64,000 nucleotides of DNA. Origin: Flavobacterium sp. 102. Its GTDB lineage: Bacteria; Bacteroidota; Bacteroidia; Flavobacteriales; Flavobacteriaceae. The stretch covers positions 3,038,001 to 3,102,000 of the forward strand of contig NZ_RBKX01000001.1 of the NCBI RefSeq assembly GCF_003634615.1. The letters are read 5' to 3'. This document shows positions 1 through 64,000 of the stretch, piece after piece. A model generated the notes under the pieces. That model did not search any database, was not told the origin of the DNA, and saw only the letters and a list, made by a program, of their open reading frames with translations. A program made the translations under genes and the position numbers. The stretch's first letter is position 1; every line of letters starts with the position of its first letter.

Positions 1-462
1 TATCAAACCGATTTTATCATGACGCAGACCAATGTGTTTGCAACGGCCATAGCAGGTGCTGCAATAACTGATTTGGTGAGTGGTTACTTATCTGTGAATC
101 CCAATGAAATTAAGTTTGACTGCTGGAGGTTTGAATACCAGCAATTGCGCATGGGTAAATCGTTATTTGAGGATTTTGAAAGGTATCGGGCCAATTCACC
201 CATAACTTATGCATCGCAGGTCTCGAAGCCGATTTTTTCGTATACAGGAATGGAGGATACACAGGTTGTGCCGAATCAGACTATGGAGTTTTACCTTGCC
301 TTAAGAAGATTGAATAAAACGCACATTATGGTACTTTATCCGGGAGATGATCATGTAATTGAAAAAGAGGAAAATCAGATTGATTTAACGAATCGAAAGA
401 GGGAGTGGTTTGACTATTATCTTAAGGATGGGAAACGACCTGAGTGGTTTTCTCCACAATAA
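1..462 (+). CDS. S9 family (prolyl oligopeptidase-like) peptidase, C-terminal fragment
   Basis: This is the last ~153 codons of an exported S9-type serine peptidase; the reading frame is open from base 1, so the 5' part lies outside the window. The visible end aligns by eye with the C-termini of the two complete S9 proteins in this window: a FIMTQTNVF stretch that follows the GxSxGG nucleophile elsewhere, a GMED segment holding the likely catalytic Asp, and GDDHV with the likely catalytic His. The Ser itself is not included. It converges on the DUF6520-like gene, as in the second locus near 21.4 kb. Family assignment is solid; substrate is unknown. Confidence 0.85.
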   Translation, partial: YQTDFIMTQTNVFATAIAGAAITDLVSGYLSVNPNEIKFDCWRFEYQQLRMGKSLFEDFERYRANSPITYASQVSKPIFSYTGMEDTQVVPNQTMEFYLALRRLNKTHIMVLYPGDDHVIEKEENQIDLTNRKREWFDYYLKDGKRPEWFSPQ

Positions 463-467
463 TATAG

Positions 468-508
468 AGCAATGCAGTTCTGACTTAGCGGAACTGCATT
501 GCTTTTTT
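468..508 (+). terminator. Rho-independent terminator of the S9 peptidase
   Basis: A 13-bp perfect stem (468-480 with 491-503, loop 10 nt) is followed by a run of T. It lies 6 nt after the peptidase stop and separates it from the convergent DUF6520-like gene. Confidence 0.85.
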
Positions 509-516
509 AAACTACC

Positions 517-789
517 CTAAGGTCTGTAAAGCTTAACATCACACGTTGGAGCATTTGGTGTTACTTTACCCCATAGCTGGGAGGAACCCGATGTACAAAG
601 GTTTACCGATACCACGTTACTACACATAGCATCGATGTGACACGGGTCTGCCTGAGAAATAAATTTATATCCCTGAACAGGAACTAATGCTTTTGTGCTA
701 CTCATTGAAGTAGTTGTAAAAGCGGTTGCGATGCCCAATACCATTACCGCCAATGGCATCATGAGCTTTTTGAAAAAATTTGTTTTCAT
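517..789 (-). CDS. DUF6520-like small secreted four-cysteine protein
   Basis: A 90-residue protein. It begins with the MKTnFFK-lmmPlA pattern I associate with DUF6520, a family of small exported Bacteroidota proteins of unknown function. Residues 1-25 form a signal peptide or membrane segment. The mature part has four cysteines (PC, MC, LC, TC), suggesting two disulfides. It is the last gene of an AraC-MauE-propeller-DUF6520 group transcribed leftward, and its 81-nt leader resembles that of the paralogue at 21073. Its role could be a signalling peptide, a binding peptide or a processed peptide; the sequence does not decide. The existence of the gene is well supported by the conserved paralogue and synteny. 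Confidence 0.8.
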   Translation of the reverse strand: MKTNFFKKLMMPLAVMVLGIATAFTTTSMSSTKALVPVQGYKFISQADPCHIDAMCSNVVSVNLCTSGSSQLWGKVTPNAPTCDVKLYRP

Positions 790-870
790 AATACTAAATA
801 TTAAAAATTATTATGATCTACTCTTTTTTACAGGTTTTCGATCTTATCCCTGATACCGGCCGGTAAGTTT
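790..870 (-). promoter_or_regulatory. Conserved leader upstream of DUF6520 gene (locus 1)
   Basis: Read on the minus strand, this gap matches the gap at 20989-21072 in locus 2 along nearly its whole length. Shared blocks are GGCCGGTAYCAGG, AGATCGAA, ACCTGTA and AGTAGATCA, then the start ATGAAAACAA. CAGG and CCTG can pair to enclose the AGATCGAA block. Non-coding conservation of this kind suggests a regulator site or a structured 5' UTR. Confidence 0.55.
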
Positions 871-1971
871 TTAATCCACATTTAATTTTGATACATGGCT
901 TGCTGCCTTATTTTGGTTGATATAGTCTTGTAATTTGTAGCACACTATCTTGTCACCAATTAAGGCATAGCATAAATTTCCTTCTACCACTATGTTGCGC
1001 AACTTTGTTGTGCCGATATTGTAGATTGGAAAACTGGAGCGATAGGTTTTATTGGTCAAATCGTAAACATCAATGATAGCTGCCGTTTTCCAAATGTTTT
1101 CGGATTCGTATTGACCCGGTAATTGTGAATTCACATAAAGGTAATTTCCGGAAACAGCACTTGTTTTATTTACTACCAGTGGCGGTTCGGCAAATGTTTT
1201 TAAATTGGTATTTTTAATCTTGGTTAGTTTAATGTGTGCATGACTGACAGTATCAATTGTTTTACCCCGATAGTCTAGTTTTAATTGTGGGTCTGCCACT
1301 ATATATTCATTTCGATAGGTGTAAACATAAACGATACGATTTAAAGCATTATTAAACAGCAACACACCATCAGTGTCGAAAATGCCATCGAATTGTTTTT
1401 GCAATAATGAATTGCCATATTTTGATTTAGTATTGTCTGTCAAGTTTAGGTTTCCGATGATATTCTCGCCTCCTTTTGGCGAAATGTAACGCACAGCCAT
1501 ATTGATTGAATCCATAGGTATCAAGTGAGAAAAGATATTCCCTTTTTTAATTTTTAATTCAGCTACCCAATCTTTAGTATCTCCTTTAAAGATGTAAGGA
1601 ACTGTGCCTTCAAAAACATAAAAATTAGTGCCGAGTATTTTGATTTGTGGACCGTTAAAAGGCAAATTATTTTCGGTAAGTTTAATGTGGAAAACCTTTT
1701 TTGTTTGAAGTGCTGAATCTAATACCATTACTTGTAATGGTGCGGTATAATTGCCAAGGTAGATTTTACCATTTCCACTTCCTGCAAAGTAGTAGGAGTT
1801 ATAGCGTAAGTCTGCCTGATGGATTTCTTGGGCTGCGTGTTGTGGGAATCGGCGGGTAAATTTATTGTTATAATGAATTATCTTTTCGGAAGCACTATAG
1901 AGTACCACTACTGCAGAAGTTCCTAAAATGCTGCTAACTAAAAGTAATGTAAGTTTGATTTGCTTTTTCAT
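871..1971 (-). CDS. Membrane-anchored propeller-like protein of the DUF6520 locus
   Basis: A 366-residue protein. Residues ~7-28 form a hydrophobic N-terminal anchor, followed by a long beta-rich exported domain with spaced segments such as YYFAGSGNGKIYLGN and FDGIFDTDGVLLFNNALNRIVYVYTYRN. This suggests a six-bladed beta-propeller-like fold, but no blade repeat is clear enough to prove it. The whole protein aligns with the C-terminal two thirds of the 494-residue fusion at 19504. Shared landmarks are RRFPQ near the start, APLQV, TDGIFDTDG and a VNSxLxGxxExExIWK block. It starts 4 nt after the MauE-like gene stops, so the two are co-transcribed. Function is unknown; a role in binding or maturing the small cysteine protein is inferred from synteny. 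Confidence 0.75.
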   Translation of the reverse strand: MKKQIKLTLLLVSSILGTSAVVVLYSASEKIIHYNNKFTRRFPQHAAQEIHQADLRYNSYYFAGSGNGKIYLGNYTAPLQVMVLDSALQTKKVFHIKLTENNLPFNGPQIKILGTNFYVFEGTVPYIFKGDTKDWVAELKIKKGNIFSHLIPMDSINMAVRYISPKGGENIIGNLNLTDNTKSKYGNSLLQKQFDGIFDTDGVLLFNNALNRIVYVYTYRNEYIVADPQLKLDYRGKTIDTVSHAHIKLTKIKNTNLKTFAEPPLVVNKTSAVSGNYLYVNSQLPGQYESENIWKTAAIIDVYDLTNKTYRSSFPIYNIGTTKLRNIVVEGNLCYALIGDKIVCYKLQDYINQNKAASHVSKLNVD

Positions 1972-1975
1972 GATT

Positions 1976-2419
1976 TTAGAGATTTGTTACGCGTACTTTT
2001 TCGATTGGCATTATTATAATGGCTATTGCTGCCAATGTTGTGAATATTATATTAAAGATAAGGTGTTGGCTCCAAGACATCTTTTGTAGAATACCTCCAC
2101 ATGAGCAAGGAACAAATGCACTATAATTGAGTATAATGTAGATGTAGGATGTAAACATTATCATCAGGGTAAAAGCTGCAAAAAGTCCAAGCAATCTGAA
2201 CCTAGGTATCATTATCATTAGGGCTATTATGAATTCTGATATTGGTACAATGACTGAAACCCAAACTGCAAAGGGACTTAAGAGCGGAGATTGTCCTAAT
2301 TGCATTTTAAAAGTTTGAAAATCCAGCAATTTGCTAGTCGCCGCATAACAAAATAATACTGCGTAAAGACAACATATACTATTTACCGTGTAGTTTTGGA
2401 TTGTTGTTGAAAGTTTCAT
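1976..2419 (-). CDS. MauE/DoxX-like redox-associated membrane protein
   Basis: 147 residues with four predicted membrane spans (about 13-30, 52-72, 77-97, 117-138) and a CSCGG motif near residue 105 just before the last span. MauE-like proteins are four-helix membrane proteins linked to periplasmic thiol or disulfide chemistry. The CSC pair fits an exchangeable disulfide facing outward. It lies in the same transcription unit as the propeller-like protein and a four-cysteine secreted protein, consistent with oxidising or isomerising that substrate. It is nearly collinear with residues 1-150 of the fusion protein at 19504. Confidence 0.85.
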   Translation of the reverse strand: MKLSTTIQNYTVNSICCLYAVLFCYAATSKLLDFQTFKMQLGQSPLLSPFAVWVSVIVPISEFIIALMIMIPRFRLLGLFAAFTLMIMFTSYIYIILNYSAFVPCSCGGILQKMSWSQHLIFNIIFTTLAAIAIIIMPIEKVRVTNL

Positions 2420-2519
2420 TGCAATTAGATTTACTTGTTTTGGCTATGTAAAATTCTATAAATGAAATCTTTAAACTATTTCAATTTGGGAATATTTGCA
2501 GGTAAAAAACGGAATAAAG

Positions 2520-3071
2520 TTACAAGTCACTATTCTCGCGCTTGAGTTCGCTTGGAGGGTAATGGAATTTCTTTTTGAAAGCTTTGTAGAAGTTGACATA
2601 ATTATAAAAACCACTTATTAAAGCTATTTCTTTTAGAGGAATGGTGGTTTTTTCTATTAATGTATGGGACTTTTTGAGTCTTTCATCATTATAGAATTGG
2701 TAGACGCTAGTTTTTACTATTCTGCGGAAGTTCTCTTTTAAAGTGAACTCGTTTGTTCCGAACATTTTGGATAGTTTTTTTGTAGAGGGTAGCGGTTCTT
2801 CTAAATGATTTTGAATGTAGTCAAGGACTTTTTGAACCATGAGGACTGTTGTATCATTTGATGTACCTAAATCAATTTTGCTATTCTTGTAAGGACTCGA
2901 ATATTCGATTTCCTGCAATTTTTCGGCTACTTGGTTGAGCAGGTTTGCCAGTTCATCAAATTGCGCATCATGACCCTCTATTACCATTCGATAGGTAAGA
3001 TTGCCATTAGCGATTTCTAACAGCATGCGGTATATGGATTTTATCCGTTGTTGGTTTTGTTGGTTGTCCAT
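2520..3071 (-). CDS. AraC-family regulator with HAMP-like N-terminal region
   Basis: 183 residues. Residues ~85-180 form an AraC-type double helix-turn-helix (LSKMFGTNEFTLKENFRRIV, then IALISGFYNYVNFYKAFKKKFHYPPSELK). Residues ~10-60 carry a pattern IYRMLLEIANGNLTYRM...FDELANLLNQVAEKLQEI that resembles a HAMP linker, though no membrane span is present. It is the paralogue of the regulator at 18735, which sits at the same place in the mirrored locus. The promoter 50 nt upstream carries the shared ATTCYCGAAT palindrome, so autoregulation is plausible. The start is the first Met, 45-50 nt after the predicted transcription start. Confidence 0.85.
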   Translation of the reverse strand: MDNQQNQQRIKSIYRMLLEIANGNLTYRMVIEGHDAQFDELANLLNQVAEKLQEIEYSSPYKNSKIDLGTSNDTTVLMVQKVLDYIQNHLEEPLPSTKKLSKMFGTNEFTLKENFRRIVKTSVYQFYNDERLKKSHTLIEKTTIPLKEIALISGFYNYVNFYKAFKKKFHYPPSELKRENSDL

Positions 3072-3120
3072 CGGTATATATAAGTGTAGAAGTATCGAGA
3101 AGGAATGTGGTAAGTGAGTA

Positions 3121-3177
3121 CAAAACTATATAAAAGCAATTCCCGAATCAAGAAGTATAGTGTGTGATTCGGGAATT
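3121..3177 (-). promoter_or_regulatory. Promoter and operator of the AraC-type gene (locus 1)
   Basis: Read on the minus strand: AATTCCCGAATC (3177-3166), 14 nt, TTG (3151-3149), 20 nt, TAGTTTTG (3128-3121). TTG-N20-TANNTTTG is the Bacteroidota housekeeping promoter form. An inverted second copy of the operator (3138-3150) makes a 13-bp perfect stem with 3165-3177. The same module with identical spacings precedes the genes at 18735 and 57685. Confidence 0.7.
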
Positions 3178-3206
3178 AAACACCTTAATTTTGGTGGTGT
3201 TTTATA

Positions 3207-3238
3207 AAAAAAAGCATTGTAGTTTAGTTGCAATGCCT
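3207..3238 (-). terminator. Terminator of the integrase gene
   Basis: On the minus strand a GCATTG...CAATGC stem is followed by a run of eight T. It lies about 20 nt beyond the integrase stop codon. Confidence 0.7.
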
Positions 3239-3259
3239 TAAATTATCATTATTGAACTA

Positions 3260-4498
3260 TTAAGAGCTTTTAGCTAAAAGTTGGCTTGTGAATTTTTGTT
3301 TTAGGATAGCCATATCATCACTCACTTTTCTGTCAACTACCTTTGCATAGTGCTGCGTGGTTCTAATATTAGTATGCCCGAGCATTTTGCTTACGCTTTC
3401 AATAGGTACGCCATTTGTAAGTGTTATAGAGGTAGCAAATGAATGTCTGGCAAGATGAAAGGTTAATTCGGTTTTTATGCCACAGACATCTCCAATTTCT
3501 TTCAGATAACTGTTCATTTTTTGATTACTTAAAACAGGTAACAAATGTTCTTCATTTAAGCATTTTGGATGTGAAGCATATTTCGTCAATATTAGTTCTG
3601 CAATAGGGAGCAATGGAATTTTTGAACTAGTATCTGTTTTTTGTCTGTTTTTAAAAATCCATTTGTTGCCGTCAATTCCAATTCCGATATGCTCATAAGT
3701 CAATTGTTTTACATCAATGTAAGCAAGACCTGTAAAACAGCAAAAGACGAATATATCTCTTACCAGAATTAATCTCTCACTAGAGAACTTCTTATTATAA
3801 ATAATTTCGATTTCATTTTCAGTTAAGAAGTCTCGATCAATTTCTTTAATTTTTCCTTTGTACTTAGTAAATGGATTTTCATTAATCCAGCCGTTGTCGA
3901 TGCAAATCTGAATTATTTTTTTAAAATTCTTAATGTATTTTACGGTTGTATTATTACTGCATTTTCGTTCGGTTCTGAGATAAAAATCGTAATCAGTTAT
4001 AAAGGCTAAATCAATATCCTTGATATTAATATCAGTAATATTAAATTTCCACTTCATAAACTCGATAGTATGACTAAGAGATGTTTTATAGCGCTCTAAT
4101 GTTCCCGGAGAATATTCGCCAGTTGCCACTAACGCTTCTATTTGATTGTTGTGGTTTTGAAAGATTGGAACAAGTTTTCTTTGTTTTTCTGATTTGCCGG
4201 TCAGCACATTATTAAAAATTTCGGCGGTAATGTCTTTATCAACTGCAATTAATTTTTTTTCAATGTTAGAATTTTTTGCAATTAGTGAATCAAGGTGGCT
4301 ATTTATTGTTCTAGCTTCTTCTGAAGTGCCCTTCATTCTTCCAGCTTCTGTCGACCATTTGGTAGGATCAATAAACTTTCCAGTGCTCTTATCTAGGCGC
4401 TTTCCGTTGATTGTTGTTCTGTGATAAATAGGGACTAGTCCGTGTACGTTGGCTTTCGCTCTTTTTAGATAAAAAAGATTTGTGATTTTTGCATCCAT
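3260..4498 (-). CDS. Tyrosine recombinase / integrase, Bacteroidota conjugative-element type
   Basis: 412 residues with an N-terminal arm-binding domain (LKRAKANVHGLVPIYHRTTING), a SAM-like core-binding domain near 110-210 and a C-terminal catalytic domain. HLARHSFA supplies the HxxR pair, GHTNIRTTQHYAKV supplies the second His and the nucleophilic Tyr. Box I reads CFTGLAYIDV, so the usual first Arg is absent; the CTnDOT integrase is known to lack that Arg too. The gene sits 250 bp from the 3' end of tRNA-Ser and reads away from it, the usual place for an integrase of a tRNA-targeting element. The element would extend to lower coordinates; no conjugation genes are seen there within the window. 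Confidence 0.9.
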   Translation of the reverse strand: MDAKITNLFYLKRAKANVHGLVPIYHRTTINGKRLDKSTGKFIDPTKWSTEAGRMKGTSEEARTINSHLDSLIAKNSNIEKKLIAVDKDITAEIFNNVLTGKSEKQRKLVPIFQNHNNQIEALVATGEYSPGTLERYKTSLSHTIEFMKWKFNITDINIKDIDLAFITDYDFYLRTERKCSNNTTVKYIKNFKKIIQICIDNGWINENPFTKYKGKIKEIDRDFLTENEIEIIYNKKFSSERLILVRDIFVFCCFTGLAYIDVKQLTYEHIGIGIDGNKWIFKNRQKTDTSSKIPLLPIAELILTKYASHPKCLNEEHLLPVLSNQKMNSYLKEIGDVCGIKTELTFHLARHSFATSITLTNGVPIESVSKMLGHTNIRTTQHYAKVVDRKVSDDMAILKQKFTSQLLAKSS

Positions 4499-4692
4499 TT
4501 TGGTGACCTTTTAAATATTAATAATTTAGTTAAAAAGTCAAATCGGCACAAGATGTTCATTTTCTGAACTAGCTGTAAATACTGGTATTAGCGGTCAAAT
4601 AGGGGCACAATTTATAATAATGAAGATGTGCCCCGAATTATGCCCCTTTAGTATTGCGAATTAATGAATGTTTTGATATGGGATTAAAACAA
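4499..4692. other. Integrase-tRNA spacer with arm-type-like repeats (candidate att region)
   Basis: The gap between integrase and tRNA-Ser contains GGGGCACA (4602-4609) and its inverse TGTGCCCC (4627-4634), plus a third TGCCCCTTT (4641-4649). Such short repeats next to an integrase are typical of recombinase arm sites or an excisionase region. The core crossover site cannot be placed without the other attachment end. Confidence 0.4.
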
Positions 4693-4730
4693 AAAACCCC
4701 TAAAATCATAAGATTTATGGGGTTTTGAAG
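4693..4730 (-). terminator. Hairpin downstream of tRNA-Ser
   Basis: AAAACCCC and GGGGTTTT arms (4693-4700 with 4719-4726), extended by an imperfect A/T-rich inner stem, lie 20-60 nt beyond the tRNA 3' end. On the minus strand the stem is followed by T residues. Confidence 0.55.
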
Positions 4731-4749
4731 TACTTTAAAAAGTATTTTG

Positions 4750-4834
4750 CGGAGAAAGAGGGATTCGAACCCCCGGACCTGTTACAGTCAACAGTTTTCA
4801 AGACTGCCGCAATCGACCACTCTGCCATTTCTCC
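4750..4834 (-). tRNA. tRNA-Ser(TGA)
   Basis: The minus strand folds as a class II tRNA. The acceptor stem is GGAGAAA/TTTCTCC with discriminator G at 4750. The D arm follows TGGCAGAGTGG, the anticodon loop is CTTGAAA with anticodon TGA, a long variable arm follows, and the T arm contains GGTTCGAATCC. CCA is not encoded. The 3' end faces the integrase, which makes this tRNA the likely integration target. Confidence 0.95.
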
Positions 4835-4995
4835 AATAAGTCGGGCATTAATTTCTCAATGCGGTTGCAAATATAGCAACCTTTTTCATTTTGCAAAAAG
4901 ATTTAGGGTAAAAAATTAACTTATTTTTTTACCAAAAAGCTATTTCATTAATGCTGTGCCATTTAACGAATGTTATCTTGTAAGTTAAACGCTTT

Positions 4996-6459
4996 TTATA
5001 GTTTATTGATATAATTACTATACAAATCTTTGAACTGATATCCTACTGCCACTCTATCCTTGCTCAATTTGTCATACTCAACTAAACCCCACAACAAAAA
5101 TTCCTTCAGGAAATAGCGATCTTCCGATAAACAATTGGGTTGGTATTTCTGAACTAAATCGGATAATGGAGTGATAGCATCTAATTGTTTTTGATACTCA
5201 TTGTCTGTGGCGTCATCGAGCAATTCGAAACCTGTTTCGGTAAAAAACCATTCGAGTACTTTGGCGTACGGACTGGCATCGGCATCGCGTTCCAGTTTCT
5301 CAATTTTGGGAAAGTAAGCCGGAAAAAAGGTTTTAATGGCATCGCCTATTAAATGTTGGACCACCGTGGCAGCGCCTTCTTGTTCGCCTTCATAAACCAA
5401 TTCTACTTTACCGGTAATCGCCGGAATAATACCCATAAAATCAGACAAACGCACCATCGTAGTGTCGGCTCCTGCTAGTAGTGCCCTACGCTCGGCTGTG
5501 CTAACTAGGTTTTCAAAAGCGGTAATGCTCATTCGGGCACTGACCCCACTTTTGGAATCAATATACTCACTCTCTCGGGCTTCAAAACTTATCTGCTCCA
5601 ACAAGTCTTTGGCTAACGAAGGAACATAAACCGTATTGGCTTGTTGTTCATCTAGCTTAGCCTCTTGATCTGTAATGGTTCGGGCTATGGCTATCGTTTC
5701 GGGGTAATGTGTCAATATTTGGGAACCTATACGATCTTTTAACGGGGTAACAATACTACCTCTATTGGTGTAATCTTCCGGGTTGGCGGTGAATACAAAT
5801 TGCATGTCTAACGGCAAGCGGAGTTTAAAACCTCTTATTTGAATATCCCCTTCTTGTAAGATATTGAACAAGGCGACTTGAATGCGTGCCTGCAAATCGG
5901 GTAATTCATTGATCACAAAGATACAGCGGTTGGCTCGGGGAATCATCCCAAAATGGATGACGCGATCATCGGCATAGGAAAGTTTTAAATTGGCGGCCTT
6001 TATCGGGTCAATATCGCCTATCAAATCGGCTACGGTAACATCGGGCGTAGCTAACTTTTCGAAGAAACGTTCGCTGCGGTGAACCCAATTCACTGGTGTG
6101 GCATCACCTTGTTCGGCTATTAGGTCTTGGGCAAAACGCGACAACGGTTGCAAAGGATCATCATTAATCTCAGAACCCGCCACTACCGGAATATACTCGT
6201 CTAATAATTCAATCATTTTGCGTGCCAAGCGTGTTTTGGCCTGACCGCGAAGTCCCAATAAATTAATGTTGTGGCGTGATAAAATGGCCCGCTCCAACTC
6301 GGGGATAACGGTGTTTTCAAATCCGTGTACCCCTTCAAAAACCGGTTGCCCCGATTTTATTTTGTTACGCAAATTATCCCGCAACTCGTCTTTAATGCTT
6401 TTGGATTTATACCCTGCTTTTTTTAATTCGCCTAGTGTTTTTATGTTGTCTGTTTTCAT
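4996..6459 (-). CDS. MoxR/ChlI-like AAA+ ATPase
   Basis: 487 residues from the chosen start. It is an AAA+ protein of the magnesium-chelatase/MoxR group: a GLRGQAKT Walker A variant near residue 67 (Ala-Lys-Thr as in this group), an IFVINELPDL Walker B with Asn-Glu near 185, and NPEDYTNRG plus LKDRIGSQI for the sensor region. Such ATPases work with VWA proteins on metal insertion or protein maturation, and the upstream neighbour is a VWA protein, so they form a two-gene unit. An in-frame extension to 6564 exists, but it translates intergenic repeat DNA (PTTDNRQ repeats), so the Met at 6459 is preferred. The substrate is unknown; a true magnesium chelatase role is unlikely without chlorophyll or cobalamin genes nearby. 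Confidence 0.85.
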   Translation of the reverse strand: MKTDNIKTLGELKKAGYKSKSIKDELRDNLRNKIKSGQPVFEGVHGFENTVIPELERAILSRHNINLLGLRGQAKTRLARKMIELLDEYIPVVAGSEINDDPLQPLSRFAQDLIAEQGDATPVNWVHRSERFFEKLATPDVTVADLIGDIDPIKAANLKLSYADDRVIHFGMIPRANRCIFVINELPDLQARIQVALFNILQEGDIQIRGFKLRLPLDMQFVFTANPEDYTNRGSIVTPLKDRIGSQILTHYPETIAIARTITDQEAKLDEQQANTVYVPSLAKDLLEQISFEARESEYIDSKSGVSARMSITAFENLVSTAERRALLAGADTTMVRLSDFMGIIPAITGKVELVYEGEQEGAATVVQHLIGDAIKTFFPAYFPKIEKLERDADASPYAKVLEWFFTETGFELLDDATDNEYQKQLDAITPLSDLVQKYQPNCLSEDRYFLKEFLLWGLVEYDKLSKDRVAVGYQFKDLYSNYINKL

Positions 6460-6478
6460 TTTAAGTGTATGTTGTCTG

Positions 6479-6554
6479 TTATCGGTTGTCGGTTGACGGT
6501 TGTCGGTTGTCGGTTCTCCTATTCCTAATTCGTAATTCCTAATTCGTAATTCTC
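6479..6554. repeat. Two short tandem repeats between MoxR and VWA genes
   Basis: 6479-6517 is a run of CGGTTGTCGGTTG-type units. 6520-6554 is a run of ATTCCTAATTCGT-type units. Similar short spacer repeats recur at 19440, 28560-28700 and 57550, suggesting a genome-wide class of intergenic filler. Confidence 0.7.
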
Positions 6555-6570
6555 TTTTCTCCAAAACTAT

Positions 6571-7689
6571 CTATCTTATCTTCTTCTTCCTATTGGTTTC
6601 ATAATCCTCAAAAATCATTTCTCCTAAACCTTTCAATCCGGTGTAAAAAGCTTTCCCTTGATTGGCTTCGGTAAATCGGTTGACAAACTGCTGCAAATAA
6701 GGGTCATTGGCTATCATAAACGTGGTAATAGGAATGTGCAATTTACGGGCTTGTGCCGCTTGGTTGTAACACTGCTCCACGATGTATTGGTCTAAACCAT
6801 TGCTGTTCATGTAGTAGGTGCCATCCTTTTCACGCACGCAACTGGGCTTGCCATCGGTAATCATAAAAATCTGCTTGTTGGTATTGCGCTTTCGGCGAAG
6901 CATATCCATCGCCAATTGCAAACCGGCCACAGTATTGGTATGGTAAGGCCCTACGGTTAAATAGGGTAAATCTTTAATGGCAATGGGCCAAGCATCATTA
7001 CCAAAAACCAAGATGTCAATCGTATCTTTGGGATAACGGGTGGTGATTAATTCGGCCAACGCCATGGCTACCTTTTTGGCCGGGGTAATGCGGTCTTCGC
7101 CGTATAATATCATACTGTGGCTGATGTCAATCATCAAGACAGTACTCATTTGGGCTTTGAACTGGCTGTCTTCAACAACCAAATCGTTTTCGGTTAATTG
7201 AAACTCCCCTACACCATTGTTGATTTGGGCATTGCGTATGCTCTCGGTTAGGGAAATGTTTTCTAGTCCATCGCCAAAGTGGTACGCTCTGAACTCGCCT
7301 GTTTTTTCATCGCCGTTGCCGGAGTATTTGGTTTTGTGATTCCCACTACCCGACTTGTTGAGATTGCCAAATATTTGGTCTAGGGCGGCTTGTCTTATGG
7401 CTCTCTCGGTCTTAGCGGTAATGCCCATACCACCGCTGCCATCGGGTTTTACTTCCTCACGGATGTACCCTTTCTTCTTTAAGTCTTCCACAAAATCATC
7501 AATGGTGTATTGCTCGTCTGTTAATTTATATTCTACATCCAACTGCCGCAACCAATCAATGGCTTCCTCAAAATCACCGGAGGTGTGGGTAATTAATTCT
7601 TTGAATAGGTCAAACAATTTATCAAATGGCGAAAGAAATGGTGCTTCATAGGGCTTAAAGAAAAATCCTTTTTTTGTATTCTTTTCCAT
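6571..7689 (-). CDS. VWA-domain protein, partner of MoxR-like ATPase
   Basis: 372 residues. The C-terminal half is a von Willebrand A domain with the metal-ion-dependent adhesion motif DISHS at ~188-192, followed by TDGKPS and a long ordered fold to the end. Residues 1-175 are a linker-like region with a Gly/Lys-rich segment near 112-130. No signal peptide or membrane span is visible, so it is probably cytoplasmic. It is transcribed together with the AAA+ gene 111 nt downstream, the classic MoxR-VWA pairing. The specific client cannot be inferred. Confidence 0.85.
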   Translation of the reverse strand: MEKNTKKGFFFKPYEAPFLSPFDKLFDLFKELITHTSGDFEEAIDWLRQLDVEYKLTDEQYTIDDFVEDLKKKGYIREEVKPDGSGGMGITAKTERAIRQAALDQIFGNLNKSGSGNHKTKYSGNGDEKTGEFRAYHFGDGLENISLTESIRNAQINNGVGEFQLTENDLVVEDSQFKAQMSTVLMIDISHSMILYGEDRITPAKKVAMALAELITTRYPKDTIDILVFGNDAWPIAIKDLPYLTVGPYHTNTVAGLQLAMDMLRRKRNTNKQIFMITDGKPSCVREKDGTYYMNSNGLDQYIVEQCYNQAAQARKLHIPITTFMIANDPYLQQFVNRFTEANQGKAFYTGLKGLGEMIFEDYETNRKKKIR

Positions 7690-7719
7690 TGCATAAAATT
7701 ATCATTTATAGTTAAGACG

Positions 7720-8235
7720 TACGCCCAAACGAATGTTAATTTTTAGTGAAAGTGAGGGGTAGGATGTTTTGTAGTGAACGAGCTTCTCGATACAATTTTA
7801 CAAAGTAAAAACTAGCGTTTTTGCTTTGTAAAATCACTCGAAGTGACGCCCTTCGATACAATTTGAATTGCATTCAAAACACTCAGGGTGACGGTATTTA
7901 GTTGTTAGAACGTCAGTTCGAGTGGTTTTTGTGGAACGTAATGGGATAAAAGTGTATAGAAACGTTGTGTAAGAGGCTTCTCGATACAATTTTATAAACT
8001 AAAAACTAACGTTTTCAGTTTATAAAATCACTCGAAGTGACGCCCTTCGATACATTTTTGGCAAAGCCAAAAACACTCAGGGTGGCGGTATGGAGATGTT
8101 TAGTGACAATTGAAGTGATGTCCTTCGATACATTTTTGGCAAAGCCAAAAACACTCAGGGTGGCGGTTTAGTAGAGGCTCGTCAGTTCGAGTGGTTTTTG
8201 TGGAGTGTAACGCAACAAAAAATGTATCGAGAACC
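7720..8235. repeat. Cluster of constant-flank hairpin repeats
   Basis: Three copies of a repeat with fixed edges and changing centres lie here. 7781-7900 holds two successive centres (arms TTTACAAAG/CTTTGTAAA, then TTTGAAT/ATTCAAA). 7973-8092 holds arms TTTATAAACT/AGTTTATAAA, then TTTTTGGC/GCCAAAAA. 8117-8166 repeats the last of these. Edges read CTTCTCGATACA or CCTTCGATACA on one side and CACTCGAAGTGACG or CACTCAGGGTG on the other. No protein gene is evident. Confidence 0.7.
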
Positions 8236-8241
8236 GTTGTT

Positions 8242-8532
8242 TCAACTGAACTTCTTTTTTGCCAAGTTGGGTAAAGCGTCATAGTCCCCTTTTATCAAGG
8301 CTTCTTTCTTAACCCTTGACCATTTTTTAATTTGCTTTTCCTTTTCAAAAGCTATATTGATATCTATGAACTCGCAGTAAAAAACTAGTTCGAGTGGTCT
8401 TCTTTTAAATGTATAACAATCGGGATAATAACCTATATCGTGTTGGAATATCCGTTGCGTTAAATTACTTGTAACTCCTGTGTAATAAGTGCCATCGGAA
8501 CATTTGAGTATGTAGACGTAGGATTGCTTCAT
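8242..8532 (-). CDS. GIY-YIG nuclease superfamily protein
   Basis: 96 residues, the size of stand-alone GIY-YIG (UPF0213/YhbQ-like) proteins. YVYILKCSDGTYYTGVTSN supplies the two Tyr motifs; QRIFQHD and YCEFIDINIAFEKEKQIKKWSR supply the conserved Arg/His and Glu. It is probably a monofunctional DNA nuclease or remnant of one; no biological role is assigned to most such proteins. It lies alone among intergenic repeats, whose edge reaches its stop codon. Confidence 0.85.
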   Translation of the reverse strand: MKQSYVYILKCSDGTYYTGVTSNLTQRIFQHDIGYYPDCYTFKRRPLELVFYCEFIDINIAFEKEKQIKKWSRVKKEALIKGDYDALPNLAKKKFS

Positions 8533-8563
8533 CTTATAAAAGTAAGAAATAATCTATTTAAAA

Positions 8564-8870
8564 TTGCTTCTCTATACATCCCGATAGCTATCGGGACACT
8601 CGAAGTGACGGTTATGAGGTTTTTAGACTTATGGTGTTATTTGCACTTGTCGTCAGTTCGAGTGGTTTTTATGGAACGCAGTGGAATAAAAATTGACCCG
8701 AGGCTTTAGCCGAATTGAGCGCAGCTAATCGAGAACAGTCGTGCTAGCTAGGCTTCTCGATACAATTTTTAAACTCAAAAGCTGTCGCTTTTAAGTTTAA
8801 AAATCACTCGAAGTGACGTGAAGAAGACGTCTAGGTTATAGCGAGATCGTCAGTTCGACTGAATTTCATA
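8564..8870. repeat. Further hairpin repeats of the same family
   Basis: 8564-8609 has the centre TCCCGATAGCTATCGGGA. 8750-8820 has arms CTTTTAAGTTTAAAAA-like around CTGTCG. Both lie between the CTTCTCGATACA-type edge and CACTCGAAGTGACG. A GTCAGTTCGAGTGG edge recurs near 8652 and 8850. Confidence 0.65.
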
Positions 8871-8893
8871 AAATAAGGATTTATATCAAGAAT

Positions 8894-8928
8894 GAAAAAA
8901 ACCCGACAGCCATAAAGACCATCGGGTT
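8894..8928 (-). terminator. Rho-independent terminator, minus strand
   Basis: On the minus strand AACCCGA (8928-8922) pairs with TCGGGTT (8906-8900) and is followed by a T run. It lies 360 nt beyond the S9 peptidase stop, so the operon transcript may carry a long 3' tail. Confidence 0.65.
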
Positions 8929-9286
8929 AAAGCAAGGTAACTAAAAACCAAATTCACAAATCGGCTCTCCCTACCACATGGAGATTCCGATTGCTTAATC
9001 GAAACATAGGAATTTCAAATCCAATCTAACTCAATAAAAATGTTCCGATGCTGGGGATTAGACTGTAAATACCAAGCTAAAAAAATAAACTTTTGTATCC
9101 ATAACTTAAAAAAAAGGATGTCAAATGTCTATTATTATTTTGAATACTTTAATACATTTTTTTTGATTTAGATCCCTTGGATATTCATCAACCAAGTTGA
9201 TAAAATGAGTACAACAATAACTATGCTGAATAGCTTAGTAATTCTCTAATTAAATTTACGTAAACTAAAACCTAGATAACTTTCAT
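8929..9286. other. Non-coding stretch downstream of S9 operon
   Basis: No plausible gene is seen. On the minus strand a few short dyads occur near 8960-9010 (for example CGATTAAGCAATCG), which could form a small structured RNA; there is no further support. Confidence 0.4.
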
Positions 9287-11890
9287 TTAATATTTTAACC
9301 CCTTAACTATCCACTCCGCAGGTGATTCATCTTTTAAATGGTAGTTTAACCAATCATTAAAACGGTAGTATAAATCTACTTGACTTTCTTTTTTTAGCAA
9401 AGAATGAGATTCATTAGAATAATTAAGAAATACTACTTTTTTGTTTAGCCTTCTCAAAGCAAGATAAAAGGCAATGCTCTGATTCGGATTTATTTGTGGG
9501 TCTTTATCACCTGTCCAAATTAGTACTGGCATCGTTACATTTTCAACCCAAGTTGAAGGTGAATTACGCTCATATCCTTCTCTGTCTTCATAAAGTGAAT
9601 TACCCATTCGCCATTGTTGATTTTCAAAACGCCATATTTCTGAATCGCCTGAATTATTGCTTATGGAAAGATACCAACTAGGTAAATCATAAACAGAAGC
9701 CCCTGAAATTGCAGTTTTGAAAATATTGGTTTGTGTGACAATAAAATTAGTTTCATACCCGCCAAAAGAATGACCAACCAAAGCAATTTTATCAGATAAC
9801 ACTATGTCTTTTCGAAGTACTTCTTTGGTTGCGGCAACAACACAATCAGTTGCAGATAAACCTGGATTCCCCAACTCATACTTAATGTCTGGTAATAAAA
9901 CAAAATAACCTTGAGTAGTCAAATTTGTCACATTAAAACCGGTAGAATTATACATAGTGGGATTAAAGTAATTATGTTTCAAAAAATTAAGCTCTTCATA
10001 GATAGAAACTACCATAGGATACTTTTTATTAGCATCATAAGCTACAGGATAATACAAGGTTCCTTTAAGCGTTTCATTTTTAGAATTTTTGTACTGAATT
10101 TGTTCTTGCTTACCCCACAAATAATTAACATAATGTGGATTGCATTGAAAGACACTGTTTGATGCTGTTGTCTTAGTATTATACGAGTTTAACGCATGGG
10201 GTTGTGAAAAATGCTGAGATTGATACACATAATATGGCGCTTTAGTTGCTTTCAATATTGCTTTATTGGAATAATCATTATAAACAATTGTTTTAAAAGT
10301 GCCATTTGGTTTTCTAATGAAATAGCCCGTAGCATTTTCGCTACTCGCTGAAAAAACGATATCGCTTGAAAAATCAACAGCTACACTTCCTGAAAAAACG
10401 GCAATATTATTTTTAATAAAATGGTGTATTCTAAAAATAATTTTTTGCTCTCTTCCCCTTGTTAAACGAATTGGCGTAGAACCATCAAAGGGTACTTTCC
10501 AAACATCATATTCATCATTTAAAAAGAAGCAATCATTAGCTGTTCCCCAACCGCCTAAACGAAAAGCACTTTTTTTACCATAATCTAGACTATTCCAATT
10601 CATTGAAGCAATATTGGAAAGTGGCAGTTGCTTTTGATTTTTGACATCATACAAATACCATTTGGTATCCTTAAAATAAGCAACGTATTGCCCATTTGGT
10701 GCAAAACTTAAAATTTCTTCAGCACTAGACTGATTCGCAACTAATAATTGCTCTTGTCCTGTTTCTAAATTCTTAAGATAATAGTCAACATTAGGCTTCA
10801 TAACATATTGAGGTTCTTTATTTGTAATGTTATACGTAACAGCAAAATCCATTGTTGGGTTTAACAAATGAAAAGGTTTACTATCAGAAGTTATAAAACG
10901 AAAAGTATTGGTTTCGTGCCACCATACCCCATATCGAATCTTTTCTTCTATAGCTGCTATTTTTTTTCTCTTGGGATAAACCATACCATCTGCTCCACTC
11001 CATACCTCCACAATTTTTGAAGATGGGTCAATAGCAACATTTTTTTGAAGTGACATAAAAATACGTCTATCATCTGGCGAAATCGATAGATTTGGATTAG
11101 CTCCATCCAATAAATAATTTTTAGGAAAATTCAAAGATGCTGCATCAAATTGTCTTTTTTGTTTAGTTGACATATTGTAAAAACAAACGCTTACCTCTGA
11201 ATTGTCCACCTTATTTTTTGAATACACAAAAGAACGATTACTCGAACTCCATTTTAAATTTGAAAATTGATGAAGGGAATCTTTGTCTATAATCGTTTGA
11301 GTTATTACATTATCCAGTTGAATCAAACGCAATTGGTTGACACCTTCCTTATTTCCTATACCTACCATTGCATTAGAAGAAGGACTCATTTTGAAAGATG
11401 TTATTCCCTTTAAACATTCCATTATTTGACCTTTATCATTTCGAATACAAACTTCTTTTTGATTCGCTTTACTGTGCAACGTAATCAAATAATTGTGTTG
11501 GGTAGTAACGGCAAAAGCTTGTACATCTGGAATTTTTTCTTGAATACCTGTACTTAAGTCTAACAAACATAGCGTATTGGTATCATCCAAAACAGCATAT
11601 TTGGTAGCGCCCCAAAAATCTCCTTCTCGGGGATGAGCCACTTTGTACGCTTTTTTTCCTTTTACTTGAACAATATGCAAGGTGTCTGGACTATCTTCAT
11701 AACTCATATAGGCTGTTGTCCATGCACCATTATCAGAAATCGTATTTTGAAATAAGGCGCCCCACTTTTTATAATCGGCTGCTGTTATTGATTTTTGTGA
11801 CTGGGCTTGACAGAAGAAACAACCCATTAAAATTAGAAACAAAAACGTGTTTTGCGCTACATTCTTACTCTTTACCATATATTTTTTCAT
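9287..11890 (-). CDS. S9 family exported peptidase (SusCD-linked)
   Basis: 867 residues: signal peptide ~12-30, a long beta-propeller-like N-terminal part to ~600, then an alpha/beta-hydrolase domain. GHSFGGYE places the nucleophile at about Ser708, GDKDP the Asp near 797 and SNESHS the His near 829. S9 enzymes cleave short peptides, often after proline, by letting them through the propeller. It is the last gene of the FecR-SusC-SusD-S9 operon, starting 1 nt after the SusD stop, so it likely trims peptides in the periplasm after SusCD uptake. Both other S9 proteins in the window are paralogues. Confidence 0.9.
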   Translation of the reverse strand: MKKYMVKSKNVAQNTFLFLILMGCFFCQAQSQKSITAADYKKWGALFQNTISDNGAWTTAYMSYEDSPDTLHIVQVKGKKAYKVAHPREGDFWGATKYAVLDDTNTLCLLDLSTGIQEKIPDVQAFAVTTQHNYLITLHSKANQKEVCIRNDKGQIMECLKGITSFKMSPSSNAMVGIGNKEGVNQLRLIQLDNVITQTIIDKDSLHQFSNLKWSSSNRSFVYSKNKVDNSEVSVCFYNMSTKQKRQFDAASLNFPKNYLLDGANPNLSISPDDRRIFMSLQKNVAIDPSSKIVEVWSGADGMVYPKRKKIAAIEEKIRYGVWWHETNTFRFITSDSKPFHLLNPTMDFAVTYNITNKEPQYVMKPNVDYYLKNLETGQEQLLVANQSSAEEILSFAPNGQYVAYFKDTKWYLYDVKNQKQLPLSNIASMNWNSLDYGKKSAFRLGGWGTANDCFFLNDEYDVWKVPFDGSTPIRLTRGREQKIIFRIHHFIKNNIAVFSGSVAVDFSSDIVFSASSENATGYFIRKPNGTFKTIVYNDYSNKAILKATKAPYYVYQSQHFSQPHALNSYNTKTTASNSVFQCNPHYVNYLWGKQEQIQYKNSKNETLKGTLYYPVAYDANKKYPMVVSIYEELNFLKHNYFNPTMYNSTGFNVTNLTTQGYFVLLPDIKYELGNPGLSATDCVVAATKEVLRKDIVLSDKIALVGHSFGGYETNFIVTQTNIFKTAISGASVYDLPSWYLSISNNSGDSEIWRFENQQWRMGNSLYEDREGYERNSPSTWVENVTMPVLIWTGDKDPQINPNQSIAFYLALRRLNKKVVFLNYSNESHSLLKKESQVDLYYRFNDWLNYHLKDESPAEWIVKGLKY

Positions 11891-11891
11891 A

Positions 11892-13280
11892 CTAATAACC
11901 TGGATTTTGTGGTACTAAAAATGGATTGGCATCCATTTCTGCTTGTGGTAATGGCCATAATTTATCGTTAGTTGACCAACCTGGTTTTGTTCCTAAAACG
12001 GAATCCAATAGCTCCAATCGCTTTAAGTCTAGAAAACGATGTCCTAACTCTGTAAACAATTCTAATCTACGCTCCTGAAGTATGGCACTTAACACTTGAT
12101 CTGTTGTAACAGCAGTGGTATTTGATAATCCTGCACGTTGTCTAATAACATTTAAATCTTCTATAGCGCCTATTAAGTCGCCTTGTTTAGCTCTAGCTTC
12201 TGCACGAATTAAATACTGCTCTGATAATCGTAATATAATAGAGTGTTCCATAGAGGTAGATGTCGCAATGTCTTTCTTGTATTTGAAAGAATGATACCAA
12301 ACTTGGCTTCCATTAGTAATTGATTTTATCCAATGTGTCTTTCTTAAATCATTGCTCTCAAATTGAGCAAATAAATTTGGATTCAAAGAAAATCTAGTTG
12401 GCGGACCAGTGAAGAAAATAAAAGAGTTTCCTTCATAAGTATTTGCACCGGCTGCACCTGGAGATAATTGCCAAATTGTAGAACTAGATTGTTTTAAAAA
12501 CTCTTCATCTAAATTATTTTCTAATTGATATAGTGTAGTTTCATTTAAAACAGCGGAAGCCATATTTGAAGCTTCCGTATAGTCTCCCTGGTACAAATAC
12601 ACTCTTGCTAAAAATGCTTGAATAGCGTTTTTATTGGGGCGGGTTCTTCCCGAATCTATATAAGATGTATTTACCCAATTCGCAGCATCTTCTAAATCAG
12701 AAATAAGATGTTGAAATACTAACTCAGTACTTATTCGCTCAACAGTACTATTAGCTATATAATCTGTAGTTTTGATATAAGGTATATCTCCAAAAACAGA
12801 CATTAGATGAAAGTGTAAAAAAGCTCTAATAAACAAAGCTTCTCCTTTTACTTGATTTTTAACCGATTCCGATAAATTGTTTGAATTATTAACTCCTTCA
12901 ATTACTGCATTTGCAGCATAAATTTGACTATAACTGTTTCGCCAAAGTGTATTGATGTTTGCAGTGGTGGATAATAATGAATTGTTAAAAAAACTTTCTG
13001 ATGTATTATTTCCAATTTCATAAGAAACAAGATCATCAGAATAAGTTCCCGCTAAGCAAGTGAATCCATTAGGTCTACCCGAGAGAAAACCGTTTTCACG
13101 CATTTTTGCATAGATATCAGTTAGTGCCACAGTTGCGGTTAAAGCGTCTTCAAAAACTGCAGGGGTTGTTAGTTGTGAACTAGGGGCATCCACATTAACG
13201 AAATCGTCGCATGACTGTAATATTACTACTAAATTGAAAATCATTAGTAGTTTACTGTATTTTTTGATTTGAATTTTCAT
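11892..13280 (-). CDS. SusD/RagB-family surface lipoprotein
   Basis: 462 residues. The N-terminus is a lipoprotein signal ending at Cys24 (LQSCDDF), followed by the SusD start pattern VDAPSSQLTTPAVFED. The helical TPR-like core contains EALFIRAFLHFHLMSVFGDIPYI and the C-terminal region has EQYLIRAEARAKQGD, VIRQRAGL, ILQERRLELFTELGHRFLDLKRL and LWPLPQAEMDANPFLVPQNPGY, all diagnostic. SusD proteins are the lid over a SusC channel at the cell surface. It lies 11 nt after SusC and 1 nt before the S9 peptidase. With a peptidase rather than glycosidases as partner, peptide substrates are the likely cargo. Confidence 0.95.
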   Translation of the reverse strand: MKIQIKKYSKLLMIFNLVVILQSCDDFVNVDAPSSQLTTPAVFEDALTATVALTDIYAKMRENGFLSGRPNGFTCLAGTYSDDLVSYEIGNNTSESFFNNSLLSTTANINTLWRNSYSQIYAANAVIEGVNNSNNLSESVKNQVKGEALFIRAFLHFHLMSVFGDIPYIKTTDYIANSTVERISTELVFQHLISDLEDAANWVNTSYIDSGRTRPNKNAIQAFLARVYLYQGDYTEASNMASAVLNETTLYQLENNLDEEFLKQSSSTIWQLSPGAAGANTYEGNSFIFFTGPPTRFSLNPNLFAQFESNDLRKTHWIKSITNGSQVWYHSFKYKKDIATSTSMEHSIILRLSEQYLIRAEARAKQGDLIGAIEDLNVIRQRAGLSNTTAVTTDQVLSAILQERRLELFTELGHRFLDLKRLELLDSVLGTKPGWSTNDKLWPLPQAEMDANPFLVPQNPGY

Positions 13281-13291
13281 AGTAAATAACT

Positions 13292-16200
13292 TTAAAAAGT
13301 GAGTTGAAGATTAATGGAATACATTTTTAAAGGTGGCAACAAACCTCCTTGTACAAATTCTGGATCGGCTCCCTGATATTTTGTAAAGGTTAATACGTTT
13401 TGCCCTTCTAAAGCCAAACGACAGCTTACATTAGGCAAAACACTTTTAGGCAATGTATACGCTACAGAAATATTTTTTAATCGGATAAATGACGCGTCAT
13501 TGACCGCCCCACTACTTAAGCCGAAAAAGTCACTTCGCTGTGTAGCCTGTGAGTTGGCATTAGTTGCAAACAATTGATATGGTGCATTATCACCTGCCTC
13601 CTGCCAACTATTCAAATACGCAACTGGTTGATTGATGAAATGACCCGCAAACTTTTGGGTATTGGCAAAATTAAAATTCTGTTGCTTCACAAACTGAAAT
13701 AGGAAATCCAACTGAAATCCTTTATAAGTGAACACATTTTGTAAACCACCGTAAAAATCAGGATTAAAATCTTTGACTACTTGACGATCATACTCATATG
13801 AAATCACCCCATCACCATTAAAATCGGTAAACTGATACAATCCTGTTTGCGGATCTACACCTGTAAATTGAAACAATTTTTGAATTGTTGTAGGTTGTCC
13901 AATAACATACTGATTACGGTATGCTGAATTTTCTAATCCTGGAAAAGAAAGTAATTTATTACCTGCTTTAGTAATATTGAAATTAGAAATCCATGAAAAA
14001 TTAGTACTTTTTATATTTTCAGTTCTCAAAGTAAACTCTACTCCCTTATTCTCAACAGTAGCATTTAAATTAGTTTGTATGGAAGGAAAACCTGTAGTTC
14101 CCGGAAGTGGTAAACCAACCAATTGATTGGAAGAACGATTTCTGTAAGTAGCTGTACTAAACAAAATTCGGTCGTTTAAAAAACCTAATTCCAAAGCAAC
14201 TTCTAATTTTTTATTAGACTCCCATCCAAAATTAGTGTTATACAAGCGAGAAGGTTGTAATCCTATGATTCCACCATAACTAATTCCAGAGGAAGAATAG
14301 GTATCTAAATATTGGTAATCGCCAATTTGATCACTACCTGTTGTACCATAACTCACTCTCAATTTTCCAAAACTTAGAAAACGTTCTATAGGCTTTAAAA
14401 ATTCTTCTTTATGAAACAACCAAGCCGCACCAATAGCACCAAAAGTAGCAAACTGATTCCCTGAAGCGAAACGACTTGAACCGTCTCTTCGAGCAGTAAG
14501 ATTCAGTATATATTTTTTAGCGTAAGTATAATTTGCTCTTCCAAAAAAAGCTTGGTATTTATAATCGATTTCTTCATTATTTCTTATTAAAACTTGTGAA
14601 GCAGCAGCCAAATCATATAACAAACTATTGCTTGAAAAACCCGTGGCATACGCCAATTGTTTTTTACTAGTTTGATTCTGGAAAGTAGCTCCTAGCAATA
14701 CATCAACTGTAGCATTTCCAAATTCCTTCTTCCATGACAATTGAGGTTCCATAATCCAAGAACGTCTTCGTAAATTATTTACGTAAATGGAAGAGTATTG
14801 ACTACTTAAATTAAACGATGGATTATAGGTAGTCGAAGGAGTTGAACGACTATCCTCATTACTTAAATCAGAAACCCCAAAGCTTGATTTTAAAACTAAA
14901 TTATTTGCTAATTTATAAGACATTACGGTATTTGCAATTAAGTCTGTTGTAAAGGTCAAACACTTTCTTACGTTATTAGAAAGTGGATTGACCCATGTGT
15001 TATTTTCCCAATTCAAGTTTCCGTTTGCATCATAAAGTGCTGGCGCATTAGGAGCTAATTGACGGGATAATGAGACATAGTCTATCCAAGGTAAATCGTT
15101 ATTTTGTACCATGTAACTTCCAGAAAATTGAATAGAAAATTTGTTGTCATCAGAACGATGATTAAAATTTAGACGAGCACCTCCTCGCTTGTACAAAAAA
15201 TCACCTGGAAAAACACTACTTTCTGTTCTGTAATTTCCGCTTACCAAAAAACTGGTTTGTTGGTTACCGCCGGTAATATTAGCTTGTAAAGTATTCACTT
15301 CTGATGTACCGCCGATTAAAACTTTCTGCCAATCGGTATATCGGTTTTGGTCCCAAGTACCGTTTACATCATAGGCGTTTGCGGGATAGGTTGTAATACC
15401 ATCATTAACAAACGCTTTTCTCCTCATTGTTAAATATTGTTCCGTATTCATGAGGTCCATCATTTTAGTTACTGATCCTACAGCAGTGCTAGTTGTTATC
15501 GTAACGGATGTTTTACCTGTCTTTCCTTTCTTAGTGGTAATCAGCACTACTCCATTAGCCCCTCGAGAACCATAAATAGCAGTAGCATCAGCATCTTTTA
15601 AAACTTCAATGCTTTCGATATCATTAGGATTTATACTAGCAAGTGGATTACCATTTCCTATGGTTGAGGTTGACGTTTGTAAATCGCTGATGGCGTCGGT
15701 GCTATAAGGAATCCCATCAATAATATAAAGCGGGCTATTAGCATCCTCACGTAAGCTATTGACACCTCTAATATTTATTTTAAATCCTCCGCCGGCAATA
15801 CCAGTTTCTTGAACTATGTTTACCCCTGCCATGCGCCCTTGCATAGTTGCCAAAATGTTTGGTACTGGCTGTGTTTCTAAATCCTTTGAAGTAATCTTTG
15901 CTATGCTACCTGTTCTCTCTTTCTCTTTCACAGTATAATACCCGGCATTAACTGTTACTTCTTGCAATGAGGCAATATCTTCCTTCAATATGACATTGAT
16001 GTTAGCTCTTCCATTAACAGCCTCTTCCATTGTTTTAAATCCAATAAATGAAAATATCAGTATACTATTCTCCTCTGCCGCTAGGCTAAAGAAACCATTA
16101 GCATCTGTGATTACTCCTACACCAGTGGCTTTAACGGTAACCGATGCACCGACTAATGGGTTTCCATTCTCATCGGATACCTTTCCGTTTATGACAATTG

Positions 16201-16606
16201 GATTTGCATTTTTCATTGAGTCTAATTGATAGCCCATTGACACTTTTTTGGGTTTTAAAACTATAAGAGTGCCATTAATTTTGTAATCAGTATTCGTATT
16301 TTTAAAAATAGCTTTCAAAACGGTTTCTATTTTTTCATTCTTTACAGTAATACTGACTCTACGCTCTAAATCCAAAGATTTAACATTGTAAACAAAGCGA
16401 AAGTCGGTTTCAGTTTCTATTTTTTCAATGACATCAGAGACTTTCATCTCCTTGAAATCCAAAGAAAGCTTAGTCTTTTGCCCATAAGAATCATTGGCAT
16501 GCATTGCAAACAGCGAAGTCATTAATAATAAAATGGTTAGTTTCATTTTTAAATCCAGTTTAAAAAAAGGTTGTTCAAACCTTAGTAGGTTCAAGAGTTT
16601 TTTCAT
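13292..16606 (-). CDS. SusC/RagA TonB-dependent transporter with STN signalling domain
   Basis: 1104 residues. A signal segment ~20-42 is followed by a secretin/TonB N-terminal (STN) domain ~50-115 (LDFKEMKVSDVIEKIETETDFRFVYN). Next come a carboxypeptidase-regulatory-like domain ~140-215, a TonB box region, a plug starting GYYTVKEKERTGSIAKI with LATMQGRMAGVNIV and EVLKDADATAIYGSRGANGVV, and a beta-barrel to the end. The STN domain is the feature of transporters that signal through FecR to an ECF sigma factor, and fecR and the sigma gene lie directly upstream. It pairs with the downstream SusD and S9 peptidase. Confidence 0.95.
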   Translation of the reverse strand: MKKLLNLLRFEQPFFKLDLKMKLTILLLMTSLFAMHANDSYGQKTKLSLDFKEMKVSDVIEKIETETDFRFVYNVKSLDLERRVSITVKNEKIETVLKAIFKNTNTDYKINGTLIVLKPKKVSMGYQLDSMKNANPIVINGKVSDENGNPLVGASVTVKATGVGVITDANGFFSLAAEENSILIFSFIGFKTMEEAVNGRANINVILKEDIASLQEVTVNAGYYTVKEKERTGSIAKITSKDLETQPVPNILATMQGRMAGVNIVQETGIAGGGFKINIRGVNSLREDANSPLYIIDGIPYSTDAISDLQTSTSTIGNGNPLASINPNDIESIEVLKDADATAIYGSRGANGVVLITTKKGKTGKTSVTITTSTAVGSVTKMMDLMNTEQYLTMRRKAFVNDGITTYPANAYDVNGTWDQNRYTDWQKVLIGGTSEVNTLQANITGGNQQTSFLVSGNYRTESSVFPGDFLYKRGGARLNFNHRSDDNKFSIQFSGSYMVQNNDLPWIDYVSLSRQLAPNAPALYDANGNLNWENNTWVNPLSNNVRKCLTFTTDLIANTVMSYKLANNLVLKSSFGVSDLSNEDSRSTPSTTYNPSFNLSSQYSSIYVNNLRRRSWIMEPQLSWKKEFGNATVDVLLGATFQNQTSKKQLAYATGFSSNSLLYDLAAASQVLIRNNEEIDYKYQAFFGRANYTYAKKYILNLTARRDGSSRFASGNQFATFGAIGAAWLFHKEEFLKPIERFLSFGKLRVSYGTTGSDQIGDYQYLDTYSSSGISYGGIIGLQPSRLYNTNFGWESNKKLEVALELGFLNDRILFSTATYRNRSSNQLVGLPLPGTTGFPSIQTNLNATVENKGVEFTLRTENIKSTNFSWISNFNITKAGNKLLSFPGLENSAYRNQYVIGQPTTIQKLFQFTGVDPQTGLYQFTDFNGDGVISYEYDRQVVKDFNPDFYGGLQNVFTYKGFQLDFLFQFVKQQNFNFANTQKFAGHFINQPVAYLNSWQEAGDNAPYQLFATNANSQATQRSDFFGLSSGAVNDASFIRLKNISVAYTLPKSVLPNVSCRLALEGQNVLTFTKYQGADPEFVQGGLLPPLKMYSINLQLTF

Positions 16607-16750
16607 ACTTTTAAATGTTTTTATTTGTGATTAGTTAATTAGCTTATCACTTATAACCGCCGGGAAATGTTAGCGCGTTTTCCGGTTTTTTTTATAAGGA
16701 TAAGAGATTTCAAAAATTAGATGTACACCATAGGCATCTTTTTAAAGTTA
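16607..16750. promoter_or_regulatory. FecR-SusC gap, probable ECF-dependent promoter region
   Basis: 144 nt separate fecR from susC. On the minus strand there is a GC-rich patch with GGAAAACGCG and CCCGGCGG in otherwise AT-rich DNA, about 60-90 nt upstream of the susC start. A promoter for the adjacent FecI-type sigma factor is expected here, but the exact elements are not provable from one site. Confidence 0.35.
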
Positions 16751-17902
16751 TTATTCTATTATAATCTTGTTATCTTTAATTCTATATTCAATAGCATAAC
16801 TCTCACTGAAATACTCAAGCACTTCGGCTATTGATTCATCTTTAAAACTGGCACTGAATACCTCTCGCCCTAAAGTTTTATTGTTGTTAATAAAAGTCAC
16901 ATTATAATGTCGTTCAAGTCTTTTAATGATATTATTAAATGAAATATTTCTAAAAACCAATTTACCTTTAACCCATGCAGTATAAGGATTAACATTCACC
17001 TGTTCAGTAAATATGTTATCTTGTCCGTTCACTATAGAACCTTTTAAACCGGGAACTAATTTTACCATTTTGCTTTTAGCATTCAGGCTATTATACAATC
17101 CCACTTTACCCTCTACTAATACAACATCGGTAGAAGCCTCGTCAGCATAAGAATTAACATTAAATTTAGTCCCTAGTACCTTAACATTCAATTTCTGCGC
17201 GTTGACAATGAAAGGACGGCCCTCATCCTTCGTTACTTCAAAAAATGCTTCCCCTATAACAGAAACATGTCTATTTCCATTTTTTAAAAATTGTACGGGA
17301 TAGGTTAAACTTGATCCCGAATTCAGATATACAATAGTCCCATCCTCCAATTGTATATTAAACCGCTTTCCATAAGGAATAGTCAAAGTATTGTACACCA
17401 ATTTACCCGACGATAACTGCTTGCCATATATAAGCATACTATCATTTTGTGTTCCAATTAATTTACCAAACTTATCAGTAATATTTTTGTTCCCGTTGGC
17501 ACTTATGATTTGTGTGCTTCCATCAGCTAATTTTAAAGTTATAGCTTCATCTTTTGCCACTAGTACTGTAGTATTTTGTTTGGTAACAAAAGTCTTTTGA
17601 AAAATATACCCTAACCCTAAAAACAGAACCAGTAGAGCAGCATACTTAAAATAGGAGGCAACTATTCTTTGATGAAAAATATTTTTCTCTTTTGAAATCT
17701 TCTGAAACAGCCTTATTTTTGCATCCTTAGTATTAAAACTACTTAAGCTGAAATCAATGGCATAATTGGCTTTTACAAACTCCGTAAAAGCAGTATGATT
17801 ATTTACATCCTCAAGCCATTTAGTCAATACCTCAATGTCTTCTTGATTAGCTTGGTTGGTAAAATACTTTGTTAGTAACAGTTCTATTTCGTTCTGCTTC
17901 AT
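16751..17902 (-). CDS. FecR-family anti-sigma factor / signal transducer
   Basis: 383 residues from the Met at 17902. A longer in-frame start would add a Cys-rich leader overlapping the promoter gap. The N-terminal cytoplasmic part (~1-78) ends in a single membrane span (~80-98, FKYAALLVLFLGLGYIF). The periplasmic FecR domain has GSTQIISANG, GKRFNIQLEDGTIVYLNSGSSLTYP and VIGEAFFEVTKDEGRPFIVNA; a C-terminal STN-like DUF4974 segment ends the protein (LEYFSESYAIEYRIKDNKIIIE). It receives the signal from the STN domain of the downstream SusC and controls the divergent sigma factor. Confidence 0.93.
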   Translation of the reverse strand: MKQNEIELLLTKYFTNQANQEDIEVLTKWLEDVNNHTAFTEFVKANYAIDFSLSSFNTKDAKIRLFQKISKEKNIFHQRIVASYFKYAALLVLFLGLGYIFQKTFVTKQNTTVLVAKDEAITLKLADGSTQIISANGNKNITDKFGKLIGTQNDSMLIYGKQLSSGKLVYNTLTIPYGKRFNIQLEDGTIVYLNSGSSLTYPVQFLKNGNRHVSVIGEAFFEVTKDEGRPFIVNAQKLNVKVLGTKFNVNSYADEASTDVVLVEGKVGLYNSLNAKSKMVKLVPGLKGSIVNGQDNIFTEQVNVNPYTAWVKGKLVFRNISFNNIIKRLERHYNVTFINNNKTLGREVFSASFKDESIAEVLEYFSESYAIEYRIKDNKIIIE

Positions 17903-18013
17903 TATGGTTGTTTTATTATATAACGAACAAAAAAAACAATACCCTAACAATTTGATAACTTTTTTTTTCTGTAAAAAATCTAAATAATTATTGCTTTATT
18001 TGTCATTGTGAAA

Positions 18014-18610
18014 ATGAAAAACTACTCAGATAATACTATACTAACTGAATCCCTCAAAAATGGGAATGAAGAAGCATTTGCATATCTTGTAGATACTTAC
18101 CATCACAAACTTTGTGTTTACGCCAATACATTAGTCAAAGACGTTTACTGTGCTGAAGACATAGTACAAAATGTCTTTGCAAAAGTCTGGGAGAAACGAA
18201 ACCGACTAAATCCTGATTATGCAATAAAAAGCTTCCTATACAAATCAGTATATAATGAATTCATCGACCACTATCGTAAAAACATTTCTTTATTGTCACT
18301 TGAAAAAAAACACTTTAAAACTCTAAATGAAATTTTACTCGACGATGATTCTGAATCATTAAACGAAGTAATCGAAATAGTAAAAAAAGAAATACAAAAT
18401 CTACCACCTAAGTGCAAAGAAGTTTTTATTTTAAGCAAGCAACAAGGCTTAACAAATAATGAAATAGCCGAATACCTCAATGTCTCTGTAAAAGCAGTCG
18501 AAGCTCAAATAACCAAAGCTTTTTCAATCTTACGCTCTTCAATGAAAGAAAAAATAAAAAGCTTTTTGTTCTTATTATTTGGTCATAAAAAATGGATCGC
18601 AAAGAATTAA
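18014..18610 (+). CDS. ECF sigma factor, FecI-like
   Basis: 198 residues. Region 2 is ~17-85 (AFAYLVDTYHHKL, AEDIVQNVFAKVWEKR); region 4 is ~130-185 (LPPKCKEVFILSKQQGLTNNEIAEYLNVSVKAVEAQITKAFSILR). It is divergent from fecR with a 110-nt gap, the usual FecI-FecR arrangement in Bacteroidota. It should drive the SusC-SusD-S9 genes when the transporter engages its cargo. A GTG two codons upstream (18008) is a possible alternative start. Confidence 0.93.
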   Translation: MKNYSDNTILTESLKNGNEEAFAYLVDTYHHKLCVYANTLVKDVYCAEDIVQNVFAKVWEKRNRLNPDYAIKSFLYKSVYNEFIDHYRKNISLLSLEKKHFKTLNEILLDDDSESLNEVIEIVKKEIQNLPPKCKEVFILSKQQGLTNNEIAEYLNVSVKAVEAQITKAFSILRSSMKEKIKSFLFLLFGHKKWIAKN

Positions 18611-18657
18611 CAAATTCAAGTATCTTACTCTCATAAATACCCAAACCTCTTCTTCTC

Positions 18658-18714
18658 AATTCTCGAATCGCACACTATAATTCTTGCTTCAAGCTTTTCT
18701 CTTACATAGTTTTG
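18658..18714 (+). promoter_or_regulatory. Promoter and operator of the AraC-type gene (locus 2)
   Basis: AATTCTCGAATC (18658-18669), 14 nt, TTG (18684-18686), 20 nt, TAGTTTTG (18707-18714). Spacing is identical to the site at 3121-3177, and the DNA between the elements is also partly conserved (CACACTATA, TTCTTG). This places transcription start near 18720 and rules out a protein start at 18684. Confidence 0.75.
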
Positions 18715-18734
18715 CTGTTACAACTGCCTTCAGC

Positions 18735-19277
18735 ATGCAAAACCAATCATCACATCCTGCGGTCAAAAACATCTATAAGATGTTGTTCGAACTGTCAACC
18801 GGAAACCTCCAATTTCGGTTAGAAGCACCGAGTGATAATGTTAAGTTGGAAAAAATTACCACCCTACTGAATACCATTGCAACAGAATTAGAACAAATAA
18901 ATGCACCATCTCAGTACAACGCTATACTGGGAAACAAAGCGTCAACACAATCCGATAATCAAATCATTCAAAACCTACACCAATACATTCTCAATCACCT
19001 CGACGAACCGCTCCCTTCACTCAAACAGCTTGCCATACACTTTGAGACAAACCAGTTCAAACTCAAAGTAGGCTTTCGAAATCAATTTGATACTAGTATT
19101 TTTCAATACTACAACGATGAAAGACTAAAAAGAGCACACCGCTTACTTTCAGAAACCGCCTTACCCTTAAAAAAAGTATCGTTTCTATGCGGCTTCAATT
19201 CCTATTTAAACTTCTACAAAGCTTTCAAGAAAAAATTCGGTTACGCACCCGGCGAAATCACTAGACCCAGCGAATAA
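18735..19277 (+). CDS. AraC-family regulator with HAMP-like N-terminal region
   Basis: 180 residues from the ATG at 18735, which lies ~15-20 nt after the predicted transcription start. Residues ~10-55 (IYKMLFELSTGNLQFRLEA...LEKITTLLNTIATELEQI) match the HAMP-like stretch of the locus 1 regulator. The C-terminal ~95 residues are the AraC double HTH (LAIHFETNQFKLKVGFRNQF; VSFLCGFNSYLNFYKAFKKKFGYAPGEI). It precedes the MauE-propeller fusion and DUF6520 genes on the same strand, and is probably their regulator. Confidence 0.88.
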   Translation: MQNQSSHPAVKNIYKMLFELSTGNLQFRLEAPSDNVKLEKITTLLNTIATELEQINAPSQYNAILGNKASTQSDNQIIQNLHQYILNHLDEPLPSLKQLAIHFETNQFKLKVGFRNQFDTSIFQYYNDERLKRAHRLLSETALPLKKVSFLCGFNSYLNFYKAFKKKFGYAPGEITRPSE

Positions 19278-19368
19278 GGATAGTTAAAATACTGATTTGC
19301 ATACAATTACAAAAATAAAAGTTACAATTTTACCACAGAATAAAAACTTCTACACCATCTAGCGACTG

Positions 19369-19500
19369 TCATTTCCCATCTGTCATTCCCGCTCTGTCAT
19401 TCCCGCGAAGGCGGGAACGGGAACCCACCCTCTCAGCCACTCAGCTACTCAGAAACTTTACAACCTTAGAACCTCAGAACCTTAGAACCTTAGCACCTCC
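19369..19500. repeat. Intergenic repeats before the MauE-propeller fusion
   Basis: Three TGTCATT(T/C)CC units, the last continuing as a CCCGCGAAGGCGGG hairpin (19380-19423), then CTCAGCCACTCAGCTACTCAG and four ACCT(T/C)AGA-type units (19463-19498). The hairpin type recurs at 63215 and the ACCTTAGA type at 60240 and 63270. Confidence 0.65.
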
Positions 19501-19503
19501 AAT

Positions 19504-20988
19504 ATGAAAACACTATCCAACTTCAAAACCAACATCATCTACACTATCTCCCTACTCTACATCTTACTCTTCACCTATGCTGCGGTAAGCAAAATGCTTG
19601 ATTTCCAAAATTTTCAAGCACAGCTCGGTCAGTCGCCATTACTGAGCATCTTCGCAGAAATATTATCTATTACAGTTCCGTTAGTTGAAATTGTACTAAG
19701 CATTCTCTTAATGATTCCCAAACTCAGAATCCTGGCATTATACTTTAGCTGTTTTTTAATGTTTCTGTTTACAGTCTACATTGTAATGATCCTCAACTTT
19801 ACCTCTTTTATTCCTTGCTCTTGTGGTGGGGTTCTTGAAAAACTTGGCTGGCAGGAGCACCTTATTTTCAATTGTGCATTTGTGGCTTTGGGACTATTGG
19901 CAATAGGGTTTAAAAGCGGATTAAAACATACTGTAATTGTAACCATAATCGGCTTTAGTATCGGTATTGCGTTAATGTCAGGTCTCTTTCTTTTATCAGA
20001 AGACATCATTCACAAAGAAAATCCTTTTGTACGCCGTTTTCCTCAGGGTACGGCAGCAAGAGTTGCAGGCGTTGATTTAAAAAACACCTCCTTTTACATT
20101 GCAGGAGCAACGTCCGACAAAGTATATCTGGGTAATCCCATTGCACCGCTTCAGGTTTTTGAATATGATCGTAATCTGTCAAATCCAAAGCAACATACCA
20201 TCAGCCTCGACCGCGAAGGATTTCCGTTCAGCGCATTGCAGCTTGCAGTTGTATATCCTTATTTCTTTATATACGACAAGTCAGTACCGGTCATTTACAA
20301 AGGATTGGTATCCGATTGGAAAGCCACGATGGCATGCAATAAGGAATGCCACTTTAATGAAATTGCATTCATAAATCAAAATGAGTTTATCATCCGCACG
20401 CAAAAACAAAAGTCGTACGATAACGTGCTGGCAAAAGTGACGATAAAAGATTCGTTTCACCTTGCTTACAATACAACCGTACTGCAAAAGCAAACGGACG
20501 GCATTTTTGATACGGACGGCACCATGCATTACAGTCCGCAAATCAATAAATTAATCTATACCTATCATTACCGCAACCAATTCATTAGTACCGATCAAAA
20601 TCTAAATAGTGTAAAGCGTGGCAATACCATCGATACCACCACCATAGCGAAGCTAAAAATCGTCAAAAACAGTAAATCAGGCGATACCAAACTGGCTGCA
20701 CCACCACATATGGTAAACAAACGTACGACAGTGGCGGCAAATCTGCTCTTTGTCAATTCCATGCTTCGCGGGAAATTTGAAAAGGAAGAAATCTGGAAAG
20801 GTGCCACAGCAGTAGATATCTATGATATCACCACGAAAGAATATGTGTTGAGTTTCTACGTCTATAACGAGGAAGAATTTAAAATGAAAGACTTCCATGC
20901 CACTAAGGATGCCCTTTACATTATTTCAGGACACTTCCTGCTGAAATACGGGTTTGGAGAGAGGATAAAATCAAAATTCAAAAACTAA
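19504..20988 (+). CDS. MauE-like membrane domain fused to propeller-like exported domain
   Basis: 494 residues. Residues 1-150 are a four-span MauE-like domain with the CSCGG motif near 108. Residues ~155-175 are a further span, and the rest is the exported propeller-like domain (RRFPQGTAARVAGVD, APLQVFEYD, TDGIFDTDGTMHYS, VNSMLRGKFEKEEIWK). In locus 1 these are two genes 4 nt apart, so the fusion shows that both parts act together. No frameshift is suspected, because the join adds an extra hydrophobic helix that lines up with the N-terminal anchor of the separate 366-residue protein. It is followed by the DUF6520-like gene after the conserved leader. Confidence 0.85.
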   Translation: MKTLSNFKTNIIYTISLLYILLFTYAAVSKMLDFQNFQAQLGQSPLLSIFAEILSITVPLVEIVLSILLMIPKLRILALYFSCFLMFLFTVYIVMILNFTSFIPCSCGGVLEKLGWQEHLIFNCAFVALGLLAIGFKSGLKHTVIVTIIGFSIGIALMSGLFLLSEDIIHKENPFVRRFPQGTAARVAGVDLKNTSFYIAGATSDKVYLGNPIAPLQVFEYDRNLSNPKQHTISLDREGFPFSALQLAVVYPYFFIYDKSVPVIYKGLVSDWKATMACNKECHFNEIAFINQNEFIIRTQKQKSYDNVLAKVTIKDSFHLAYNTTVLQKQTDGIFDTDGTMHYSPQINKLIYTYHYRNQFISTDQNLNSVKRGNTIDTTTIAKLKIVKNSKSGDTKLAAPPHMVNKRTTVAANLLFVNSMLRGKFEKEEIWKGATAVDIYDITTKEYVLSFYVYNEEEFKMKDFHATKDALYIISGHFLLKYGFGERIKSKFKN

Positions 20989-21072
20989 AAATATACTGGC
21001 CGGTACCAGGAATGTAGATCGAACACCTGTAGAAAAAAGTAGATCAGATCATTTTAATTTAATTCTATTACC
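20989..21072 (+). promoter_or_regulatory. Conserved leader upstream of DUF6520 gene (locus 2)
   Basis: It matches 790-870 (minus strand) over about 70 nt although the flanking proteins are well diverged. CCAGG and CCTG flank AGATCGAA, and (T)AGATC is repeated three times. The site carries either an operator or an RNA structure ahead of the small peptide gene. Confidence 0.55.
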
Positions 21073-21342
21073 ATGAAAACAAGATTTTTCAAATTGTTCA
21101 TGCTGCCAATCGCAGCGTTTACATTAGCCAGTGCAGCAGCCGTTGGCACTGATTCATCAGAGGAAAGTAAAGCGACTACGACAATGACTGCCTACATTCA
21201 CAATCCGAACGTTTGGGATTGCGACCCTGTACCGGTAAGTTGCCGCGTGGGTAGCGGGGAAACCTGCCTTTACGGTTCATTAGAAGCTTTTGAAAAAGAT
21301 TCTGAGAACGCCTGTATCATCCAGCTTGAAAAAGTGGAATAG
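21073..21342 (+). CDS. DUF6520-like small secreted four-cysteine protein
   Basis: 89 residues. The N-terminus MKTRFFKLFMLPIAAFTLASAAAVG is a signal peptide with the same MKTxFFK-P-A pattern as the locus 1 paralogue. The mature part again has four cysteines (DC, SC, TC, AC) but otherwise differs almost completely: similar leader and cysteine count with a fast-changing body. That pattern is common for secreted peptides under diversifying pressure, toxins or pheromones; here it is only a hint. It lies immediately before a bidirectional hairpin and the convergent S9 gene. Confidence 0.8.
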   Translation: MKTRFFKLFMLPIAAFTLASAAAVGTDSSEESKATTTMTAYIHNPNVWDCDPVPVSCRVGSGETCLYGSLEAFEKDSENACIIQLEKVE

Positions 21343-21364
21343 CTCGCAGGATTTCCTTTAAAAG

Positions 21365-21398
21365 ATAATGCCGATTCTTCAACAAGAATCGGCATTAT
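21365..21398. terminator. Bidirectional hairpin between DUF6520 and S9 genes
   Basis: A 15-bp perfect stem (21365-21379 with 21384-21398, loop CAAC) lies between two convergent genes. The T tracts on either side are weak. Confidence 0.7.
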
Positions 21399-21402
21399 TG
21401 CT

Positions 21403-24003
21403 TTAATCATAGGAGGTTCCTACCCTAATCCAAGCTATATCCTTTTGATCTTTCAGATAATAGTCAAACCATTTCAAAATGCGTTGCGTCAGATCTTTTT
21501 GATTATCTTTTTTAGACAATGTATGATCTTCATTGGGATATCCTAATAATATTGTCGGCATTTTAAGACGACGGAGTGCCAAATAAAAGGCGACACTCTG
21601 CTCAAAAGGAATAATAATATCATTCTTCCCCGACCATAATAATAAAGGTGTTTTGATGGTATCAGTATGTAATAATGGTGAGTTATTGAGATAGTCATTT
21701 TTAATTTCGTAAAAAGAACCACCCATACGAATCTGTTGTGTTTCATAACGCCACATTTCATGCATGTGAATACTATTTTTACTCAAATCAAAATACCTTC
21801 GCGTAACATCGCTGACGCCAGCCCCGCTAACGGCAGCAGTAAACAAATCCGTCTGTGTAACAATAAAATCCACTTCATATCCTCCAAACGAATGACCAAT
21901 CAGTCCTATCTTTTTAGGGTCTATCTTTCCGGTAGCAATCACGGCTTCCACCGCAGCGATGACACAATCACTGGCAGAAATCCCCGGATTCCCTACCTTA
22001 TAATGAATATCAGGCATCAAAACGAAATAACCATTTAAAGTGAGATGGGTAACATTAAAACCTTCGTAATTAAACTGTGTCGGTTTCACGTACCGATTGA
22101 CCATCTTTGATCGCTGTTCATAAATATGAACAATCATTGGATATTTTTTCGTCGCATCATAATCCGCAGGATAAAACAGCGCTCCTTTCAACGATTTACA
22201 ATCACGGTTCGTGTAAGTTATCAGTTCCGATTTTCCATAATGGTAATCGGACTGTTGTCGGTTCGATTGATATAAAGTCCTGCTTTTGCCCTCTTTCAGG
22301 CTTATGAAATGCAGTTGTGGCGGTTGCGAAAAGCTTTGACTGCTGTAAACAAAACAATCGGTATCGCTCTTTTTAACAGCACTGAGGTAACCGCTGTTAT
22401 CGGTGATTGTCCGCAATCCCAATCGGTTGCTGTAAATACACAATCCGGTCGACCAATCCTCCTGATTCGTCATACTAAAAACAACACCCTTATCCATATC
22501 GAGCAAAACACGCGTTTCTCCCTCATAATCTCTGATGCCGAAACGTTCAGATTCCACACGGCTCACACGGTATACGCTGTTTGCTTCCCTACCTTTGGTT
22601 AATCGCTTTCCTTCTTTTCCGTTCAGTGAAACTTTCCAAATATCATGACGGTCATACAGCAACACACTTGTGCCATCGGCAGCCCATCCTCCCACACCAT
22701 ACGCGCCAAACTGCCCTGCCACGTTCTCTTCTGAACCATTATCCCATGTGGTGGGTAGGAGTTTGGTAAGGTTTAAAAGGCTGTCCGTATCAGGATTGTA
22801 AAGCATCCAGTTCGTATCCCTGTAATACACAAAAGCATTACTAATCGGAGAAAAACACAATTGATTCGGGTCGTGCGATTGTTTAGCCAACAGTAATTTT
22901 TCAGCCCCGGTGCGCACGTTTTTAATATAATAATCCACATCCTCATAATACCTGGGTTCCAGACTGTAGGCATACGGGTTGGATAAGATTGCATAGTCCT
23001 GCAAACCGCTTAACCGAATCTTATAAAGCAGTTCATCCGTCAGCAGGCAATACTTTCCTGTGTCCGGAAACCATACTGCCGTCTTTTTAGAGGCCACAAT
23101 GGCAAGTGATTCCTTTGCAGGAAACAGTGGTGCATCGTTACCGTTCCAAATCTCAACAGCACTATTTTCTTTTTTCACAGTAGGTGCATCAGGTGCTGCA
23201 ATGGTAAAGAAAACCAGGCTGCCATCGTCTGAAATGGCCATCGGCCCGTTCGAACCTGTTATAATTCGTATATCTTGTTCTTTGGGCAGACCAGACGAAA
23301 ACCGCAGCATTTTTTTATCAGAAAACCGATAGCAATACAGGCTTAAACCGTCAAACAACACAACAGCCTTCCCTTGCTTTTGCCAAACAATGCGGTTAAG
23401 GGGTTTCTCTATAGCACCCAAGCTAAAGTGACGGTATCGGTCAAACTGAATTACGCCTGCTTTACCACTTTCCTTATCTTTTATGCCGTATACAAGTGAA
23501 TCGCCCTGTTCATTGATATCGTAAATCGCAACATCGGCAATACGCTCAACGGCAACACCTTTAGCGTATCGTATTTCCAAAACACCGTTGATGTACCAGA
23601 TTACGATATATTTTCCATCACCAATGAGTTCATACTGTTTTACACTTTCTATTTTTTGTACGTCACCGTCAACTAATGAGTGCAGTACCAGACTATCCTT
23701 ACTCAGGCACGCAAACAGCTTTTCGCCACCAAACCGTCCATCCCTGCCGTTAGGAATTGTATAGCGTCTGGCACTTTGGGTATGCTGCACAAACAACGTA
23801 TCGTTTTTGTTTTCATACGACATCCCATAACTGGTCCAGTTGCCTTCCGTAGAAATACGCTGAATATCCAATGTTCCCCATTTGCCATAATCCGCTTCCG
23901 TCAGCCGCTTTTTTAGTATAACCTGCCCCTTCACAGGGCAGGCATACAGTGATAAAAAAAACAAAAGCAGGCATGACCTATAGGTTTTGCTTGTGGGCAT
24001 CAT
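21403..24003 (-). CDS. S9 family exported peptidase (locus 2)
   Basis: 866 residues from the Met at 24003; the neighbouring Met at 24000 is equally possible, and a longer start inside susD is not plausible. Signal segment ~8-26, propeller-like N-terminal part, then a hydrolase domain with GHSFGGYE (Ser ~705), GKNDIIIP (Asp ~795) and NEDHT (His ~827). It starts right after susD (stop at 24006), so SusC-SusD-S9 are one operon. It is convergent with the DUF6520 gene, as in locus 1. Peptide hydrolysis after SusCD uptake is inferred. Confidence 0.92.
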   Translation of the reverse strand: MMPTSKTYRSCLLLFFLSLYACPVKGQVILKKRLTEADYGKWGTLDIQRISTEGNWTSYGMSYENKNDTLFVQHTQSARRYTIPNGRDGRFGGEKLFACLSKDSLVLHSLVDGDVQKIESVKQYELIGDGKYIVIWYINGVLEIRYAKGVAVERIADVAIYDINEQGDSLVYGIKDKESGKAGVIQFDRYRHFSLGAIEKPLNRIVWQKQGKAVVLFDGLSLYCYRFSDKKMLRFSSGLPKEQDIRIITGSNGPMAISDDGSLVFFTIAAPDAPTVKKENSAVEIWNGNDAPLFPAKESLAIVASKKTAVWFPDTGKYCLLTDELLYKIRLSGLQDYAILSNPYAYSLEPRYYEDVDYYIKNVRTGAEKLLLAKQSHDPNQLCFSPISNAFVYYRDTNWMLYNPDTDSLLNLTKLLPTTWDNGSEENVAGQFGAYGVGGWAADGTSVLLYDRHDIWKVSLNGKEGKRLTKGREANSVYRVSRVESERFGIRDYEGETRVLLDMDKGVVFSMTNQEDWSTGLCIYSNRLGLRTITDNSGYLSAVKKSDTDCFVYSSQSFSQPPQLHFISLKEGKSRTLYQSNRQQSDYHYGKSELITYTNRDCKSLKGALFYPADYDATKKYPMIVHIYEQRSKMVNRYVKPTQFNYEGFNVTHLTLNGYFVLMPDIHYKVGNPGISASDCVIAAVEAVIATGKIDPKKIGLIGHSFGGYEVDFIVTQTDLFTAAVSGAGVSDVTRRYFDLSKNSIHMHEMWRYETQQIRMGGSFYEIKNDYLNNSPLLHTDTIKTPLLLWSGKNDIIIPFEQSVAFYLALRRLKMPTILLGYPNEDHTLSKKDNQKDLTQRILKWFDYYLKDQKDIAWIRVGTSYD

Positions 24004-24005
24004 GA

Positions 24006-25406
24006 TTAATAACCCGTATTTTGCGGGTTCAGGTTCGGGTTGGCAATCAGTTCGGTAGCTGGTAGTGGCCAAAGGGCATCATTGGCATTCCATCCCGGTT
24101 TTGATAAGGGTAAAACGGTGTTGAGTTGCGCCGTACGTTTCAGGTCAAAAAACCGATGGCCAAACTCGCTAAACAGTTCAAACCGCCGCTGATTCAGCAC
24201 CTCAGCTACAATTTCGTCCGCATTAACCGCCGTGGTATTACCCAGTCCTGCCGTGTTGCGTATGAGGTTTAAATCCTGCTTAGCATTGGTAAGTTCACCT
24301 TGTTTCGCCCGTGCTTCGGCTCTAATGAGGTATTGCTCTGCCAGTCGCAAAACCACCGAATATTCTAACGAACTAGCGGTAGCTATGCGCTGTTTGTACT
24401 TAAAGGCATGATACCAGGTGTTAGTCCCTGCGGTAACCGCTTTCACCCATTTCACTTTACGCTGGTCATTGGCAGCAAACGCATTGACGAAATCGGCACG
24501 CAATCCTACCGTGGTTGGCGGCCCCGTCACAAAAATATAAAGTCCGCCTTCACTGGTATTGGTTCCGGCAGCATTGGGCATAAATTGCCAGATGGTCGTC
24601 GTACTGGCTTTTAAAAACACCTTATCCAAATCGGTTTCCCAGGTATATAACGGACTATTAATCACCGCCGAAGCAGCATCAGATGCCTCGGCATATGCAC
24701 CCGTGTACAAATACGCTCTGGCAAGTACTGCCATCGCGGCAAATCGGTTCGGGCGCACCCGCTCCGCCGTGATATACGTTTCCGGCAGCAAAGCCTGTGC
24801 TTCCTCTAAATCAGCAATGATGTTTTCATATACCGTCGCGCTCGCCATTCGGCTTACCTGACTGTTCTGCACCGGGTCTGTCGTTTTAATATACGGCACA
24901 TCACCATACAGGTTCACTAAATAAAGATGCACCAACGCTCTTACAAACAGTGCCTCACCTTTAAACTGGTTCCGCGAAGCTTCAGGCAGGCTGACCGAGT
25001 TGGTCACGCCTTCAATGATCGCATTGGCTTCATAAATCTGTCGGTAGCTTTGGTTCCATATCGTACCTACTACTGACTCGCCATCAAACAACGTATTGTT
25101 ATAAAAATTATTCACGCCCACTGCCTGATAGTTCTCAAATTCATCAGCATACCAGCCCAGTTGCAGTGAACCACCCGTGCTGTTGCCTGCCAACACACCA
25201 TTATTGCGCATCTTCGCATACAACCCTGTCATAGCCGCATTTACCGTACCTACATCTTCAAATACGGCACTTCCCGTGAGTTGCGAATTCGGCTGCTCCA
25301 CTTCTACATAGCTGTCGCACGAGTGTAACAGGCAGATGCACACCAGTATTGACAGCATCCATTTTATATTTCCGGCAGGGGTATCCTGCATCATATCTTT
25401 TTTCAT
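24006..25406 (-). CDS. SusD/RagB-family surface lipoprotein (locus 2)
   Basis: 466 residues with lipoprotein Cys30 (LLHSCDSYVEVEQPNSQLTGSAVFED) and the family's usual blocks (EALFVRALVHLYLVNLYGDVPYI, EQYLIRAEARAKQGE, LNQRRFELFSEFGHRFFDLKR, LWPLPATELIANPNLNPQNTGY). It is a clear paralogue of the 11892 protein. The DNA of this gene and of susC beside it is markedly more G+C-rich than the rest of the window, suggesting separate origin. Confidence 0.95.
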   Translation of the reverse strand: MKKDMMQDTPAGNIKWMLSILVCICLLHSCDSYVEVEQPNSQLTGSAVFEDVGTVNAAMTGLYAKMRNNGVLAGNSTGGSLQLGWYADEFENYQAVGVNNFYNNTLFDGESVVGTIWNQSYRQIYEANAIIEGVTNSVSLPEASRNQFKGEALFVRALVHLYLVNLYGDVPYIKTTDPVQNSQVSRMASATVYENIIADLEEAQALLPETYITAERVRPNRFAAMAVLARAYLYTGAYAEASDAASAVINSPLYTWETDLDKVFLKASTTTIWQFMPNAAGTNTSEGGLYIFVTGPPTTVGLRADFVNAFAANDQRKVKWVKAVTAGTNTWYHAFKYKQRIATASSLEYSVVLRLAEQYLIRAEARAKQGELTNAKQDLNLIRNTAGLGNTTAVNADEIVAEVLNQRRFELFSEFGHRFFDLKRTAQLNTVLPLSKPGWNANDALWPLPATELIANPNLNPQNTGY

Positions 25407-25423
25407 AATCGTTTGCTTTTAAG

Positions 25424-28420
25424 TTAAAAAGTAAGTTGCACACCACCGGTAAAAACACGCAGTGGCGGTAGGTATCCGGTAAACCGCAATTCAGGATCAC
25501 CGCCTTTGTAATGGGTAAACGTCAGTATGTTCTGTCCGCTCAGCGAGAGTTTACAGGTAACGCCTTTGGCTTTCAGTGGCACATCATAACTTACCGAAAT
25601 GTTTTTCAGTCGGATAAATGATCCGTCCACCACCAGCGCATCGCTTTCCACATAACGGTAAAACGCTGCCGAAGCAGCACTGTTCGCACCTGATGTGTTC
25701 ATCTGGTACGGCACTACGTCGCCTGCCTGCTGCCACGCGTTGGCATACGCCACACTTTGGTTAACCATCGCACCACCGGGCGAATTCGGAGTATAATCAT
25801 AGGTTTTCTGTTTCACAAACTGAAAAAACAAATCCAGTTGCCAGTTCCTGTACTGAAACTGGTTTTGCAGTCCGCCAAAATACTCAGGGGTCAGGTCTAT
25901 GGTTTTCTGTTTGTCGCCTGCGGTATTAAAGGCACCATCACCATTCAGGTCGGCAACCTCAAACAATCCTGTCTGCGGGTTCACACCCGTATATTCATAT
26001 ACCTTTATGATACTGGTCGGCTGTCCCACCACATACCGGTTGGCATAGGTAGAAGCAACCAGTCCCGGAAACGAAATCAATTCATTCCGCGCGGCCGAAA
26101 CCGTCAGGTTGGTCGTCCATTTAAAATGCTTTCCGTTACAGTTTACGGTGCGCAATGTCCCTTCCACACCGCGGTTCTCCACGGTAGCATCTAAGTTGGC
26201 ATTGATAGCAGTAAATCCGGTTGTTCCCGGCAGCGGCACACCTACCAACTGGTTCGAGGAAAGGTTTTTATACCACACCAGCGTCAGGAATATCCGGTCT
26301 TTCAGGAATCCCGTTTCCAGTGCCGCTTCAAATTTCGTGCTGCTCTCCCACCCAAAATCAGGATTAAACAGGCGTATAGGCTCCAGTCCTACCACACCCT
26401 GATAATTCAGCCCGTTGTTCCCATACGTATTCAGGTATTGGTAATCCCCTATCTGGTCATTACCACTGGTTCCGTAACTCAGGCGCAGTTTTCCAAAACT
26501 TAGAATGGTATTCTCTTTCAGGAAGCTTTCATTGCTAAACAGCCACGCGGCACCCACCGCTCCAAAAGTGGCAAACTGCTTTCCGGGCCCAAACCGACTC
26601 GACCCATCGCGTCTGCCGGTGACGTTTACAATATATTTGTCTTTGTAGTTGTAATTGATACGCCCAAAGAACGCCTGGTATTTATACTCCAGCACCTCAC
26701 TGCCTAAAATCGATCGGGCATTGGCAGAACCCAGATTCGTAATCATGGCATTGCTCGCAAAGCCCGTCCCCGATATGAACAGGCGCGACGTCGTCTGCTC
26801 CTGCGCTGTCCCTCCAACCAATATATCCAGTGAACTGTTTTTAAAATCCTTTTTCCATTGCAGTTGTGGTTCAAACAGTTGCGACTGGCGCTCGGTAGCA
26901 TTATCAATCAATGAGGAAACCGCGCTCGTCACACCGCTCGACGGATTCGCCATGGTCGAGGGTACAATTTTCTGCTCGTGATTCTTTACATCAGTATAAC
27001 CAAGATTCACTTTGGCGGTAAGGCTCGGTGTTATCGCGTAACTAAGCACCACATTCGCCAGCAGGTCTTTCACATCTACCGTACTAAACGACCGCAGTGC
27101 CGCCAACGGGTTCTGAAACGTATTGTTCTCCCAGTTCAGGTTGCCATTCTCATCATACAAAGCCGGAGCGTTGGGTGCCAGGTTACGGGCCACACGGCTC
27201 AAATCGGTTGCAGGCTGTTTGTTATCCTGCAGCGTATAGCCTCCGGCAAACGACATTTTAAAGCGGTTGTCTTCCGTAGCGTGGTTCATCGTAAAATGAA
27301 TACCCGTCCTGCGGTATTTAAAATCTCCGGGAATCACCGTGGTTTCCTGTCTTGAACTCCCACTCAGCAAATACTGCGTCTGGTCAGAGCCGCCCGAAAC
27401 ACTCGCCTGCAGTTCATGAATCTCGGCAGTACCGCCCAGCAGTTCCTTCTGCCAGTTGGTGTAACGGCTTTGGTCCCACGTGCCGTTTACATCATACGCC
27501 GTCCCAGGATAGGTTGTAATCCCATCATTCGCATAGGCATCACGCCGCATGGCAAGGTATTGCTCCGTGTTCATCAGGTCTATGAATTTGGCAACTTTTC
27601 CGTATCCGGTCGAAGAACTTACGCTAAAGCGGGCTTTTCCTGCCTTCCCTTTCTTTGTGGTAATCAGCACTACCCCGTTGGCACCACGCGAGCCGTAAAT
27701 TGCAGTAGCATCGGCATCTTTCAGTACCTCAATGCTCTCCACGTCTTTGGGATTAATGCTGTTCAGCGGGCTTGTCGTACTGGGCATGCCGCTCGTCGTA
27801 CTGCTATACCCTATCGTTTCTGACGAATACGGCACACCGTCTATCACATACATGGGCGAGTTGCCATCCGCGCGCAGGCTGTTTACCCCGCGTATCTTAA
27901 TCTGGAAACCACCGCCTGCCGTACCGCTGTCCTGTATGATGTCAACTCCGGCAAGCCGTCCCTGCATCGCCGCCAGTACGTTCGATACGGGTTGTTTGTC
28001 AATGTCTTTTGCCGTAATCTTGGCAATGCTGCCCGTACGTTCCTTATCCTTTACGGTATAATACCCGGCATTCACCGTTACTTCCTTTAGGTTGGTAGCA
28101 TCATCGGACAGTACCGCATTGAGCAAAGCCCTGCCGTTTACCCCTATTTCTATAGTCTTAAACCCGATATAGCTAAAGACGAGGGTATCATCCGTTTGTG
28201 CAGTAAGGCTGTACTTCCCTGCACTATCCGATATGGTACTGTTTTGCGTTCGTTTTACAGTAATAGTCACACCCGGCAATACACCATTGACATCGCTTAC
28301 GGTTCCGGTAATTGTTGTAGGTTGTGTGTTTTGGGCAAATAAGGCGTTGCAATAAACTAGGCTTATAAAAAGTGCGTACAATAAAGGCGCTCGTGCCTTG
28401 TACAATGAAATTTTATTCAT
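25424..28420 (-). CDS. SusC/RagA TonB-dependent transporter without STN domain (locus 2)
   Basis: 998 residues: signal peptide ~10-30, carboxypeptidase-regulatory-like domain ~38-112, plug from GYYTVKDKERTGSIAKI through EVLKDADATAIYGSRGANGVV, then a barrel. Compared with the 1104-residue paralogue it lacks the ~80-residue STN domain, and no FecR/sigma pair adjoins it, so control must be different, probably through the AraC-type protein of its locus. It starts the SusC-SusD-S9 operon. Confidence 0.95.
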   Translation of the reverse strand: MNKISLYKARAPLLYALFISLVYCNALFAQNTQPTTITGTVSDVNGVLPGVTITVKRTQNSTISDSAGKYSLTAQTDDTLVFSYIGFKTIEIGVNGRALLNAVLSDDATNLKEVTVNAGYYTVKDKERTGSIAKITAKDIDKQPVSNVLAAMQGRLAGVDIIQDSGTAGGGFQIKIRGVNSLRADGNSPMYVIDGVPYSSETIGYSSTTSGMPSTTSPLNSINPKDVESIEVLKDADATAIYGSRGANGVVLITTKKGKAGKARFSVSSSTGYGKVAKFIDLMNTEQYLAMRRDAYANDGITTYPGTAYDVNGTWDQSRYTNWQKELLGGTAEIHELQASVSGGSDQTQYLLSGSSRQETTVIPGDFKYRRTGIHFTMNHATEDNRFKMSFAGGYTLQDNKQPATDLSRVARNLAPNAPALYDENGNLNWENNTFQNPLAALRSFSTVDVKDLLANVVLSYAITPSLTAKVNLGYTDVKNHEQKIVPSTMANPSSGVTSAVSSLIDNATERQSQLFEPQLQWKKDFKNSSLDILVGGTAQEQTTSRLFISGTGFASNAMITNLGSANARSILGSEVLEYKYQAFFGRINYNYKDKYIVNVTGRRDGSSRFGPGKQFATFGAVGAAWLFSNESFLKENTILSFGKLRLSYGTSGNDQIGDYQYLNTYGNNGLNYQGVVGLEPIRLFNPDFGWESSTKFEAALETGFLKDRIFLTLVWYKNLSSNQLVGVPLPGTTGFTAINANLDATVENRGVEGTLRTVNCNGKHFKWTTNLTVSAARNELISFPGLVASTYANRYVVGQPTSIIKVYEYTGVNPQTGLFEVADLNGDGAFNTAGDKQKTIDLTPEYFGGLQNQFQYRNWQLDLFFQFVKQKTYDYTPNSPGGAMVNQSVAYANAWQQAGDVVPYQMNTSGANSAASAAFYRYVESDALVVDGSFIRLKNISVSYDVPLKAKGVTCKLSLSGQNILTFTHYKGGDPELRFTGYLPPLRVFTGGVQLTF

Positions 28421-28905
28421 AATATTGGTTGGTTAAATGAAACATTAGTTTTGTTTGTCTAGGTCCTCTATTCAACCGCCAAGTAGACTCAGGGGACCTT
28501 TTTTATTTTGTAAAGTTTTAGTTTGTCTGTTTATACCATAGGCCTGTATTTTAAGGTTAATCTTCTATTTTCTATTCTCTATTTTCTTTTAAAAAAGTTG
28601 CCCCAACAAAATCTAATCAATAACCCACTCAATTTAAATTAAACAACTAAACCATCTCAAGACTCATAACTCATAATTAATAACTCATAACTCAAAAACG
28701 GCTGTCAGGGCAAACTTTAATATATAACAATCAGGACGTCTTGGAGAAGGGAATCTTATCCCTCTTCCCTAATCCCTTTTAACACAATAAAAAAATGATG
28801 AATCTAATAATCTGAAGTATGCCCAAAAGCCTTAATACTTAATACTCTGGTCTTAATACTTTTTTTTCCGCTTCGCGAAAAAAAAAGGCATGGAACTCAG
28901 CTTAG
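28421..28905. other. Gap between SusC locus and defence island
   Basis: No gene is seen. It holds short repeats: TCTATTTTC-type units (28561-28590) and AACTCATAAT-type units (28665-28697). A T-run/GCG/A-run hairpin lies at 28853-28886. Confidence 0.5.
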
Positions 28906-29018
28906 ACGTTTCAGAGGTACTGGTATACCCTACACACGAATAAGTGAGCCCACGCCCAAGGAGCGTGAGCATTGGCACTTATCTTCTCGTGTGTTAAAAA
29001 TTACCAGTTTTCTGAAAC
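28906..29018. ncRNA. Large nested hairpin element (candidate structured RNA or DNA)
   Basis: Four nested perfect stems. CGTTTCAG (28906-28913) pairs with 29011-29018. ACTGGTA (28918-28924) pairs with 29001-29007. ACACACGA (28931-28938) pairs with 28986-28993. TAAGTG (28940-28945) pairs with 28975-28980, then CACGC/GCGTG (28950-28954 with 28962-28966) closes the tip. Internal loops are small. A second hairpin (CTTCAA...TTGAAG) follows at ~29035-29054. It sits at the left edge of the AT-rich island. Orientation and class are unknown. Confidence 0.5.
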
Positions 29019-29114
29019 GAGATTCAAAGCGAATGCTTCAATATTATACTTGAAGAATCGCAAATTTACATTACATAATTATAATGATTAAGCAAATATA
29101 ATAAATATTTTTAA

Positions 29115-29134
29115 TTTGGGGATATATCCCCAAA
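29115..29134. promoter_or_regulatory. Perfect 20-bp palindrome, probable operator of XRE gene
   Basis: TTTGGGGATATATCCCCAAA lies 48 nt upstream of the XRE start. A perfect palindrome ahead of a helix-turn-helix gene is the normal form of an autoregulatory operator. Confidence 0.6.
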
Positions 29135-29182
29135 ACATTTATCCTAAATAATAAGAAATTGCTTTAATAATATATTAAGATT

Positions 29183-29425
29183 ATGAGTGAGCAACTAGAA
29201 CGTTTCTTAAGGGATTTTGGGAAAAAAGTAAAAGAGATAAGAGAGGTTAAAAAATATACATTGGAAGACCTCGAGTTTAGTACAGGGATAGACTCTAGTG
29301 ATTTTAATAAGATTGAATTAGGCAAAACAAATATCACATTAAGAACTTTTATAAAAGTAGCTAAAGGACTTGAAGTGCATCCAAAAGAGCTATTAGATTT
29401 TAAATTTGATTTAGACAAAGAATAA
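29183..29425 (+). CDS. Small XRE-family transcriptional regulator
   Basis: 80 residues, essentially one HTH_3 domain (IREVKKYTLEDLEFSTGIDSSDFNKIELGKTNITLRTFIKVAKGLEVHPKELLDF). No sensing domain is present. It is the first gene of the defence island and probably sets expression of itself or of neighbours by binding the palindrome at 29115. It is followed by its own terminator. Confidence 0.88.
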   Translation: MSEQLERFLRDFGKKVKEIREVKKYTLEDLEFSTGIDSSDFNKIELGKTNITLRTFIKVAKGLEVHPKELLDFKFDLDKE

Positions 29426-29468
29426 TTAATTCAGATTAATTTAATTTTCACCTATTTATACCACAATT

Positions 29469-29497
29469 AAAAGACACTGAGAGGTGTCTTTTCTTTT
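29469..29497 (+). terminator. Terminator of XRE gene
   Basis: AAAAGACAC (29469-29477) pairs with GTGTCTTTT (29484-29492), followed by CTTTT. It lies 44 nt after the XRE stop codon. Confidence 0.75.
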
Positions 29498-29584
29498 GCC
29501 TTCTATTTTGCATACAGATAATACTTATTTGCATATTAATTCAATTTCATAATTAGTATTTTGATCACCTTTAAAATTTAAAGT

Positions 29585-29710
29585 ATGGAGTGGTATGAAA
29601 TAGTAGTAGCAATCCCGGTTATAATTGTGGGGATCTACATCCGAGGGATATTCTATGAGTGCAAAAAGAATATGCATCATAATGATAGTTGGAAAAATCG
29701 TAAGAAATAA
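29585..29710 (+). CDS. 41-residue single-span membrane protein
   Basis: The frame encodes MEWYEIVVAIPVIIVGIYIRG then a basic tail rich in Lys, His and Asn. One clear membrane helix (~6-20) and a positive-inside tail make it look like a real small membrane protein. No family is recognised. It stands alone between the XRE terminator and the first dyad element. Small size keeps confidence moderate. Confidence 0.45.
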   Translation: MEWYEIVVAIPVIIVGIYIRGIFYECKKNMHHNDSWKNRKK

Positions 29711-29777
29711 AATATAAGTATATATAATTTATAAAGTAATTCTTAATATATTTGAATTTACGAACTAAACACATAAA

Positions 29778-29849
29778 TAGCGGATATACAACCAACTTTT
29801 AGATTAATAAAGGTTTTGTATAGCGGCTATCTAACTGTTGTGCAAAATG
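29778..29849. repeat. Dyad element A
   Basis: TAGCGGATATACAACC (29778-29793) is an imperfect inverse of GGTTTTGTATAGCGGCTA (29812-29829); it is followed by CTAACTGTTGTGCAAAATG. The right part is an inverted partner of the left part of the element at 31384, so elements A and B bracket the two-gene unit between them. Confidence 0.5.
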
Positions 29850-29883
29850 TTAAAAAAACAAGTTTAAATAATAAAATAAAGAT

Positions 29884-30849
29884 ATGATAGCAAAAGTTGA
29901 AATTTTTACTTTTAATATTCTTAATAAAAGTAATAACGATGTTAAAATAAAATTTGAAGACGAAACTTTAAAAGAAATATTCAAATATTTAAAAAAGAAT
30001 ATGCCTAATAAGATTAATCAGTTTCCACCAGGCAAGGATAAAAAAACCTTCAAAATTGATACATATATTGATGAAAAATCAAAACAAAAAAAATCTTACT
30101 TTGAATTTTCAGAAAAAAATAAAAGATTAGAGGGTGTTTTTGTAGTCGGTAGCGATGCAGACAAAGTCCTTAAATTCACATCAGCAGATAAACATAAAAA
30201 AGAAAGTGGACAAAAAGAAAAAGGGGTAAACATTGATAACAATCATTATTTTCAAATATTATTCATCGAAGGAAGCGATACTGGATTTATTGTGTTAGAA
30301 AAAAATCAGAAAAGCTGTAAAAAAGAATTTTGTAACATATTAGAATCTATTTTAAATGAACTTTACAGCGGAATTAAATTATCAGTAAAGCAGTTTATTG
30401 AACGTGAATTTTATATAAATTATTTAAAAGAGGGAAACTATAATTCAATAACTTGTGTAAGAAAAGGTGTAAAAACAGAGAGTAATGATGGAATTCTAAA
30501 CATAATAAATCAAGGAACATATAAAATAGAAACAAAATTGACAACAAGTGGAGACTTGACAACTAGAATAAAAAATAAAATTGTTAATGCATTTGAAGAT
30601 CGAAAAAACTTCATAGAAATTCCTGAATTTGACGAATTAAATTATAACATAAATAATGGAAGTTACTTAATAATCAATTCGGAATATAATGGCAAATCAA
30701 GAACAATTGATTTGTCTAATGTTTTAAAAGTCAAACCAATATATGATTTAGATGATGTAAAAGAGAACTCCGATGGCAATCCAAATTTTAAATCAATACG
30801 AAATAAAGTAAATGAATTATTAACTGAGCTTGACATTAATATTTACTAA
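29884..30849 (+). CDS. Uncharacterised cytosolic protein, partner of 4-TM protein
   Basis: 321 residues, Lys-rich, no signal or membrane segment, no motif I recognise. Segments such as FEFSEKNKRLEGVFVVGSD and YFQILFIEGSDTGFIVLEKN point to a beta-rich N-terminal half; the C-terminal half is mixed and ends helical. The stop is 4 nt before the membrane-protein gene, so the two form a translationally linked pair. A cytosolic sensor with a membrane effector is a frequent layout of abortive-infection systems, and the surroundings are a defence island; this is inference from layout only. Confidence 0.7.
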   Translation: MIAKVEIFTFNILNKSNNDVKIKFEDETLKEIFKYLKKNMPNKINQFPPGKDKKTFKIDTYIDEKSKQKKSYFEFSEKNKRLEGVFVVGSDADKVLKFTSADKHKKESGQKEKGVNIDNNHYFQILFIEGSDTGFIVLEKNQKSCKKEFCNILESILNELYSGIKLSVKQFIEREFYINYLKEGNYNSITCVRKGVKTESNDGILNIINQGTYKIETKLTTSGDLTTRIKNKIVNAFEDRKNFIEIPEFDELNYNINNGSYLIINSEYNGKSRTIDLSNVLKVKPIYDLDDVKENSDGNPNFKSIRNKVNELLTELDINIY

Positions 30850-30853
30850 TAAA

Positions 30854-31378
30854 ATGAGTAAATTATTTGGTTTTTTTAATGAATTTTACGACCGATTCAA
30901 TAAAAACACAAGAATAGTGATATTATTTATTTCATTTTTTTTGTCAGCTATTTCATTTTTTATTTTAAATCTTGATACAAATATCATCAACCTAATTTCT
31001 GTCGTATTATCAATAACAATTGGTTTGATGTTCAACTTTGCGTCAAGTTTATCTGATAAAATTAATTCTGAACATTTAACGATTAAATATAAATTCAAAG
31101 AACTACGACTTGATAAACTTGAATTATCTTACCGAAGTTCATACTTTTCAATTTACATTTCAATAGTTTGCCTTTTAGTATGTTTAATATTGATGACATT
31201 GGACACAAAAAATACTTTTATAGTAAGATCTGTAACAAGCATTTTAGTTTTTTCACTAATTCAAATGTTTCTTTCATTTTATTTCGTATTGAGTGATATG
31301 AAAAATTTTGTGGATTATGATATTAAACAAGAAAGAAAAATTATAAAGAAAAAAAGAATAAACGATCGAAATAGATAA
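30854..31378 (+). CDS. Four-span membrane protein, candidate effector of the pair
   Basis: 174 residues from the ATG at 30854; a start 24 nt upstream would overlap the preceding gene. Membrane helices lie at about 20-40, 47-68, 95-115 and 125-145, with a basic tail (EERKIIKKKRINDRNR-like). The layout resembles small multi-span effectors that act on the inner membrane. No family is recognised. It is paired with the 321-residue protein. Confidence 0.65.
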   Translation: MSKLFGFFNEFYDRFNKNTRIVILFISFFLSAISFFILNLDTNIINLISVVLSITIGLMFNFASSLSDKINSEHLTIKYKFKELRLDKLELSYRSSYFSIYISIVCLLVCLILMTLDTKNTFIVRSVTSILVFSLIQMFLSFYFVLSDMKNFVDYDIKQERKIIKKKRINDRNR

Positions 31379-31383
31379 AAACA

Positions 31384-31540
31384 GTTCGCACAATAGCTGT
31401 TAGCCGCTATGGCTAGTTTTTCTTGAGTTGTACCATTTATTCCCGTAAATATTTTATCTTAGTAGATAATATGCAGTTCGTTGGCTTCGCTACAGTCAAA
31501 TAGCCTCGAAACGTTATGAGCAGTACCAGCCTGAAAGATT
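31384..31540. repeat. Dyad element B
   Basis: It opens with GTTCGCACAATAGCTGTTAGCCGCTATGG, an inverted match to the right part of element A. It contains GCAGTTCGTTGGCTTCGCTAC near 31483, which recurs almost unchanged in element C (GCAGTTCATTGGCTTTGCTAC). Confidence 0.5.
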
Positions 31541-31559
31541 AACATCAAAAAATATAAAT

Positions 31560-32189
31560 ATGAGTACAGACGAATATAATAGAATATGTATGCTATATCA
31601 AGTATTCACAAAAAGATTTGACTTAGTTCAAGAATATACCTACGATAGATGGTTTAAGTGTTACAATTCTAATTTCTATGGAGTAAGAGACCAAAATTTA
31701 GAAACATTATATCGATTTCAAGAATTAACTTTGAGACACATATACTCTGGAAATTATATTCAATCACAACATTTTTCAGATGAGTATTTAGATGATTTAG
31801 TAGTCAAAGTTGGAGAGAACAAAGTTTGTGTTCATTCAGAATTGGGATTAGTAATTTTACATCTTTTATTTTATAAATTACAAACAGGCATTAATCAGTT
31901 TGTTAATTTGTTAGACATCATTTTAGAGAATTCTCCGGGCTTAATAAAAACTGACGAAGAAAAGAGAGTTTATAAAATGAAACTCTATTCTTATGACGAA
32001 TATCTTTCCCAATTCCAAAATATTCAAGATTATGGCTTTATTTTTCACTTGTTTGGAAGAACAAATTCTAGTTATATGACTCTAAATTGGAATAATGAAA
32101 TTGAAATAGATGTTTTCAGAATTAAGCAAGCACTTATAAGATTAGCAAATTTTAACTTTGAAAACCTTGAAGGAATTATAATAGAATGA
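31560..32189 (+). CDS. Uncharacterised protein of the defence island
   Basis: 209 residues, acidic and rich in aromatic residues, no signal peptide, no membrane span. HSELGLVILHLLFYKLQTGINQFVNLLDIIL is a long amphipathic helix region. I do not recognise it. It is a single gene with its own 180-nt spacers carrying elements B and C, so it behaves like an independent cassette. Confidence 0.6.
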   Translation: MSTDEYNRICMLYQVFTKRFDLVQEYTYDRWFKCYNSNFYGVRDQNLETLYRFQELTLRHIYSGNYIQSQHFSDEYLDDLVVKVGENKVCVHSELGLVILHLLFYKLQTGINQFVNLLDIILENSPGLIKTDEEKRVYKMKLYSYDEYLSQFQNIQDYGFIFHLFGRTNSSYMTLNWNNEIEIDVFRIKQALIRLANFNFENLEGIIIE

Positions 32190-32197
32190 GCCATGCT

Positions 32198-32330
32198 CAT
32201 AACAGCGGTTATCAGCTATAACCGGTTATTATGTTTCAAATCTACTTTTACTAAAACATTATCACATGTGGCGAAAGCAGTTCATTGGCTTTGCTACTGG
32301 CTGATATTCGCTACAAATTGACGATATAAC
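32198..32330. repeat. Dyad element C
   Basis: CATAACAGCGGTTAT (32198-32212) pairs with ATAACCGGTTATTATG (32218-32233), followed by ~60 nt and the block shared with element B (GCAGTTCATTGGCTTTGCTAC near 32287). Confidence 0.5.
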
Positions 32331-32363
32331 TAATTCACAATAATAAAAAACACATAATTAAAT

Positions 32364-33020
32364 ATGTTTGAAAAAATAACTTATCTGAAAGATTTCATTA
32401 TTTACTTGATCCCAGGAATTCTAATATGCTACTTCAGTCTAAATATTTTTAATCTTTTATTTGGAGAGACTTTAACTACAGTTTATATTTCTGCAGATAG
32501 AACTCTGAGCTTTATAGGAATAATTTTTTCTTTTTTAGTTGGCTTTTTGATTTGTCAATTACAAATAATGTTTTACAATAGAATTCTAAGGGAAAAATTT
32601 AGAAAAATGAGAACTATCAATGAGACTCAATATTCTGAAGAATTAAAAGATGTTTTAATAAAACGAATAAAAAAAGTTTTTAAAATCAACAATGTTGATA
32701 AAAATCAACTATTAAACGATAATTTAATAATTTTCAGCTGCCTTAATTACGTCAAAATTCATACAAATGATGAAAGTCAAGAATATATAAATCGTTCAAG
32801 CTATCTTTCTTCATTTGCTACAACATTAATAATCCCAATAAACCTTGGAATACTGAATTTGTTATTGCATTTTAAGTTGTCTGCTTTCACAATAATATTG
32901 GCTGTAATAATATCAACAATAATTGTATTTTTAATTACTAGAAAAATCGCAATAAATTTTAGAGATGAATGGTTTAGAAGTATTTTTAGACAGTTTTTAA
33001 TATTATCCAATAAAAAATAA
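32364..33020 (+). CDS. Four-span membrane protein of the YLIPG type
   Basis: 218 residues. Membrane helices are at about 10-32, 50-70, 148-168 and 172-195, with a basic cytosolic loop between the second and third (LREKFRKMRTINETQY...). The first helix begins LKDFIIYLIPGILICYF; the protein at 43851 begins LKEFVWDIIGYLIPGAFLL and has the same span spacing, so the two appear to be distant members of one family. Presence of one copy inside the phosphorothioation-like operon suggests a defence-related role. No family name is known to me. Confidence 0.65.
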   Translation: MFEKITYLKDFIIYLIPGILICYFSLNIFNLLFGETLTTVYISADRTLSFIGIIFSFLVGFLICQLQIMFYNRILREKFRKMRTINETQYSEELKDVLIKRIKKVFKINNVDKNQLLNDNLIIFSCLNYVKIHTNDESQEYINRSSYLSSFATTLIIPINLGILNLLLHFKLSAFTIILAVIISTIIVFLITRKIAINFRDEWFRSIFRQFLILSNKK

Positions 33021-33120
33021 CTAATTATAAGTCTACAGTTTTAAAACAGTCATCAGTTTTATTATTTATTCAAAAACATATTTATCTATATTTTTTTATG
33101 GAAGATAGTATATAATTTCA

Positions 33121-33150
33121 CAATTCGGCCGCTAACTGTTACCAACAATA
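33121..33150. repeat. Dyad element D (short)
   Basis: CACAATTCGGCCGCTAACTG then TTACCAAC shares GCGGCTAAC/GCTAACTGTT wording with elements A and B but is shorter. Later spacers (33715-33856, 34586-34686, 35854-35904, 36616-36722) lack it. Confidence 0.35.
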
Positions 33151-33174
33151 ATTTTTGATTAATCAAGAAAAAAT

Positions 33175-33714
33175 ATGGATGCATTTGAACAAATAATTGG
33201 GCAACTATTGGAAGAAGATGGATTTTGGGTTCGTTATTCAGTCAAAATAAACTTAACAAAACAAGAAAAAGTTGAAATCGGTAAAGCTACTACGCCAAGA
33301 CCTGAAATTGATATTGTAGCTTACAAGCCAACGGAAAAAACACTATATTTAATAGAAGCAAAATCATTTTTAGATAGTGCGGGTGTTGTATTTGAACATG
33401 CAATAGCTGAACAAGACATTCAGCATGGACGTTACAAATTACTAACTTCTCTAAAATATAGAAATGTCCTCAAAAACAGACTAAAAATAGATTGGGTTAA
33501 TCAAAAAATTATTGCTGATGACACAATCATTAATTTTGGACTAATAGCAGGTAAAGTACATAAAAATAGAGAAGCCGAATTAGAAGAAAATTTCAACGCA
33601 AAAGGATGGCTTTTTTGGGGGCCTACAAAAATCAAATCAAGATTAACAATGCTTTCAGCAAAAGCATATGAAAACAACGCTGTAACGATAGCTGCAAAGC
33701 TATTAACCAGATAA
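33175..33714 (+). CDS. PD-(D/E)XK-type nuclease-fold protein
   Basis: 179 residues. The core reads EIDIVAYKPTEKTLYLIEAKSF: Asp46, Glu61 and Lys63 form the PD-(D/E)XK signature, with Glu13/14 as the usual helix acid. The C-terminal part contains a repeated Trp/Gly-rich strand (KGWLFWGPTKIK). It is Mrr-like in general layout. It probably cleaves or nicks DNA; no methylase is present, so it may act in the neighbouring modification system or be independent. Confidence 0.65.
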   Translation: MDAFEQIIGQLLEEDGFWVRYSVKINLTKQEKVEIGKATTPRPEIDIVAYKPTEKTLYLIEAKSFLDSAGVVFEHAIAEQDIQHGRYKLLTSLKYRNVLKNRLKIDWVNQKIIADDTIINFGLIAGKVHKNREAELEENFNAKGWLFWGPTKIKSRLTMLSAKAYENNAVTIAAKLLTR

Positions 33715-33856
33715 AAAATACTAAGCTACAATTTAGATCTTAAGCAAAGTTTTTATACTTCTAGTTCAATAGAACTAAAAGATTTGATTCAAAACTCAAT
33801 AGTATAAAATTTAAAAGACTAATAAGATTAAAAATTTAAATCTTACAGAAAGAAAC

Positions 33857-34585
33857 ATGGAGATATATTTCGAAAATATAAAAGAGAGAATAATAGACGA
33901 GATCTCAAGTGCCAAGTTCAATGTTTTTGCTGCTGTGGCTTGGATGGGAGAAAAATATATATTAAATGAATTAACCAATTGTCTTCTGAGAGGAGTTCAA
34001 GTGGAAATTATTATAAATGATGATCAAAGGTTTCATGATTTTAAGGATAAATATGCTGATTTTGAAAAGAATGGTGGGAAAATTTTTCTTTACGACACAA
34101 AATCATCTTTAATGCACAATAAATTTTGTGTAATAGATTTATGCACTACAATAACTGGCTCATTTAATTGGTCTTATGGAGCAACATTTCACCAAGAAAA
34201 TATTATTATCGAAAGAAAAAACATTGAAGTTGCACACCAGTTCGCGCTTCAATTCATTAAGCTAAAACAGAGCTCAACATTATTCTCCAACATAAGAGCC
34301 GGAAATGTTGAACTTTCACACAAAGTCAACGTAAAAAGTTTCTCGGGCTATTCGGATGATGTTTCAGGAAAAGGAATTTTTATATTACTTGAAGAAGGGA
34401 ATAGACGTGGATATTTATCATTAGAGGCTCCTTATGGTAATGACACTTCATTTATTCCGAATGAAATTCATGGTTTTTGGAAAAGTAAAATTGAAATTGA
34501 AAGTTTTGATTCAACTAAGAACGATAATATTGAGTACTATGAATTTATTTGTATCGACCCTAATATAATAAAATACATAAAATGA
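33857..34585 (+). CDS. Phospholipase-D-like nuclease-family protein
   Basis: 242 residues. One HxKxxxxD motif is at His87, Lys89, Asp94 (MHNKFCVIDL), followed by GSFNWS at 102-107; this is the single-motif PLD form that works as a dimer. The N-terminal 85 residues are the usual alpha/beta half domain (FNVFAAVAWMGEKYILNEL). Residues 145-242 are an added domain I do not recognise. PLD nucleases act as metal-independent DNA or RNA hydrolases in restriction systems. A small hairpin (TAGTTC/GAACTA) lies upstream near 33763-33778. Confidence 0.8.
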   Translation: MEIYFENIKERIIDEISSAKFNVFAAVAWMGEKYILNELTNCLLRGVQVEIIINDDQRFHDFKDKYADFEKNGGKIFLYDTKSSLMHNKFCVIDLCTTITGSFNWSYGATFHQENIIIERKNIEVAHQFALQFIKLKQSSTLFSNIRAGNVELSHKVNVKSFSGYSDDVSGKGIFILLEEGNRRGYLSLEAPYGNDTSFIPNEIHGFWKSKIEIESFDSTKNDNIEYYEFICIDPNIIKYIK

Positions 34586-34686
34586 ACCGTCAGCATAAAA
34601 TCTTATAAAAGACATACTTTAGTTGTTGTATCAATTTTTAAACTAAGAACTTTATTCAATCATTCAAAAGATAATTTACCAAGCTT

Positions 34687-35853
34687 ATGCAGGAAAGACA
34701 ACTTCTTGAAACCTGGAGAGAAGAATTTAAACAGCATCTAAATTCTATAAATATTTTTACTAGTTCAAATACTCAAACTGCTTTTTTTTATGAAAAATCA
34801 AAAAAAGAGATTTTTGATATTGGCTTTAATGTATTCAAATTATCGTCCGACTTATATTATAGAGAAAATTTCCATAGCGATATAATAAAGGCATTCCTTG
34901 ATCCTTCAGAAAAGCATAACGAGAAGACAAAATATTTGAATATTTTTATTGACTTATTAAATAAATCGGGGCATCATCAGCTAAATAAATATGATTTTGA
35001 AAATGCAATGGTAATTAGAGAAAGAAATAATATTGATATTCTCATAGCTGATGAAATTAGTACAAAAGCGATAATTATAGAAAATAAAATCAACAATGCT
35101 ATTGATCAAAAAAGACAACTACCAAGATACTTCAACACAATCAAAGAAAAATACAACGTAGAAGCAATAGTTTATCTGACACTTAACTCAACTAAACGAC
35201 CCGAAAAAAATGATTGGACTAAAGATGAAATATTACAAATAGAGCCTATTCTAAAGGTTATCCCATCTCTTGATAAATCATATCCAAATCTATTCCATGA
35301 TTGGATTGTACCGTCTATTATTGAAAGTAAAAACTCAGAGGGCTTATTTCTTCTACAACAATATGGTAATTTAATCAAACACATAAATTCTCAAACTATG
35401 GATACTATATCAGTCGAAAAATTTTACAATACCTTAAAAGAAAATGACAGCCTAAAAACTTCAATCTCCATTAGAAACATGCTTAATGATTTACCTGAAT
35501 ATATGGCAATTAGGATTGAAGATAAATACAAAAATCACTACTTCCCATTTTCTAAAATTTGGAGATATCAGCTCAGAGACTGTGTTTTTGAGTGCTTTGA
35601 CATGGAAGGCTTCACTGTCAAAATGGATATTTGGTGTGGGGAATACGGTTATAAAATTCATGTTTGGAATCCAAAAAATACTGAATTAGACATAAAGCAA
35701 AATTTACCGGAATTAGCCTGCATTTCTGATTTCACATATGATGGCGGAAAAGTCAATAATGTGTTTAAAGAATTTTCATTTTTTGAAGAAGAATTAGTTT
35801 TTGAGTTTATTGATCAAATTATTGCTCAACTCAAAACAGTAAAACTGGAATAA
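34687..35853 (+). CDS. PD-(D/E)XK nuclease superfamily protein (PDDEXK_4-like)
   Basis: 388 residues. The N-terminal part FHSDIIKAFLDPSEKHNEKTKYLNIFIDLL and the core NNIDILIADEISTKAIIIENKI give Asp117, Glu132 and Lys134, with QLPRY after them; this is the layout of the PDDEXK_4 group. Residues 270-388 form a second alpha/beta domain. Proteins of this family are frequent in defence islands, with unknown targets. It stands as a single gene. Confidence 0.75.
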   Translation: MQERQLLETWREEFKQHLNSINIFTSSNTQTAFFYEKSKKEIFDIGFNVFKLSSDLYYRENFHSDIIKAFLDPSEKHNEKTKYLNIFIDLLNKSGHHQLNKYDFENAMVIRERNNIDILIADEISTKAIIIENKINNAIDQKRQLPRYFNTIKEKYNVEAIVYLTLNSTKRPEKNDWTKDEILQIEPILKVIPSLDKSYPNLFHDWIVPSIIESKNSEGLFLLQQYGNLIKHINSQTMDTISVEKFYNTLKENDSLKTSISIRNMLNDLPEYMAIRIEDKYKNHYFPFSKIWRYQLRDCVFECFDMEGFTVKMDIWCGEYGYKIHVWNPKNTELDIKQNLPELACISDFTYDGGKVNNVFKEFSFFEEELVFEFIDQIIAQLKTVKLE

Positions 35854-35904
35854 TTCTAACGTTCAATTATTTACTGATGTAAAGTAACCTTCCAGTCACT
35901 CAAC

Positions 35905-36615
35905 ATGAAAGAAATTATAACTATAATTGAAAGTATAGACTCAAATATTCCAAATATCAATCCTACACAAATTTATAATGAAGGATGGATGACTCGCTTG
36001 TTAATCACTCTCTCAATTAAAGAAAAAGCAAAATTAAATGGTTTTGATTTTGGTAAAATTCCAAATTGGACATCCGAAGCGTTAGTTTCAAGCCCATTCA
36101 TAAAGGCATCAACAAAACGCGAAGGTTATACCCATGCAGATATTGTCTTTGGTGATTTTACTATTGATTACTCAATATCAGGTAAAATAAATGTAAATCA
36201 AGATGCTCAAATATTTGGTATTATAGAAGCAAAAATGGGTAGTTCTTTGAGTAAAGGAACAAGTAATGTCAAAGAATACAATCAAGCGAGTAGAAGTCTT
36301 GCGTGTATAAGTAGCCAACCGTATGATAATAACTCTAACATATTTTTTATAGTAGTCGCACCTGAGAACAAAATTGCCAAAATTAAAGAACAAATTACTT
36401 TGGAGAAATTGATTAAACAAATTGAGAATAGGTTTTCAGACTATCATGACGACTTCAAAATAACACAAAATATGAATTCAATAATATCCAAAGCAAAACA
36501 ATGTAAAGTATTAGCATGGAGTTACGAGGAATGGATTGAAGCGATTGCTAATCCGGACACAAAACAATTTTTGACAGATTTTTATGAAAAGACTAAAAAA
36601 TGGAACAGAGTGTAA
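35905..36615 (+). CDS. PD-(D/E)XK-type nuclease-fold protein
   Basis: 236 residues. NEGWMTRLLI (Glu26), EGYTHADIVFGDF (Asp79) and FGIIEAKMGSSL (Glu108, Lys110) form a full PD-(D/E)XK core; the later SRSLACISSQPYDNNSNIFFIVVAPE strand completes the fold. It is the fourth nuclease-fold gene in a row on this strand and lies 107 nt before the cysteine desulfurase, so it may be read into the phosphorothioation-like operon. Confidence 0.7.
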   Translation: MKEIITIIESIDSNIPNINPTQIYNEGWMTRLLITLSIKEKAKLNGFDFGKIPNWTSEALVSSPFIKASTKREGYTHADIVFGDFTIDYSISGKINVNQDAQIFGIIEAKMGSSLSKGTSNVKEYNQASRSLACISSQPYDNNSNIFFIVVAPENKIAKIKEQITLEKLIKQIENRFSDYHDDFKITQNMNSIISKAKQCKVLAWSYEEWIEAIANPDTKQFLTDFYEKTKKWNRV

Positions 36616-36722
36616 AACAGAACTTACTTTGAAATACCAACAGACATCAGTGTCAACTACCATAAATTTACTACAAACATTAAATTTATTTTAGTACTTT
36701 AGAAGACTCAATTAAAAAGAAG

Positions 36723-37856
36723 GTGAATCAAAATCAAACCATCTACCTAGACAATGCAGCAACTACCAAAGTAGACAATAGAGTCCTTGAGGCAATGCTC
36801 CCCTATTTCACCGAAATCTATGGCAACGCCTCTAGCAATCATACATTTGGAGAACTAGCCAAAAAAGCAATTGAAATGGCTCGAGAACAAACCGCTGCCA
36901 TTATCAACGCAAAAGCTTCGGAAATAACTTTTACCTCCGGGGCAACCGAAGCGATAAACTTAGCGCTAAAAGGCTATGTCGAGGCCAATATTGAGAAAGG
37001 CAATCACATCATAACAGTTAAAACCGAACACAAAGCGGTATTAGCCACTTGCGAATATTTAGAAGAGCGTGGCATTGAAGTCTCATATCTAAACGTAAAC
37101 CAAGAAGGTCTCATATCACTTCAAGAGTTGCAAGAAGCAATCCGTCCCGACACCATATTAATAGCAATAATGTATGTAAACAATGAGACCGGAGTGATAC
37201 AACCTATTGAAGATATTGGTAAAATAGCACACCAAAATAATATTGTCTTTTTTTGTGATGCTACCCAAGCCATAGGCAAAATTAAAGTAGATGTAGCCAA
37301 TGACAATATAGACATGCTATGCTTCAGTGGTCACAAATTTAATGGCCCAAAAGGCATTGGAGCGTTATACAAAAAGAAAGAAATACAACTAACTCCCCTC
37401 CTTCATGGCGGTGGTCAGGAAAATAATTTAAGAGGAGGCACATACAATACTCCGCTAATTGTTGGTTTGGGAAAGGCATGTGAAATTGCACAAAAGGAAT
37501 TAAAAATAAACGCTAGTGTCACAGAGGAAATAAGTATATACCTTAGCCAGAAAGTTAAGCAGATACCAAATTCAGTTATTATTGGAAGTGAAAAATTGAA
37601 GGCATATAATATTGTTGATGTTTTGATACCGGGATTAAATTCTGAGGTATTTATTGCAATGACTAGTAATTTATCGTTAAGCAATGGGTCGGCATGTACT
37701 TCACAAATTATTGAAAGTTCACATGTGTTAAAAGCAATGAAATTGGACGATCAAGAATGCAAGCAAACTATCAGAATATCAATTGACAAAACAATAACAA
37801 AAAATCAAATAGACGAATTAGTTAATACATTAAAAGTCGAAACAAGAAGTACTTAG
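36723..37856 (+). CDS. Cysteine desulfurase, DndA/IscS-like
   Basis: 377 residues starting at GTG. It is a class V aminotransferase-fold PLP enzyme: SGHKFNGPKG with PLP-binding Lys205, HGGGQENNLRGGTYN, and catalytic Cys325 in NGSACTS. It pulls sulfur from cysteine as a persulfide. It lies first in a tight + strand operon with nuclease/helicase genes and near a DndC-like gene, so it probably supplies sulfur for DNA modification (DndA role) rather than housekeeping Fe-S assembly. No iscU/sufE-type gene is nearby. The 1-nt gap to the helicase implies coupling. Confidence 0.88.
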   Translation: MNQNQTIYLDNAATTKVDNRVLEAMLPYFTEIYGNASSNHTFGELAKKAIEMAREQTAAIINAKASEITFTSGATEAINLALKGYVEANIEKGNHIITVKTEHKAVLATCEYLEERGIEVSYLNVNQEGLISLQELQEAIRPDTILIAIMYVNNETGVIQPIEDIGKIAHQNNIVFFCDATQAIGKIKVDVANDNIDMLCFSGHKFNGPKGIGALYKKKEIQLTPLLHGGGQENNLRGGTYNTPLIVGLGKACEIAQKELKINASVTEEISIYLSQKVKQIPNSVIIGSEKLKAYNIVDVLIPGLNSEVFIAMTSNLSLSNGSACTSQIIESSHVLKAMKLDDQECKQTIRISIDKTITKNQIDELVNTLKVETRST

Positions 37857-37857
37857 T

Positions 37858-40119
37858 ATGTTAAAAAATGTTACATGGGCGGAAGATAGGGATTATAAAA
37901 CTGGTAGTGAGGACGAACCATTACAATTCTATTTGGACGGATTGACTAATAGTATTGAATTTCATTTGTTATTAGGTTACTTCAGTTCTTCTGCCATCAA
38001 TTTATTGTCAGTAGGTTTTGCTACTTTTATAAGCAAAGGCGGAAAAATGAGAATGGTTATCAATCATTTACTTTCATCAAAAGACAAAGAAGCAATTAAT
38101 AAGGTTGAGGAAGGCAATACAAATGACTTAAAGGTTTTTGATTTAACTGATTCAAGTATTTTACATCGTTACTTAGATGAATATGACATTCACTTTTTTG
38201 AATGCTTAACCTATTTAATATCGCAAAAAAGAATAGAAATTAAAGTTATTAAACCAAAAAACGGAAAAGGAATTGCTCACTACAAATCCGGTGTTTTTAG
38301 CGATGGTGAAAATAATGTTGGTTATAAAGCATCTTGTAATTTTACGCTTTATGGTTTATCTGAAAATTTAGAGGAGCTTGAAGCATTTCTTAGTTGGGAA
38401 AATGGTAGGTCTAATAAACTAATAAAAAAGCAGCTTAACATTATTGATGACTATTTTAATGAAAAAGATGATGATGTAGATTATTTGCCAAGTAAAGATA
38501 TTGAAGTCGTATTAAAAGATAGATTTGGAAATAAAGACATTAATGAATTAATAGTTCAAGAAGAACAACTACTCAGAAAGAAACAAAATTTAATGTCATC
38601 AAATTCAAAAATAAAAAAAACTATATCCAATATTTTTGGTAAAATTGAAATTGAAAGAAAAACTCCAAAATTTCCATATGCAGAAGGTCCAAGAGACTAT
38701 CAGATAGAGGCATATAATAATTGGGTGAATAATGATAGAAAAGGATTGTTTGCTATGGCTACTGGTACTGGTAAGACACTTACTTCACTAAATTGTATTT
38801 TAGAAGATTTTAAATTATCGAATTTTTACAAATTTATAGTTCTTGTGCCTACAACCGCATTAACTAAACAATGGATTGAAGAAGCAAACAAAAAATTTAA
38901 TTATCAAAATACTATTTTATGTTGTAGTGAAAATAAAAATTGGAAATCAGAAGTTACTAATTTAGGAAAAAACATTCTTTTTGGTCGAGAGATTAATTAT
39001 GCTATTATAACTACTTATGCAACATTTAAAGGTGTTAGATTTCAATCAATGTTAAAAGAATATTTTACGGATGATTTTGCTAAAATGACTTTAATAGCTG
39101 ATGAAGCTCATAATTTTGGATCACAAGGATTTTTAAAAGTAATCCCTAATTTCATTAATAAAAGAATTGGTTTATCAGCTACTCCTGAAAGACAATTTGA
39201 CGATAATGGTAATAAATTGCTAAATGATTTTTTTTCATGTTCAGATGAAGAATACACGTTTGAATATAATATGAAAACAGCAATCGATAATGGAATATTG
39301 TGTAAATACTATTATTATCCTATTATAGTAAATTTAGAAATAGACGAACAAGAAAATTATCTCAAAATTTCAAAGGAATTAATGAAATATATTGACTTTG
39401 AAACAGGTAAATATAGAGAATCTGAATATGTAAATAATCTGCTCATAAAGAGAAAAAATATAATTCACAAAGCTAAAAACAAGTTGAATGCTTTGATTTC
39501 AATAATAAATAAAATTGGGAAAGAAAATTTCAAAAAAGCATTTATTTATGTCCCTGAAGGTATAGAATTTGACAGCATTGAAAATGAGTTTACTCCTCAA
39601 GAATTTGAAAATGAAACGAGTAAGATTATTGATAATTACATGATAGAAATCTACAATCATTTTCAAACGAAAATGGCAAAGTTTACCGGTGAAACAAATA
39701 ATAGAGACCAAATTTTAAGTCAGTTCAAGGAAGGACAATTAGATGCTTTACTTGCAATGAAGTGCTTAGATGAAGGTGTAGATGTTCCTCAAACTAAATA
39801 TGCTATTTTTTGCTCCTCTACCGGTAATCCAAGACAATATATTCAAAGGAGAGGGAGAGTATTAAGAACACACAAAGAAAAAGAATTTGCTATTATATAT
39901 GATTTAATTGTTAAGCCATCTTTAAGTCATACTAATACAGATGAAACTTTAACCAAAATGGAAAAGAACATTTTCTTATCTGAATTGAGAAGACTAGTAA
40001 ATTTTGCTGTATTAAGTGAAAACAAAGACCAATCATTAAAAGATTTAGAAACTCTTTGTTTTAATTTAGATATTGATATTTATGAATTAGCAAACAATGA
40101 ATTAAACAACTACAAATAA
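37858..40119 (+). CDS. PLD-domain SF2 helicase, candidate restriction enzyme
   Basis: 753 residues. Residues ~30-200 are a PLD-like nuclease domain (LLLGYFSSSAINLLS; HYKSGVFSDG at ~141; YKASCNFT). Residues ~280-690 are a superfamily-2 helicase: ATGTGKT Walker A near 301-307, DEAH at ~415, GLSATPERQF, and QRRGRVLR near 663. This nuclease-helicase fusion resembles HsdR-like and phage-defence helicases. It sits directly after the cysteine desulfurase and before a Rad50-like ATPase. Probable role: cutting or remodelling unmodified DNA. Confidence 0.85.
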   Translation: MLKNVTWAEDRDYKTGSEDEPLQFYLDGLTNSIEFHLLLGYFSSSAINLLSVGFATFISKGGKMRMVINHLLSSKDKEAINKVEEGNTNDLKVFDLTDSSILHRYLDEYDIHFFECLTYLISQKRIEIKVIKPKNGKGIAHYKSGVFSDGENNVGYKASCNFTLYGLSENLEELEAFLSWENGRSNKLIKKQLNIIDDYFNEKDDDVDYLPSKDIEVVLKDRFGNKDINELIVQEEQLLRKKQNLMSSNSKIKKTISNIFGKIEIERKTPKFPYAEGPRDYQIEAYNNWVNNDRKGLFAMATGTGKTLTSLNCILEDFKLSNFYKFIVLVPTTALTKQWIEEANKKFNYQNTILCCSENKNWKSEVTNLGKNILFGREINYAIITTYATFKGVRFQSMLKEYFTDDFAKMTLIADEAHNFGSQGFLKVIPNFINKRIGLSATPERQFDDNGNKLLNDFFSCSDEEYTFEYNMKTAIDNGILCKYYYYPIIVNLEIDEQENYLKISKELMKYIDFETGKYRESEYVNNLLIKRKNIIHKAKNKLNALISIINKIGKENFKKAFIYVPEGIEFDSIENEFTPQEFENETSKIIDNYMIEIYNHFQTKMAKFTGETNNRDQILSQFKEGQLDALLAMKCLDEGVDVPQTKYAIFCSSTGNPRQYIQRRGRVLRTHKEKEFAIIYDLIVKPSLSHTNTDETLTKMEKNIFLSELRRLVNFAVLSENKDQSLKDLETLCFNLDIDIYELANNELNNYK

Positions 40120-40120
40120 G

Positions 40121-40345
40121 ATGAAATCATTAAACGACTCATTAAGAGAAGAATTCGATGAAATTCTTGACAAGGAAGAATATAAGAAAATTATTAAGGA
40201 TAAAAATTTAGATTTAACTGTGTTAAAAAAAGCTTTTGATACACTTTTAAAATATAAGTCAGACGCAGAAGCTATTGACAAATCTAAAACAGAGTTTGAA
40301 AATTATTTAATTAACTATTTTAAAATTCAAAAAAATGATAATTAA
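40121..40345 (+). CDS. Small helical protein of the operon
   Basis: 74 residues, acidic/basic mixed, all-helical by eye (SLREEFDEILDKEEYKKIIKDKNLDLTVLKKAFDTLLKYKSDAEAIDKSK). No family recognised. It starts 1 nt after the helicase and overlaps the Rad50-like gene by 11 nt, so it is certainly in the operon. It may be an accessory subunit binding the coiled-coil ATPase. Confidence 0.7.
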   Translation: MKSLNDSLREEFDEILDKEEYKKIIKDKNLDLTVLKKAFDTLLKYKSDAEAIDKSKTEFENYLINYFKIQKNDN

Positions 40346-42461
40346 TAAAGTAGAGATTAATAATTTTTTCTGCTATGTAGGAGAAAATGTTTTTGAATTC
40401 GATAAGGGATTAAATATAATTTCTGCCAAAAATTCTGGAGGGAAATCACATTTTTTCAATGCTTTTCATTGGACCTTTTTTGATAATATTTATGTTGATA
40501 AGGAGTCAGACACTTCTAAGAAAGAATGGAAAGCAGCTTCTAAATTAAATATTTTACCTGACTATGTAATTGAAAATTCAAAAGACAATGATATATTAAA
40601 ATCTTCAATAAAAATCACTTTAACTGCCGAATTTCATAGAAATGAAGAGATTAAAAATGAACTAGTCGAATATCATTTTGAAAAAGAAATATCGTATAAA
40701 AAAAATGATAATGAGATATACCCAGTTTCTACAACAGAATTAAATATTTGGTATGTAAAAGATGGGGAAACATTTTTTCTAGAAAAAGGAGAACATAAAT
40801 GGTTTATTGATATTATATTTCCAGTCAGTATTCGAAAATTTATGTGGTTTCAGGGCGAGACAGTTGATGAATTATACGATTTCAGTAATCCTGCTACATT
40901 AAAATATGCAATCAATGAAATTTCATATTTTCCTGTTTATGAAAACTTAGTTAATGTAACTAAGAAATCCATAACTAGTATTAGCGATAAGATAGATAAA
41001 GAAGTTAAAAAATCGAAAAAACTATCTGAAGAACAAGAACGTGTTTTGAATAGTATAGAATATTCAAGAAATAGGATAAAATCTTTGGACGATAAAAAAA
41101 TTGAAGCACAGAATGAATTAGAAAATTTAAAAGAATCGATTTTCAAAGAAGAAGAGAAATTAAAAGGTCTTGACAAGTATTCAGATTTAAAAACTAAGCT
41201 TACTAAATATGAATATGAAATCAAGTCAATAAATGATAAAATTGAATCACTTTCAACATTTGGTAAAGAAAAATTTATATCAAAGTGGATGTTAAATAAA
41301 TGTGATGATTTAATTAAAGCTTCAAAGACTAATATAGATTTAATAGCTTCAGAAATTAAAAGTCAACAAAAAAATGAAAATCCAGTACCCATAACATTAC
41401 CAGGTCCAGAATATGTTCAGCAAATGCTTGATGATCATATTTGTTACATATGCGAACGTGAAGTTGAAGATAATTCTCCAGCATATTTTGCTCTTGAATC
41501 TCGAATGGAGGATTTTAAGAATAATCAAATACAAAAAATTCTTTCTGATAACTTAACAGAATTAAATAGGGCAAAACGTGGTCTTTTAAATGAGTTACCG
41601 GAAATATCACAAGAAGTGGAAAAGAATGATGCTGAAATTGAAAAATTAATTGCATTAAGAAAACGGACAATTACATTAAGGGATAATTTATTTTCAGATG
41701 CTGGGATTTCAAACGGTTCCGAAATTATGCTAGGTTCTGAGAGTGCAGAGAAAATATTGAACAAAATTAGAAGTCTGAATTCAAGCAAAACTGCAATCGA
41801 AAGAAGATTACAAGGTTATGATTCGGATAAACAATTTGAAGAAAGAAGCTTAGAAGATTTATTAATTAAAAAGTCAAAATTTATTACCGATACAGAAGGT
41901 AGCGATATTTCAGAAGTAGAAGCTCAAAAATACATTAGCTTAATTCACAGTGTATTAGTAGATTTAAAATCTGAAGCTTTAAGTAATCTTATAAATGAAA
42001 TCACTATTGAAAGTAATAAGCTTTATACTAAGTATTTAGGAGGTAAAACACAAGGAGAAATTGAAATTGATAGAGGTGTTAGAATAATTGACAAAGTAAC
42101 ACGCAAATCATTGTCAAATTTAAATACAGCTGAATTAACAGCTCAAAAATTAGCTGTTGCTAATTCCTTTTTGTCGTTAAGCGAAAAGAAAATGAATCGT
42201 TCATTTCCTTTACTAGCTGACGCACCGACATCTCAATTTGACGATGATAACACACTTTTTTTAACTGAAAACTTATCAGATTCATTCGATCAAATAATTA
42301 TTATGTCTAAAGATTACAATAACCTTAAAGGAGTTGAAAGGGATGAGTTTATCAAAAAAGCTAAGATTAGTAAATACTATGAATTAAATAATGATTTGAT
42401 AGATAAATCAGGGCCTGATTCTAGAACAAATAAAAAAACATTTAAAAATGTTATAAAATAA
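40335..42461 (+). CDS. Rad50/DndD-like ATPase with zinc-hook motif
   Basis: 708 residues with SMC layout. The N-terminal half ABC domain (INNFFCYVGENVFEFDKGLNIISAKNSGGKSHFFNAFHW) has a Walker A of the form NSGGKS. Long coiled coils (~215-300, 380-460) flank a CYIC pair near 370 that could bind zinc. The C-terminal half has LNTAELTAQKLAVANSFLSLS as a degenerate signature and PLLADAPTSQFDDDN as Walker B/D-loop. DndD is the SMC-like ATPase of DNA phosphorothioation; this protein has that layout but I cannot tell DndD from other Rad50-like defence ATPases. Confidence 0.8.
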   Translation: MIINKVEINNFFCYVGENVFEFDKGLNIISAKNSGGKSHFFNAFHWTFFDNIYVDKESDTSKKEWKAASKLNILPDYVIENSKDNDILKSSIKITLTAEFHRNEEIKNELVEYHFEKEISYKKNDNEIYPVSTTELNIWYVKDGETFFLEKGEHKWFIDIIFPVSIRKFMWFQGETVDELYDFSNPATLKYAINEISYFPVYENLVNVTKKSITSISDKIDKEVKKSKKLSEEQERVLNSIEYSRNRIKSLDDKKIEAQNELENLKESIFKEEEKLKGLDKYSDLKTKLTKYEYEIKSINDKIESLSTFGKEKFISKWMLNKCDDLIKASKTNIDLIASEIKSQQKNENPVPITLPGPEYVQQMLDDHICYICEREVEDNSPAYFALESRMEDFKNNQIQKILSDNLTELNRAKRGLLNELPEISQEVEKNDAEIEKLIALRKRTITLRDNLFSDAGISNGSEIMLGSESAEKILNKIRSLNSSKTAIERRLQGYDSDKQFEERSLEDLLIKKSKFITDTEGSDISEVEAQKYISLIHSVLVDLKSEALSNLINEITIESNKLYTKYLGGKTQGEIEIDRGVRIIDKVTRKSLSNLNTAELTAQKLAVANSFLSLSEKKMNRSFPLLADAPTSQFDDDNTLFLTENLSDSFDQIIIMSKDYNNLKGVERDEFIKKAKISKYYELNNDLIDKSGPDSRTNKKTFKNVIK

Positions 42462-42922
42462 TGGAAAAGCTATTTACAGAAATAAACAAGAGAAATGTTC
42501 ATTATGGAAACTATGTTGAACAAATTAAAGATTTATTTGCTCGCAAGCAAGAATCGTTAAAAAAACAAGATGATAAATTCTTTTCTAAATATTGGCAGGT
42601 TTATGCATGGGCTGCAATTATTGGTTTTAAAAATGATAAAAGAGAAGAAGGAGCCGATTTACCATTTCAATCTTCTTTTCAATATCAAATGATAACTAAT
42701 GGTTCTGATACAATTGCTAATGGACTATTGCTAATGGCTATAGGGAAAGTTAAAACTAAAGAAGTTAAAGATATATTAAACTCAAGAAAATTATTAACTG
42801 TTATTAGTGAATATGCAGAAGGCGGAGCAAAACATATTCTTGAGATAAGACAAACTCCTGGTTTTGAGCGTAAATTTGATAGTCCAGACGATTATTTAAT
42901 AGAAATTATTAAACGTAAATAA
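42461..42922 (+). CDS. Uncharacterised protein in DndE position
   Basis: 153 residues overlapping the ATPase stop by 1 nt. Clear helical segments with conserved-looking aromatic/Gly patches: FSKYWQVYAWAAIIGFKNDKREEGADLPF and ISEYAEGGAKHILEIRQTPGFE. It does not show the DndE pattern I know. In place and size it could be the DNA-binding small subunit of the complex. Confidence 0.75.
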   Translation: MEKLFTEINKRNVHYGNYVEQIKDLFARKQESLKKQDDKFFSKYWQVYAWAAIIGFKNDKREEGADLPFQSSFQYQMITNGSDTIANGLLLMAIGKVKTKEVKDILNSRKLLTVISEYAEGGAKHILEIRQTPGFERKFDSPDDYLIEIIKRK

Positions 42923-42926
42923 GAGC

Positions 42927-43325
42927 ATGATGATAGCTGAAGAATTTATAAATAATTTAAAAAGAGATAAAGCTAGAGGAAGTCTTGCTCCTCATCAGAT
43001 AATTTTGTTAATATCACTTTTTAGAATTTATAACAAAAACGAAAAAAAAATTACTGATATTTTAATTTTGAACAATGAATTTCAGGAGGTATGGTATAAT
43101 TTTAAAAGTGAGTTTAAATCAACTAACAATAAATTAGGTTTACCTCTAAAAGCTTTTGTGAACAAAGGGTATTTAACAATTGGAACTAATGATCAAATAT
43201 TTGATTTTAGAAATCTTTCAGAACTTGAATCTAAAATTTCTAAATTAGAAATGCAAGACATTTTAATTGCATTATTTAAAGTAGATAAAATTGAAGATTA
43301 TCTGATTAGTAGAATTAAAAAATGA
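42927..43325 (+). CDS. Small protein resembling a sulfur-binding-domain (SBD)-like N-terminal domain
   Basis: 132 residues. SLAPHQIILLISLFRIYNKN...INDILIL-type start, then a middle ...EFQEVWYNFKSEF...LGLPLKAFVNKGYL... follow the outline of the APHKPLLLL...PFxxL domain found at the N-terminus of many HNH restriction enzymes and of ScoMcrA-type enzymes, where it reads phosphorothioated DNA. The match is by pattern only: His-Gln replaces His-Lys and the PF element is altered. No HNH domain follows. It lies 4 nt after the 153-residue gene and overlaps the small HTH gene by 4 nt. Confidence 0.6.
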   Translation: MMIAEEFINNLKRDKARGSLAPHQIILLISLFRIYNKNEKKITDILILNNEFQEVWYNFKSEFKSTNNKLGLPLKAFVNKGYLTIGTNDQIFDFRNLSELESKISKLEMQDILIALFKVDKIEDYLISRIKK

Positions 43326-43468
43326 AAAATTCTGAAAAATGGTTAACCTCTACAGAAACAAAATCCCTTCTAAAAATAAGTGATTGTAAACTAATGCACT
43401 TACGAATAAAAGGTAAAATTGAATTTAAAAAAGAGGGAAAATCATTTTATTACTTAGTTTCTAAATAA
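43322..43468 (+). CDS. 48-residue excisionase-like helix-turn-helix protein
   Basis: The frame starts at the ATGA overlap with the preceding stop and reads MKNSEKWLTSTETKSLLKIS-, ending KGKIEFKKEGKSFYYLVSK. It has the winged-helix HTH_17 outline (LTSTETKSLLKIS...LRIKGKIEFKKEGKSFYY) seen in excisionases and small regulators. It is the last gene of the + operon and overlaps the convergent gene by 8 nt. It could be a regulator of the locus. Confidence 0.65.
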   Translation: MKNSEKWLTSTETKSLLKISDCKLMHLRIKGKIEFKKEGKSFYYLVSK

Positions 43469-43847
43469 CAAAACTCTTAACATAACCTATAGCTTCGTCT
43501 AAGGTATCGAAAGCCACATTAGCAGATTCTTGGCAAATAGAAAAATACCTCTTAAAAACTTCATCATGTTCAGAGCGTTCGTCTACAAGAATAATTAATT
43601 TATTCATTGCTTTAGCATACCCAATCTCTAAAGCTAAACCATATCCTGATGGATTATCTCTAGACATATAACCAAATAAAATATCACATTTTTCAACATG
43701 ATATAAGTCCCATGATGTGTACTTTTCAACATCATTTAAATCATGTTTTTGAGGGTTAAAACAGATAAAATCAGAACCTAATTTCTCAATTACAATATCA
43801 TGCCATCCACCTTTAAATCCTCCCGCTAAATATATCTTTGTTTTCAT
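43461..43847 (-). CDS. Nucleoside 2-deoxyribosyltransferase-like protein
   Basis: 128 residues. IYLAGGFKGGWHD, ILFGYMSRDNPSGYGLALEIGYA (with Glu74 in the place of the catalytic Glu) are the family signature. These enzymes break or swap the glycosidic bond of deoxynucleosides; relatives cut other N-glycosides. It is the last gene of the DUF4007-ATPase-DndC-membrane protein operon, 3 nt after the membrane-protein gene. In that place a role as nucleotide-depleting effector is possible, as is nucleotide salvage. Confidence 0.78.
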   Translation of the reverse strand: MKTKIYLAGGFKGGWHDIVIEKLGSDFICFNPQKHDLNDVEKYTSWDLYHVEKCDILFGYMSRDNPSGYGLALEIGYAKAMNKLIILVDERSEHDEVFKRYFSICQESANVAFDTLDEAIGYVKSFVI

Positions 43848-43850
43848 TTT

Positions 43851-44537
43851 CTATAAATTTGAAAAAGGAATTCGCATTGCCTTAGGGAAAAAAAAGCGTT
43901 TAGAGTTTCCTAACAATGGTACTGAAATTAACATACTTAAATAAATATATTTATACTGAATATCATCTTTGAGTAATTCAATAGAAGTAAATAATTGGAT
44001 TAGATAAATGAAAAGGACTAACATAAATATAGTTGAAACATGATCGAAAATTGATGACCTAAACATAAAAGTATAAATAGTCTCAGATTGTGTTGGATTC
44101 TTAGACATTAAGATATTTCTAACTTCATTAATTTCCATTGTATCTATTGTTGGGTATTCAACCTTCAATTTTGCAATAGCTGCCTCATAAAGTTTGGAAT
44201 TCTTAAATTGTTCTTTCCATTCTTCACTATGTCGCTTTTTAAAAAATCGTGTTATAAAATTATCTCGACTATAATTTAAATAAATAATAAACTTAATCAA
44301 TCTATCTTGCAAATAAATCTTATATTTTGTAAAACTATATACTAAATAACCTAAAACATAAGAAACTATAACAACTAAACTAGTTCCAAAAACCTCCCAA
44401 TCAATTAAAAAATCATCATACTCAAACTCTCTTTTATCAAGGCAAAAATTAAACACAATTAATAAAAATGCCCCAGGAATTAAATAACCGATAATATCCC
44501 AAACAAACTCTTTCAATGATTCCATCATTTTTTCCAT
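43851..44537 (-). CDS. Four-span membrane protein of the YLIPG type
   Basis: 228 residues. Membrane helices ~12-30, ~45-66, ~163-182 and ~195-210 with a large cytosolic loop between the second and third (ITRFFKKRHSEEWKEQFKN...). It starts LKEFVWDIIGYLIPGAFLL, like the protein at 32364. It lies 10 nt from the DndC-like gene and 3 nt from the deoxyribosyltransferase-like gene, so all three share a transcript. A membrane effector paired with a nucleoside-acting enzyme is one reading. Confidence 0.7.
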   Translation of the reverse strand: MEKMMESLKEFVWDIIGYLIPGAFLLIVFNFCLDKREFEYDDFLIDWEVFGTSLVVIVSYVLGYLVYSFTKYKIYLQDRLIKFIIYLNYSRDNFITRFFKKRHSEEWKEQFKNSKLYEAAIAKLKVEYPTIDTMEINEVRNILMSKNPTQSETIYTFMFRSSIFDHVSTIFMLVLFIYLIQLFTSIELLKDDIQYKYIYLSMLISVPLLGNSKRFFFPKAMRIPFSNL

Positions 44538-44547
44538 GATTTACCTT

Positions 44548-45675
44548 TTAAATAAAACAACTAGCACAGCCCTCCCCTTCAGACAGCAAGATTTCATCTT
44601 GCCAGCTAGTAGAAGTTTTGGCGTTTTGTTTGTTACGATTCATTCTTATATAATGTTCTCTCTTAATAGCATTAACACGCTCCGGTTTTTTCAATTCCCC
44701 TAGCGGCTCTTCCATCCAGGTATACCCTTCCTTTTCATAAACTATCGCAGCCTCATACAATTCAGGGTGTTGCTCAAGTAACCATACCCATTCTATTTTT
44801 TGTTGGTAAAAACAAAAGAAACAACCGGAGCGACTACGAGCATAGGTGCCATGTTTGAGTTCTCCATCAATTTCAACAGTGTATGCTATAGGTTTATAGT
44901 AAGCAGGTATTCCTACGCCACTCTCATCTAAAATTTTAAAGACATCATCTATCCCCAGGTTCTCATCATTGTCAATCAACGAAAACGAATCCAATTTACC
45001 CACAGGATAATCAGTCGTTTTAAGCCACTCAAAAACCACTCGATTAAACAGTTTCACATCAGCATCCAATAAGGCATTCAACTTTTGTTTCAAAGTATAA
45101 CGCATAGAAATAGGTTGAGAAACATAATTCAAAATCAACTCAAGGTTGATGGGACCTAACTCAGTATACTTGACAACTATAAAGTCCAAGTTAGTATTGG
45201 CCAAAAACTTCTTAACCACATCTTCACTCCAAATATTTTTTCTAAAAGGAAAGATAGACTGTATGTTTTCTCGCTTCGAGATATAACCTTCACGATTTTC
45301 ATCACCTCTAATACCAACATAAGAAATTGTTGGAGTATCCCCTATTTCATTTTCAAAAGGCTCCAGTTTCATTTTACCGGTACACCACCTTGCAGTAGCC
45401 GAAGGCAAATAACCACCATACATCGCTAAGAAATGATCAAACGGGTTTTTTTCCGGTGAATTAACTTCATCAATTGATTTATACAGTTTAATGTTTTTAC
45501 CCAGTACAGAATTCAACTTCCCAATCAAATCATAGGTCTCAGTCAATTCTTTACCGGTATCACAAGTATAGTATTCAACATCAATATCTGAATGTTTTTG
45601 GCTCATATAAATAGCCAAAGCAGCACTATCTTTACCACCGGATATGCCTAAAACATGTTTTATTTCACTCATCAC
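44548..45675 (-). CDS. PAPS-reductase/DndC-like sulfurtransferase
   Basis: 375 residues. Residues 10-17 are the PP-loop GISGGKDS for ATP. Candidate Fe-S or sulfur-carrying Cys are at 38 (YTCDTGKE), 98 (ARWCTGKM), then SRSGCFFCFYQQ and the C-terminal GCASCFI (370/373). DndC and SspD are PAPS-reductase-like enzymes that adenylate DNA backbone for sulfur insertion. The gene is 2 nt from the large ATPase. Together with the cysteine desulfurase on the other strand it is the best evidence that this locus thio-modifies nucleic acid. Confidence 0.88.
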   Translation of the reverse strand: MMSEIKHVLGISGGKDSAALAIYMSQKHSDIDVEYYTCDTGKELTETYDLIGKLNSVLGKNIKLYKSIDEVNSPEKNPFDHFLAMYGGYLPSATARWCTGKMKLEPFENEIGDTPTISYVGIRGDENREGYISKRENIQSIFPFRKNIWSEDVVKKFLANTNLDFIVVKYTELGPINLELILNYVSQPISMRYTLKQKLNALLDADVKLFNRVVFEWLKTTDYPVGKLDSFSLIDNDENLGIDDVFKILDESGVGIPAYYKPIAYTVEIDGELKHGTYARSRSGCFFCFYQQKIEWVWLLEQHPELYEAAIVYEKEGYTWMEEPLGELKKPERVNAIKREHYIRMNRNKQNAKTSTSWQDEILLSEGEGCASCFI

Positions 45676-45677
45676 TA

Positions 45678-48600
45678 CTATAGATTAGTATTCATTTCTA
45701 ATGACAATAATTCAAAAAGCAATTGCTTACGCTTATCAGTATCTAAAATAATTAATTTTTCAGTCAGTTCTTTTTTGACACCCGAATAAGCGCCATTCAC
45801 TTTGGAGTCAATCACTATTCTTTCTTTTATCAAATCGCCACGCTCAGAGACAAATTCAAAAGAAACCAATTTATCACTACTGAGCTTATTAAACTCATGG
45901 ATTGCCGAAGATTTAATCAACCCGGTCATAAATGCTTTAATATTGTTCATCAACAACACCTCTTCTTCATCAATCATTTTATCAATAGACTTGCCCAAAG
46001 CCACATCAGCAATCGACTTTAACCAAGAAACCCTATCATCTAAAGGCGAAAATACCCGCTTAAAAAAGATGCCTTGTTCGGTACTTAATAAACTTGAATC
46101 AATACTTCTTAGTTTATTAGTGATATTGTTTTTATAAGCAATAAAGTCCTGCCCTTTGCTGTCGATGGATTCTAATATAGTGCGTTCAACCCTGTCAATC
46201 AATCCATCGTAACAGCTTCTCAATTCACGAATAGCATCTTGAATATGAAGAGTATAATTTTTCAAAACTTCTTCATCATCCTTAATGGAAAGACTATGAA
46301 ATCCTAGCGCAGCCGGAAACTGATTAAATAAGGCATCTTCTGGGTCTTTAGCGGTCTTAATAGCTTCCCGTAGTTTTATAGCTTTATCTGATAATTTTTT
46401 GGTATTAATCGTATAGTCGTTTAAACTTCGGTAAAAACGCAAGAAATTGCCAAAGATGGATAAAAAGGTGCTTTGAGTACCCTTACCTTCCTCACTTACA
46501 TTAACCATCTCTTTATAGCCTTCCAATAAATTAATATTCAACCCGGTTACATCATAGCTTTTTATCGAATAGTTGTGAGCGGATTTATGAATCATATCCA
46601 ATACATCCTCAGAAATGTAAGGTACGAAACCATTAGTCTCATGAAACAAAGCATAATCCTCTTTTTTGATAATCAAAAATAAAGGTATCCAAAACTCAAC
46701 AAATCCCTTTTTCAATTTGAAAGGTTTCGTTTTAAGCACTTCATAAAGCTCCCCTAAATTTCTTTTAGAAGATTTAGCAGAGGCTAGAAAAGCATTACAG
46801 GTAGTCCACAAGGGAGTAAAAGTACCTTCAAGCGGCGGTGCATATTGATAAACACCATCTACTTCTCGATGTATTGTTGATTGCTTCAGCAAACTCAAAT
46901 AAATAGATTTTTCAGGAGGAAATCTACTAACTTCAAAACCCAATAAAGCATCATTTTCAAATTCCAGCACTTTACGCATCAAGAATTTACGCGCCGTATT
47001 AATCTGAGGACTAAGATTTTCCCGATTAAACAACTCATTTTTTAATATAGGAGCATCACCAAATTCTCGGTCGCAAATTTCAGACAACAGGCTGTTCAGT
47101 TCTTTGCGGGATTGCACAGTTCTGGAACCGCCATTATAGAACCATAAATTCTCTTTGGCATCATTATAAAGGTTTTGCAATACAAGCCAATGTAATTTAT
47201 TTACATGATGCTGCAATTCTTCGTTAAGTAGCTTTAAGGCATTTACATCCCTAACAAACTTGTTTAACAGAAGCTTATATTTATTGATAGTGAATATCTC
47301 ATTATAAATTGCATCCGAATTTTTATAAAGCACAAAGAGATTAGTCTGCGATTCCGAAGAGATTCTCTTAACATCTTTGCCTTTAATTTTCGAATTAAAG
47401 ATAAGATTGATATACCCATCAATAGCGCCTTCGGCATAACGTATATCGTTCAAATCATTCAAAATCCGATATTCAAAATACCTAGGGGTTCCGGTTAAAA
47501 AAGAATGACGTTTTGCATTTTCAACTGGAAACGTTATCAACCTCCCTAGTTCTTCGGATATCGAAAAATTAGCATCAATCTCCTTGGTGATATTAGTCAA
47601 CTCCTGCTCTATATCAATATCAGTCCCTTCTAAAAAGTTAAGCTTATGACTGTGCTTGTAAAATCTTATAATACCTGATTGCTCAAGTTTTTCAATAGAA
47701 TCCCTGATAAAATCAGAGGAATAAGAAGTCGTAAGAGAGAGGTAAATGGAGGCAAACTCTTTGTCAAATTTCCCACCGGCTTTACCAAAAATAGTAACCA
47801 AACAAATAGTCTTAATAATTTCGGCAGCTACTGCATAATCGTCAGTAAAGTACAACTCTGCGCGCTCTAGTGCCCTCATAGAAGACAACCACTGTGGTCG
47901 GTGTGGATTACTATAATTTTGTATATCACTCGAAAGAGTCTGAATCAAATAATCATAAACAGCGGTTACATTAAAAAAAGGATTCGCTATTGTATCTTTT
48001 AACGCTTCAAACTCATTCAGAAACGAAAACAAAGACCTTTCATTTTGTCCATAACGTTGAAGTGATTGTACTAGCATATTAGCAGACAGCCAATCAAGCG
48101 GATACAACCTCTCGGTAAGATTACCGTGTCCACTTTGAGTGAAGGCTACCAAATGTGATTTTGAAATGGCGTCATTTAATGAAGCAAAATCTTTCTTTAA
48201 GGTTGCAGCTATACTGATTTTCTCAAGTTGCTTACTGGCAAAAAACAATAACTGCTCAACAGGTTCATTAAACAATAGCTCAACAAACCTTCCTTTAATT
48301 TTTTCCCATTCCTGTCTATCAACAAGATCTAACGACGAGGAATAAGAAATAAAATTTTGATGAAGTGTGATGATAAAATAAGCGTTTTTATCAAGGTCAT
48401 TGGCCCATTCAGAAACTAACTGTAAAAGATACAAATCATTGCTCTTCTTGTTTTTATTGATATGCTCTAGGAATTTTCCAAACTCATCAATTAAGATGAC
48501 AAAGCCATTCTTTTTTTTATCAGCAGCAACCCTGCGTTTTTCAAGCGCATCAATAATATCTCTTGAGGACGAAACAGTGTCAAGCCCTAAGGCTTTCTGA

Positions 48601-48893
48601 AAGGCAAAGGTCAAACTCGTAGCATCACCTATAAGCTTTAAAATTTGATACGATTGGTATCTTTCATTGGCTTTAGTGCTGAAATAAATTTTCTTTTTCA
48701 GAAGATTCTTTTCAAGAGCCCATAAAAAAGTAGACTTACCGGTACCATAATTACCTATAATCGTAAAAGACCTATTAGCACTGTTCTCACTACTAAAAAT
48801 TCGTTCAAATATCTTAGTGGCATTAGGAGTCACTACATAATTCAAATCCTTACTTTGATCGCGTACGATGTTGGTGGATATATTAAACTCCAT
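45678..48893 (-). CDS. Large P-loop ATPase of the phosphorothioation-like locus
   Basis: 1071 residues. GNYGTGKST (47-55) is Walker A and VILIDEFGKF (~132-141) Walker B; the remaining ~900 residues are a mostly helical body without an assigned domain. The layout recalls BrxC/PglY-like or DptH-like AAA proteins of defence systems, but no PglZ or BrxL is present. It overlaps the DUF4007 gene by 11 nt and precedes the DndC-like gene by 2 nt. It probably couples ATP hydrolysis to target scanning or gating. Confidence 0.8.
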   Translation of the reverse strand: MEFNISTNIVRDQSKDLNYVVTPNATKIFERIFSSENSANRSFTIIGNYGTGKSTFLWALEKNLLKKKIYFSTKANERYQSYQILKLIGDATSLTFAFQKALGLDTVSSSRDIIDALEKRRVAADKKKNGFVILIDEFGKFLEHINKNKKSNDLYLLQLVSEWANDLDKNAYFIITLHQNFISYSSSLDLVDRQEWEKIKGRFVELLFNEPVEQLLFFASKQLEKISIAATLKKDFASLNDAISKSHLVAFTQSGHGNLTERLYPLDWLSANMLVQSLQRYGQNERSLFSFLNEFEALKDTIANPFFNVTAVYDYLIQTLSSDIQNYSNPHRPQWLSSMRALERAELYFTDDYAVAAEIIKTICLVTIFGKAGGKFDKEFASIYLSLTTSYSSDFIRDSIEKLEQSGIIRFYKHSHKLNFLEGTDIDIEQELTNITKEIDANFSISEELGRLITFPVENAKRHSFLTGTPRYFEYRILNDLNDIRYAEGAIDGYINLIFNSKIKGKDVKRISSESQTNLFVLYKNSDAIYNEIFTINKYKLLLNKFVRDVNALKLLNEELQHHVNKLHWLVLQNLYNDAKENLWFYNGGSRTVQSRKELNSLLSEICDREFGDAPILKNELFNRENLSPQINTARKFLMRKVLEFENDALLGFEVSRFPPEKSIYLSLLKQSTIHREVDGVYQYAPPLEGTFTPLWTTCNAFLASAKSSKRNLGELYEVLKTKPFKLKKGFVEFWIPLFLIIKKEDYALFHETNGFVPYISEDVLDMIHKSAHNYSIKSYDVTGLNINLLEGYKEMVNVSEEGKGTQSTFLSIFGNFLRFYRSLNDYTINTKKLSDKAIKLREAIKTAKDPEDALFNQFPAALGFHSLSIKDDEEVLKNYTLHIQDAIRELRSCYDGLIDRVERTILESIDSKGQDFIAYKNNITNKLRSIDSSLLSTEQGIFFKRVFSPLDDRVSWLKSIADVALGKSIDKMIDEEEVLLMNNIKAFMTGLIKSSAIHEFNKLSSDKLVSFEFVSERGDLIKERIVIDSKVNGAYSGVKKELTEKLIILDTDKRKQLLFELLSLEMNTNL

Positions 48894-49764
48894 AATAATT
48901 TTGCAATAATCTTAATTTAAAATCTTCATTCTCAATTTTCAATTGAAGCTGTCGGGTTCCGGCATCCTCATTGTAAATAAACTCAGGATACTTAGAACGC
49001 AGCCTATCAATTACAACCTCAAGTCCTTCATTCGTTAAAACAAAATAAGACCCCAAAGTATCCCTGATATCTTTAAAGTTGACAGCAGCATCATTTCCAA
49101 ACAAATCAACCAAACAATACCCAAAAATCTCACTAGGAAAAGTCACCCTATCCTCTTTATTCAACTTATAAGTAGTAAGACCATTTCCTCTGTTAACCGC
49201 TGAAATTAGATTCAATTCAATCAAGGGAGAATTAAAATCATCCTCCAAGGATTTAGCAGTTCTGATACCGGAAAAATAACTTTGTGTAAAGACCTTAAAA
49301 TCAGACTGCAAGGTACTCTCGCTTGTTTCTCGATTACTGGTCTCAGCAATTTTTAATTTAAGAAAATTTAAAATTTGCCTTTCATCAAACTCACTGCTAA
49401 TACGTTCCCTTGCATAATCCGTAAAAATCAATTTAAAAATACTGGCTTCCTGCTGTTTACAAAGAAGATACTGCAATAGCCACAACGTGCCCTCGTCTTC
49501 TAAATACTTATCAAAACCACCATTTTGCACAAAAAGTATATCAGCGATTTCTGTTAGGTGTTTTTCATTATTAATAAGTCCGAAAGCCTTCATCCAATAT
49601 TGAATAGCTTGAACCATATTTTTACCAACCCCTAAATTCAAGATAGATTCTTCGAGATTATGAAATCCATTAAGTTCTTGATTATTAATAAGTTCTACAC
49701 CTTTCAACAACCACTGTTGTCGACAATGAAAGGTATCATGACCCGAAAATTTTAATGTATGCAT
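48883..49764 (-). CDS. DUF4007-family protein
   Basis: 293 residues. The start MHTLKFSGHDTFHCRQQWLLKG with LNLGVGKNMVQAIQYWMKAFGLI is the DUF4007 signature. From memory of defence-island surveys, DUF4007 genes often sit beside DndC-like PAPS reductases and large ATPases. It is the first gene of the - strand operon. A DNA-binding or recruiting role is the common guess; nothing here proves it. Confidence 0.85.
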   Translation of the reverse strand: MHTLKFSGHDTFHCRQQWLLKGVELINNQELNGFHNLEESILNLGVGKNMVQAIQYWMKAFGLINNEKHLTEIADILFVQNGGFDKYLEDEGTLWLLQYLLCKQQEASIFKLIFTDYARERISSEFDERQILNFLKLKIAETSNRETSESTLQSDFKVFTQSYFSGIRTAKSLEDDFNSPLIELNLISAVNRGNGLTTYKLNKEDRVTFPSEIFGYCLVDLFGNDAAVNFKDIRDTLGSYFVLTNEGLEVVIDRLRSKYPEFIYNEDAGTRQLQLKIENEDFKLRLLQNYYGV

Positions 49765-50023
49765 TGATTTTATTTAATACTGCAATTTAGCTAATTGGGT
49801 AAAGTTCTCCAATAAAAGGCAAGAATATTTTTAAAAACATATGAACATTTTAATAAACAATTCAAAATGCTAAATATCAATGTATTATATAATTTTTTTA
49901 TTAAAAAATCATTCAACTAAGGATATTTAGTTTATCTGCTTAGATGAAAGAAGATTTTTAGAATAAGAAAGCTTCATAAAAAATAATTGTGGTAGAGCGA
50001 ATATTGCAATATTTCAATTATTT
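49765..50023. other. AT-rich gap at right end of defence island
   Basis: No gene or clear hairpin seen. It should hold the promoter of the DUF4007 operon; no clean TTG-N20-TANNTTTG is visible. Confidence 0.35.
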
Positions 50024-50082
50024 AGTTTAAATACCTTATAATCAATAATAAAGACTACCTTCGTAGCTTAATAATCATTTTT

Positions 50083-50274
50083 ATGAACGAAGGAACCATT
50101 AAATTTTACAATGAAGCCAAAGGCTTCGGATTTATTACGCCAAGCAATGGCGGAGCAGACTTATTTGTACATGCAACCGGTCTTAACGGCCAAGTGCGTG
50201 AAAACGACAAAGTGTCTTATGAGGTAACGGACGGTCAAAAAGGGCCAACCGCAACCAATGTAAACGTTATCTAA
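50083..50274 (+). CDS. Cold-shock domain protein, copy 1
   Basis: 63 residues, a single cold-shock domain. KGFGFI (RNP1) and LFVHAT (RNP2) provide the RNA/ssDNA-binding face. It probably acts as an RNA chaperone. It is almost identical to the copy at 52139 (two residue differences, TD for SN). Upstream sequence AATCAATAATAAAGACTACC is also shared; this could contain its leader/thermosensor. Confidence 0.95.
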   Translation: MNEGTIKFYNEAKGFGFITPSNGGADLFVHATGLNGQVRENDKVSYEVTDGQKGPTATNVNVI

Positions 50275-50298
50275 GATATATATTTACCAGTGTTTGTT

Positions 50299-50331
50299 AA
50301 AAAGCCAATCCTTCTGATTGGCTTTTTTTTT
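50299..50331 (+). terminator. Terminator of csp copy 1
   Basis: AAAGCCAATC pairs with GATTGGCTTT around loop CTTCT, followed by eight or more T. Confidence 0.9.
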
Positions 50332-50411
50332 GTTTAGATAGTATCCGGGCTATACGAAGTACTCCTACCACTTCTTTCTTGTTCTGTTTAAATACAGCTT
50401 TACAAAACATT

Positions 50412-50465
50412 TTGCATGAATTTTTAATAAAAATATATGCAATTACATATTATTTCGTAACTTTG
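50412..50465 (+). promoter_or_regulatory. Promoter/operator of abiE
   Basis: TTGCAT (50412-50417) and ATGCAA (50437-50442) form an inverted repeat; TAACTTTG (50458-50465) fits the TANNTTTG -7 element. Transcription would start at about the ATG (50470), so the mRNA may be leaderless. AbiEi proteins are known to bind inverted repeats in their own promoter. Confidence 0.45.
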
Positions 50466-50469
50466 TTTC

Positions 50470-51045
50470 ATGAATAAGTTAGAGGAATTAAAAAAACATT
50501 TAAAACGGGGTAAAGTATACCGTCGGGCTGATTTGTCCAAGTGGTCAAAATCAGTTGACCGTCACCTTGAGGAATTGGTTCAGGAAGGAACCTTGCAAAA
50601 GCTTTCACAGGGTGTATACTTTTATCCGGAGTTAACCGTCTTTGGAGAAGCACCTCCCGAAGAGGAAGTATTGGTACGCTCATTCCTCAAAGACACACGT
50701 TTCTTGCTTACTTCCTTTAATGCTTACAATGCTTTAGGTGTTGGAACCACACAGCTTTACAACACCAAAACCGTGTACAACCACAAGCGCCATGGTGAGT
50801 TTAAGCTCGGTGGAGTGACTTTTACTTTTAAAAGAAAGCCTCATTTCCCTCTTAAAGCTACGCCTGAATTCCTATTGGTAGACTTACTGAATAACCTGGA
50901 CCAACTTGCAGAAGACCCAAACGAAGTAGTATCAAGAGTGTGTTTCAAGGCAAAAACAATGGATGCGAAAAAATTAAGAAATTCACTCCGCGACTACGGT
51001 AGCATCAAAGCAAAAAAACTGTTGGAACCGGTTCTATCCGCATAA
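50470..51045 (+). CDS. abiEi: AbiEi-type antitoxin (DUF6088-like)
   Basis: 191 residues. Residues ~10-65 form a winged helix (GKVYRRADLSKWSKSVDRHLEELVQEGTLQKLSQGVYFYP) for binding its operator. The C-terminal part follows the AbiEi antitoxin layout (LLTSFNAYNALGVGTTQLYNTKTVYN...). In type IV systems it counteracts the nucleotidyltransferase without touching it directly and represses the promoter. It lies 1 nt before abiEii. Confidence 0.85.
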   Translation: MNKLEELKKHLKRGKVYRRADLSKWSKSVDRHLEELVQEGTLQKLSQGVYFYPELTVFGEAPPEEEVLVRSFLKDTRFLLTSFNAYNALGVGTTQLYNTKTVYNHKRHGEFKLGGVTFTFKRKPHFPLKATPEFLLVDLLNNLDQLAEDPNEVVSRVCFKAKTMDAKKLRNSLRDYGSIKAKKLLEPVLSA

Positions 51046-51046
51046 T

Positions 51047-51997
51047 ATGTCTCACTACTTACACAACCATAAGGATTTCCGGGCACTGCTGCGCATTGTC
51101 GGAGCCGAATTGAATATCGAACCTGGTCTGGTCGAAAAAGACTATTGGATTATGCATGTCTTGTACGGACTAAAAAAACAAGGATATCAATTTGAACTCA
51201 AAGGAGGTACTTCCCTATCCAAAGGATACGGAATCATACACCGCTTTTCTGAGGATATCGACATCCATATCAAGCCACCGGCAGAAATGGCAATAAATGA
51301 AAATCCTAACAACAATAACCCAAATAACATTCAAAAAAGAAAAGGTTTTTATGATGGACTGGCTAAGGATATAAAAATTGACGGAGTCATATCAGTTATA
51401 CGGGACGAAGCTTTTGACGACCCAAAACAATACCGCAGCGGTGGCATAAGATTACATTATGAAAGCAGTTCTGATGCTGTTGAGGGTGTCAAGGAAGGAA
51501 TTTTACTGGAAGTAGGATTTGATACAGTAACACCAAACAACCCCATAACGATATCATCTTGGGCCTATGATAAGGCCGTAGAACAAAAAGTAGATATAAT
51601 TGACAATCGGGCGGTTGACATCGCCTGTTACCATATTGGCTACACCTTTGTCGAAAAATTGCAGACAATAGCAACCAAATTCAGGCAGGAACAGGAAGAT
51701 GGAGAAGAGCGCCAAAATTTGATGCGCCAGTACTACGATGTATACGGTTTACTTGGTGACCAGCAGGTACAGCAGTTCATTGATACAAACGAATATCAGG
51801 AACACAAAATCGCACGTTTTCCACCCAAAGACTACGAGACCCCTATTACCGAAAACGAAGCTTTCTTACTGAACAACCCGGAATTGAGGGAACGATTTAA
51901 GGAGCGCTATAAAAAGACTGCCGCACTATATTATAAAGGCCAGCCCGATTTTAATGAAATGATTACCGAGATTGGCAAATGGGTCGGAAAGCTATAG
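51047..51997 (+). CDS. abiEii: AbiEii/AbiGii-type nucleotidyltransferase toxin
   Basis: 316 residues. FELKGGTSLSKGYGIIHRFSEDIDIHI gives the GG(T/S)-S and the DxD-type motif (SEDIDI) of the AbiEii nucleotidyltransferase; ALEVGF-like and KLQTIATKFRQEQEDGE follow. These enzymes modify tRNA or related targets when phage infection lifts control. Together with the upstream gene it is a complete type IV toxin-antitoxin unit, with G+C higher than the island to its left. Confidence 0.9.
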   Translation: MSHYLHNHKDFRALLRIVGAELNIEPGLVEKDYWIMHVLYGLKKQGYQFELKGGTSLSKGYGIIHRFSEDIDIHIKPPAEMAINENPNNNNPNNIQKRKGFYDGLAKDIKIDGVISVIRDEAFDDPKQYRSGGIRLHYESSSDAVEGVKEGILLEVGFDTVTPNNPITISSWAYDKAVEQKVDIIDNRAVDIACYHIGYTFVEKLQTIATKFRQEQEDGEERQNLMRQYYDVYGLLGDQQVQQFIDTNEYQEHKIARFPPKDYETPITENEAFLLNNPELRERFKERYKKTAALYYKGQPDFNEMITEIGKWVGKL

Positions 51998-52138
51998 TTC
52001 AGTATGCATTGAATACATCAAAAAAGCTAATTAATTTCAATATAAAAAATGGTCATGAACATTCTCAATATTTTTATTATTAGTTTAAATTCCTAATAAT
52101 CAATAATAAAGACTACCTTCGCCGCTTAACAATCATTT

Positions 52139-52330
52139 ATGAACGAAGGAACCATTAAATTTTACAATGAAGCCAAAGGCTTCGGATTTATTACGCCAAG
52201 CAATGGCGGAGCAGACTTATTTGTACATGCAACCGGTCTTAATGGCCAAGTGCGTGAAAACGACAAAGTGTCTTATGAGGTATCAAACGGCCAAAAAGGA
52301 CCAACCGCAACCAATGTAAACGTTATCTAA
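52139..52330 (+). CDS. Cold-shock domain protein, copy 2
   Basis: 63 residues, RNP1 KGFGFI and RNP2 LFVHAT as in copy 1; VSNGQ replaces VTDGQ. It has its own terminator at 52355-52385. The duplication likely arose with, or enabled, insertion of the AbiE pair. Confidence 0.95.
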   Translation: MNEGTIKFYNEAKGFGFITPSNGGADLFVHATGLNGQVRENDKVSYEVSNGQKGPTATNVNVI

Positions 52331-52354
52331 GATATATATTTACCAGTGTTTGTT

Positions 52355-52385
52355 AAAAAGCCAATCCTTCTGATTGGCTTTTTTT
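52355..52385 (+). terminator. Terminator of csp copy 2
   Basis: Same AAAGCCAATC/GATTGGCTTT stem and T run as after copy 1. Confidence 0.9.
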
Positions 52386-52397
52386 GGTTTAAATAGG

Positions 52398-52640
52398 GCT
52401 TATTTTCGGTTATTAAATCCGTTTAGAAACTGAACTTTGTGGTAATGCAGCGTTTGAACCCGCCCTCATAGGATTAGTGCAGCAAAATCCCGTAGAAACA
52501 AAACCAAAGCAATCCACGAGACGAGCAAAGCGAGCGGCTTGGGTTGCAGGGCTGAGCGTTAAGAAAATGCCCGGTAGGCATTTTTAGCGAAAGAGCCAGG
52601 CGGCGCGATGGGATTCAAGCATGATTTTCAAAAACTCTGG
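52398..52640. repeat. Degenerate copy of the RteC-downstream repeat
   Basis: GAACCCGCCCTCATAGGATT, GCAAAGCGAGCGGCTTGGGTT and neighbouring blocks echo 58590-58700 and 59975-60098. No gene is seen. Confidence 0.5.
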
Positions 52641-52647
52641 CTTTCAA

Positions 52648-53184
52648 TTAATCTTTATCAGCAGGCCCAATTGAATTAACAATTTTTAAAAAGCGACTGT
52701 AAAAATTTTGGTAATACACTCCGCCAAACAAACTTAAGAAAACAATTGAAATAGGCTTTAGAGATATATTCTCATTGGTCAATAAAACGGGCAAGGCATA
52801 AGAAATTCCTAATATAATAATACCTATAAGACCGCCTTGAATAGGAATAAGCAATAGGTTGACGGTAGCAGTTATCTTTTTTTTACTTTGAATCGTATCA
52901 TTGACGATTTTAGCAATCGATCCTATAATACCAAAGCAAATAGAAGTAATAAGAAAACTTAAAACAGTGGGTAAGGCAAGGATATAAGGATAAATAGCTT
53001 CTATAGCGGTCTGCTCATCTACTATATTCTGCATCCCAACTACAATATCCTGTTTATTACTTTCCGTAACCTTTGTGGCTTTGAGGTCTTCATAGGTTTG
53101 ATCGTTTTGCAAAATCAGAAATCCACCTGTCCCAAAGTAGAGAGCCAAAAATAATACAAGCGTTAAAGTGACGGTTTTAATCAT
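52648..53184 (-). CDS. Uncharacterised four-span membrane protein
   Basis: 178 residues. Helices are at about 5-27, 62-90, 103-128 and 138-158; the first may act as a signal anchor. It has no recognisable family. It starts 12 nt after the carboxypeptidase-regulatory lipoprotein and is likely co-transcribed with it. Confidence 0.6.
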   Translation of the reverse strand: MIKTVTLTLVLFLALYFGTGGFLILQNDQTYEDLKATKVTESNKQDIVVGMQNIVDEQTAIEAIYPYILALPTVLSFLITSICFGIIGSIAKIVNDTIQSKKKITATVNLLLIPIQGGLIGIIILGISYALPVLLTNENISLKPISIVFLSLFGGVYYQNFYSRFLKIVNSIGPADKD

Positions 53185-53196
53185 AATTTCAGTTTT

Positions 53197-53694
53197 TTAA
53201 AAGAATACACATTGTTGGGTGTTTGTCAATCGATCCATTTGTTCTCGGGTTGTAGCCGAATGCGCCGCATTATGGTTTTTACAGTAAAAACGGGCAACGA
53301 CAGCAGTATCAGAAAAAACAAGTTTAAGGTCTTTATAATCTTGAGCAACTAAAGTAAAATTGGCATAACCAATGTTACTAATTTCAACTTTTGAATTTTT
53401 AGCTACCTTTATCTCAAAATGACCATTAAAATCGCTAACAGTTCCCTGTAGTTTTCCCGGAACAGATATTGTCACACCGGGCAATACTTTGCCTAAGTCG
53501 TCAACTATAATACCTTTTAAGGTTATAATTTGCTGCTGTTGCTGTGCTTGTTGTAGCTGTTCCAAAGGTTCTTTTAATACAACATCACCAGCGGCAGTAC
53601 TTTGATTTTTAGCGGTCATTTTTTTTGAAGCACAAGAAATCATGAAAGCCGAAAAAAAGACTAGGGCTATTCTAATGGCTAAATTTTTATTCAT
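53197..53694 (-). CDS. Lipoprotein with carboxypeptidase-regulatory-like domain
   Basis: 165 residues. Lipoprotein signal MNKNLAIRIALVFFSAFMISC with Cys21. Residues ~58-125 form the regulatory-like beta-sandwich (TLKGIIVDDLGKVLPGVTISVPGKLQGTVSDFNGHFEIKVAKNSKVEISNIGY), the same domain used at the front of SusC proteins. Function alone is unknown; a surface or periplasmic binding role is likely. A Gln-rich linker precedes the domain. Confidence 0.8.
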   Translation of the reverse strand: MNKNLAIRIALVFFSAFMISCASKKMTAKNQSTAAGDVVLKEPLEQLQQAQQQQQIITLKGIIVDDLGKVLPGVTISVPGKLQGTVSDFNGHFEIKVAKNSKVEISNIGYANFTLVAQDYKDLKLVFSDTAVVARFYCKNHNAAHSATTREQMDRLTNTQQCVFF

Positions 53695-54132
53695 TTTTTA
53701 ATGGTTTAAAAGATTTATTACTGGAAAATCACATGGTTTTCAATGGTGGCAACACACTATTTACTAATTTTTTAACAGATTAAAACGGTATCATTAAAAT
53801 CGTCCTCTGGAGATACCATTTCCTTTATCTGTTCCTGATAAGCGTGACCTGTTGTGTGCAATTGGATAGCTTTAGTATAGAATTGCACCTGCAAAACGCT
53901 TCTCCTTTTTTATTTCAAAAGGATTATTGGAGAACTCAAAATAAAACCGCAGCTGAATTGCGATGTTCTTAATAAATGATTTTGAAACGGTCAACAGTTT
54001 TGCCATTTCGATTTTTTTGCTGAATGTTTTATTGTTAATTTCCTATCTTAACTGTTACTTTTTCTGGTTCTTCGTTCAAAATTAATAGTTGTTATAAACG
54101 ATGAATAAAATGACATAGAATATGTCATGGCC
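53695..54132. other. Non-coding gap
   Basis: Nothing clear seen apart from a small hairpin ATGACATA-GAA-TATGTCAT at 54110-54128 just beyond the 54133 gene's stop. Confidence 0.4.
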
Positions 54133-55572
54133 TTAATTTCCGGTCACAGAACGGTTAAACAAACGGTTAAATATTCTCGTATCCAGCGTAATACCGATAA
54201 ACTGCCCCCATTTCCATACCTCTTCGGTTCTTATATCAGCTTGTGTACCGGCAAAAGCGGTGCTACCCAATTCAAAATTTCGATCGCTCAATTGAGTCAC
54301 CTTACCATAATGCCAACCGGCACAAATACTGCCGCCTCTGGCAAATTCAAAAGTAAGACCTGCAAAAAAATTCTCCTGCAAATTCCCCTTAAGTGAAACC
54401 CCAAAAGTTGGGTTTATTCTGGTAATCAAATTGGGCTCTTTCAGCACATCCCTACCTCTGGTTAATGGATCTCCTTGAAGATATTTCATTGTCGACCACC
54501 AATACCAAATAACATTAAAGGTTATTAAAGTGCGATTTGTATTATTGAAACGCTGAATAGTATTTAATCCCGATGAATCAGCCAAGGGCACAACATCAAA
54601 AGTTGGGTTTTCTAAATTACTGCTGACATAAGAAACACCAATGGCCACATGATACAATGGGTTAATATGAATGGTAAAAGTGCTGACAGTAGCGCCATCT
54701 TTTTTAACATTAAACACCACATTACTACTCGTATAGGGCCCCTTGATAAATTCTCTGATTGTATATTTAATAGGCTCATCAACGTTTCCGCTTTGAACAT
54801 TATTGGTTATGGCGTCGGCAGGACGAAAAGCAAGATCCGTTGGAGCATATTCAGCATCATTGTCATCAATACTGTAATCATCATACTTAACTTCGGGCAC
54901 AACCACCAAAAAAATAACCTCATCATCTTGGTCAAGGTTTACAGGCTTACGACCAATAATGTTACCGTAGGGATCAACGCAGATATAGGCCTTATCTGAA
55001 TTTGGAAAATACCTTTTTCCTCCTTTAATAATATCCAAAGCGCCACCACTATTTTGGCTAACAAATTGTCTCCAATTATCATATTTAGCTGATTCGCTCT
55101 TTTCTTGGTCTTTGTCCGGATCTTTATCATCAACAGGAGCAACAAATTCCTTACCGATATCAGCAAAAACAGTCGCAGCTCTGCCTCCTGCAACAGGTGG
55201 AGTAACTTCAATCTTCAGAATTTTTATGGCAGCATCAGTTCCAAGATAAGTATAACGACTGCCAGTTTTGGTAATTTGAGTAGCAACATTGGTTATATCG
55301 CTCTCTACTCCGGCTGCAGTTACAGTGCTAATCTTTAATACATGGTTATTGGGTAAACCCGAGGCATCGATAATCAAGCCGCGTTTAACTTCCACTTCTT
55401 TCTTTAATTGGTTAGAATCCAAATCAGTAAAATTGGCTCCTACTTTTTTAGAGATAACAACAGTAGTGCCGTCGTCACGTAAAAAAAGGGTTTGACCAAA
55501 TGTGGTAGAGTAAAATAGTAAAGTTACCAGCAAACTCAAAGCTCTAAAGTTTTGTAAATAATTTTTCATCAT
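54133..55572 (-). CDS. Exported protein, probably outer membrane, partner of SLATT-trypsin protein
   Basis: 479 residues. Signal peptide ~5-26. The mature part has an early beta-rich domain, a charged acidic linker (PVDDKDPDKDQEKSES, ~148-165) and a C-terminal section with alternating hydrophobics and aromatic residues (YHVAIGVSYVSSNLENP, FFAGLTFEFARGGSICAGWHYGK, FIGITLDTRIFNRLF) that looks like outer-membrane beta strands. Its start codon overlaps the protease stop by one base (TAATG), so translation is coupled. No family recognised. Confidence 0.7.
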   Translation of the reverse strand: MMKNYLQNFRALSLLVTLLFYSTTFGQTLFLRDDGTTVVISKKVGANFTDLDSNQLKKEVEVKRGLIIDASGLPNNHVLKISTVTAAGVESDITNVATQITKTGSRYTYLGTDAAIKILKIEVTPPVAGGRAATVFADIGKEFVAPVDDKDPDKDQEKSESAKYDNWRQFVSQNSGGALDIIKGGKRYFPNSDKAYICVDPYGNIIGRKPVNLDQDDEVIFLVVVPEVKYDDYSIDDNDAEYAPTDLAFRPADAITNNVQSGNVDEPIKYTIREFIKGPYTSSNVVFNVKKDGATVSTFTIHINPLYHVAIGVSYVSSNLENPTFDVVPLADSSGLNTIQRFNNTNRTLITFNVIWYWWSTMKYLQGDPLTRGRDVLKEPNLITRINPTFGVSLKGNLQENFFAGLTFEFARGGSICAGWHYGKVTQLSDRNFELGSTAFAGTQADIRTEEVWKWGQFIGITLDTRIFNRLFNRSVTGN

Positions 55573-57050
55573 TATAAAATTGAAAGGTTAAAAAAATCTG
55601 CAACAGAAGAATACGGGATAACAAAAGAACATCGAACACCATCACCCCCAACTATGATTCCGATAGGTTCTCCGGAGGAAGTAAAAACCAAAGAACCTGA
55701 ATCACCGGTTTTAGAAAAAGGCTCCGTACTAACACTATGAACAAAAATAATATTGTCAAGATCTTTAAAATCCTTCTTAGTTTTACTGCCGTAATTCAGA
55801 GTTACGGGCTTCCCTACCGCAGAAAGATGCCCCTTAATCCTTTTATAGCCTCTTGTCCTACTGATAATATATACTTCTTTGTAATCCGTATAATTTTCTT
55901 CATCTAAATAAATATTGGAATGTTGAATGGTGATTTGACCCGGTAATTTTGTCTCATAACTGATAGCATCTGAAACTTCAACAATAGCAATGTCTAATTC
56001 TTCGTTCTTACTTGCTTCCAAAATTGTTCCCACTATATCACCACCTACAGTAATGACATCATCGTTACCATTCGACACAAAAAGATCCCAATCGTGACTT
56101 TTGTGCTTAACCGCATGATAACAAGTAACAAATACAACTTTACCTTGCTGCAAACAAAAACAACCTGCACTTCCATAATCCTTTGTAGTCATAGCTCCGT
56201 TCTTAACCCCGGAAGATGGTCCAAAAGCTCCTTGAATTTCAGAATTACAAGTTTGAACTTCAACTTTGTAACTAAAGCCTACTAAGTCAGTGTTTTTAAA
56301 TTTAATTTTCTCAGGTGCTTGGTAACTGGGGTCATTTAGATAAAGAGTTATAAGTTTGCGCTGATGATCAATCTCGTCATAGGATATGGCCGGTACAGCT
56401 TTTACAAAATCTTTAACCTCCTTATTTATTGCCTTAATTTTACTAATTTCTTCCTGTCTTTTTTTCTTATCATCCTCCATTTTGGCAAGATGCTCCCTGG
56501 CTTGCTGTGTTAAAGATGTTTCATTTTCAGTCAGCGCATTTTTTATATAGTCATTAATTTGATTAATACGAATATTACTAATTGCAGTTATGAAATAAGG
56601 AAACGCTTCGTCATGCGTAACATATTTTTGGTAAACACCACTTAAGGCAAAGTAATTTTGTCCTTCAATTAATAAAAGTTCAGCTGTGCGGCGATAATTT
56701 TGCCATTTCTCTCTGAATTTATAAGATTGTCTCAAAGCATTAAAAATAGCCAAAGCAACACTCAAGATAGTAGCCCAAATAAGATGATTGGGTGTATCCT
56801 CTGAAACAGTATCGTTTGCTGAGGAATAATTGATAAATACGGGAACTAAAGCACTCAAAACGATGACAATAACATTTGATATATCTTGAAATAAAAGATT
56901 CCTGTTAGCCAAGGTTTCCATTAACCTCAAATTCAAAATATAATTGGACACCAATTGGTCTTTTTTATAAGGATCCAAAGAAAGCTTCTTAATGGCGTCA
57001 ACATATAATTCGATCCTTTTACGTAACATTTGTTTTGTTTTGTCTGCCAT
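55572..57050 (-). CDS. SLATT-domain protein fused to trypsin-like protease
   Basis: 492 residues from the Met at 57050; a 22-residue upstream extension in the same frame is unlikely. Residues ~5-175 show the SLATT/DUF4231 layout: two membrane helices (57-75, 90-107) then KFREKWQNYRRTAELLLIEGQNYFALSGVY. A coiled linker (~175-225) leads to a trypsin-like (S1/S7) domain with His312 (CYHAV), Asp353 (ELDIAIVEV) and Ser451 (TGDSGSLVF). SLATT proteins are proposed membrane-acting effectors in nucleotide-signalling immunity; fusing one to a protease is unusual. If membrane topology keeps the protease inside, it may cut a host or phage protein on activation. Confidence 0.8.
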   Translation of the reverse strand: MADKTKQMLRKRIELYVDAIKKLSLDPYKKDQLVSNYILNLRLMETLANRNLLFQDISNVIVIVLSALVPVFINYSSANDTVSEDTPNHLIWATILSVALAIFNALRQSYKFREKWQNYRRTAELLLIEGQNYFALSGVYQKYVTHDEAFPYFITAISNIRINQINDYIKNALTENETSLTQQAREHLAKMEDDKKKRQEEISKIKAINKEVKDFVKAVPAISYDEIDHQRKLITLYLNDPSYQAPEKIKFKNTDLVGFSYKVEVQTCNSEIQGAFGPSSGVKNGAMTTKDYGSAGCFCLQQGKVVFVTCYHAVKHKSHDWDLFVSNGNDDVITVGGDIVGTILEASKNEELDIAIVEVSDAISYETKLPGQITIQHSNIYLDEENYTDYKEVYIISRTRGYKRIKGHLSAVGKPVTLNYGSKTKKDFKDLDNIIFVHSVSTEPFSKTGDSGSLVFTSSGEPIGIIVGGDGVRCSFVIPYSSVADFFNLSIL

Positions 57051-57116
57051 CCGAATTAATTTTATAAATAAAACATTGTAAAAAAATAAACAAAAAAGCC
57101 GAATATTTCCATGCAA

Positions 57117-57600
57117 CTACTACCCTTCAAAGAAGGTATGCTGTCAACTGGAAATTATCGGCTTGTAGTGGTATTTCCCGATAAAGTACTACCTTAAATT
57201 TAACAATTAACTGATTAACAGCTATTTATTATCACTTAAAATTACTATTTTAATCGTTAAAAAACAAAAAAAATCGTCAAACGGCTCTTTTACGAAAACG
57301 AATCCAACGGTAATCCCCTCAAAGACAATAACCAATAGCTTCTCTCCTCCCTTTTTTTGTCATCCTAAGCCCAGTCGAAGGGCCTTTTCCCTTTTCCCTT
57401 TTCCCTTTTTTGTCACCCTAAGCTTAGTCTAAGAGCCTCTGCCCTTTCTTTGTCACCCTGAGCGCAGTCGAAGGGCCTTTTCCCTTTTCCCTTTTCCCTT
57501 TTCCCCCCAACCATAATTCCAACAAAAACACAAATACATCCTCAACCCACAACTTACAACTTACAACCTACAACTTACAACTCACAACCCACAACGCTAC
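57117..57600. repeat. Repeat-rich gap before rteC
   Basis: Three GTCAYCCTRAGC-CAGTCGAAGGGCC-type units (57359-57384, 57411-57436, 57451-57476) are separated by CCTTTTCC runs; CTTACAACTTACAACC-type units run 57550-57594. No gene is seen. Confidence 0.65.
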
Positions 57601-57602
57601 TC

Positions 57603-57659
57603 AATTCTCGAATCCGGCAAACAAACACTTGCAAATCACACCAATCTCAAATAGTTTTA
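57603..57659 (+). promoter_or_regulatory. Promoter and operator of rteC-like gene
   Basis: AATTCTCGAATC (57603-57614), 14 nt, TTG (57629-57631), 20 nt, TAGTTTTA (57652-57659). Same spacing as ahead of the two AraC-type regulators. Confidence 0.65.
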
Positions 57660-57684
57660 CACTGTAGCTGTAAAACCATCCGCC

Positions 57685-58503
57685 ATGAAACCATTCGCCA
57701 AAACCCTTTTTGCAGAATTAAACCAACAACTCCAATCCATTCATACAGAATCCAACAAACCAAAACAATACTGCAAACCTGCGATAAAAGCAATAATCGA
57801 GGCACTGCAAAAACTAAAGAACGCTACTAAGGAATACGAGTTCAAATCCCCTGAAGATGAAATTGAATTCTTCAAAACCATCAAACCCAAGTTCACCGCC
57901 AAACTCATCTACTACAACAAAATATACCATATAGAAACCGGCAAAACCAGAGTCGCTAAAAAGCACTACCAAAAAGAGCTAAAAAAACTAAACAAGTTCC
58001 ATCATCAAAATAGGGAGTTCTGCCAATACCTAAAAACCCAAAACACCTGCTTAGACCATCTATATTTCCTGAGAGACAGCTTCGAGTTCCGTCTAACAGT
58101 TAAAAACAACTACTTACATACTGATGATAACTTTTCAACCGCCTTCGACGAGAAAGTAGCCCAACTCAAAGCCAACAAAGCCCTCAAAAAATACCTCACA
58201 GCAAAACTAAAAAAGAACAAAAAAGGCCAACCCAAAAAGCAAAGCAACCTACAATGGACCGCTCCCAAAGTAGCCCTAATCGAATTATTATATGCCCTCC
58301 ACGCCACCCAACCCTTCAACAACGGCAACACCTCCCTACACGAAATCGCCCAAACATTCGAAACCCTATTCAACATAAAACTCGGTCAATACCACCGCTC
58401 CTTCTACGAACTCTGCGCCCGAAAAACCATCGAACCCACCCACTTCCTTAACACCCTCAAAGAAAACCTAACCACCCGTATCCACGAGGTCGACCAAAAA
58501 TAA
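57685..58503 (+). CDS. rteC: RteC-domain protein
   Basis: 272 residues, Lys-rich. YEFKSPEDEIEFFKTIKPKFTAKLIYYNKIYHIE and the C-terminal LQWTAPKVALIELLYALHATQPFNNGNTSLHEIAQTFETLFNIKLGQYHRSFYELCARK are RteC hallmarks. RteC in CTnDOT regulates excision genes; chromosomal relatives are of unknown use. It shares its promoter module with the AraC-type genes, suggesting common control. Confidence 0.85.
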   Translation: MKPFAKTLFAELNQQLQSIHTESNKPKQYCKPAIKAIIEALQKLKNATKEYEFKSPEDEIEFFKTIKPKFTAKLIYYNKIYHIETGKTRVAKKHYQKELKKLNKFHHQNREFCQYLKTQNTCLDHLYFLRDSFEFRLTVKNNYLHTDDNFSTAFDEKVAQLKANKALKKYLTAKLKKNKKGQPKKQSNLQWTAPKVALIELLYALHATQPFNNGNTSLHEIAQTFETLFNIKLGQYHRSFYELCARKTIEPTHFLNTLKENLTTRIHEVDQK

Positions 58504-60240
58504 TGGGCAGCCATTGGGCAGCCATTTATAATATTCTTAGAAAGTAATTCTCAGCTCTTTTGAGCAGGGGTTAAAACCGCCCTCATAGAATTAATGTAGC
58601 ACCCGAGCCAAAGGCGAACTGAGCGAAGCTAAAACAACGAAGAATCGAGAGGCAGCACTCCACGAGTTGAGCCGAAACGGCGAACGGCTTGGGGTGCGGA
58701 ACGAGATTCGAGGTAGTTTTCAAGTTAAGGCTATGTAGGCTTGATCTTTTTTGTTTCTTTTTTCTATCAAGAAAAGAAAAGAAAAGAAAACGCTAATAAT
58801 GGCCACCCAACGGGCAGCCATTTATTCTCATAAATTAAAGATTCTTTTCGGTAAGCACAGTTTCCCTTCGCACTTATAGAATTTGCGTTACAAAACAACG
58901 AAAACACGACACTAAGTAACCCTCATAGACGAGGAGATTTGATATTAAGAGGAGGACTGCCAGTGGCAGTCAGGTACTATGCCGCCTTGATTTTTTGGTT
59001 CGTTTTGTATCAAGACAAAATGAACAAATTAGTAATTCTCCACTATCCCCGTAACCAACCCCAATAACCGAAACAAATAATGGCCACCCAACGGGCAGCC
59101 ATTTATTTATCGCTAAGCAGAGGTCAAAACCGGCCTCAAATAAAAAGCGTAAAAAAACAATGAAGACATGAATTGGCAGAGTTGCACAAGTCGAGCGCAA
59201 AGCGCGAGCGGCTTGGGACGCATTTGATATTAAGAGGAGGACTGCCAGTGGCAGTCAGGTACTATGCAGCCTTGATCTTTTTTGTTTCTTTTTTCTATCA
59301 AGACAAAATGAACAAATTAGTAATTCTCCACTATCCCCGTAACCAACCCCAATAACCGAAACAAATAATGGCCACCCATTAGGCAGCCATTTATTTATCG
59401 CTAAGCAGAGGTCAAAACCGGCCTCAAATAAAAAGCGTAAAAAAACAATGAAGACATGAAGTGGCAGCGTTGCACAAGTCGAGCGCAAAGCGCGAGCGGC
59501 TTGGGACGCATTTGATATTAAGAGGAGGACTGCCAGTGGCAGTCAGGTACTATGCCGCCTTGATTTTTTGGTTCGTTTTGTATCAAGACAAAATGAACAA
59601 ATTAGTAATTCTCCACTATCCCCGTAACAAACCCCAATAACCGAAACAAATAATGGCCACCCAACAGGCAGCCATTTATTTATCGGTAAGCAGAGGTCAA
59701 AACCGGCCTCAAATAAAAAGCGTAAAAAAACAATGAAGACATGAAGTGGCAGCGTTGCACAAGTCGAGCGCAAAGCGCGAGCGGCTTGGGACGCATTTGA
59801 TATTAAGAGGAGGACTGCCAGTGGCAGTCAGGTACTATGCCGCCTTGATCTTTTTTGTTTCTTTTTTCTATCAAGAGAAAAAAGAAAAGAAAAGAAAACG
59901 CTAATAATGGCCACCCAACGGGCAGCCATTTATTCTCATAAATTAAAGATTCTTTTCGGTAAGCACACTTTCCCTTCGCCCTCATAGAATTTGCGTCGCA
60001 CCCGAGCCAAAGGCGAACTGAGCGAAGCTAAAACAACGAAGAATCGAGAGGCAGCACTCCACGAGTTGAGCCGAAACGGAGAACGGCTTGAGGTGCATTT
60101 GATATTAAGAGGTTTGATATTAAGAGGAGACCCGAGACCGTAGGTCGAACTGTATGTAGCGATAGCGGAATAAATGTCCAGTGGACATTCGGTTTCCGGT
60201 GGCAGTCAGGTACAAAAGTCTTTAGACTTTTCAAAAACCG
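58504..60240. repeat. Tandem array of ~285-bp units
   Basis: Unit starts marked by GATATTAAGAGG lie at 58941, 59226, 59514, 59799 and 60101 (periods 285, 288, 285, 302). Each unit carries AATGGCCACCC...GGCAGCCATT and GCAAAGCGCGAGCGGCTTGGG. Larger blocks also repeat: 58598-58700 with 59996-60096, and 58770-58858 with 59876-59966. Three ~76-codon open frames in the units are side effects of the repeat. Confidence 0.85.
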
Positions 60241-60306
60241 TAGTACCTTAGCTCCTCAGTACCTTAGAACCTTTCGTAACTATTGTCCTTCCCGTAAAGG
60301 CGGGAA

Positions 60307-61041
60307 CTACCTATTCTCCACGATCCCCGTAATCAACCCCCTCATTACCGCCTCTTCAACACCCTCATCAGCACCATCTATTGCAGCGGCTATATTCCCA
60401 ACCAAATACTGCCATTCAGGGTCTTTATTCTTTTTAGGCTTTTTCTTCTTGGCATAAGCAGTATGCCTCGCTATCGAAGTAGTAGTAAGTATAACCCGCT
60501 TATCCTTCTCAGTCCAAAGAGTGTCCTTTAAAACGTCACTTTCATAGGCAGCGACAAAATCATAAATCACACTATAATCTTCTTCGTATTGATAAAGAAA
60601 GAAGAACGAATCAGTAAAATCAGCCAAGCTGACCTTAGCACTGGGAGTATCAAGACTGGCATCAATAATGTCAGTCATACAACTGTCAACATGCGTTAAA
60701 ATATACAACACCCGATCCTCAGCGGTCAACACATAAGGCGTGTCCTTGGTCAAGGCATTAAACGAAGCATTGCTGTTAGCAATAGTCGTAGTCGTGGTCA
60801 CTATGCCGTTAAAAGTCAAGGGCTGAAAATCGGCATAATAGTAAGTCAGCAACAATTCATGGTGAATTTGTCCGGCATCATCATACGGATTCGCAGCATT
60901 TCTAGCCGGTAAATCATACGCTAAATCAACAGACCGAGACAAAGTACCATCGGTAGCTGTACTTTCTGAAGACGGATTGGTAGGTTCACTACAAGAGATA
61001 AAAAATAGAAATAAGATTAAACAAAAGTTAAAAAATTTCAT
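60307..61041 (-). CDS. Uncharacterised lipoprotein
   Basis: 244 residues. Lipoprotein signal MKFFNFCLILFLFFISC with Cys17, then a Ser/Thr-rich linker. The rest (YYADFQPLTFNGIVTTTTT, DSFFFLYQYEEDYSVIYDFVAAYESD, AKKKKPKKNKDPEWQYLVGNIAAAIDGADEGVEEAVMRGLI) is not recognised. It stands alone. The C-terminal Lys-rich stretch is unusual for a surface protein. Confidence 0.7.
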   Translation of the reverse strand: MKFFNFCLILFLFFISCSEPTNPSSESTATDGTLSRSVDLAYDLPARNAANPYDDAGQIHHELLLTYYYADFQPLTFNGIVTTTTTIANSNASFNALTKDTPYVLTAEDRVLYILTHVDSCMTDIIDASLDTPSAKVSLADFTDSFFFLYQYEEDYSVIYDFVAAYESDVLKDTLWTEKDKRVILTTTSIARHTAYAKKKKPKKNKDPEWQYLVGNIAAAIDGADEGVEEAVMRGLITGIVENR

Positions 61042-61373
61042 GATGTTAATGTTTTTAAATGAGACTGTTTTTTCAGTTCATTTCGCCCGGGGTACTTAGA
61101 ACAACTCTTGGGTTTACACGTTATAAACCCAGTTGAATTCGAGGCAAAACTATCGGGCTGTTACCTGGCAAACAAACCCTCTCATTCTCTATTCAAGAAT
61201 TAAAAATGTGCAATTCTCGAATCAAACACACCTCCATTAAACCCAAACCTCAAATAATCAATCCTTTGAACCAAATTCATTTTAACACAACACTTATTAA
61301 TTCTTAAACACCTATCATACGAAGTATTTTAGTAATTTAGCTACATTTTTAAGAATTGTTCAACCTTTAAGAG
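61042..61373. promoter_or_regulatory. Upstream region of TPR-AraC gene with the shared operator
   Basis: AATTCTCGAATC recurs at 61212-61223 on the strand of the downstream gene. Here no TTG-N20-TANNTTTG follows at the usual spacing, so the box may act differently or be decayed. Confidence 0.45.
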
Positions 61374-63062
61374 ATGCTATCATTTCAACACAAAACCACC
61401 AATACTATAGTTCCAATCTTGATGATTGTACTAATGATACAATACAGTAAAGCGCAAAACAATACCATTATTAAGCCATACGAACTCTCACAAAAAGACT
61501 ATAAATATTTAAGCGAAGCGACCAATAGTAAAGACTCACTCCTATCCGGAATTTATGCCCAATCGTGGTTAGCCAAAGCCAAAGCGGAAAAGAACTGGAA
61601 GCAAATGGCACTCGCTTACAGAGCCATCATGTACAAAGCCGACAAAAATGAGCTGATGAAATATGCAGACAGCCTCCTTTTTGCAGCCAAGCATACCACC
61701 GATAAGGGCATCATCGGAACAGCTTACCTTACCAAAGGCATCATGCATTACAAACAAAAAGAACACGCAAAGGCACTAGACAACTATCTTCTTGCCGACC
61801 AATACCTTTCACAAACCTCCGACCACTATGCTATTTATAAAGTCAAATATGGTATAGCCAACACCAAATACTATTTGGGGTTCTATGAGGAAGCCATATC
61901 GCTGTTCAAGGAGTGTATAAGTTACTATGAAGAAGAAAATGATTTGGCTTACTTGACCTCGCTGCACGCCATTGGGCTGTGCTACACCAAAATCAAAAAG
62001 TACGATTTGAGTTCCTACTATAACAAATTGGGATTAGAAAAAAGTAAGGAATACCAAAACCTCGAAATGATACCCTATTTCAATCATTCCGAAGGCATCA
62101 ACCAATACTTCACAAAGAACTACCAAACCGCCATTAGCAGTCTTCAAAAAACAGTACCGGAAATCCATAAAAAGAAAGACTTCGCCAACGAAACCGTAGC
62201 CTGGTTCTACATCGGAAAAAGTTACTGGGACTTAAAAAAGCAAAAGAAGGCTATTCCCTATTTCATCAAAGTAGACAAAGCCTACACAGACCACCAATAC
62301 ACCCGCCCCGACCTAAGAGAAAATTACGAGTTGCTAATTGACTATTACACCAAACAACAAAAACCCGAATTACAATTAAAATACATTAATCGGCTACTAG
62401 AGGTTGACAGCACCCTTAACCACAATTACAAATACCTTTCCAATAAAGTTCACAAAGAATACGACACAAAAAAGCTATTAGTGGCCAAAGAAGCAATAGA
62501 ACAATCACTGATATCTTATAGAAAAATAGGAGGAATAACCATAGCTATTTTAGTTATAGCAATAGCGCTATTGTACAGACACCATCTAAACAAGCAAAAG
62601 CGCATGAAACAAAAATTCGACGAATTCATAAAGGAACAAACCATAAAATTCCAACCACCACCACAATTCCCTCAGGAAAACTGCGATGACCTTAACCCGC
62701 AATTGGTAGAAACCATCCTCAAAAACCTCGAAGAATTCGAAACAAACCACAAATACATCGAAAAAGACATGAGCCTGTCCAAACTGGCAGCACACCTAAA
62801 AACCAACAAAAGATACGCTTACAAAGTGATACTAACCCACCGTGGCAAAAAAACCATCGAATACATAACCGACCTAAAAATAAACTACATCTTAAACCTC
62901 CTAAAAACACAAAACAAATACCGCAACTATACCAACAAAGCCCTCGGCGAAGAAGCAGGCTTCGGCTCAACCCAAATCTTCACCAAAGCCTTCAACAAAA
63001 AAATGGGCATGTCACCCACCTTTTTCATTCGGGAACTAAAAAAATCCCAACAGGAGTTTTGA
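61374..63062 (+). CDS. TPR-membrane-AraC regulator
   Basis: 562 residues. Signal peptide ~10-28, a block of TPR-like repeats ~60-370 (e.g. AKALDNYLLADQYLSQTSDHYAIY, EEAISLFKECISYYEEENDLAYLTSLHAIGLCYTKIKKYD), a single membrane span ~383-402 (IGGITIAILVIAIALLY), then an AraC double HTH at the C-terminus (LSKLAAHLKTNKRYAYKVI; LGEEAGFGSTQIFTKAFNKKMGMSPTFFIREL). It senses outside or periplasmic conditions through TPR and acts on DNA from the inner membrane. No kinase part is present, so it is not a hybrid two-component protein. Confidence 0.9.
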   Translation: MLSFQHKTTNTIVPILMIVLMIQYSKAQNNTIIKPYELSQKDYKYLSEATNSKDSLLSGIYAQSWLAKAKAEKNWKQMALAYRAIMYKADKNELMKYADSLLFAAKHTTDKGIIGTAYLTKGIMHYKQKEHAKALDNYLLADQYLSQTSDHYAIYKVKYGIANTKYYLGFYEEAISLFKECISYYEEENDLAYLTSLHAIGLCYTKIKKYDLSSYYNKLGLEKSKEYQNLEMIPYFNHSEGINQYFTKNYQTAISSLQKTVPEIHKKKDFANETVAWFYIGKSYWDLKKQKKAIPYFIKVDKAYTDHQYTRPDLRENYELLIDYYTKQQKPELQLKYINRLLEVDSTLNHNYKYLSNKVHKEYDTKKLLVAKEAIEQSLISYRKIGGITIAILVIAIALLYRHHLNKQKRMKQKFDEFIKEQTIKFQPPPQFPQENCDDLNPQLVETILKNLEEFETNHKYIEKDMSLSKLAAHLKTNKRYAYKVILTHRGKKTIEYITDLKINYILNLLKTQNKYRNYTNKALGEEAGFGSTQIFTKAFNKKMGMSPTFFIRELKKSQQEF

Positions 63063-63302
63063 TAGCAAACGAGAAAGCATATGAAAAAATTTAACCTAAT
63101 AAAACCATAAACAATTGAATGCACATTGTCACCCTGTCCCGATAGCTATCGGGAGTCGAAGGGCACAACCCACAACTTATATTCAGAACTCCTCACTATT
63201 TCCTTCTTCCGTCTGTCATTCCCGAGAAGGCGGGAACCCATAACTTTTTACCTTTAACCTCTAACTTTAGTGCCTCAGCGCCTTAGACCCTAACTAAACA
63301 AC
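63063..63302. repeat. Intergenic repeats
   Basis: 63127-63164 is TGTCACCCTG-TCCCGATAGCTATCGGGA-GTCGAAGGGC, the same hairpin family as at 8579. 63215-63241 is TGTCATTCCCG with AAGGCGGGAA. No gene is seen. Confidence 0.6.
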
Positions 63303-64000
63303 TCATCCCTTTCTCTGCCCAAACTCAGTCCGCAACGCCGAAAAATCCTGTCTGATACCTTGCAATATATCCTGCACACTCATTACACCTAAATCATCCT
63401 TCTCAAATTCCTGCGTGGCTATGCTACAGGCATAACGCCAAATTTCCAATACATCTGAAAATGAGACTTCATAAGGCTCATAAATAGGATTGTCAGAGTG
63501 TGCCATGACACCATCTTTGCCTTTTATATACAACCTTTTATAGGACATGCCGTTGTTTTTAGTGATTAGAATATAAGTTTTCCCATCAACAATATCACTA
63601 ATGCGTTCTACATACTCACCAACTACAAATGAGCCTTCCTTGTGTGGAGGCATCGAATCACCGGTAACCGGAAAGGCACGATACTTTCCCTTGGTCAAGA
63701 AGGGTAGCGAAATGCGTTGCAGGCTCTCAATAAACTCAGGATCACCATAACCGGCCAAGTAACCGGCTTGAGCTTTGGCACCAACAATCTCAATTCTGTT
63801 TTCACCATCACTGTCAACCGTAATCGGAAGTAAGATTCGGTTTTCTTCCAATTGAATTAAATTCTCATAAGGCACCCGCCGGATATCAAAAGACAACAAT
63901 AAATCAATACTAACATGAAAGTACCTGGAAATCTTTTGCAGACAATCCAATGGCGGGTCAGTAGTTCCTTCATATTTGGCATATCGTTCCCGCGGAATTC
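63303..64000 (-). CDS. XRE-S24/LexA-type repressor, 5' end cut by window
   Basis: The frame continues beyond base 64000, so the N-terminus is missing. The visible N-terminal part (RERYAKYEGTTDPPLDCLQKISRYFHVSIDLLLSFD) is the end of an XRE helix-turn-helix. The C-terminal part is a peptidase S24 fold: FPVTGDSMPP (Ser nucleophile) and SYKRLYI (Lys). Such repressors are inactivated by RecA-stimulated self-cleavage, although many Bacteroidota members act without cleavage. It may control a mobile element or SOS-like response. Confidence 0.85.
   Translation of the reverse strand, partial: IPRERYAKYEGTTDPPLDCLQKISRYFHVSIDLLLSFDIRRVPYENLIQLEENRILLPITVDSDGENRIEIVGAKAQAGYLAGYGDPEFIESLQRISLPFLTKGKYRAFPVTGDSMPPHKEGSFVVGEYVERISDIVDGKTYILITKNNGMSYKRLYIKGKDGVMAHSDNPIYEPYEVSFSDVLEIWRYACSIATQEFEKDDLGVMSVQDILQGIRQDFSALRTEFGQRKG

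Follow-up and report, generated by a model that had tools for sequence, protein, structure and literature searches.

A Flavobacterium locus pairing SspABCD-type phosphorothioation genes with a PbeABCD-type restriction module

Elsewhere, SspABCD systems modify host DNA with phosphorothioate (PT) on a single strand, at CCA, and published PbeABCD modules accompany Dnd writers or stand next to methylases. Within a 64,000-nt stretch of the Flavobacterium sp. 102 genome (hereafter, the window), two convergent operons, whose last stop codons lie 135 nt apart in the ORF map, carry genes resembling both. Do these genes belong to a single defence system and, if so, how would its restriction module recognize self DNA? 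A preliminary description had read the locus as a PT-type system in two convergent operons, possibly a less described branch of known PT systems. Both readings are upheld, the unusual part being the effector partner, PbeABCD. The ORF map shows six ORFs on the plus strand and five on the minus strand:

36723..37856, plus strand: SspA/DndA-type cysteine desulfurase, 377 aa (PADLOC SspA 496 bits, DndA 489 bits; Aminotran_5)
37858..40119, plus strand: PbeA, fusion of an HKD (PLD) nuclease domain with an SF2 helicase, 753 aa (PADLOC PbeA 1046 bits)
40121..40345, plus strand: PbeB-like small protein, 74 aa (position and size only)
40335..42461, plus strand: PbeC, ABC ATPase with coiled coil and CxxC hook, 708 aa (CYIC hook, SGGKS P-loop)
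42461..42922, plus strand: probable PbeD ('Dnd system-associated protein 4'), 153 aa (TIGR04062 24.5 bits, below the cut-off of 74)
42927..43325, plus strand: orf132, stand-alone protein of predicted sulfur-binding-domain (SBD) fold, candidate PT reader, 132 aa
43461..43847, minus strand: nucleoside 2-deoxyribosyltransferase (NDT)-like protein, probably accessory, 128 aa (PF15891 36.7 bits, cut-off 30)
43851..44537, minus strand: membrane protein, probably accessory, 228 aa (hydrophobic segments read from sequence)
44548..45675, minus strand: SspD, PAPS-reductase-like sulfurtransferase, 375 aa (PADLOC SspD 281 bits; SGGKDS motif)
45678..48893, minus strand: SspC, AAA+ ATPase, 1071 aa (PADLOC SspC 1168 bits; P-loop GNYGTGKS)
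48883..49764, minus strand: SspB (DUF4007), DNA-recognising/nicking subunit, 293 aa (PADLOC SspB 334 bits; PF13182 236 bits)

Gene content of the two operons

The preliminary description was partly borne out. HMM searches confirmed the desulfurase, helicase, ABC and AAA+ ATPases, PAPS-reductase domain, NDT-like fold and DUF4007 that it had named, and HKD residues support the PLD part of the helicase. Its small-ORF count and its account of gene packing did not stand: where three small proteins had been placed after the Rad50-like ATPase, two ORFs of at least 60 aa were found (153 and 132 aa), and the overlaps of 1-11 nt said to run throughout occur at three junctions (11, 1 and 11 nt), the remainder being gaps of 1-10 nt. 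Its verdict on SspB also falls. SspB had been considered unrecognisable, with DUF4007 and the large ATPase in its place; this substitution is ruled out, as the two proteins are themselves SspB and SspC, the former by its PADLOC, PF13182 and PDB matches (6juf/6lb9 'SspB', E 7e-11) and with no second match in the genome.

SspB, SspC and SspD share one operon, and a cysteine desulfurase is present. SspD is the genome's only PAPS_reduct match and found no relative in the PDB at E up to 0.01. SspA, the first gene of the effector operon, retains the catalytic-Cys loop (GSAC); its next best match within the genome is 39% identical, and more class-V matches lie elsewhere in the genome. These matches identify the minus operon as a standard SspBCD PT writer whose SspA is encoded at the start of the plus operon. 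DndC, DndD or DndE was the best call for none of the locus's ORFs, and none is DndB-like, as had been noted. In a close sister locus, L052, a DndB homologue sits between the two operons. A scan of viral contigs with SspB confirmed no relative.

Behind SspA, the order A-B-C-D is found, with a PbeA HKD-helicase and a PbeC ABC ATPase. H141, K143, D149 and N161 of PbeA, together with its helicase motifs, are almost invariant among 81 homologues; its score against TIGR04095 (dnd_restrict_1) is 406 bits, under that model's cut-off of 600. The 74-aa protein has no PADLOC match, and a clustered ORF of 54-82 aa directly follows PbeA in 28 of 97 loci, a count that leaves out unclustered ORFs below 90 aa. 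PADLOC scored PbeC slightly higher as Lamassu LmuB (90 bits) than as PbeC (80 bits), and the latter name was chosen because of gene order. Two PbeD homologues carry the name Dnd system-associated protein 4. A relationship between PbeD and DndE is put forward in passages of PMC10853773; here, profile comparison detected no link (probability 0.5%) and the sole PDB match was a ribosomal protein (E 0.024), so the published relationship is neither confirmed nor excluded. By these assignments, from sequence, gene order and position, the plus operon after SspA is PbeABCD followed by the 132-aa protein, and the whole is an SspABCD-PbeABCD hybrid.

The two remaining minus-strand genes are probably an accessory pair. 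A more specific reading, that they constitute a separate fail-safe within the writer operon (a nucleotide-processing enzyme plus a membrane effector), is possible but less likely than not. NDT homologues stand next to SspD or one gene away in L037, L047 and L052, and the membrane protein has 70 homologues and 56 contigs of at least 2 kb; among the matches listed, 6 of these 56 (the window's included) are identical in length to a contig with an orf132 homologue, and 6 to a contig with a PbeD homologue. The rarity of the pair speaks against a fail-safe, phmmer having found an NDT homologue in 3 and a membrane-protein homologue in 1 of the 97 loci. PADLOC returned nothing at E 1e-5 for ten other large ORFs of the window, and neither the promoter scan (71 versus 70.4 in shuffled sequence) nor the terminator scan (6 versus 5.7) showed an excess.

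The predicted fold of orf132

PT-bound SBDs are the best structural matches to the predicted model of orf132. Cdc6-type winged helices come close behind, the SBD fold being partly common to winged helices, and orf132-SBD identity is low (14-16%). That orf132 is a winged-helix DNA-binding protein, whether operon regulator or Pbe subunit, with no sulfur reading is nonetheless rather unlikely, in our estimate. SBD structures take the first three places in Foldseek and the first six in VIA-align, covering 127-130 of the 132 residues in the latter, and the single PDB match of the orf132 profile is an SBD. Conservation at the putative cavity positions also argues against it. Passages on the sulfur cavity list H116, R/K117, Y164, P165 and A168 for ScoMcrA (PMC6224610) and Y31, Q32, Y78, P79 and A82 for SprMcrA (PMC7470945); at the positions equated with these by sequence alignment, 77 rows of orf132 homologues show H23 in 76, Q24 in 77, L or M72 in 77, P73 in 77 and A76 in 73. 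Glutamine stands where SBDs usually have K/R; the R117Q change weakened binding in ScoMcrA, according to a passage of PMC6224610, and the SprMcrA cavity itself uses Q.

The SBDs of ScoMcrA, SprMcrA and Hga (PDB 5zmo, 7ccd and 8h0l) are matched by orf132 in predicted fold and, as aligned by sequence, in putative cavity positions; those proteins are described in passages of PMC6224610 and PMC7470945 as type IV enzymes cutting PT DNA, whereas orf132 is without a nuclease domain and lies within a PT-system operon. By HMM, 7 of the 36 Ssp-type loci in the tree have an SBD-like protein after PbeD, versus 0 of 22 Dnd-type loci; an eighth Ssp-type locus, L060, has one by cluster only. In most of the Ssp-Pbe loci examined no orf132 is seen, and the SBD-like protein of L058 is missing the cavity histidine. 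Across five loci, orf132 identity tracks neither SspC nor PbeA clearly, and therefore no co-evolution of reader and writer is claimed.

Proposed working of the locus

We put at roughly 0.7 the probability that the locus is one phage-defence system, with an SspABCD PT writer and a PbeABCD restriction module working as follows. SspA would draw sulfur from cysteine and hand it to SspD; SspB would nick at a short motif and SspC would drive insertion, leaving one-strand PT on host DNA. Scanning of DNA would fall to PbeC and PbeD, and attack on unmarked DNA to PbeA, a translocase whose HKD nuclease site is intact. We propose, inferring both role and sign, that orf132 may be a built-in PT reader, which would bind PT on self DNA and hold PbeABCD off.

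How PbeABCD tells self from non-self is left to speculation in passages of Xiong 2019 (PMC6459918), which also state that no viral DNA cleavage by PbeABCD was seen, and a passage of Rakesh 2024 (PMC10853773) doubts PbeABCD as a replacement restriction module. The sign could be the reverse, orf132 binding PT and turning PbeABCD on, such that writer loss would silence the system. The SBD-like fold predicted for orf132 would suit such sensing, as would the precedent of SspE, which is coupled to the same writer type and is PT-stimulated or needs PT (passages of PMC8092258), but in archaea, SNJ1 virus evaded PbeABCD when PT-modified (passages of PMC6459918), which points to PT as a mark of self and makes activation unlikely.

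Relatives of the locus share its parts in other combinations. SspABCD-SspE and SspABCD-SspFGH, as described in passages of PMC8092258, have the same writer of SspA, SspB (DUF4007), SspC and SspD. SspE is a DUF262-DUF1524 protein (passage of PMC12707154); a genome-wide search here gave no match to GmrSD_N, SspE's domain (the same search was positive in 8 of 14 controls), and the adjoining effector is PbeABCD instead. PADLOC called neither SspE nor SspFGH among the ORFs of the locus, the presence of SspFGH models in its library being unconfirmed. DndCDEA-PbeABCD (Xiong 2019, passages of PMC6459918) has the same effector order, PbeA-PbeB-PbeC-PbeD, but here the writer is SspABCD, of the one-strand type, in place of DndCDE, and orf132 with its predicted SBD fold comes as an extra component. 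BREX type 4 is named brxPCZL in a passage of PMC11931770; the window's SspC matches BrxC (214 bits) and its SspD and SspB match BrxP weakly, whereas the effector differs, being PbeABCD. The PAPS reductase of L075, a Bacillota-type Ssp-Pbe locus, is BrxP-like (268 bits versus 48), and this Bacillota c5 protein, the one tested, was rejected as DndC.

The broader proposal, to which we give slightly less than even odds, is that SspABCD-PbeABCD would be a third class of Ssp defence, equipped in Flavobacterium with a dedicated stand-alone SBD reader of PT that signals to the restriction module which DNA is self, and that writer, reader and effector would be separate, exchangeable parts.

Recurrence of the pairing

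That the SspABCD-PbeABCD pairing recurs is well supported. We compared 69 PbeA loci of GTDB genomes, taken in order of similarity. The writer beside PbeA is of Ssp/BrxP type in 28 (8 of these calls being incomplete writer sets, mostly cut at contig ends) and DndCDE in 17; 24, several of them on short contigs, show neither within the stretch fetched, and none has both. Further candidates, L121-L131, were rejected as PbeA loci: their PbeA-profile scores were 102-302, and a search for a PbeC-type ABC ATPase came up empty. Of 394 other Bacteroidota genomes, 9 have PbeA, 21 have SspC and 6 have both, where 0.48 would be expected (hypergeometric p 8e-7, not corrected for relatedness); in all 6 the two genes share a contig and are separated by 1.6-8.6 kb. 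The preliminary description had named operons that do not travel together as a ground for refutation; this co-occurrence and adjacency indicate that they do.

In the PbeA tree, which leaves out L040 (477-aa PbeA) and L113 (split PbeA), the Ssp and Dnd writer labels require 3 changes, and the pairing therefore holds steady within two deep clades. The distances of PbeA are correlated with those of SspC (r 0.76 over 31 loci, 0 of 2000 permutations, SspC pieces below 780 aa dropped); L005, with one internal stop, was excluded from alignment A1. In 26 of 37 Ssp-type loci, the window's among them, the gene immediately before PbeA encodes a desulfurase, as it does in two Dnd-type loci, L115 and L118. 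An arrangement of two independent defence systems that are mere neighbours within a defence island is very unlikely: the neighbourhood does hold other defence-type genes (AbiE, PLD, PD-(D/E)XK), the 24 loci with no writer in reach fit such independence and the SspC tree intermixes writers with and without PbeA, but the excess of co-occurrence, adjacent every time, the lack of any PbeA flanked by two writer types, the two deep clades and the desulfurase directly 5' of PbeA all oppose it.

Passages of Wang 2021 (PMC8092258) count 2,211 of 2,678 sspBCD loci without sspE and without sspFGH, and passages of Xiong 2019 (PMC6459918) count 320 of 553 PbeAC pairs without DndCD, 155 of these near a possible DNA-modifying enzyme. 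These two published gaps may partly be one, PbeABCD beside SspBCD being a partner for some part of both orphan sets, which suggests that a different, one-strand PT writer can run PbeABCD. If orf132 reads PT, it would give a direct handle on self/non-self discrimination by a PT-based restriction module. Open-licence literature searches found no paper on the SspABCD-PbeABCD pair; PMC9239217 and PMC9239176 mention both SspABCD and PbeABCD. The pair is spread over Bacteroidota, Bacillota and one Methanobrevibacter MAG contig. Two of the loci, L055 and L057, look broken.

The SspBCD writer and the PbeABCD module

Profiles from PADLOC, Pfam and NCBIfam identified the genes of two convergent operons in the 3.8-Mb, single-contig genome of Flavobacterium sp. 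102 and of the region to their left:

33857-36615, left of the locus: PLD protein (DrmC-like), PD-(D/E)XK nuclease (PDC-S26-like) and an unnamed 236-aa ORF
36723-43325 (+): SspA, PbeA, a 74-aa protein, PbeC, a PbeD-like protein and a 132-aa protein (orf132, a candidate phosphorothioate reader)
49764-43461 (-): SspB, SspC, SspD, a membrane protein and a nucleoside 2-deoxyribosyltransferase-like (NDT-like) protein

The preliminary description recognized no SspB and saw a DUF4007 protein, together with the large ATPase, in its place. The DUF4007 protein, however, matches the PADLOC SspB profile with 334 bits, PF13182 with 236 bits and the solved SspB structures 6juf/6lb9 with an E value of 7e-11; judged by these matches, it is a member of the SspB family itself. 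The main puzzle of that description thus disappears, and the remaining oddity is the presence of PbeABCD as the effector adjoining an Ssp writer. The ABC protein scores higher against LmuB (90 bits) than against PbeC (80 bits) in PADLOC, and its assignment as PbeC was therefore decided by gene order. The catalytic-cysteine loop of SspA, the P-loop of SspC and the SGGKDS motif of SspD are kept, and PbeC contains a P-loop and a CxxC hook. The genome holds a single PAPS reductase match, which is SspD, and a single SspB match; GmrSD_N, the domain type of SspE, had no match in the whole genome in a search that was positive in 8 of 14 control genomes.

Because of the PLD and PD-(D/E)XK genes to its left, the locus seems to lie within a defence island. 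Farther right, an AbiEi/AbiEii pair (50470-51997) is flanked by near-identical 63-aa ORFs (50083-50274 and 52139-52330), which presumably resemble cold-shock proteins; the arrangement looks as if the pair came in with a duplication.

Association and probable exchange of writer and effector

The convergent operons had been described as one locus, and they do travel together. Among 395 Bacteroidota genomes, including that of the window, PbeA was found in 10, SspC in 22 (with possible BREX relatives among the weaker matches) and both in 7, leaving 15 of the 22 SspC genomes without PbeA. When the window's genome is set aside, both occur in 6 of 394 genomes against 0.48 expected (hypergeometric p 8e-7, relatedness ignored), and in all six they lie on the same contig, 1.6-8.6 kb apart. 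Two of these are distant (G167 and G270; PbeA 30%, SspC 26-27% identity) and also have SspB and SspD in the neighbourhood. In the remaining three PbeA genomes (G021, G184 and G355), DndCDE adjoins PbeA.

GTDB genomes were also scanned with a PbeA alignment. The best 80 of 378 loci were annotated with HMMs from clusters of their own ORFs; as their ranking reflects similarity to the query, they give no unbiased frequency. Eleven (L121-L131) were rejected as other helicases. In the 69 left from this best-ranked set, PbeA neighbours an Ssp-type writer in 28, DndCDE in 17 and both in none; 24, several on short contigs, have neither within the fetched stretch. Twelve of the 28 are from Bacteroidota and 16 mostly from Bacillota, except for two that are unassigned and one each from Fusobacteriaceae, Acholeplasmatales and a Methanobrevibacter MAG contig. 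Twenty of the 28 have SspB and SspC together with a PAPS reductase; the other eight (L052, L055, L056, L057, L062, L065, L079 and L082) are incomplete, mostly truncated by the end of a contig or stretch, and L055 and L057 each have a writer gene that is apparently broken or unrecognized. Bacillota-type loci carry a BrxP-like PAPS reductase (268 bits for the one member tested), SspB, SspC, SspA and PbeA, all in the same direction. Across 37 Ssp-type loci (28 from the survey, 6 from the phylum sample, 2 from the genus sample and the window), a desulfurase lies directly upstream of PbeA in 26; the Dnd-type loci L115 and L118 show this arrangement too. Two phage-labelled records from human faecal samples, MT835926 and MT837093, contain partial homologues of PbeA (42-45% identity), but these records may be bacterial contigs.

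On a PbeA tree built by quick search from 81 proteins, with 19 of its 78 forks open, the Ssp and Dnd labels require only 3 changes, and all three labels require 13 versus 36.9 in shuffles. The Ssp groups are a Bacteroidota clade (19 Ssp rows, 1 unresolved), a Bacillota-centred clade (16 rows, 1 unresolved) and L039. PbeA and SspC distances correlate (r 0.76, 31 loci, 0 of 2000 permutations as high), with a contribution from deep phylum structure. The SspC tree has 32 rows whose writer stands with PbeA and 7 whose writer lacks it, and within Bacteroidota the two kinds are intermingled; therefore, writers also change effectors.

The window's nearest relative among the best 80 of 378 loci is L052, from an uncultured Bacteroidetes MAG. 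The PbeA-D proteins are 95-97% identical between the two, whereas identity is lower for SspA (66%), orf132 (69%), SspD (85%) and SspC (59%, partial); the accessory NDT-like and membrane proteins share 88% and 45%. Nucleotide identity steps up near 37,900, where SspA meets PbeA (0.71 to 0.95), and drops, less sharply, after PbeD near 42,900. High PbeA-D identity, lower writer identity and the step at the junction indicate a probable exchange of PbeABCD, as one cassette, between loci whose writer alleles differ, in one event seen in one locus pair.

Proposed mechanism

Our proposal takes its chemistry from work elsewhere on the SspABCD writer (PMC8092258): SspABCD would place phosphorothioate (PT) on one strand of host DNA. 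PbeC-PbeD would then scan DNA, PbeA would translocate on and cut DNA without the mark, and recognition of PT by orf132 would protect self DNA. PT is taken as the self mark because, according to PMC6459918, a PT-modified virus escaped PbeABCD in archaea; the orf132 step is new, and we infer it here. By analogy with SspE, PT may instead have the opposite sign and activate the module.

The HKD residues of PbeA are nearly invariant in an alignment of 81 PbeA proteins (H141 in 77/78, K143 in 78/79, D149 in 75/78 and N161 in 78/78 filled rows), as are its helicase motifs. This conservation agrees with the argument of Rakesh 2024 (PMC10853773) that PbeA is an HKD nuclease, and it fits uneasily with the report that PbeABCD did not cleave viral DNA (PMC6459918).

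In the open-licence literature searched, no paper describing SspBCD with PbeABCD was found, and none since 2021 combines SspBCD, a helicase and phosphorothioate. Among papers mentioning both SspABCD and PbeABCD, those examined contain no pairing in the parts covered; the comparative genomics of Rakesh 2024 (PMC10853773), in the text covered, regards Ssp as a separate variant system and places PbeABCD among the CxC-type systems.

Other genes at Ssp and Dnd loci

A shorter PbeA-like helicase (514-549 aa) stands with a HATPase-cluster protein (510-640 aa) in L048 (2443-13300), L044, L045 and L049, and three of the four loci add a PLD-cluster protein (about 320 aa). In L048, the HATPase-cluster protein is MzaB-like by HMM (only L048 members tested), and SspA heads the set, convergent with SspBCD as in the window. 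The set is a possible further Ssp effector in Bacteroidota. In L046, L050 and L065, a GmrSD_N (DUF262) cluster protein stands beside SspD, and a Ser/Thr-kinase cluster protein comes after it (only L050 tested), with a HATPase-cluster protein added in L046 and L050 and PbeABCD alongside in L065.

A cassette of a weak GIY-YIG protein (176 aa) and a DndB homologue (417 aa, PF14072; L052 tested) occurs in Ssp loci with and without Pbe (L052:15612-17392, L038, L047, L053, L063 and L091); it sits between the operons in L052 and is absent from the window. At a Flavobacterium Dnd-type locus (L148:1-3500; L135), an HNH protein whose front part resembles a sulfur-binding domain (SBD) comes directly after a DndC-like gene and is possibly a PT-reading nuclease beside a PT writer. 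The NDT-like protein is found at SspD in the window, L037, L047 and L052. The window (43461-44537 for the two genes) and L052 pair it with a membrane protein, and L037 and L047 have an unnamed 212-aa ORF nearby; with its partner, it could form a nucleotide-processing fail-safe pair.
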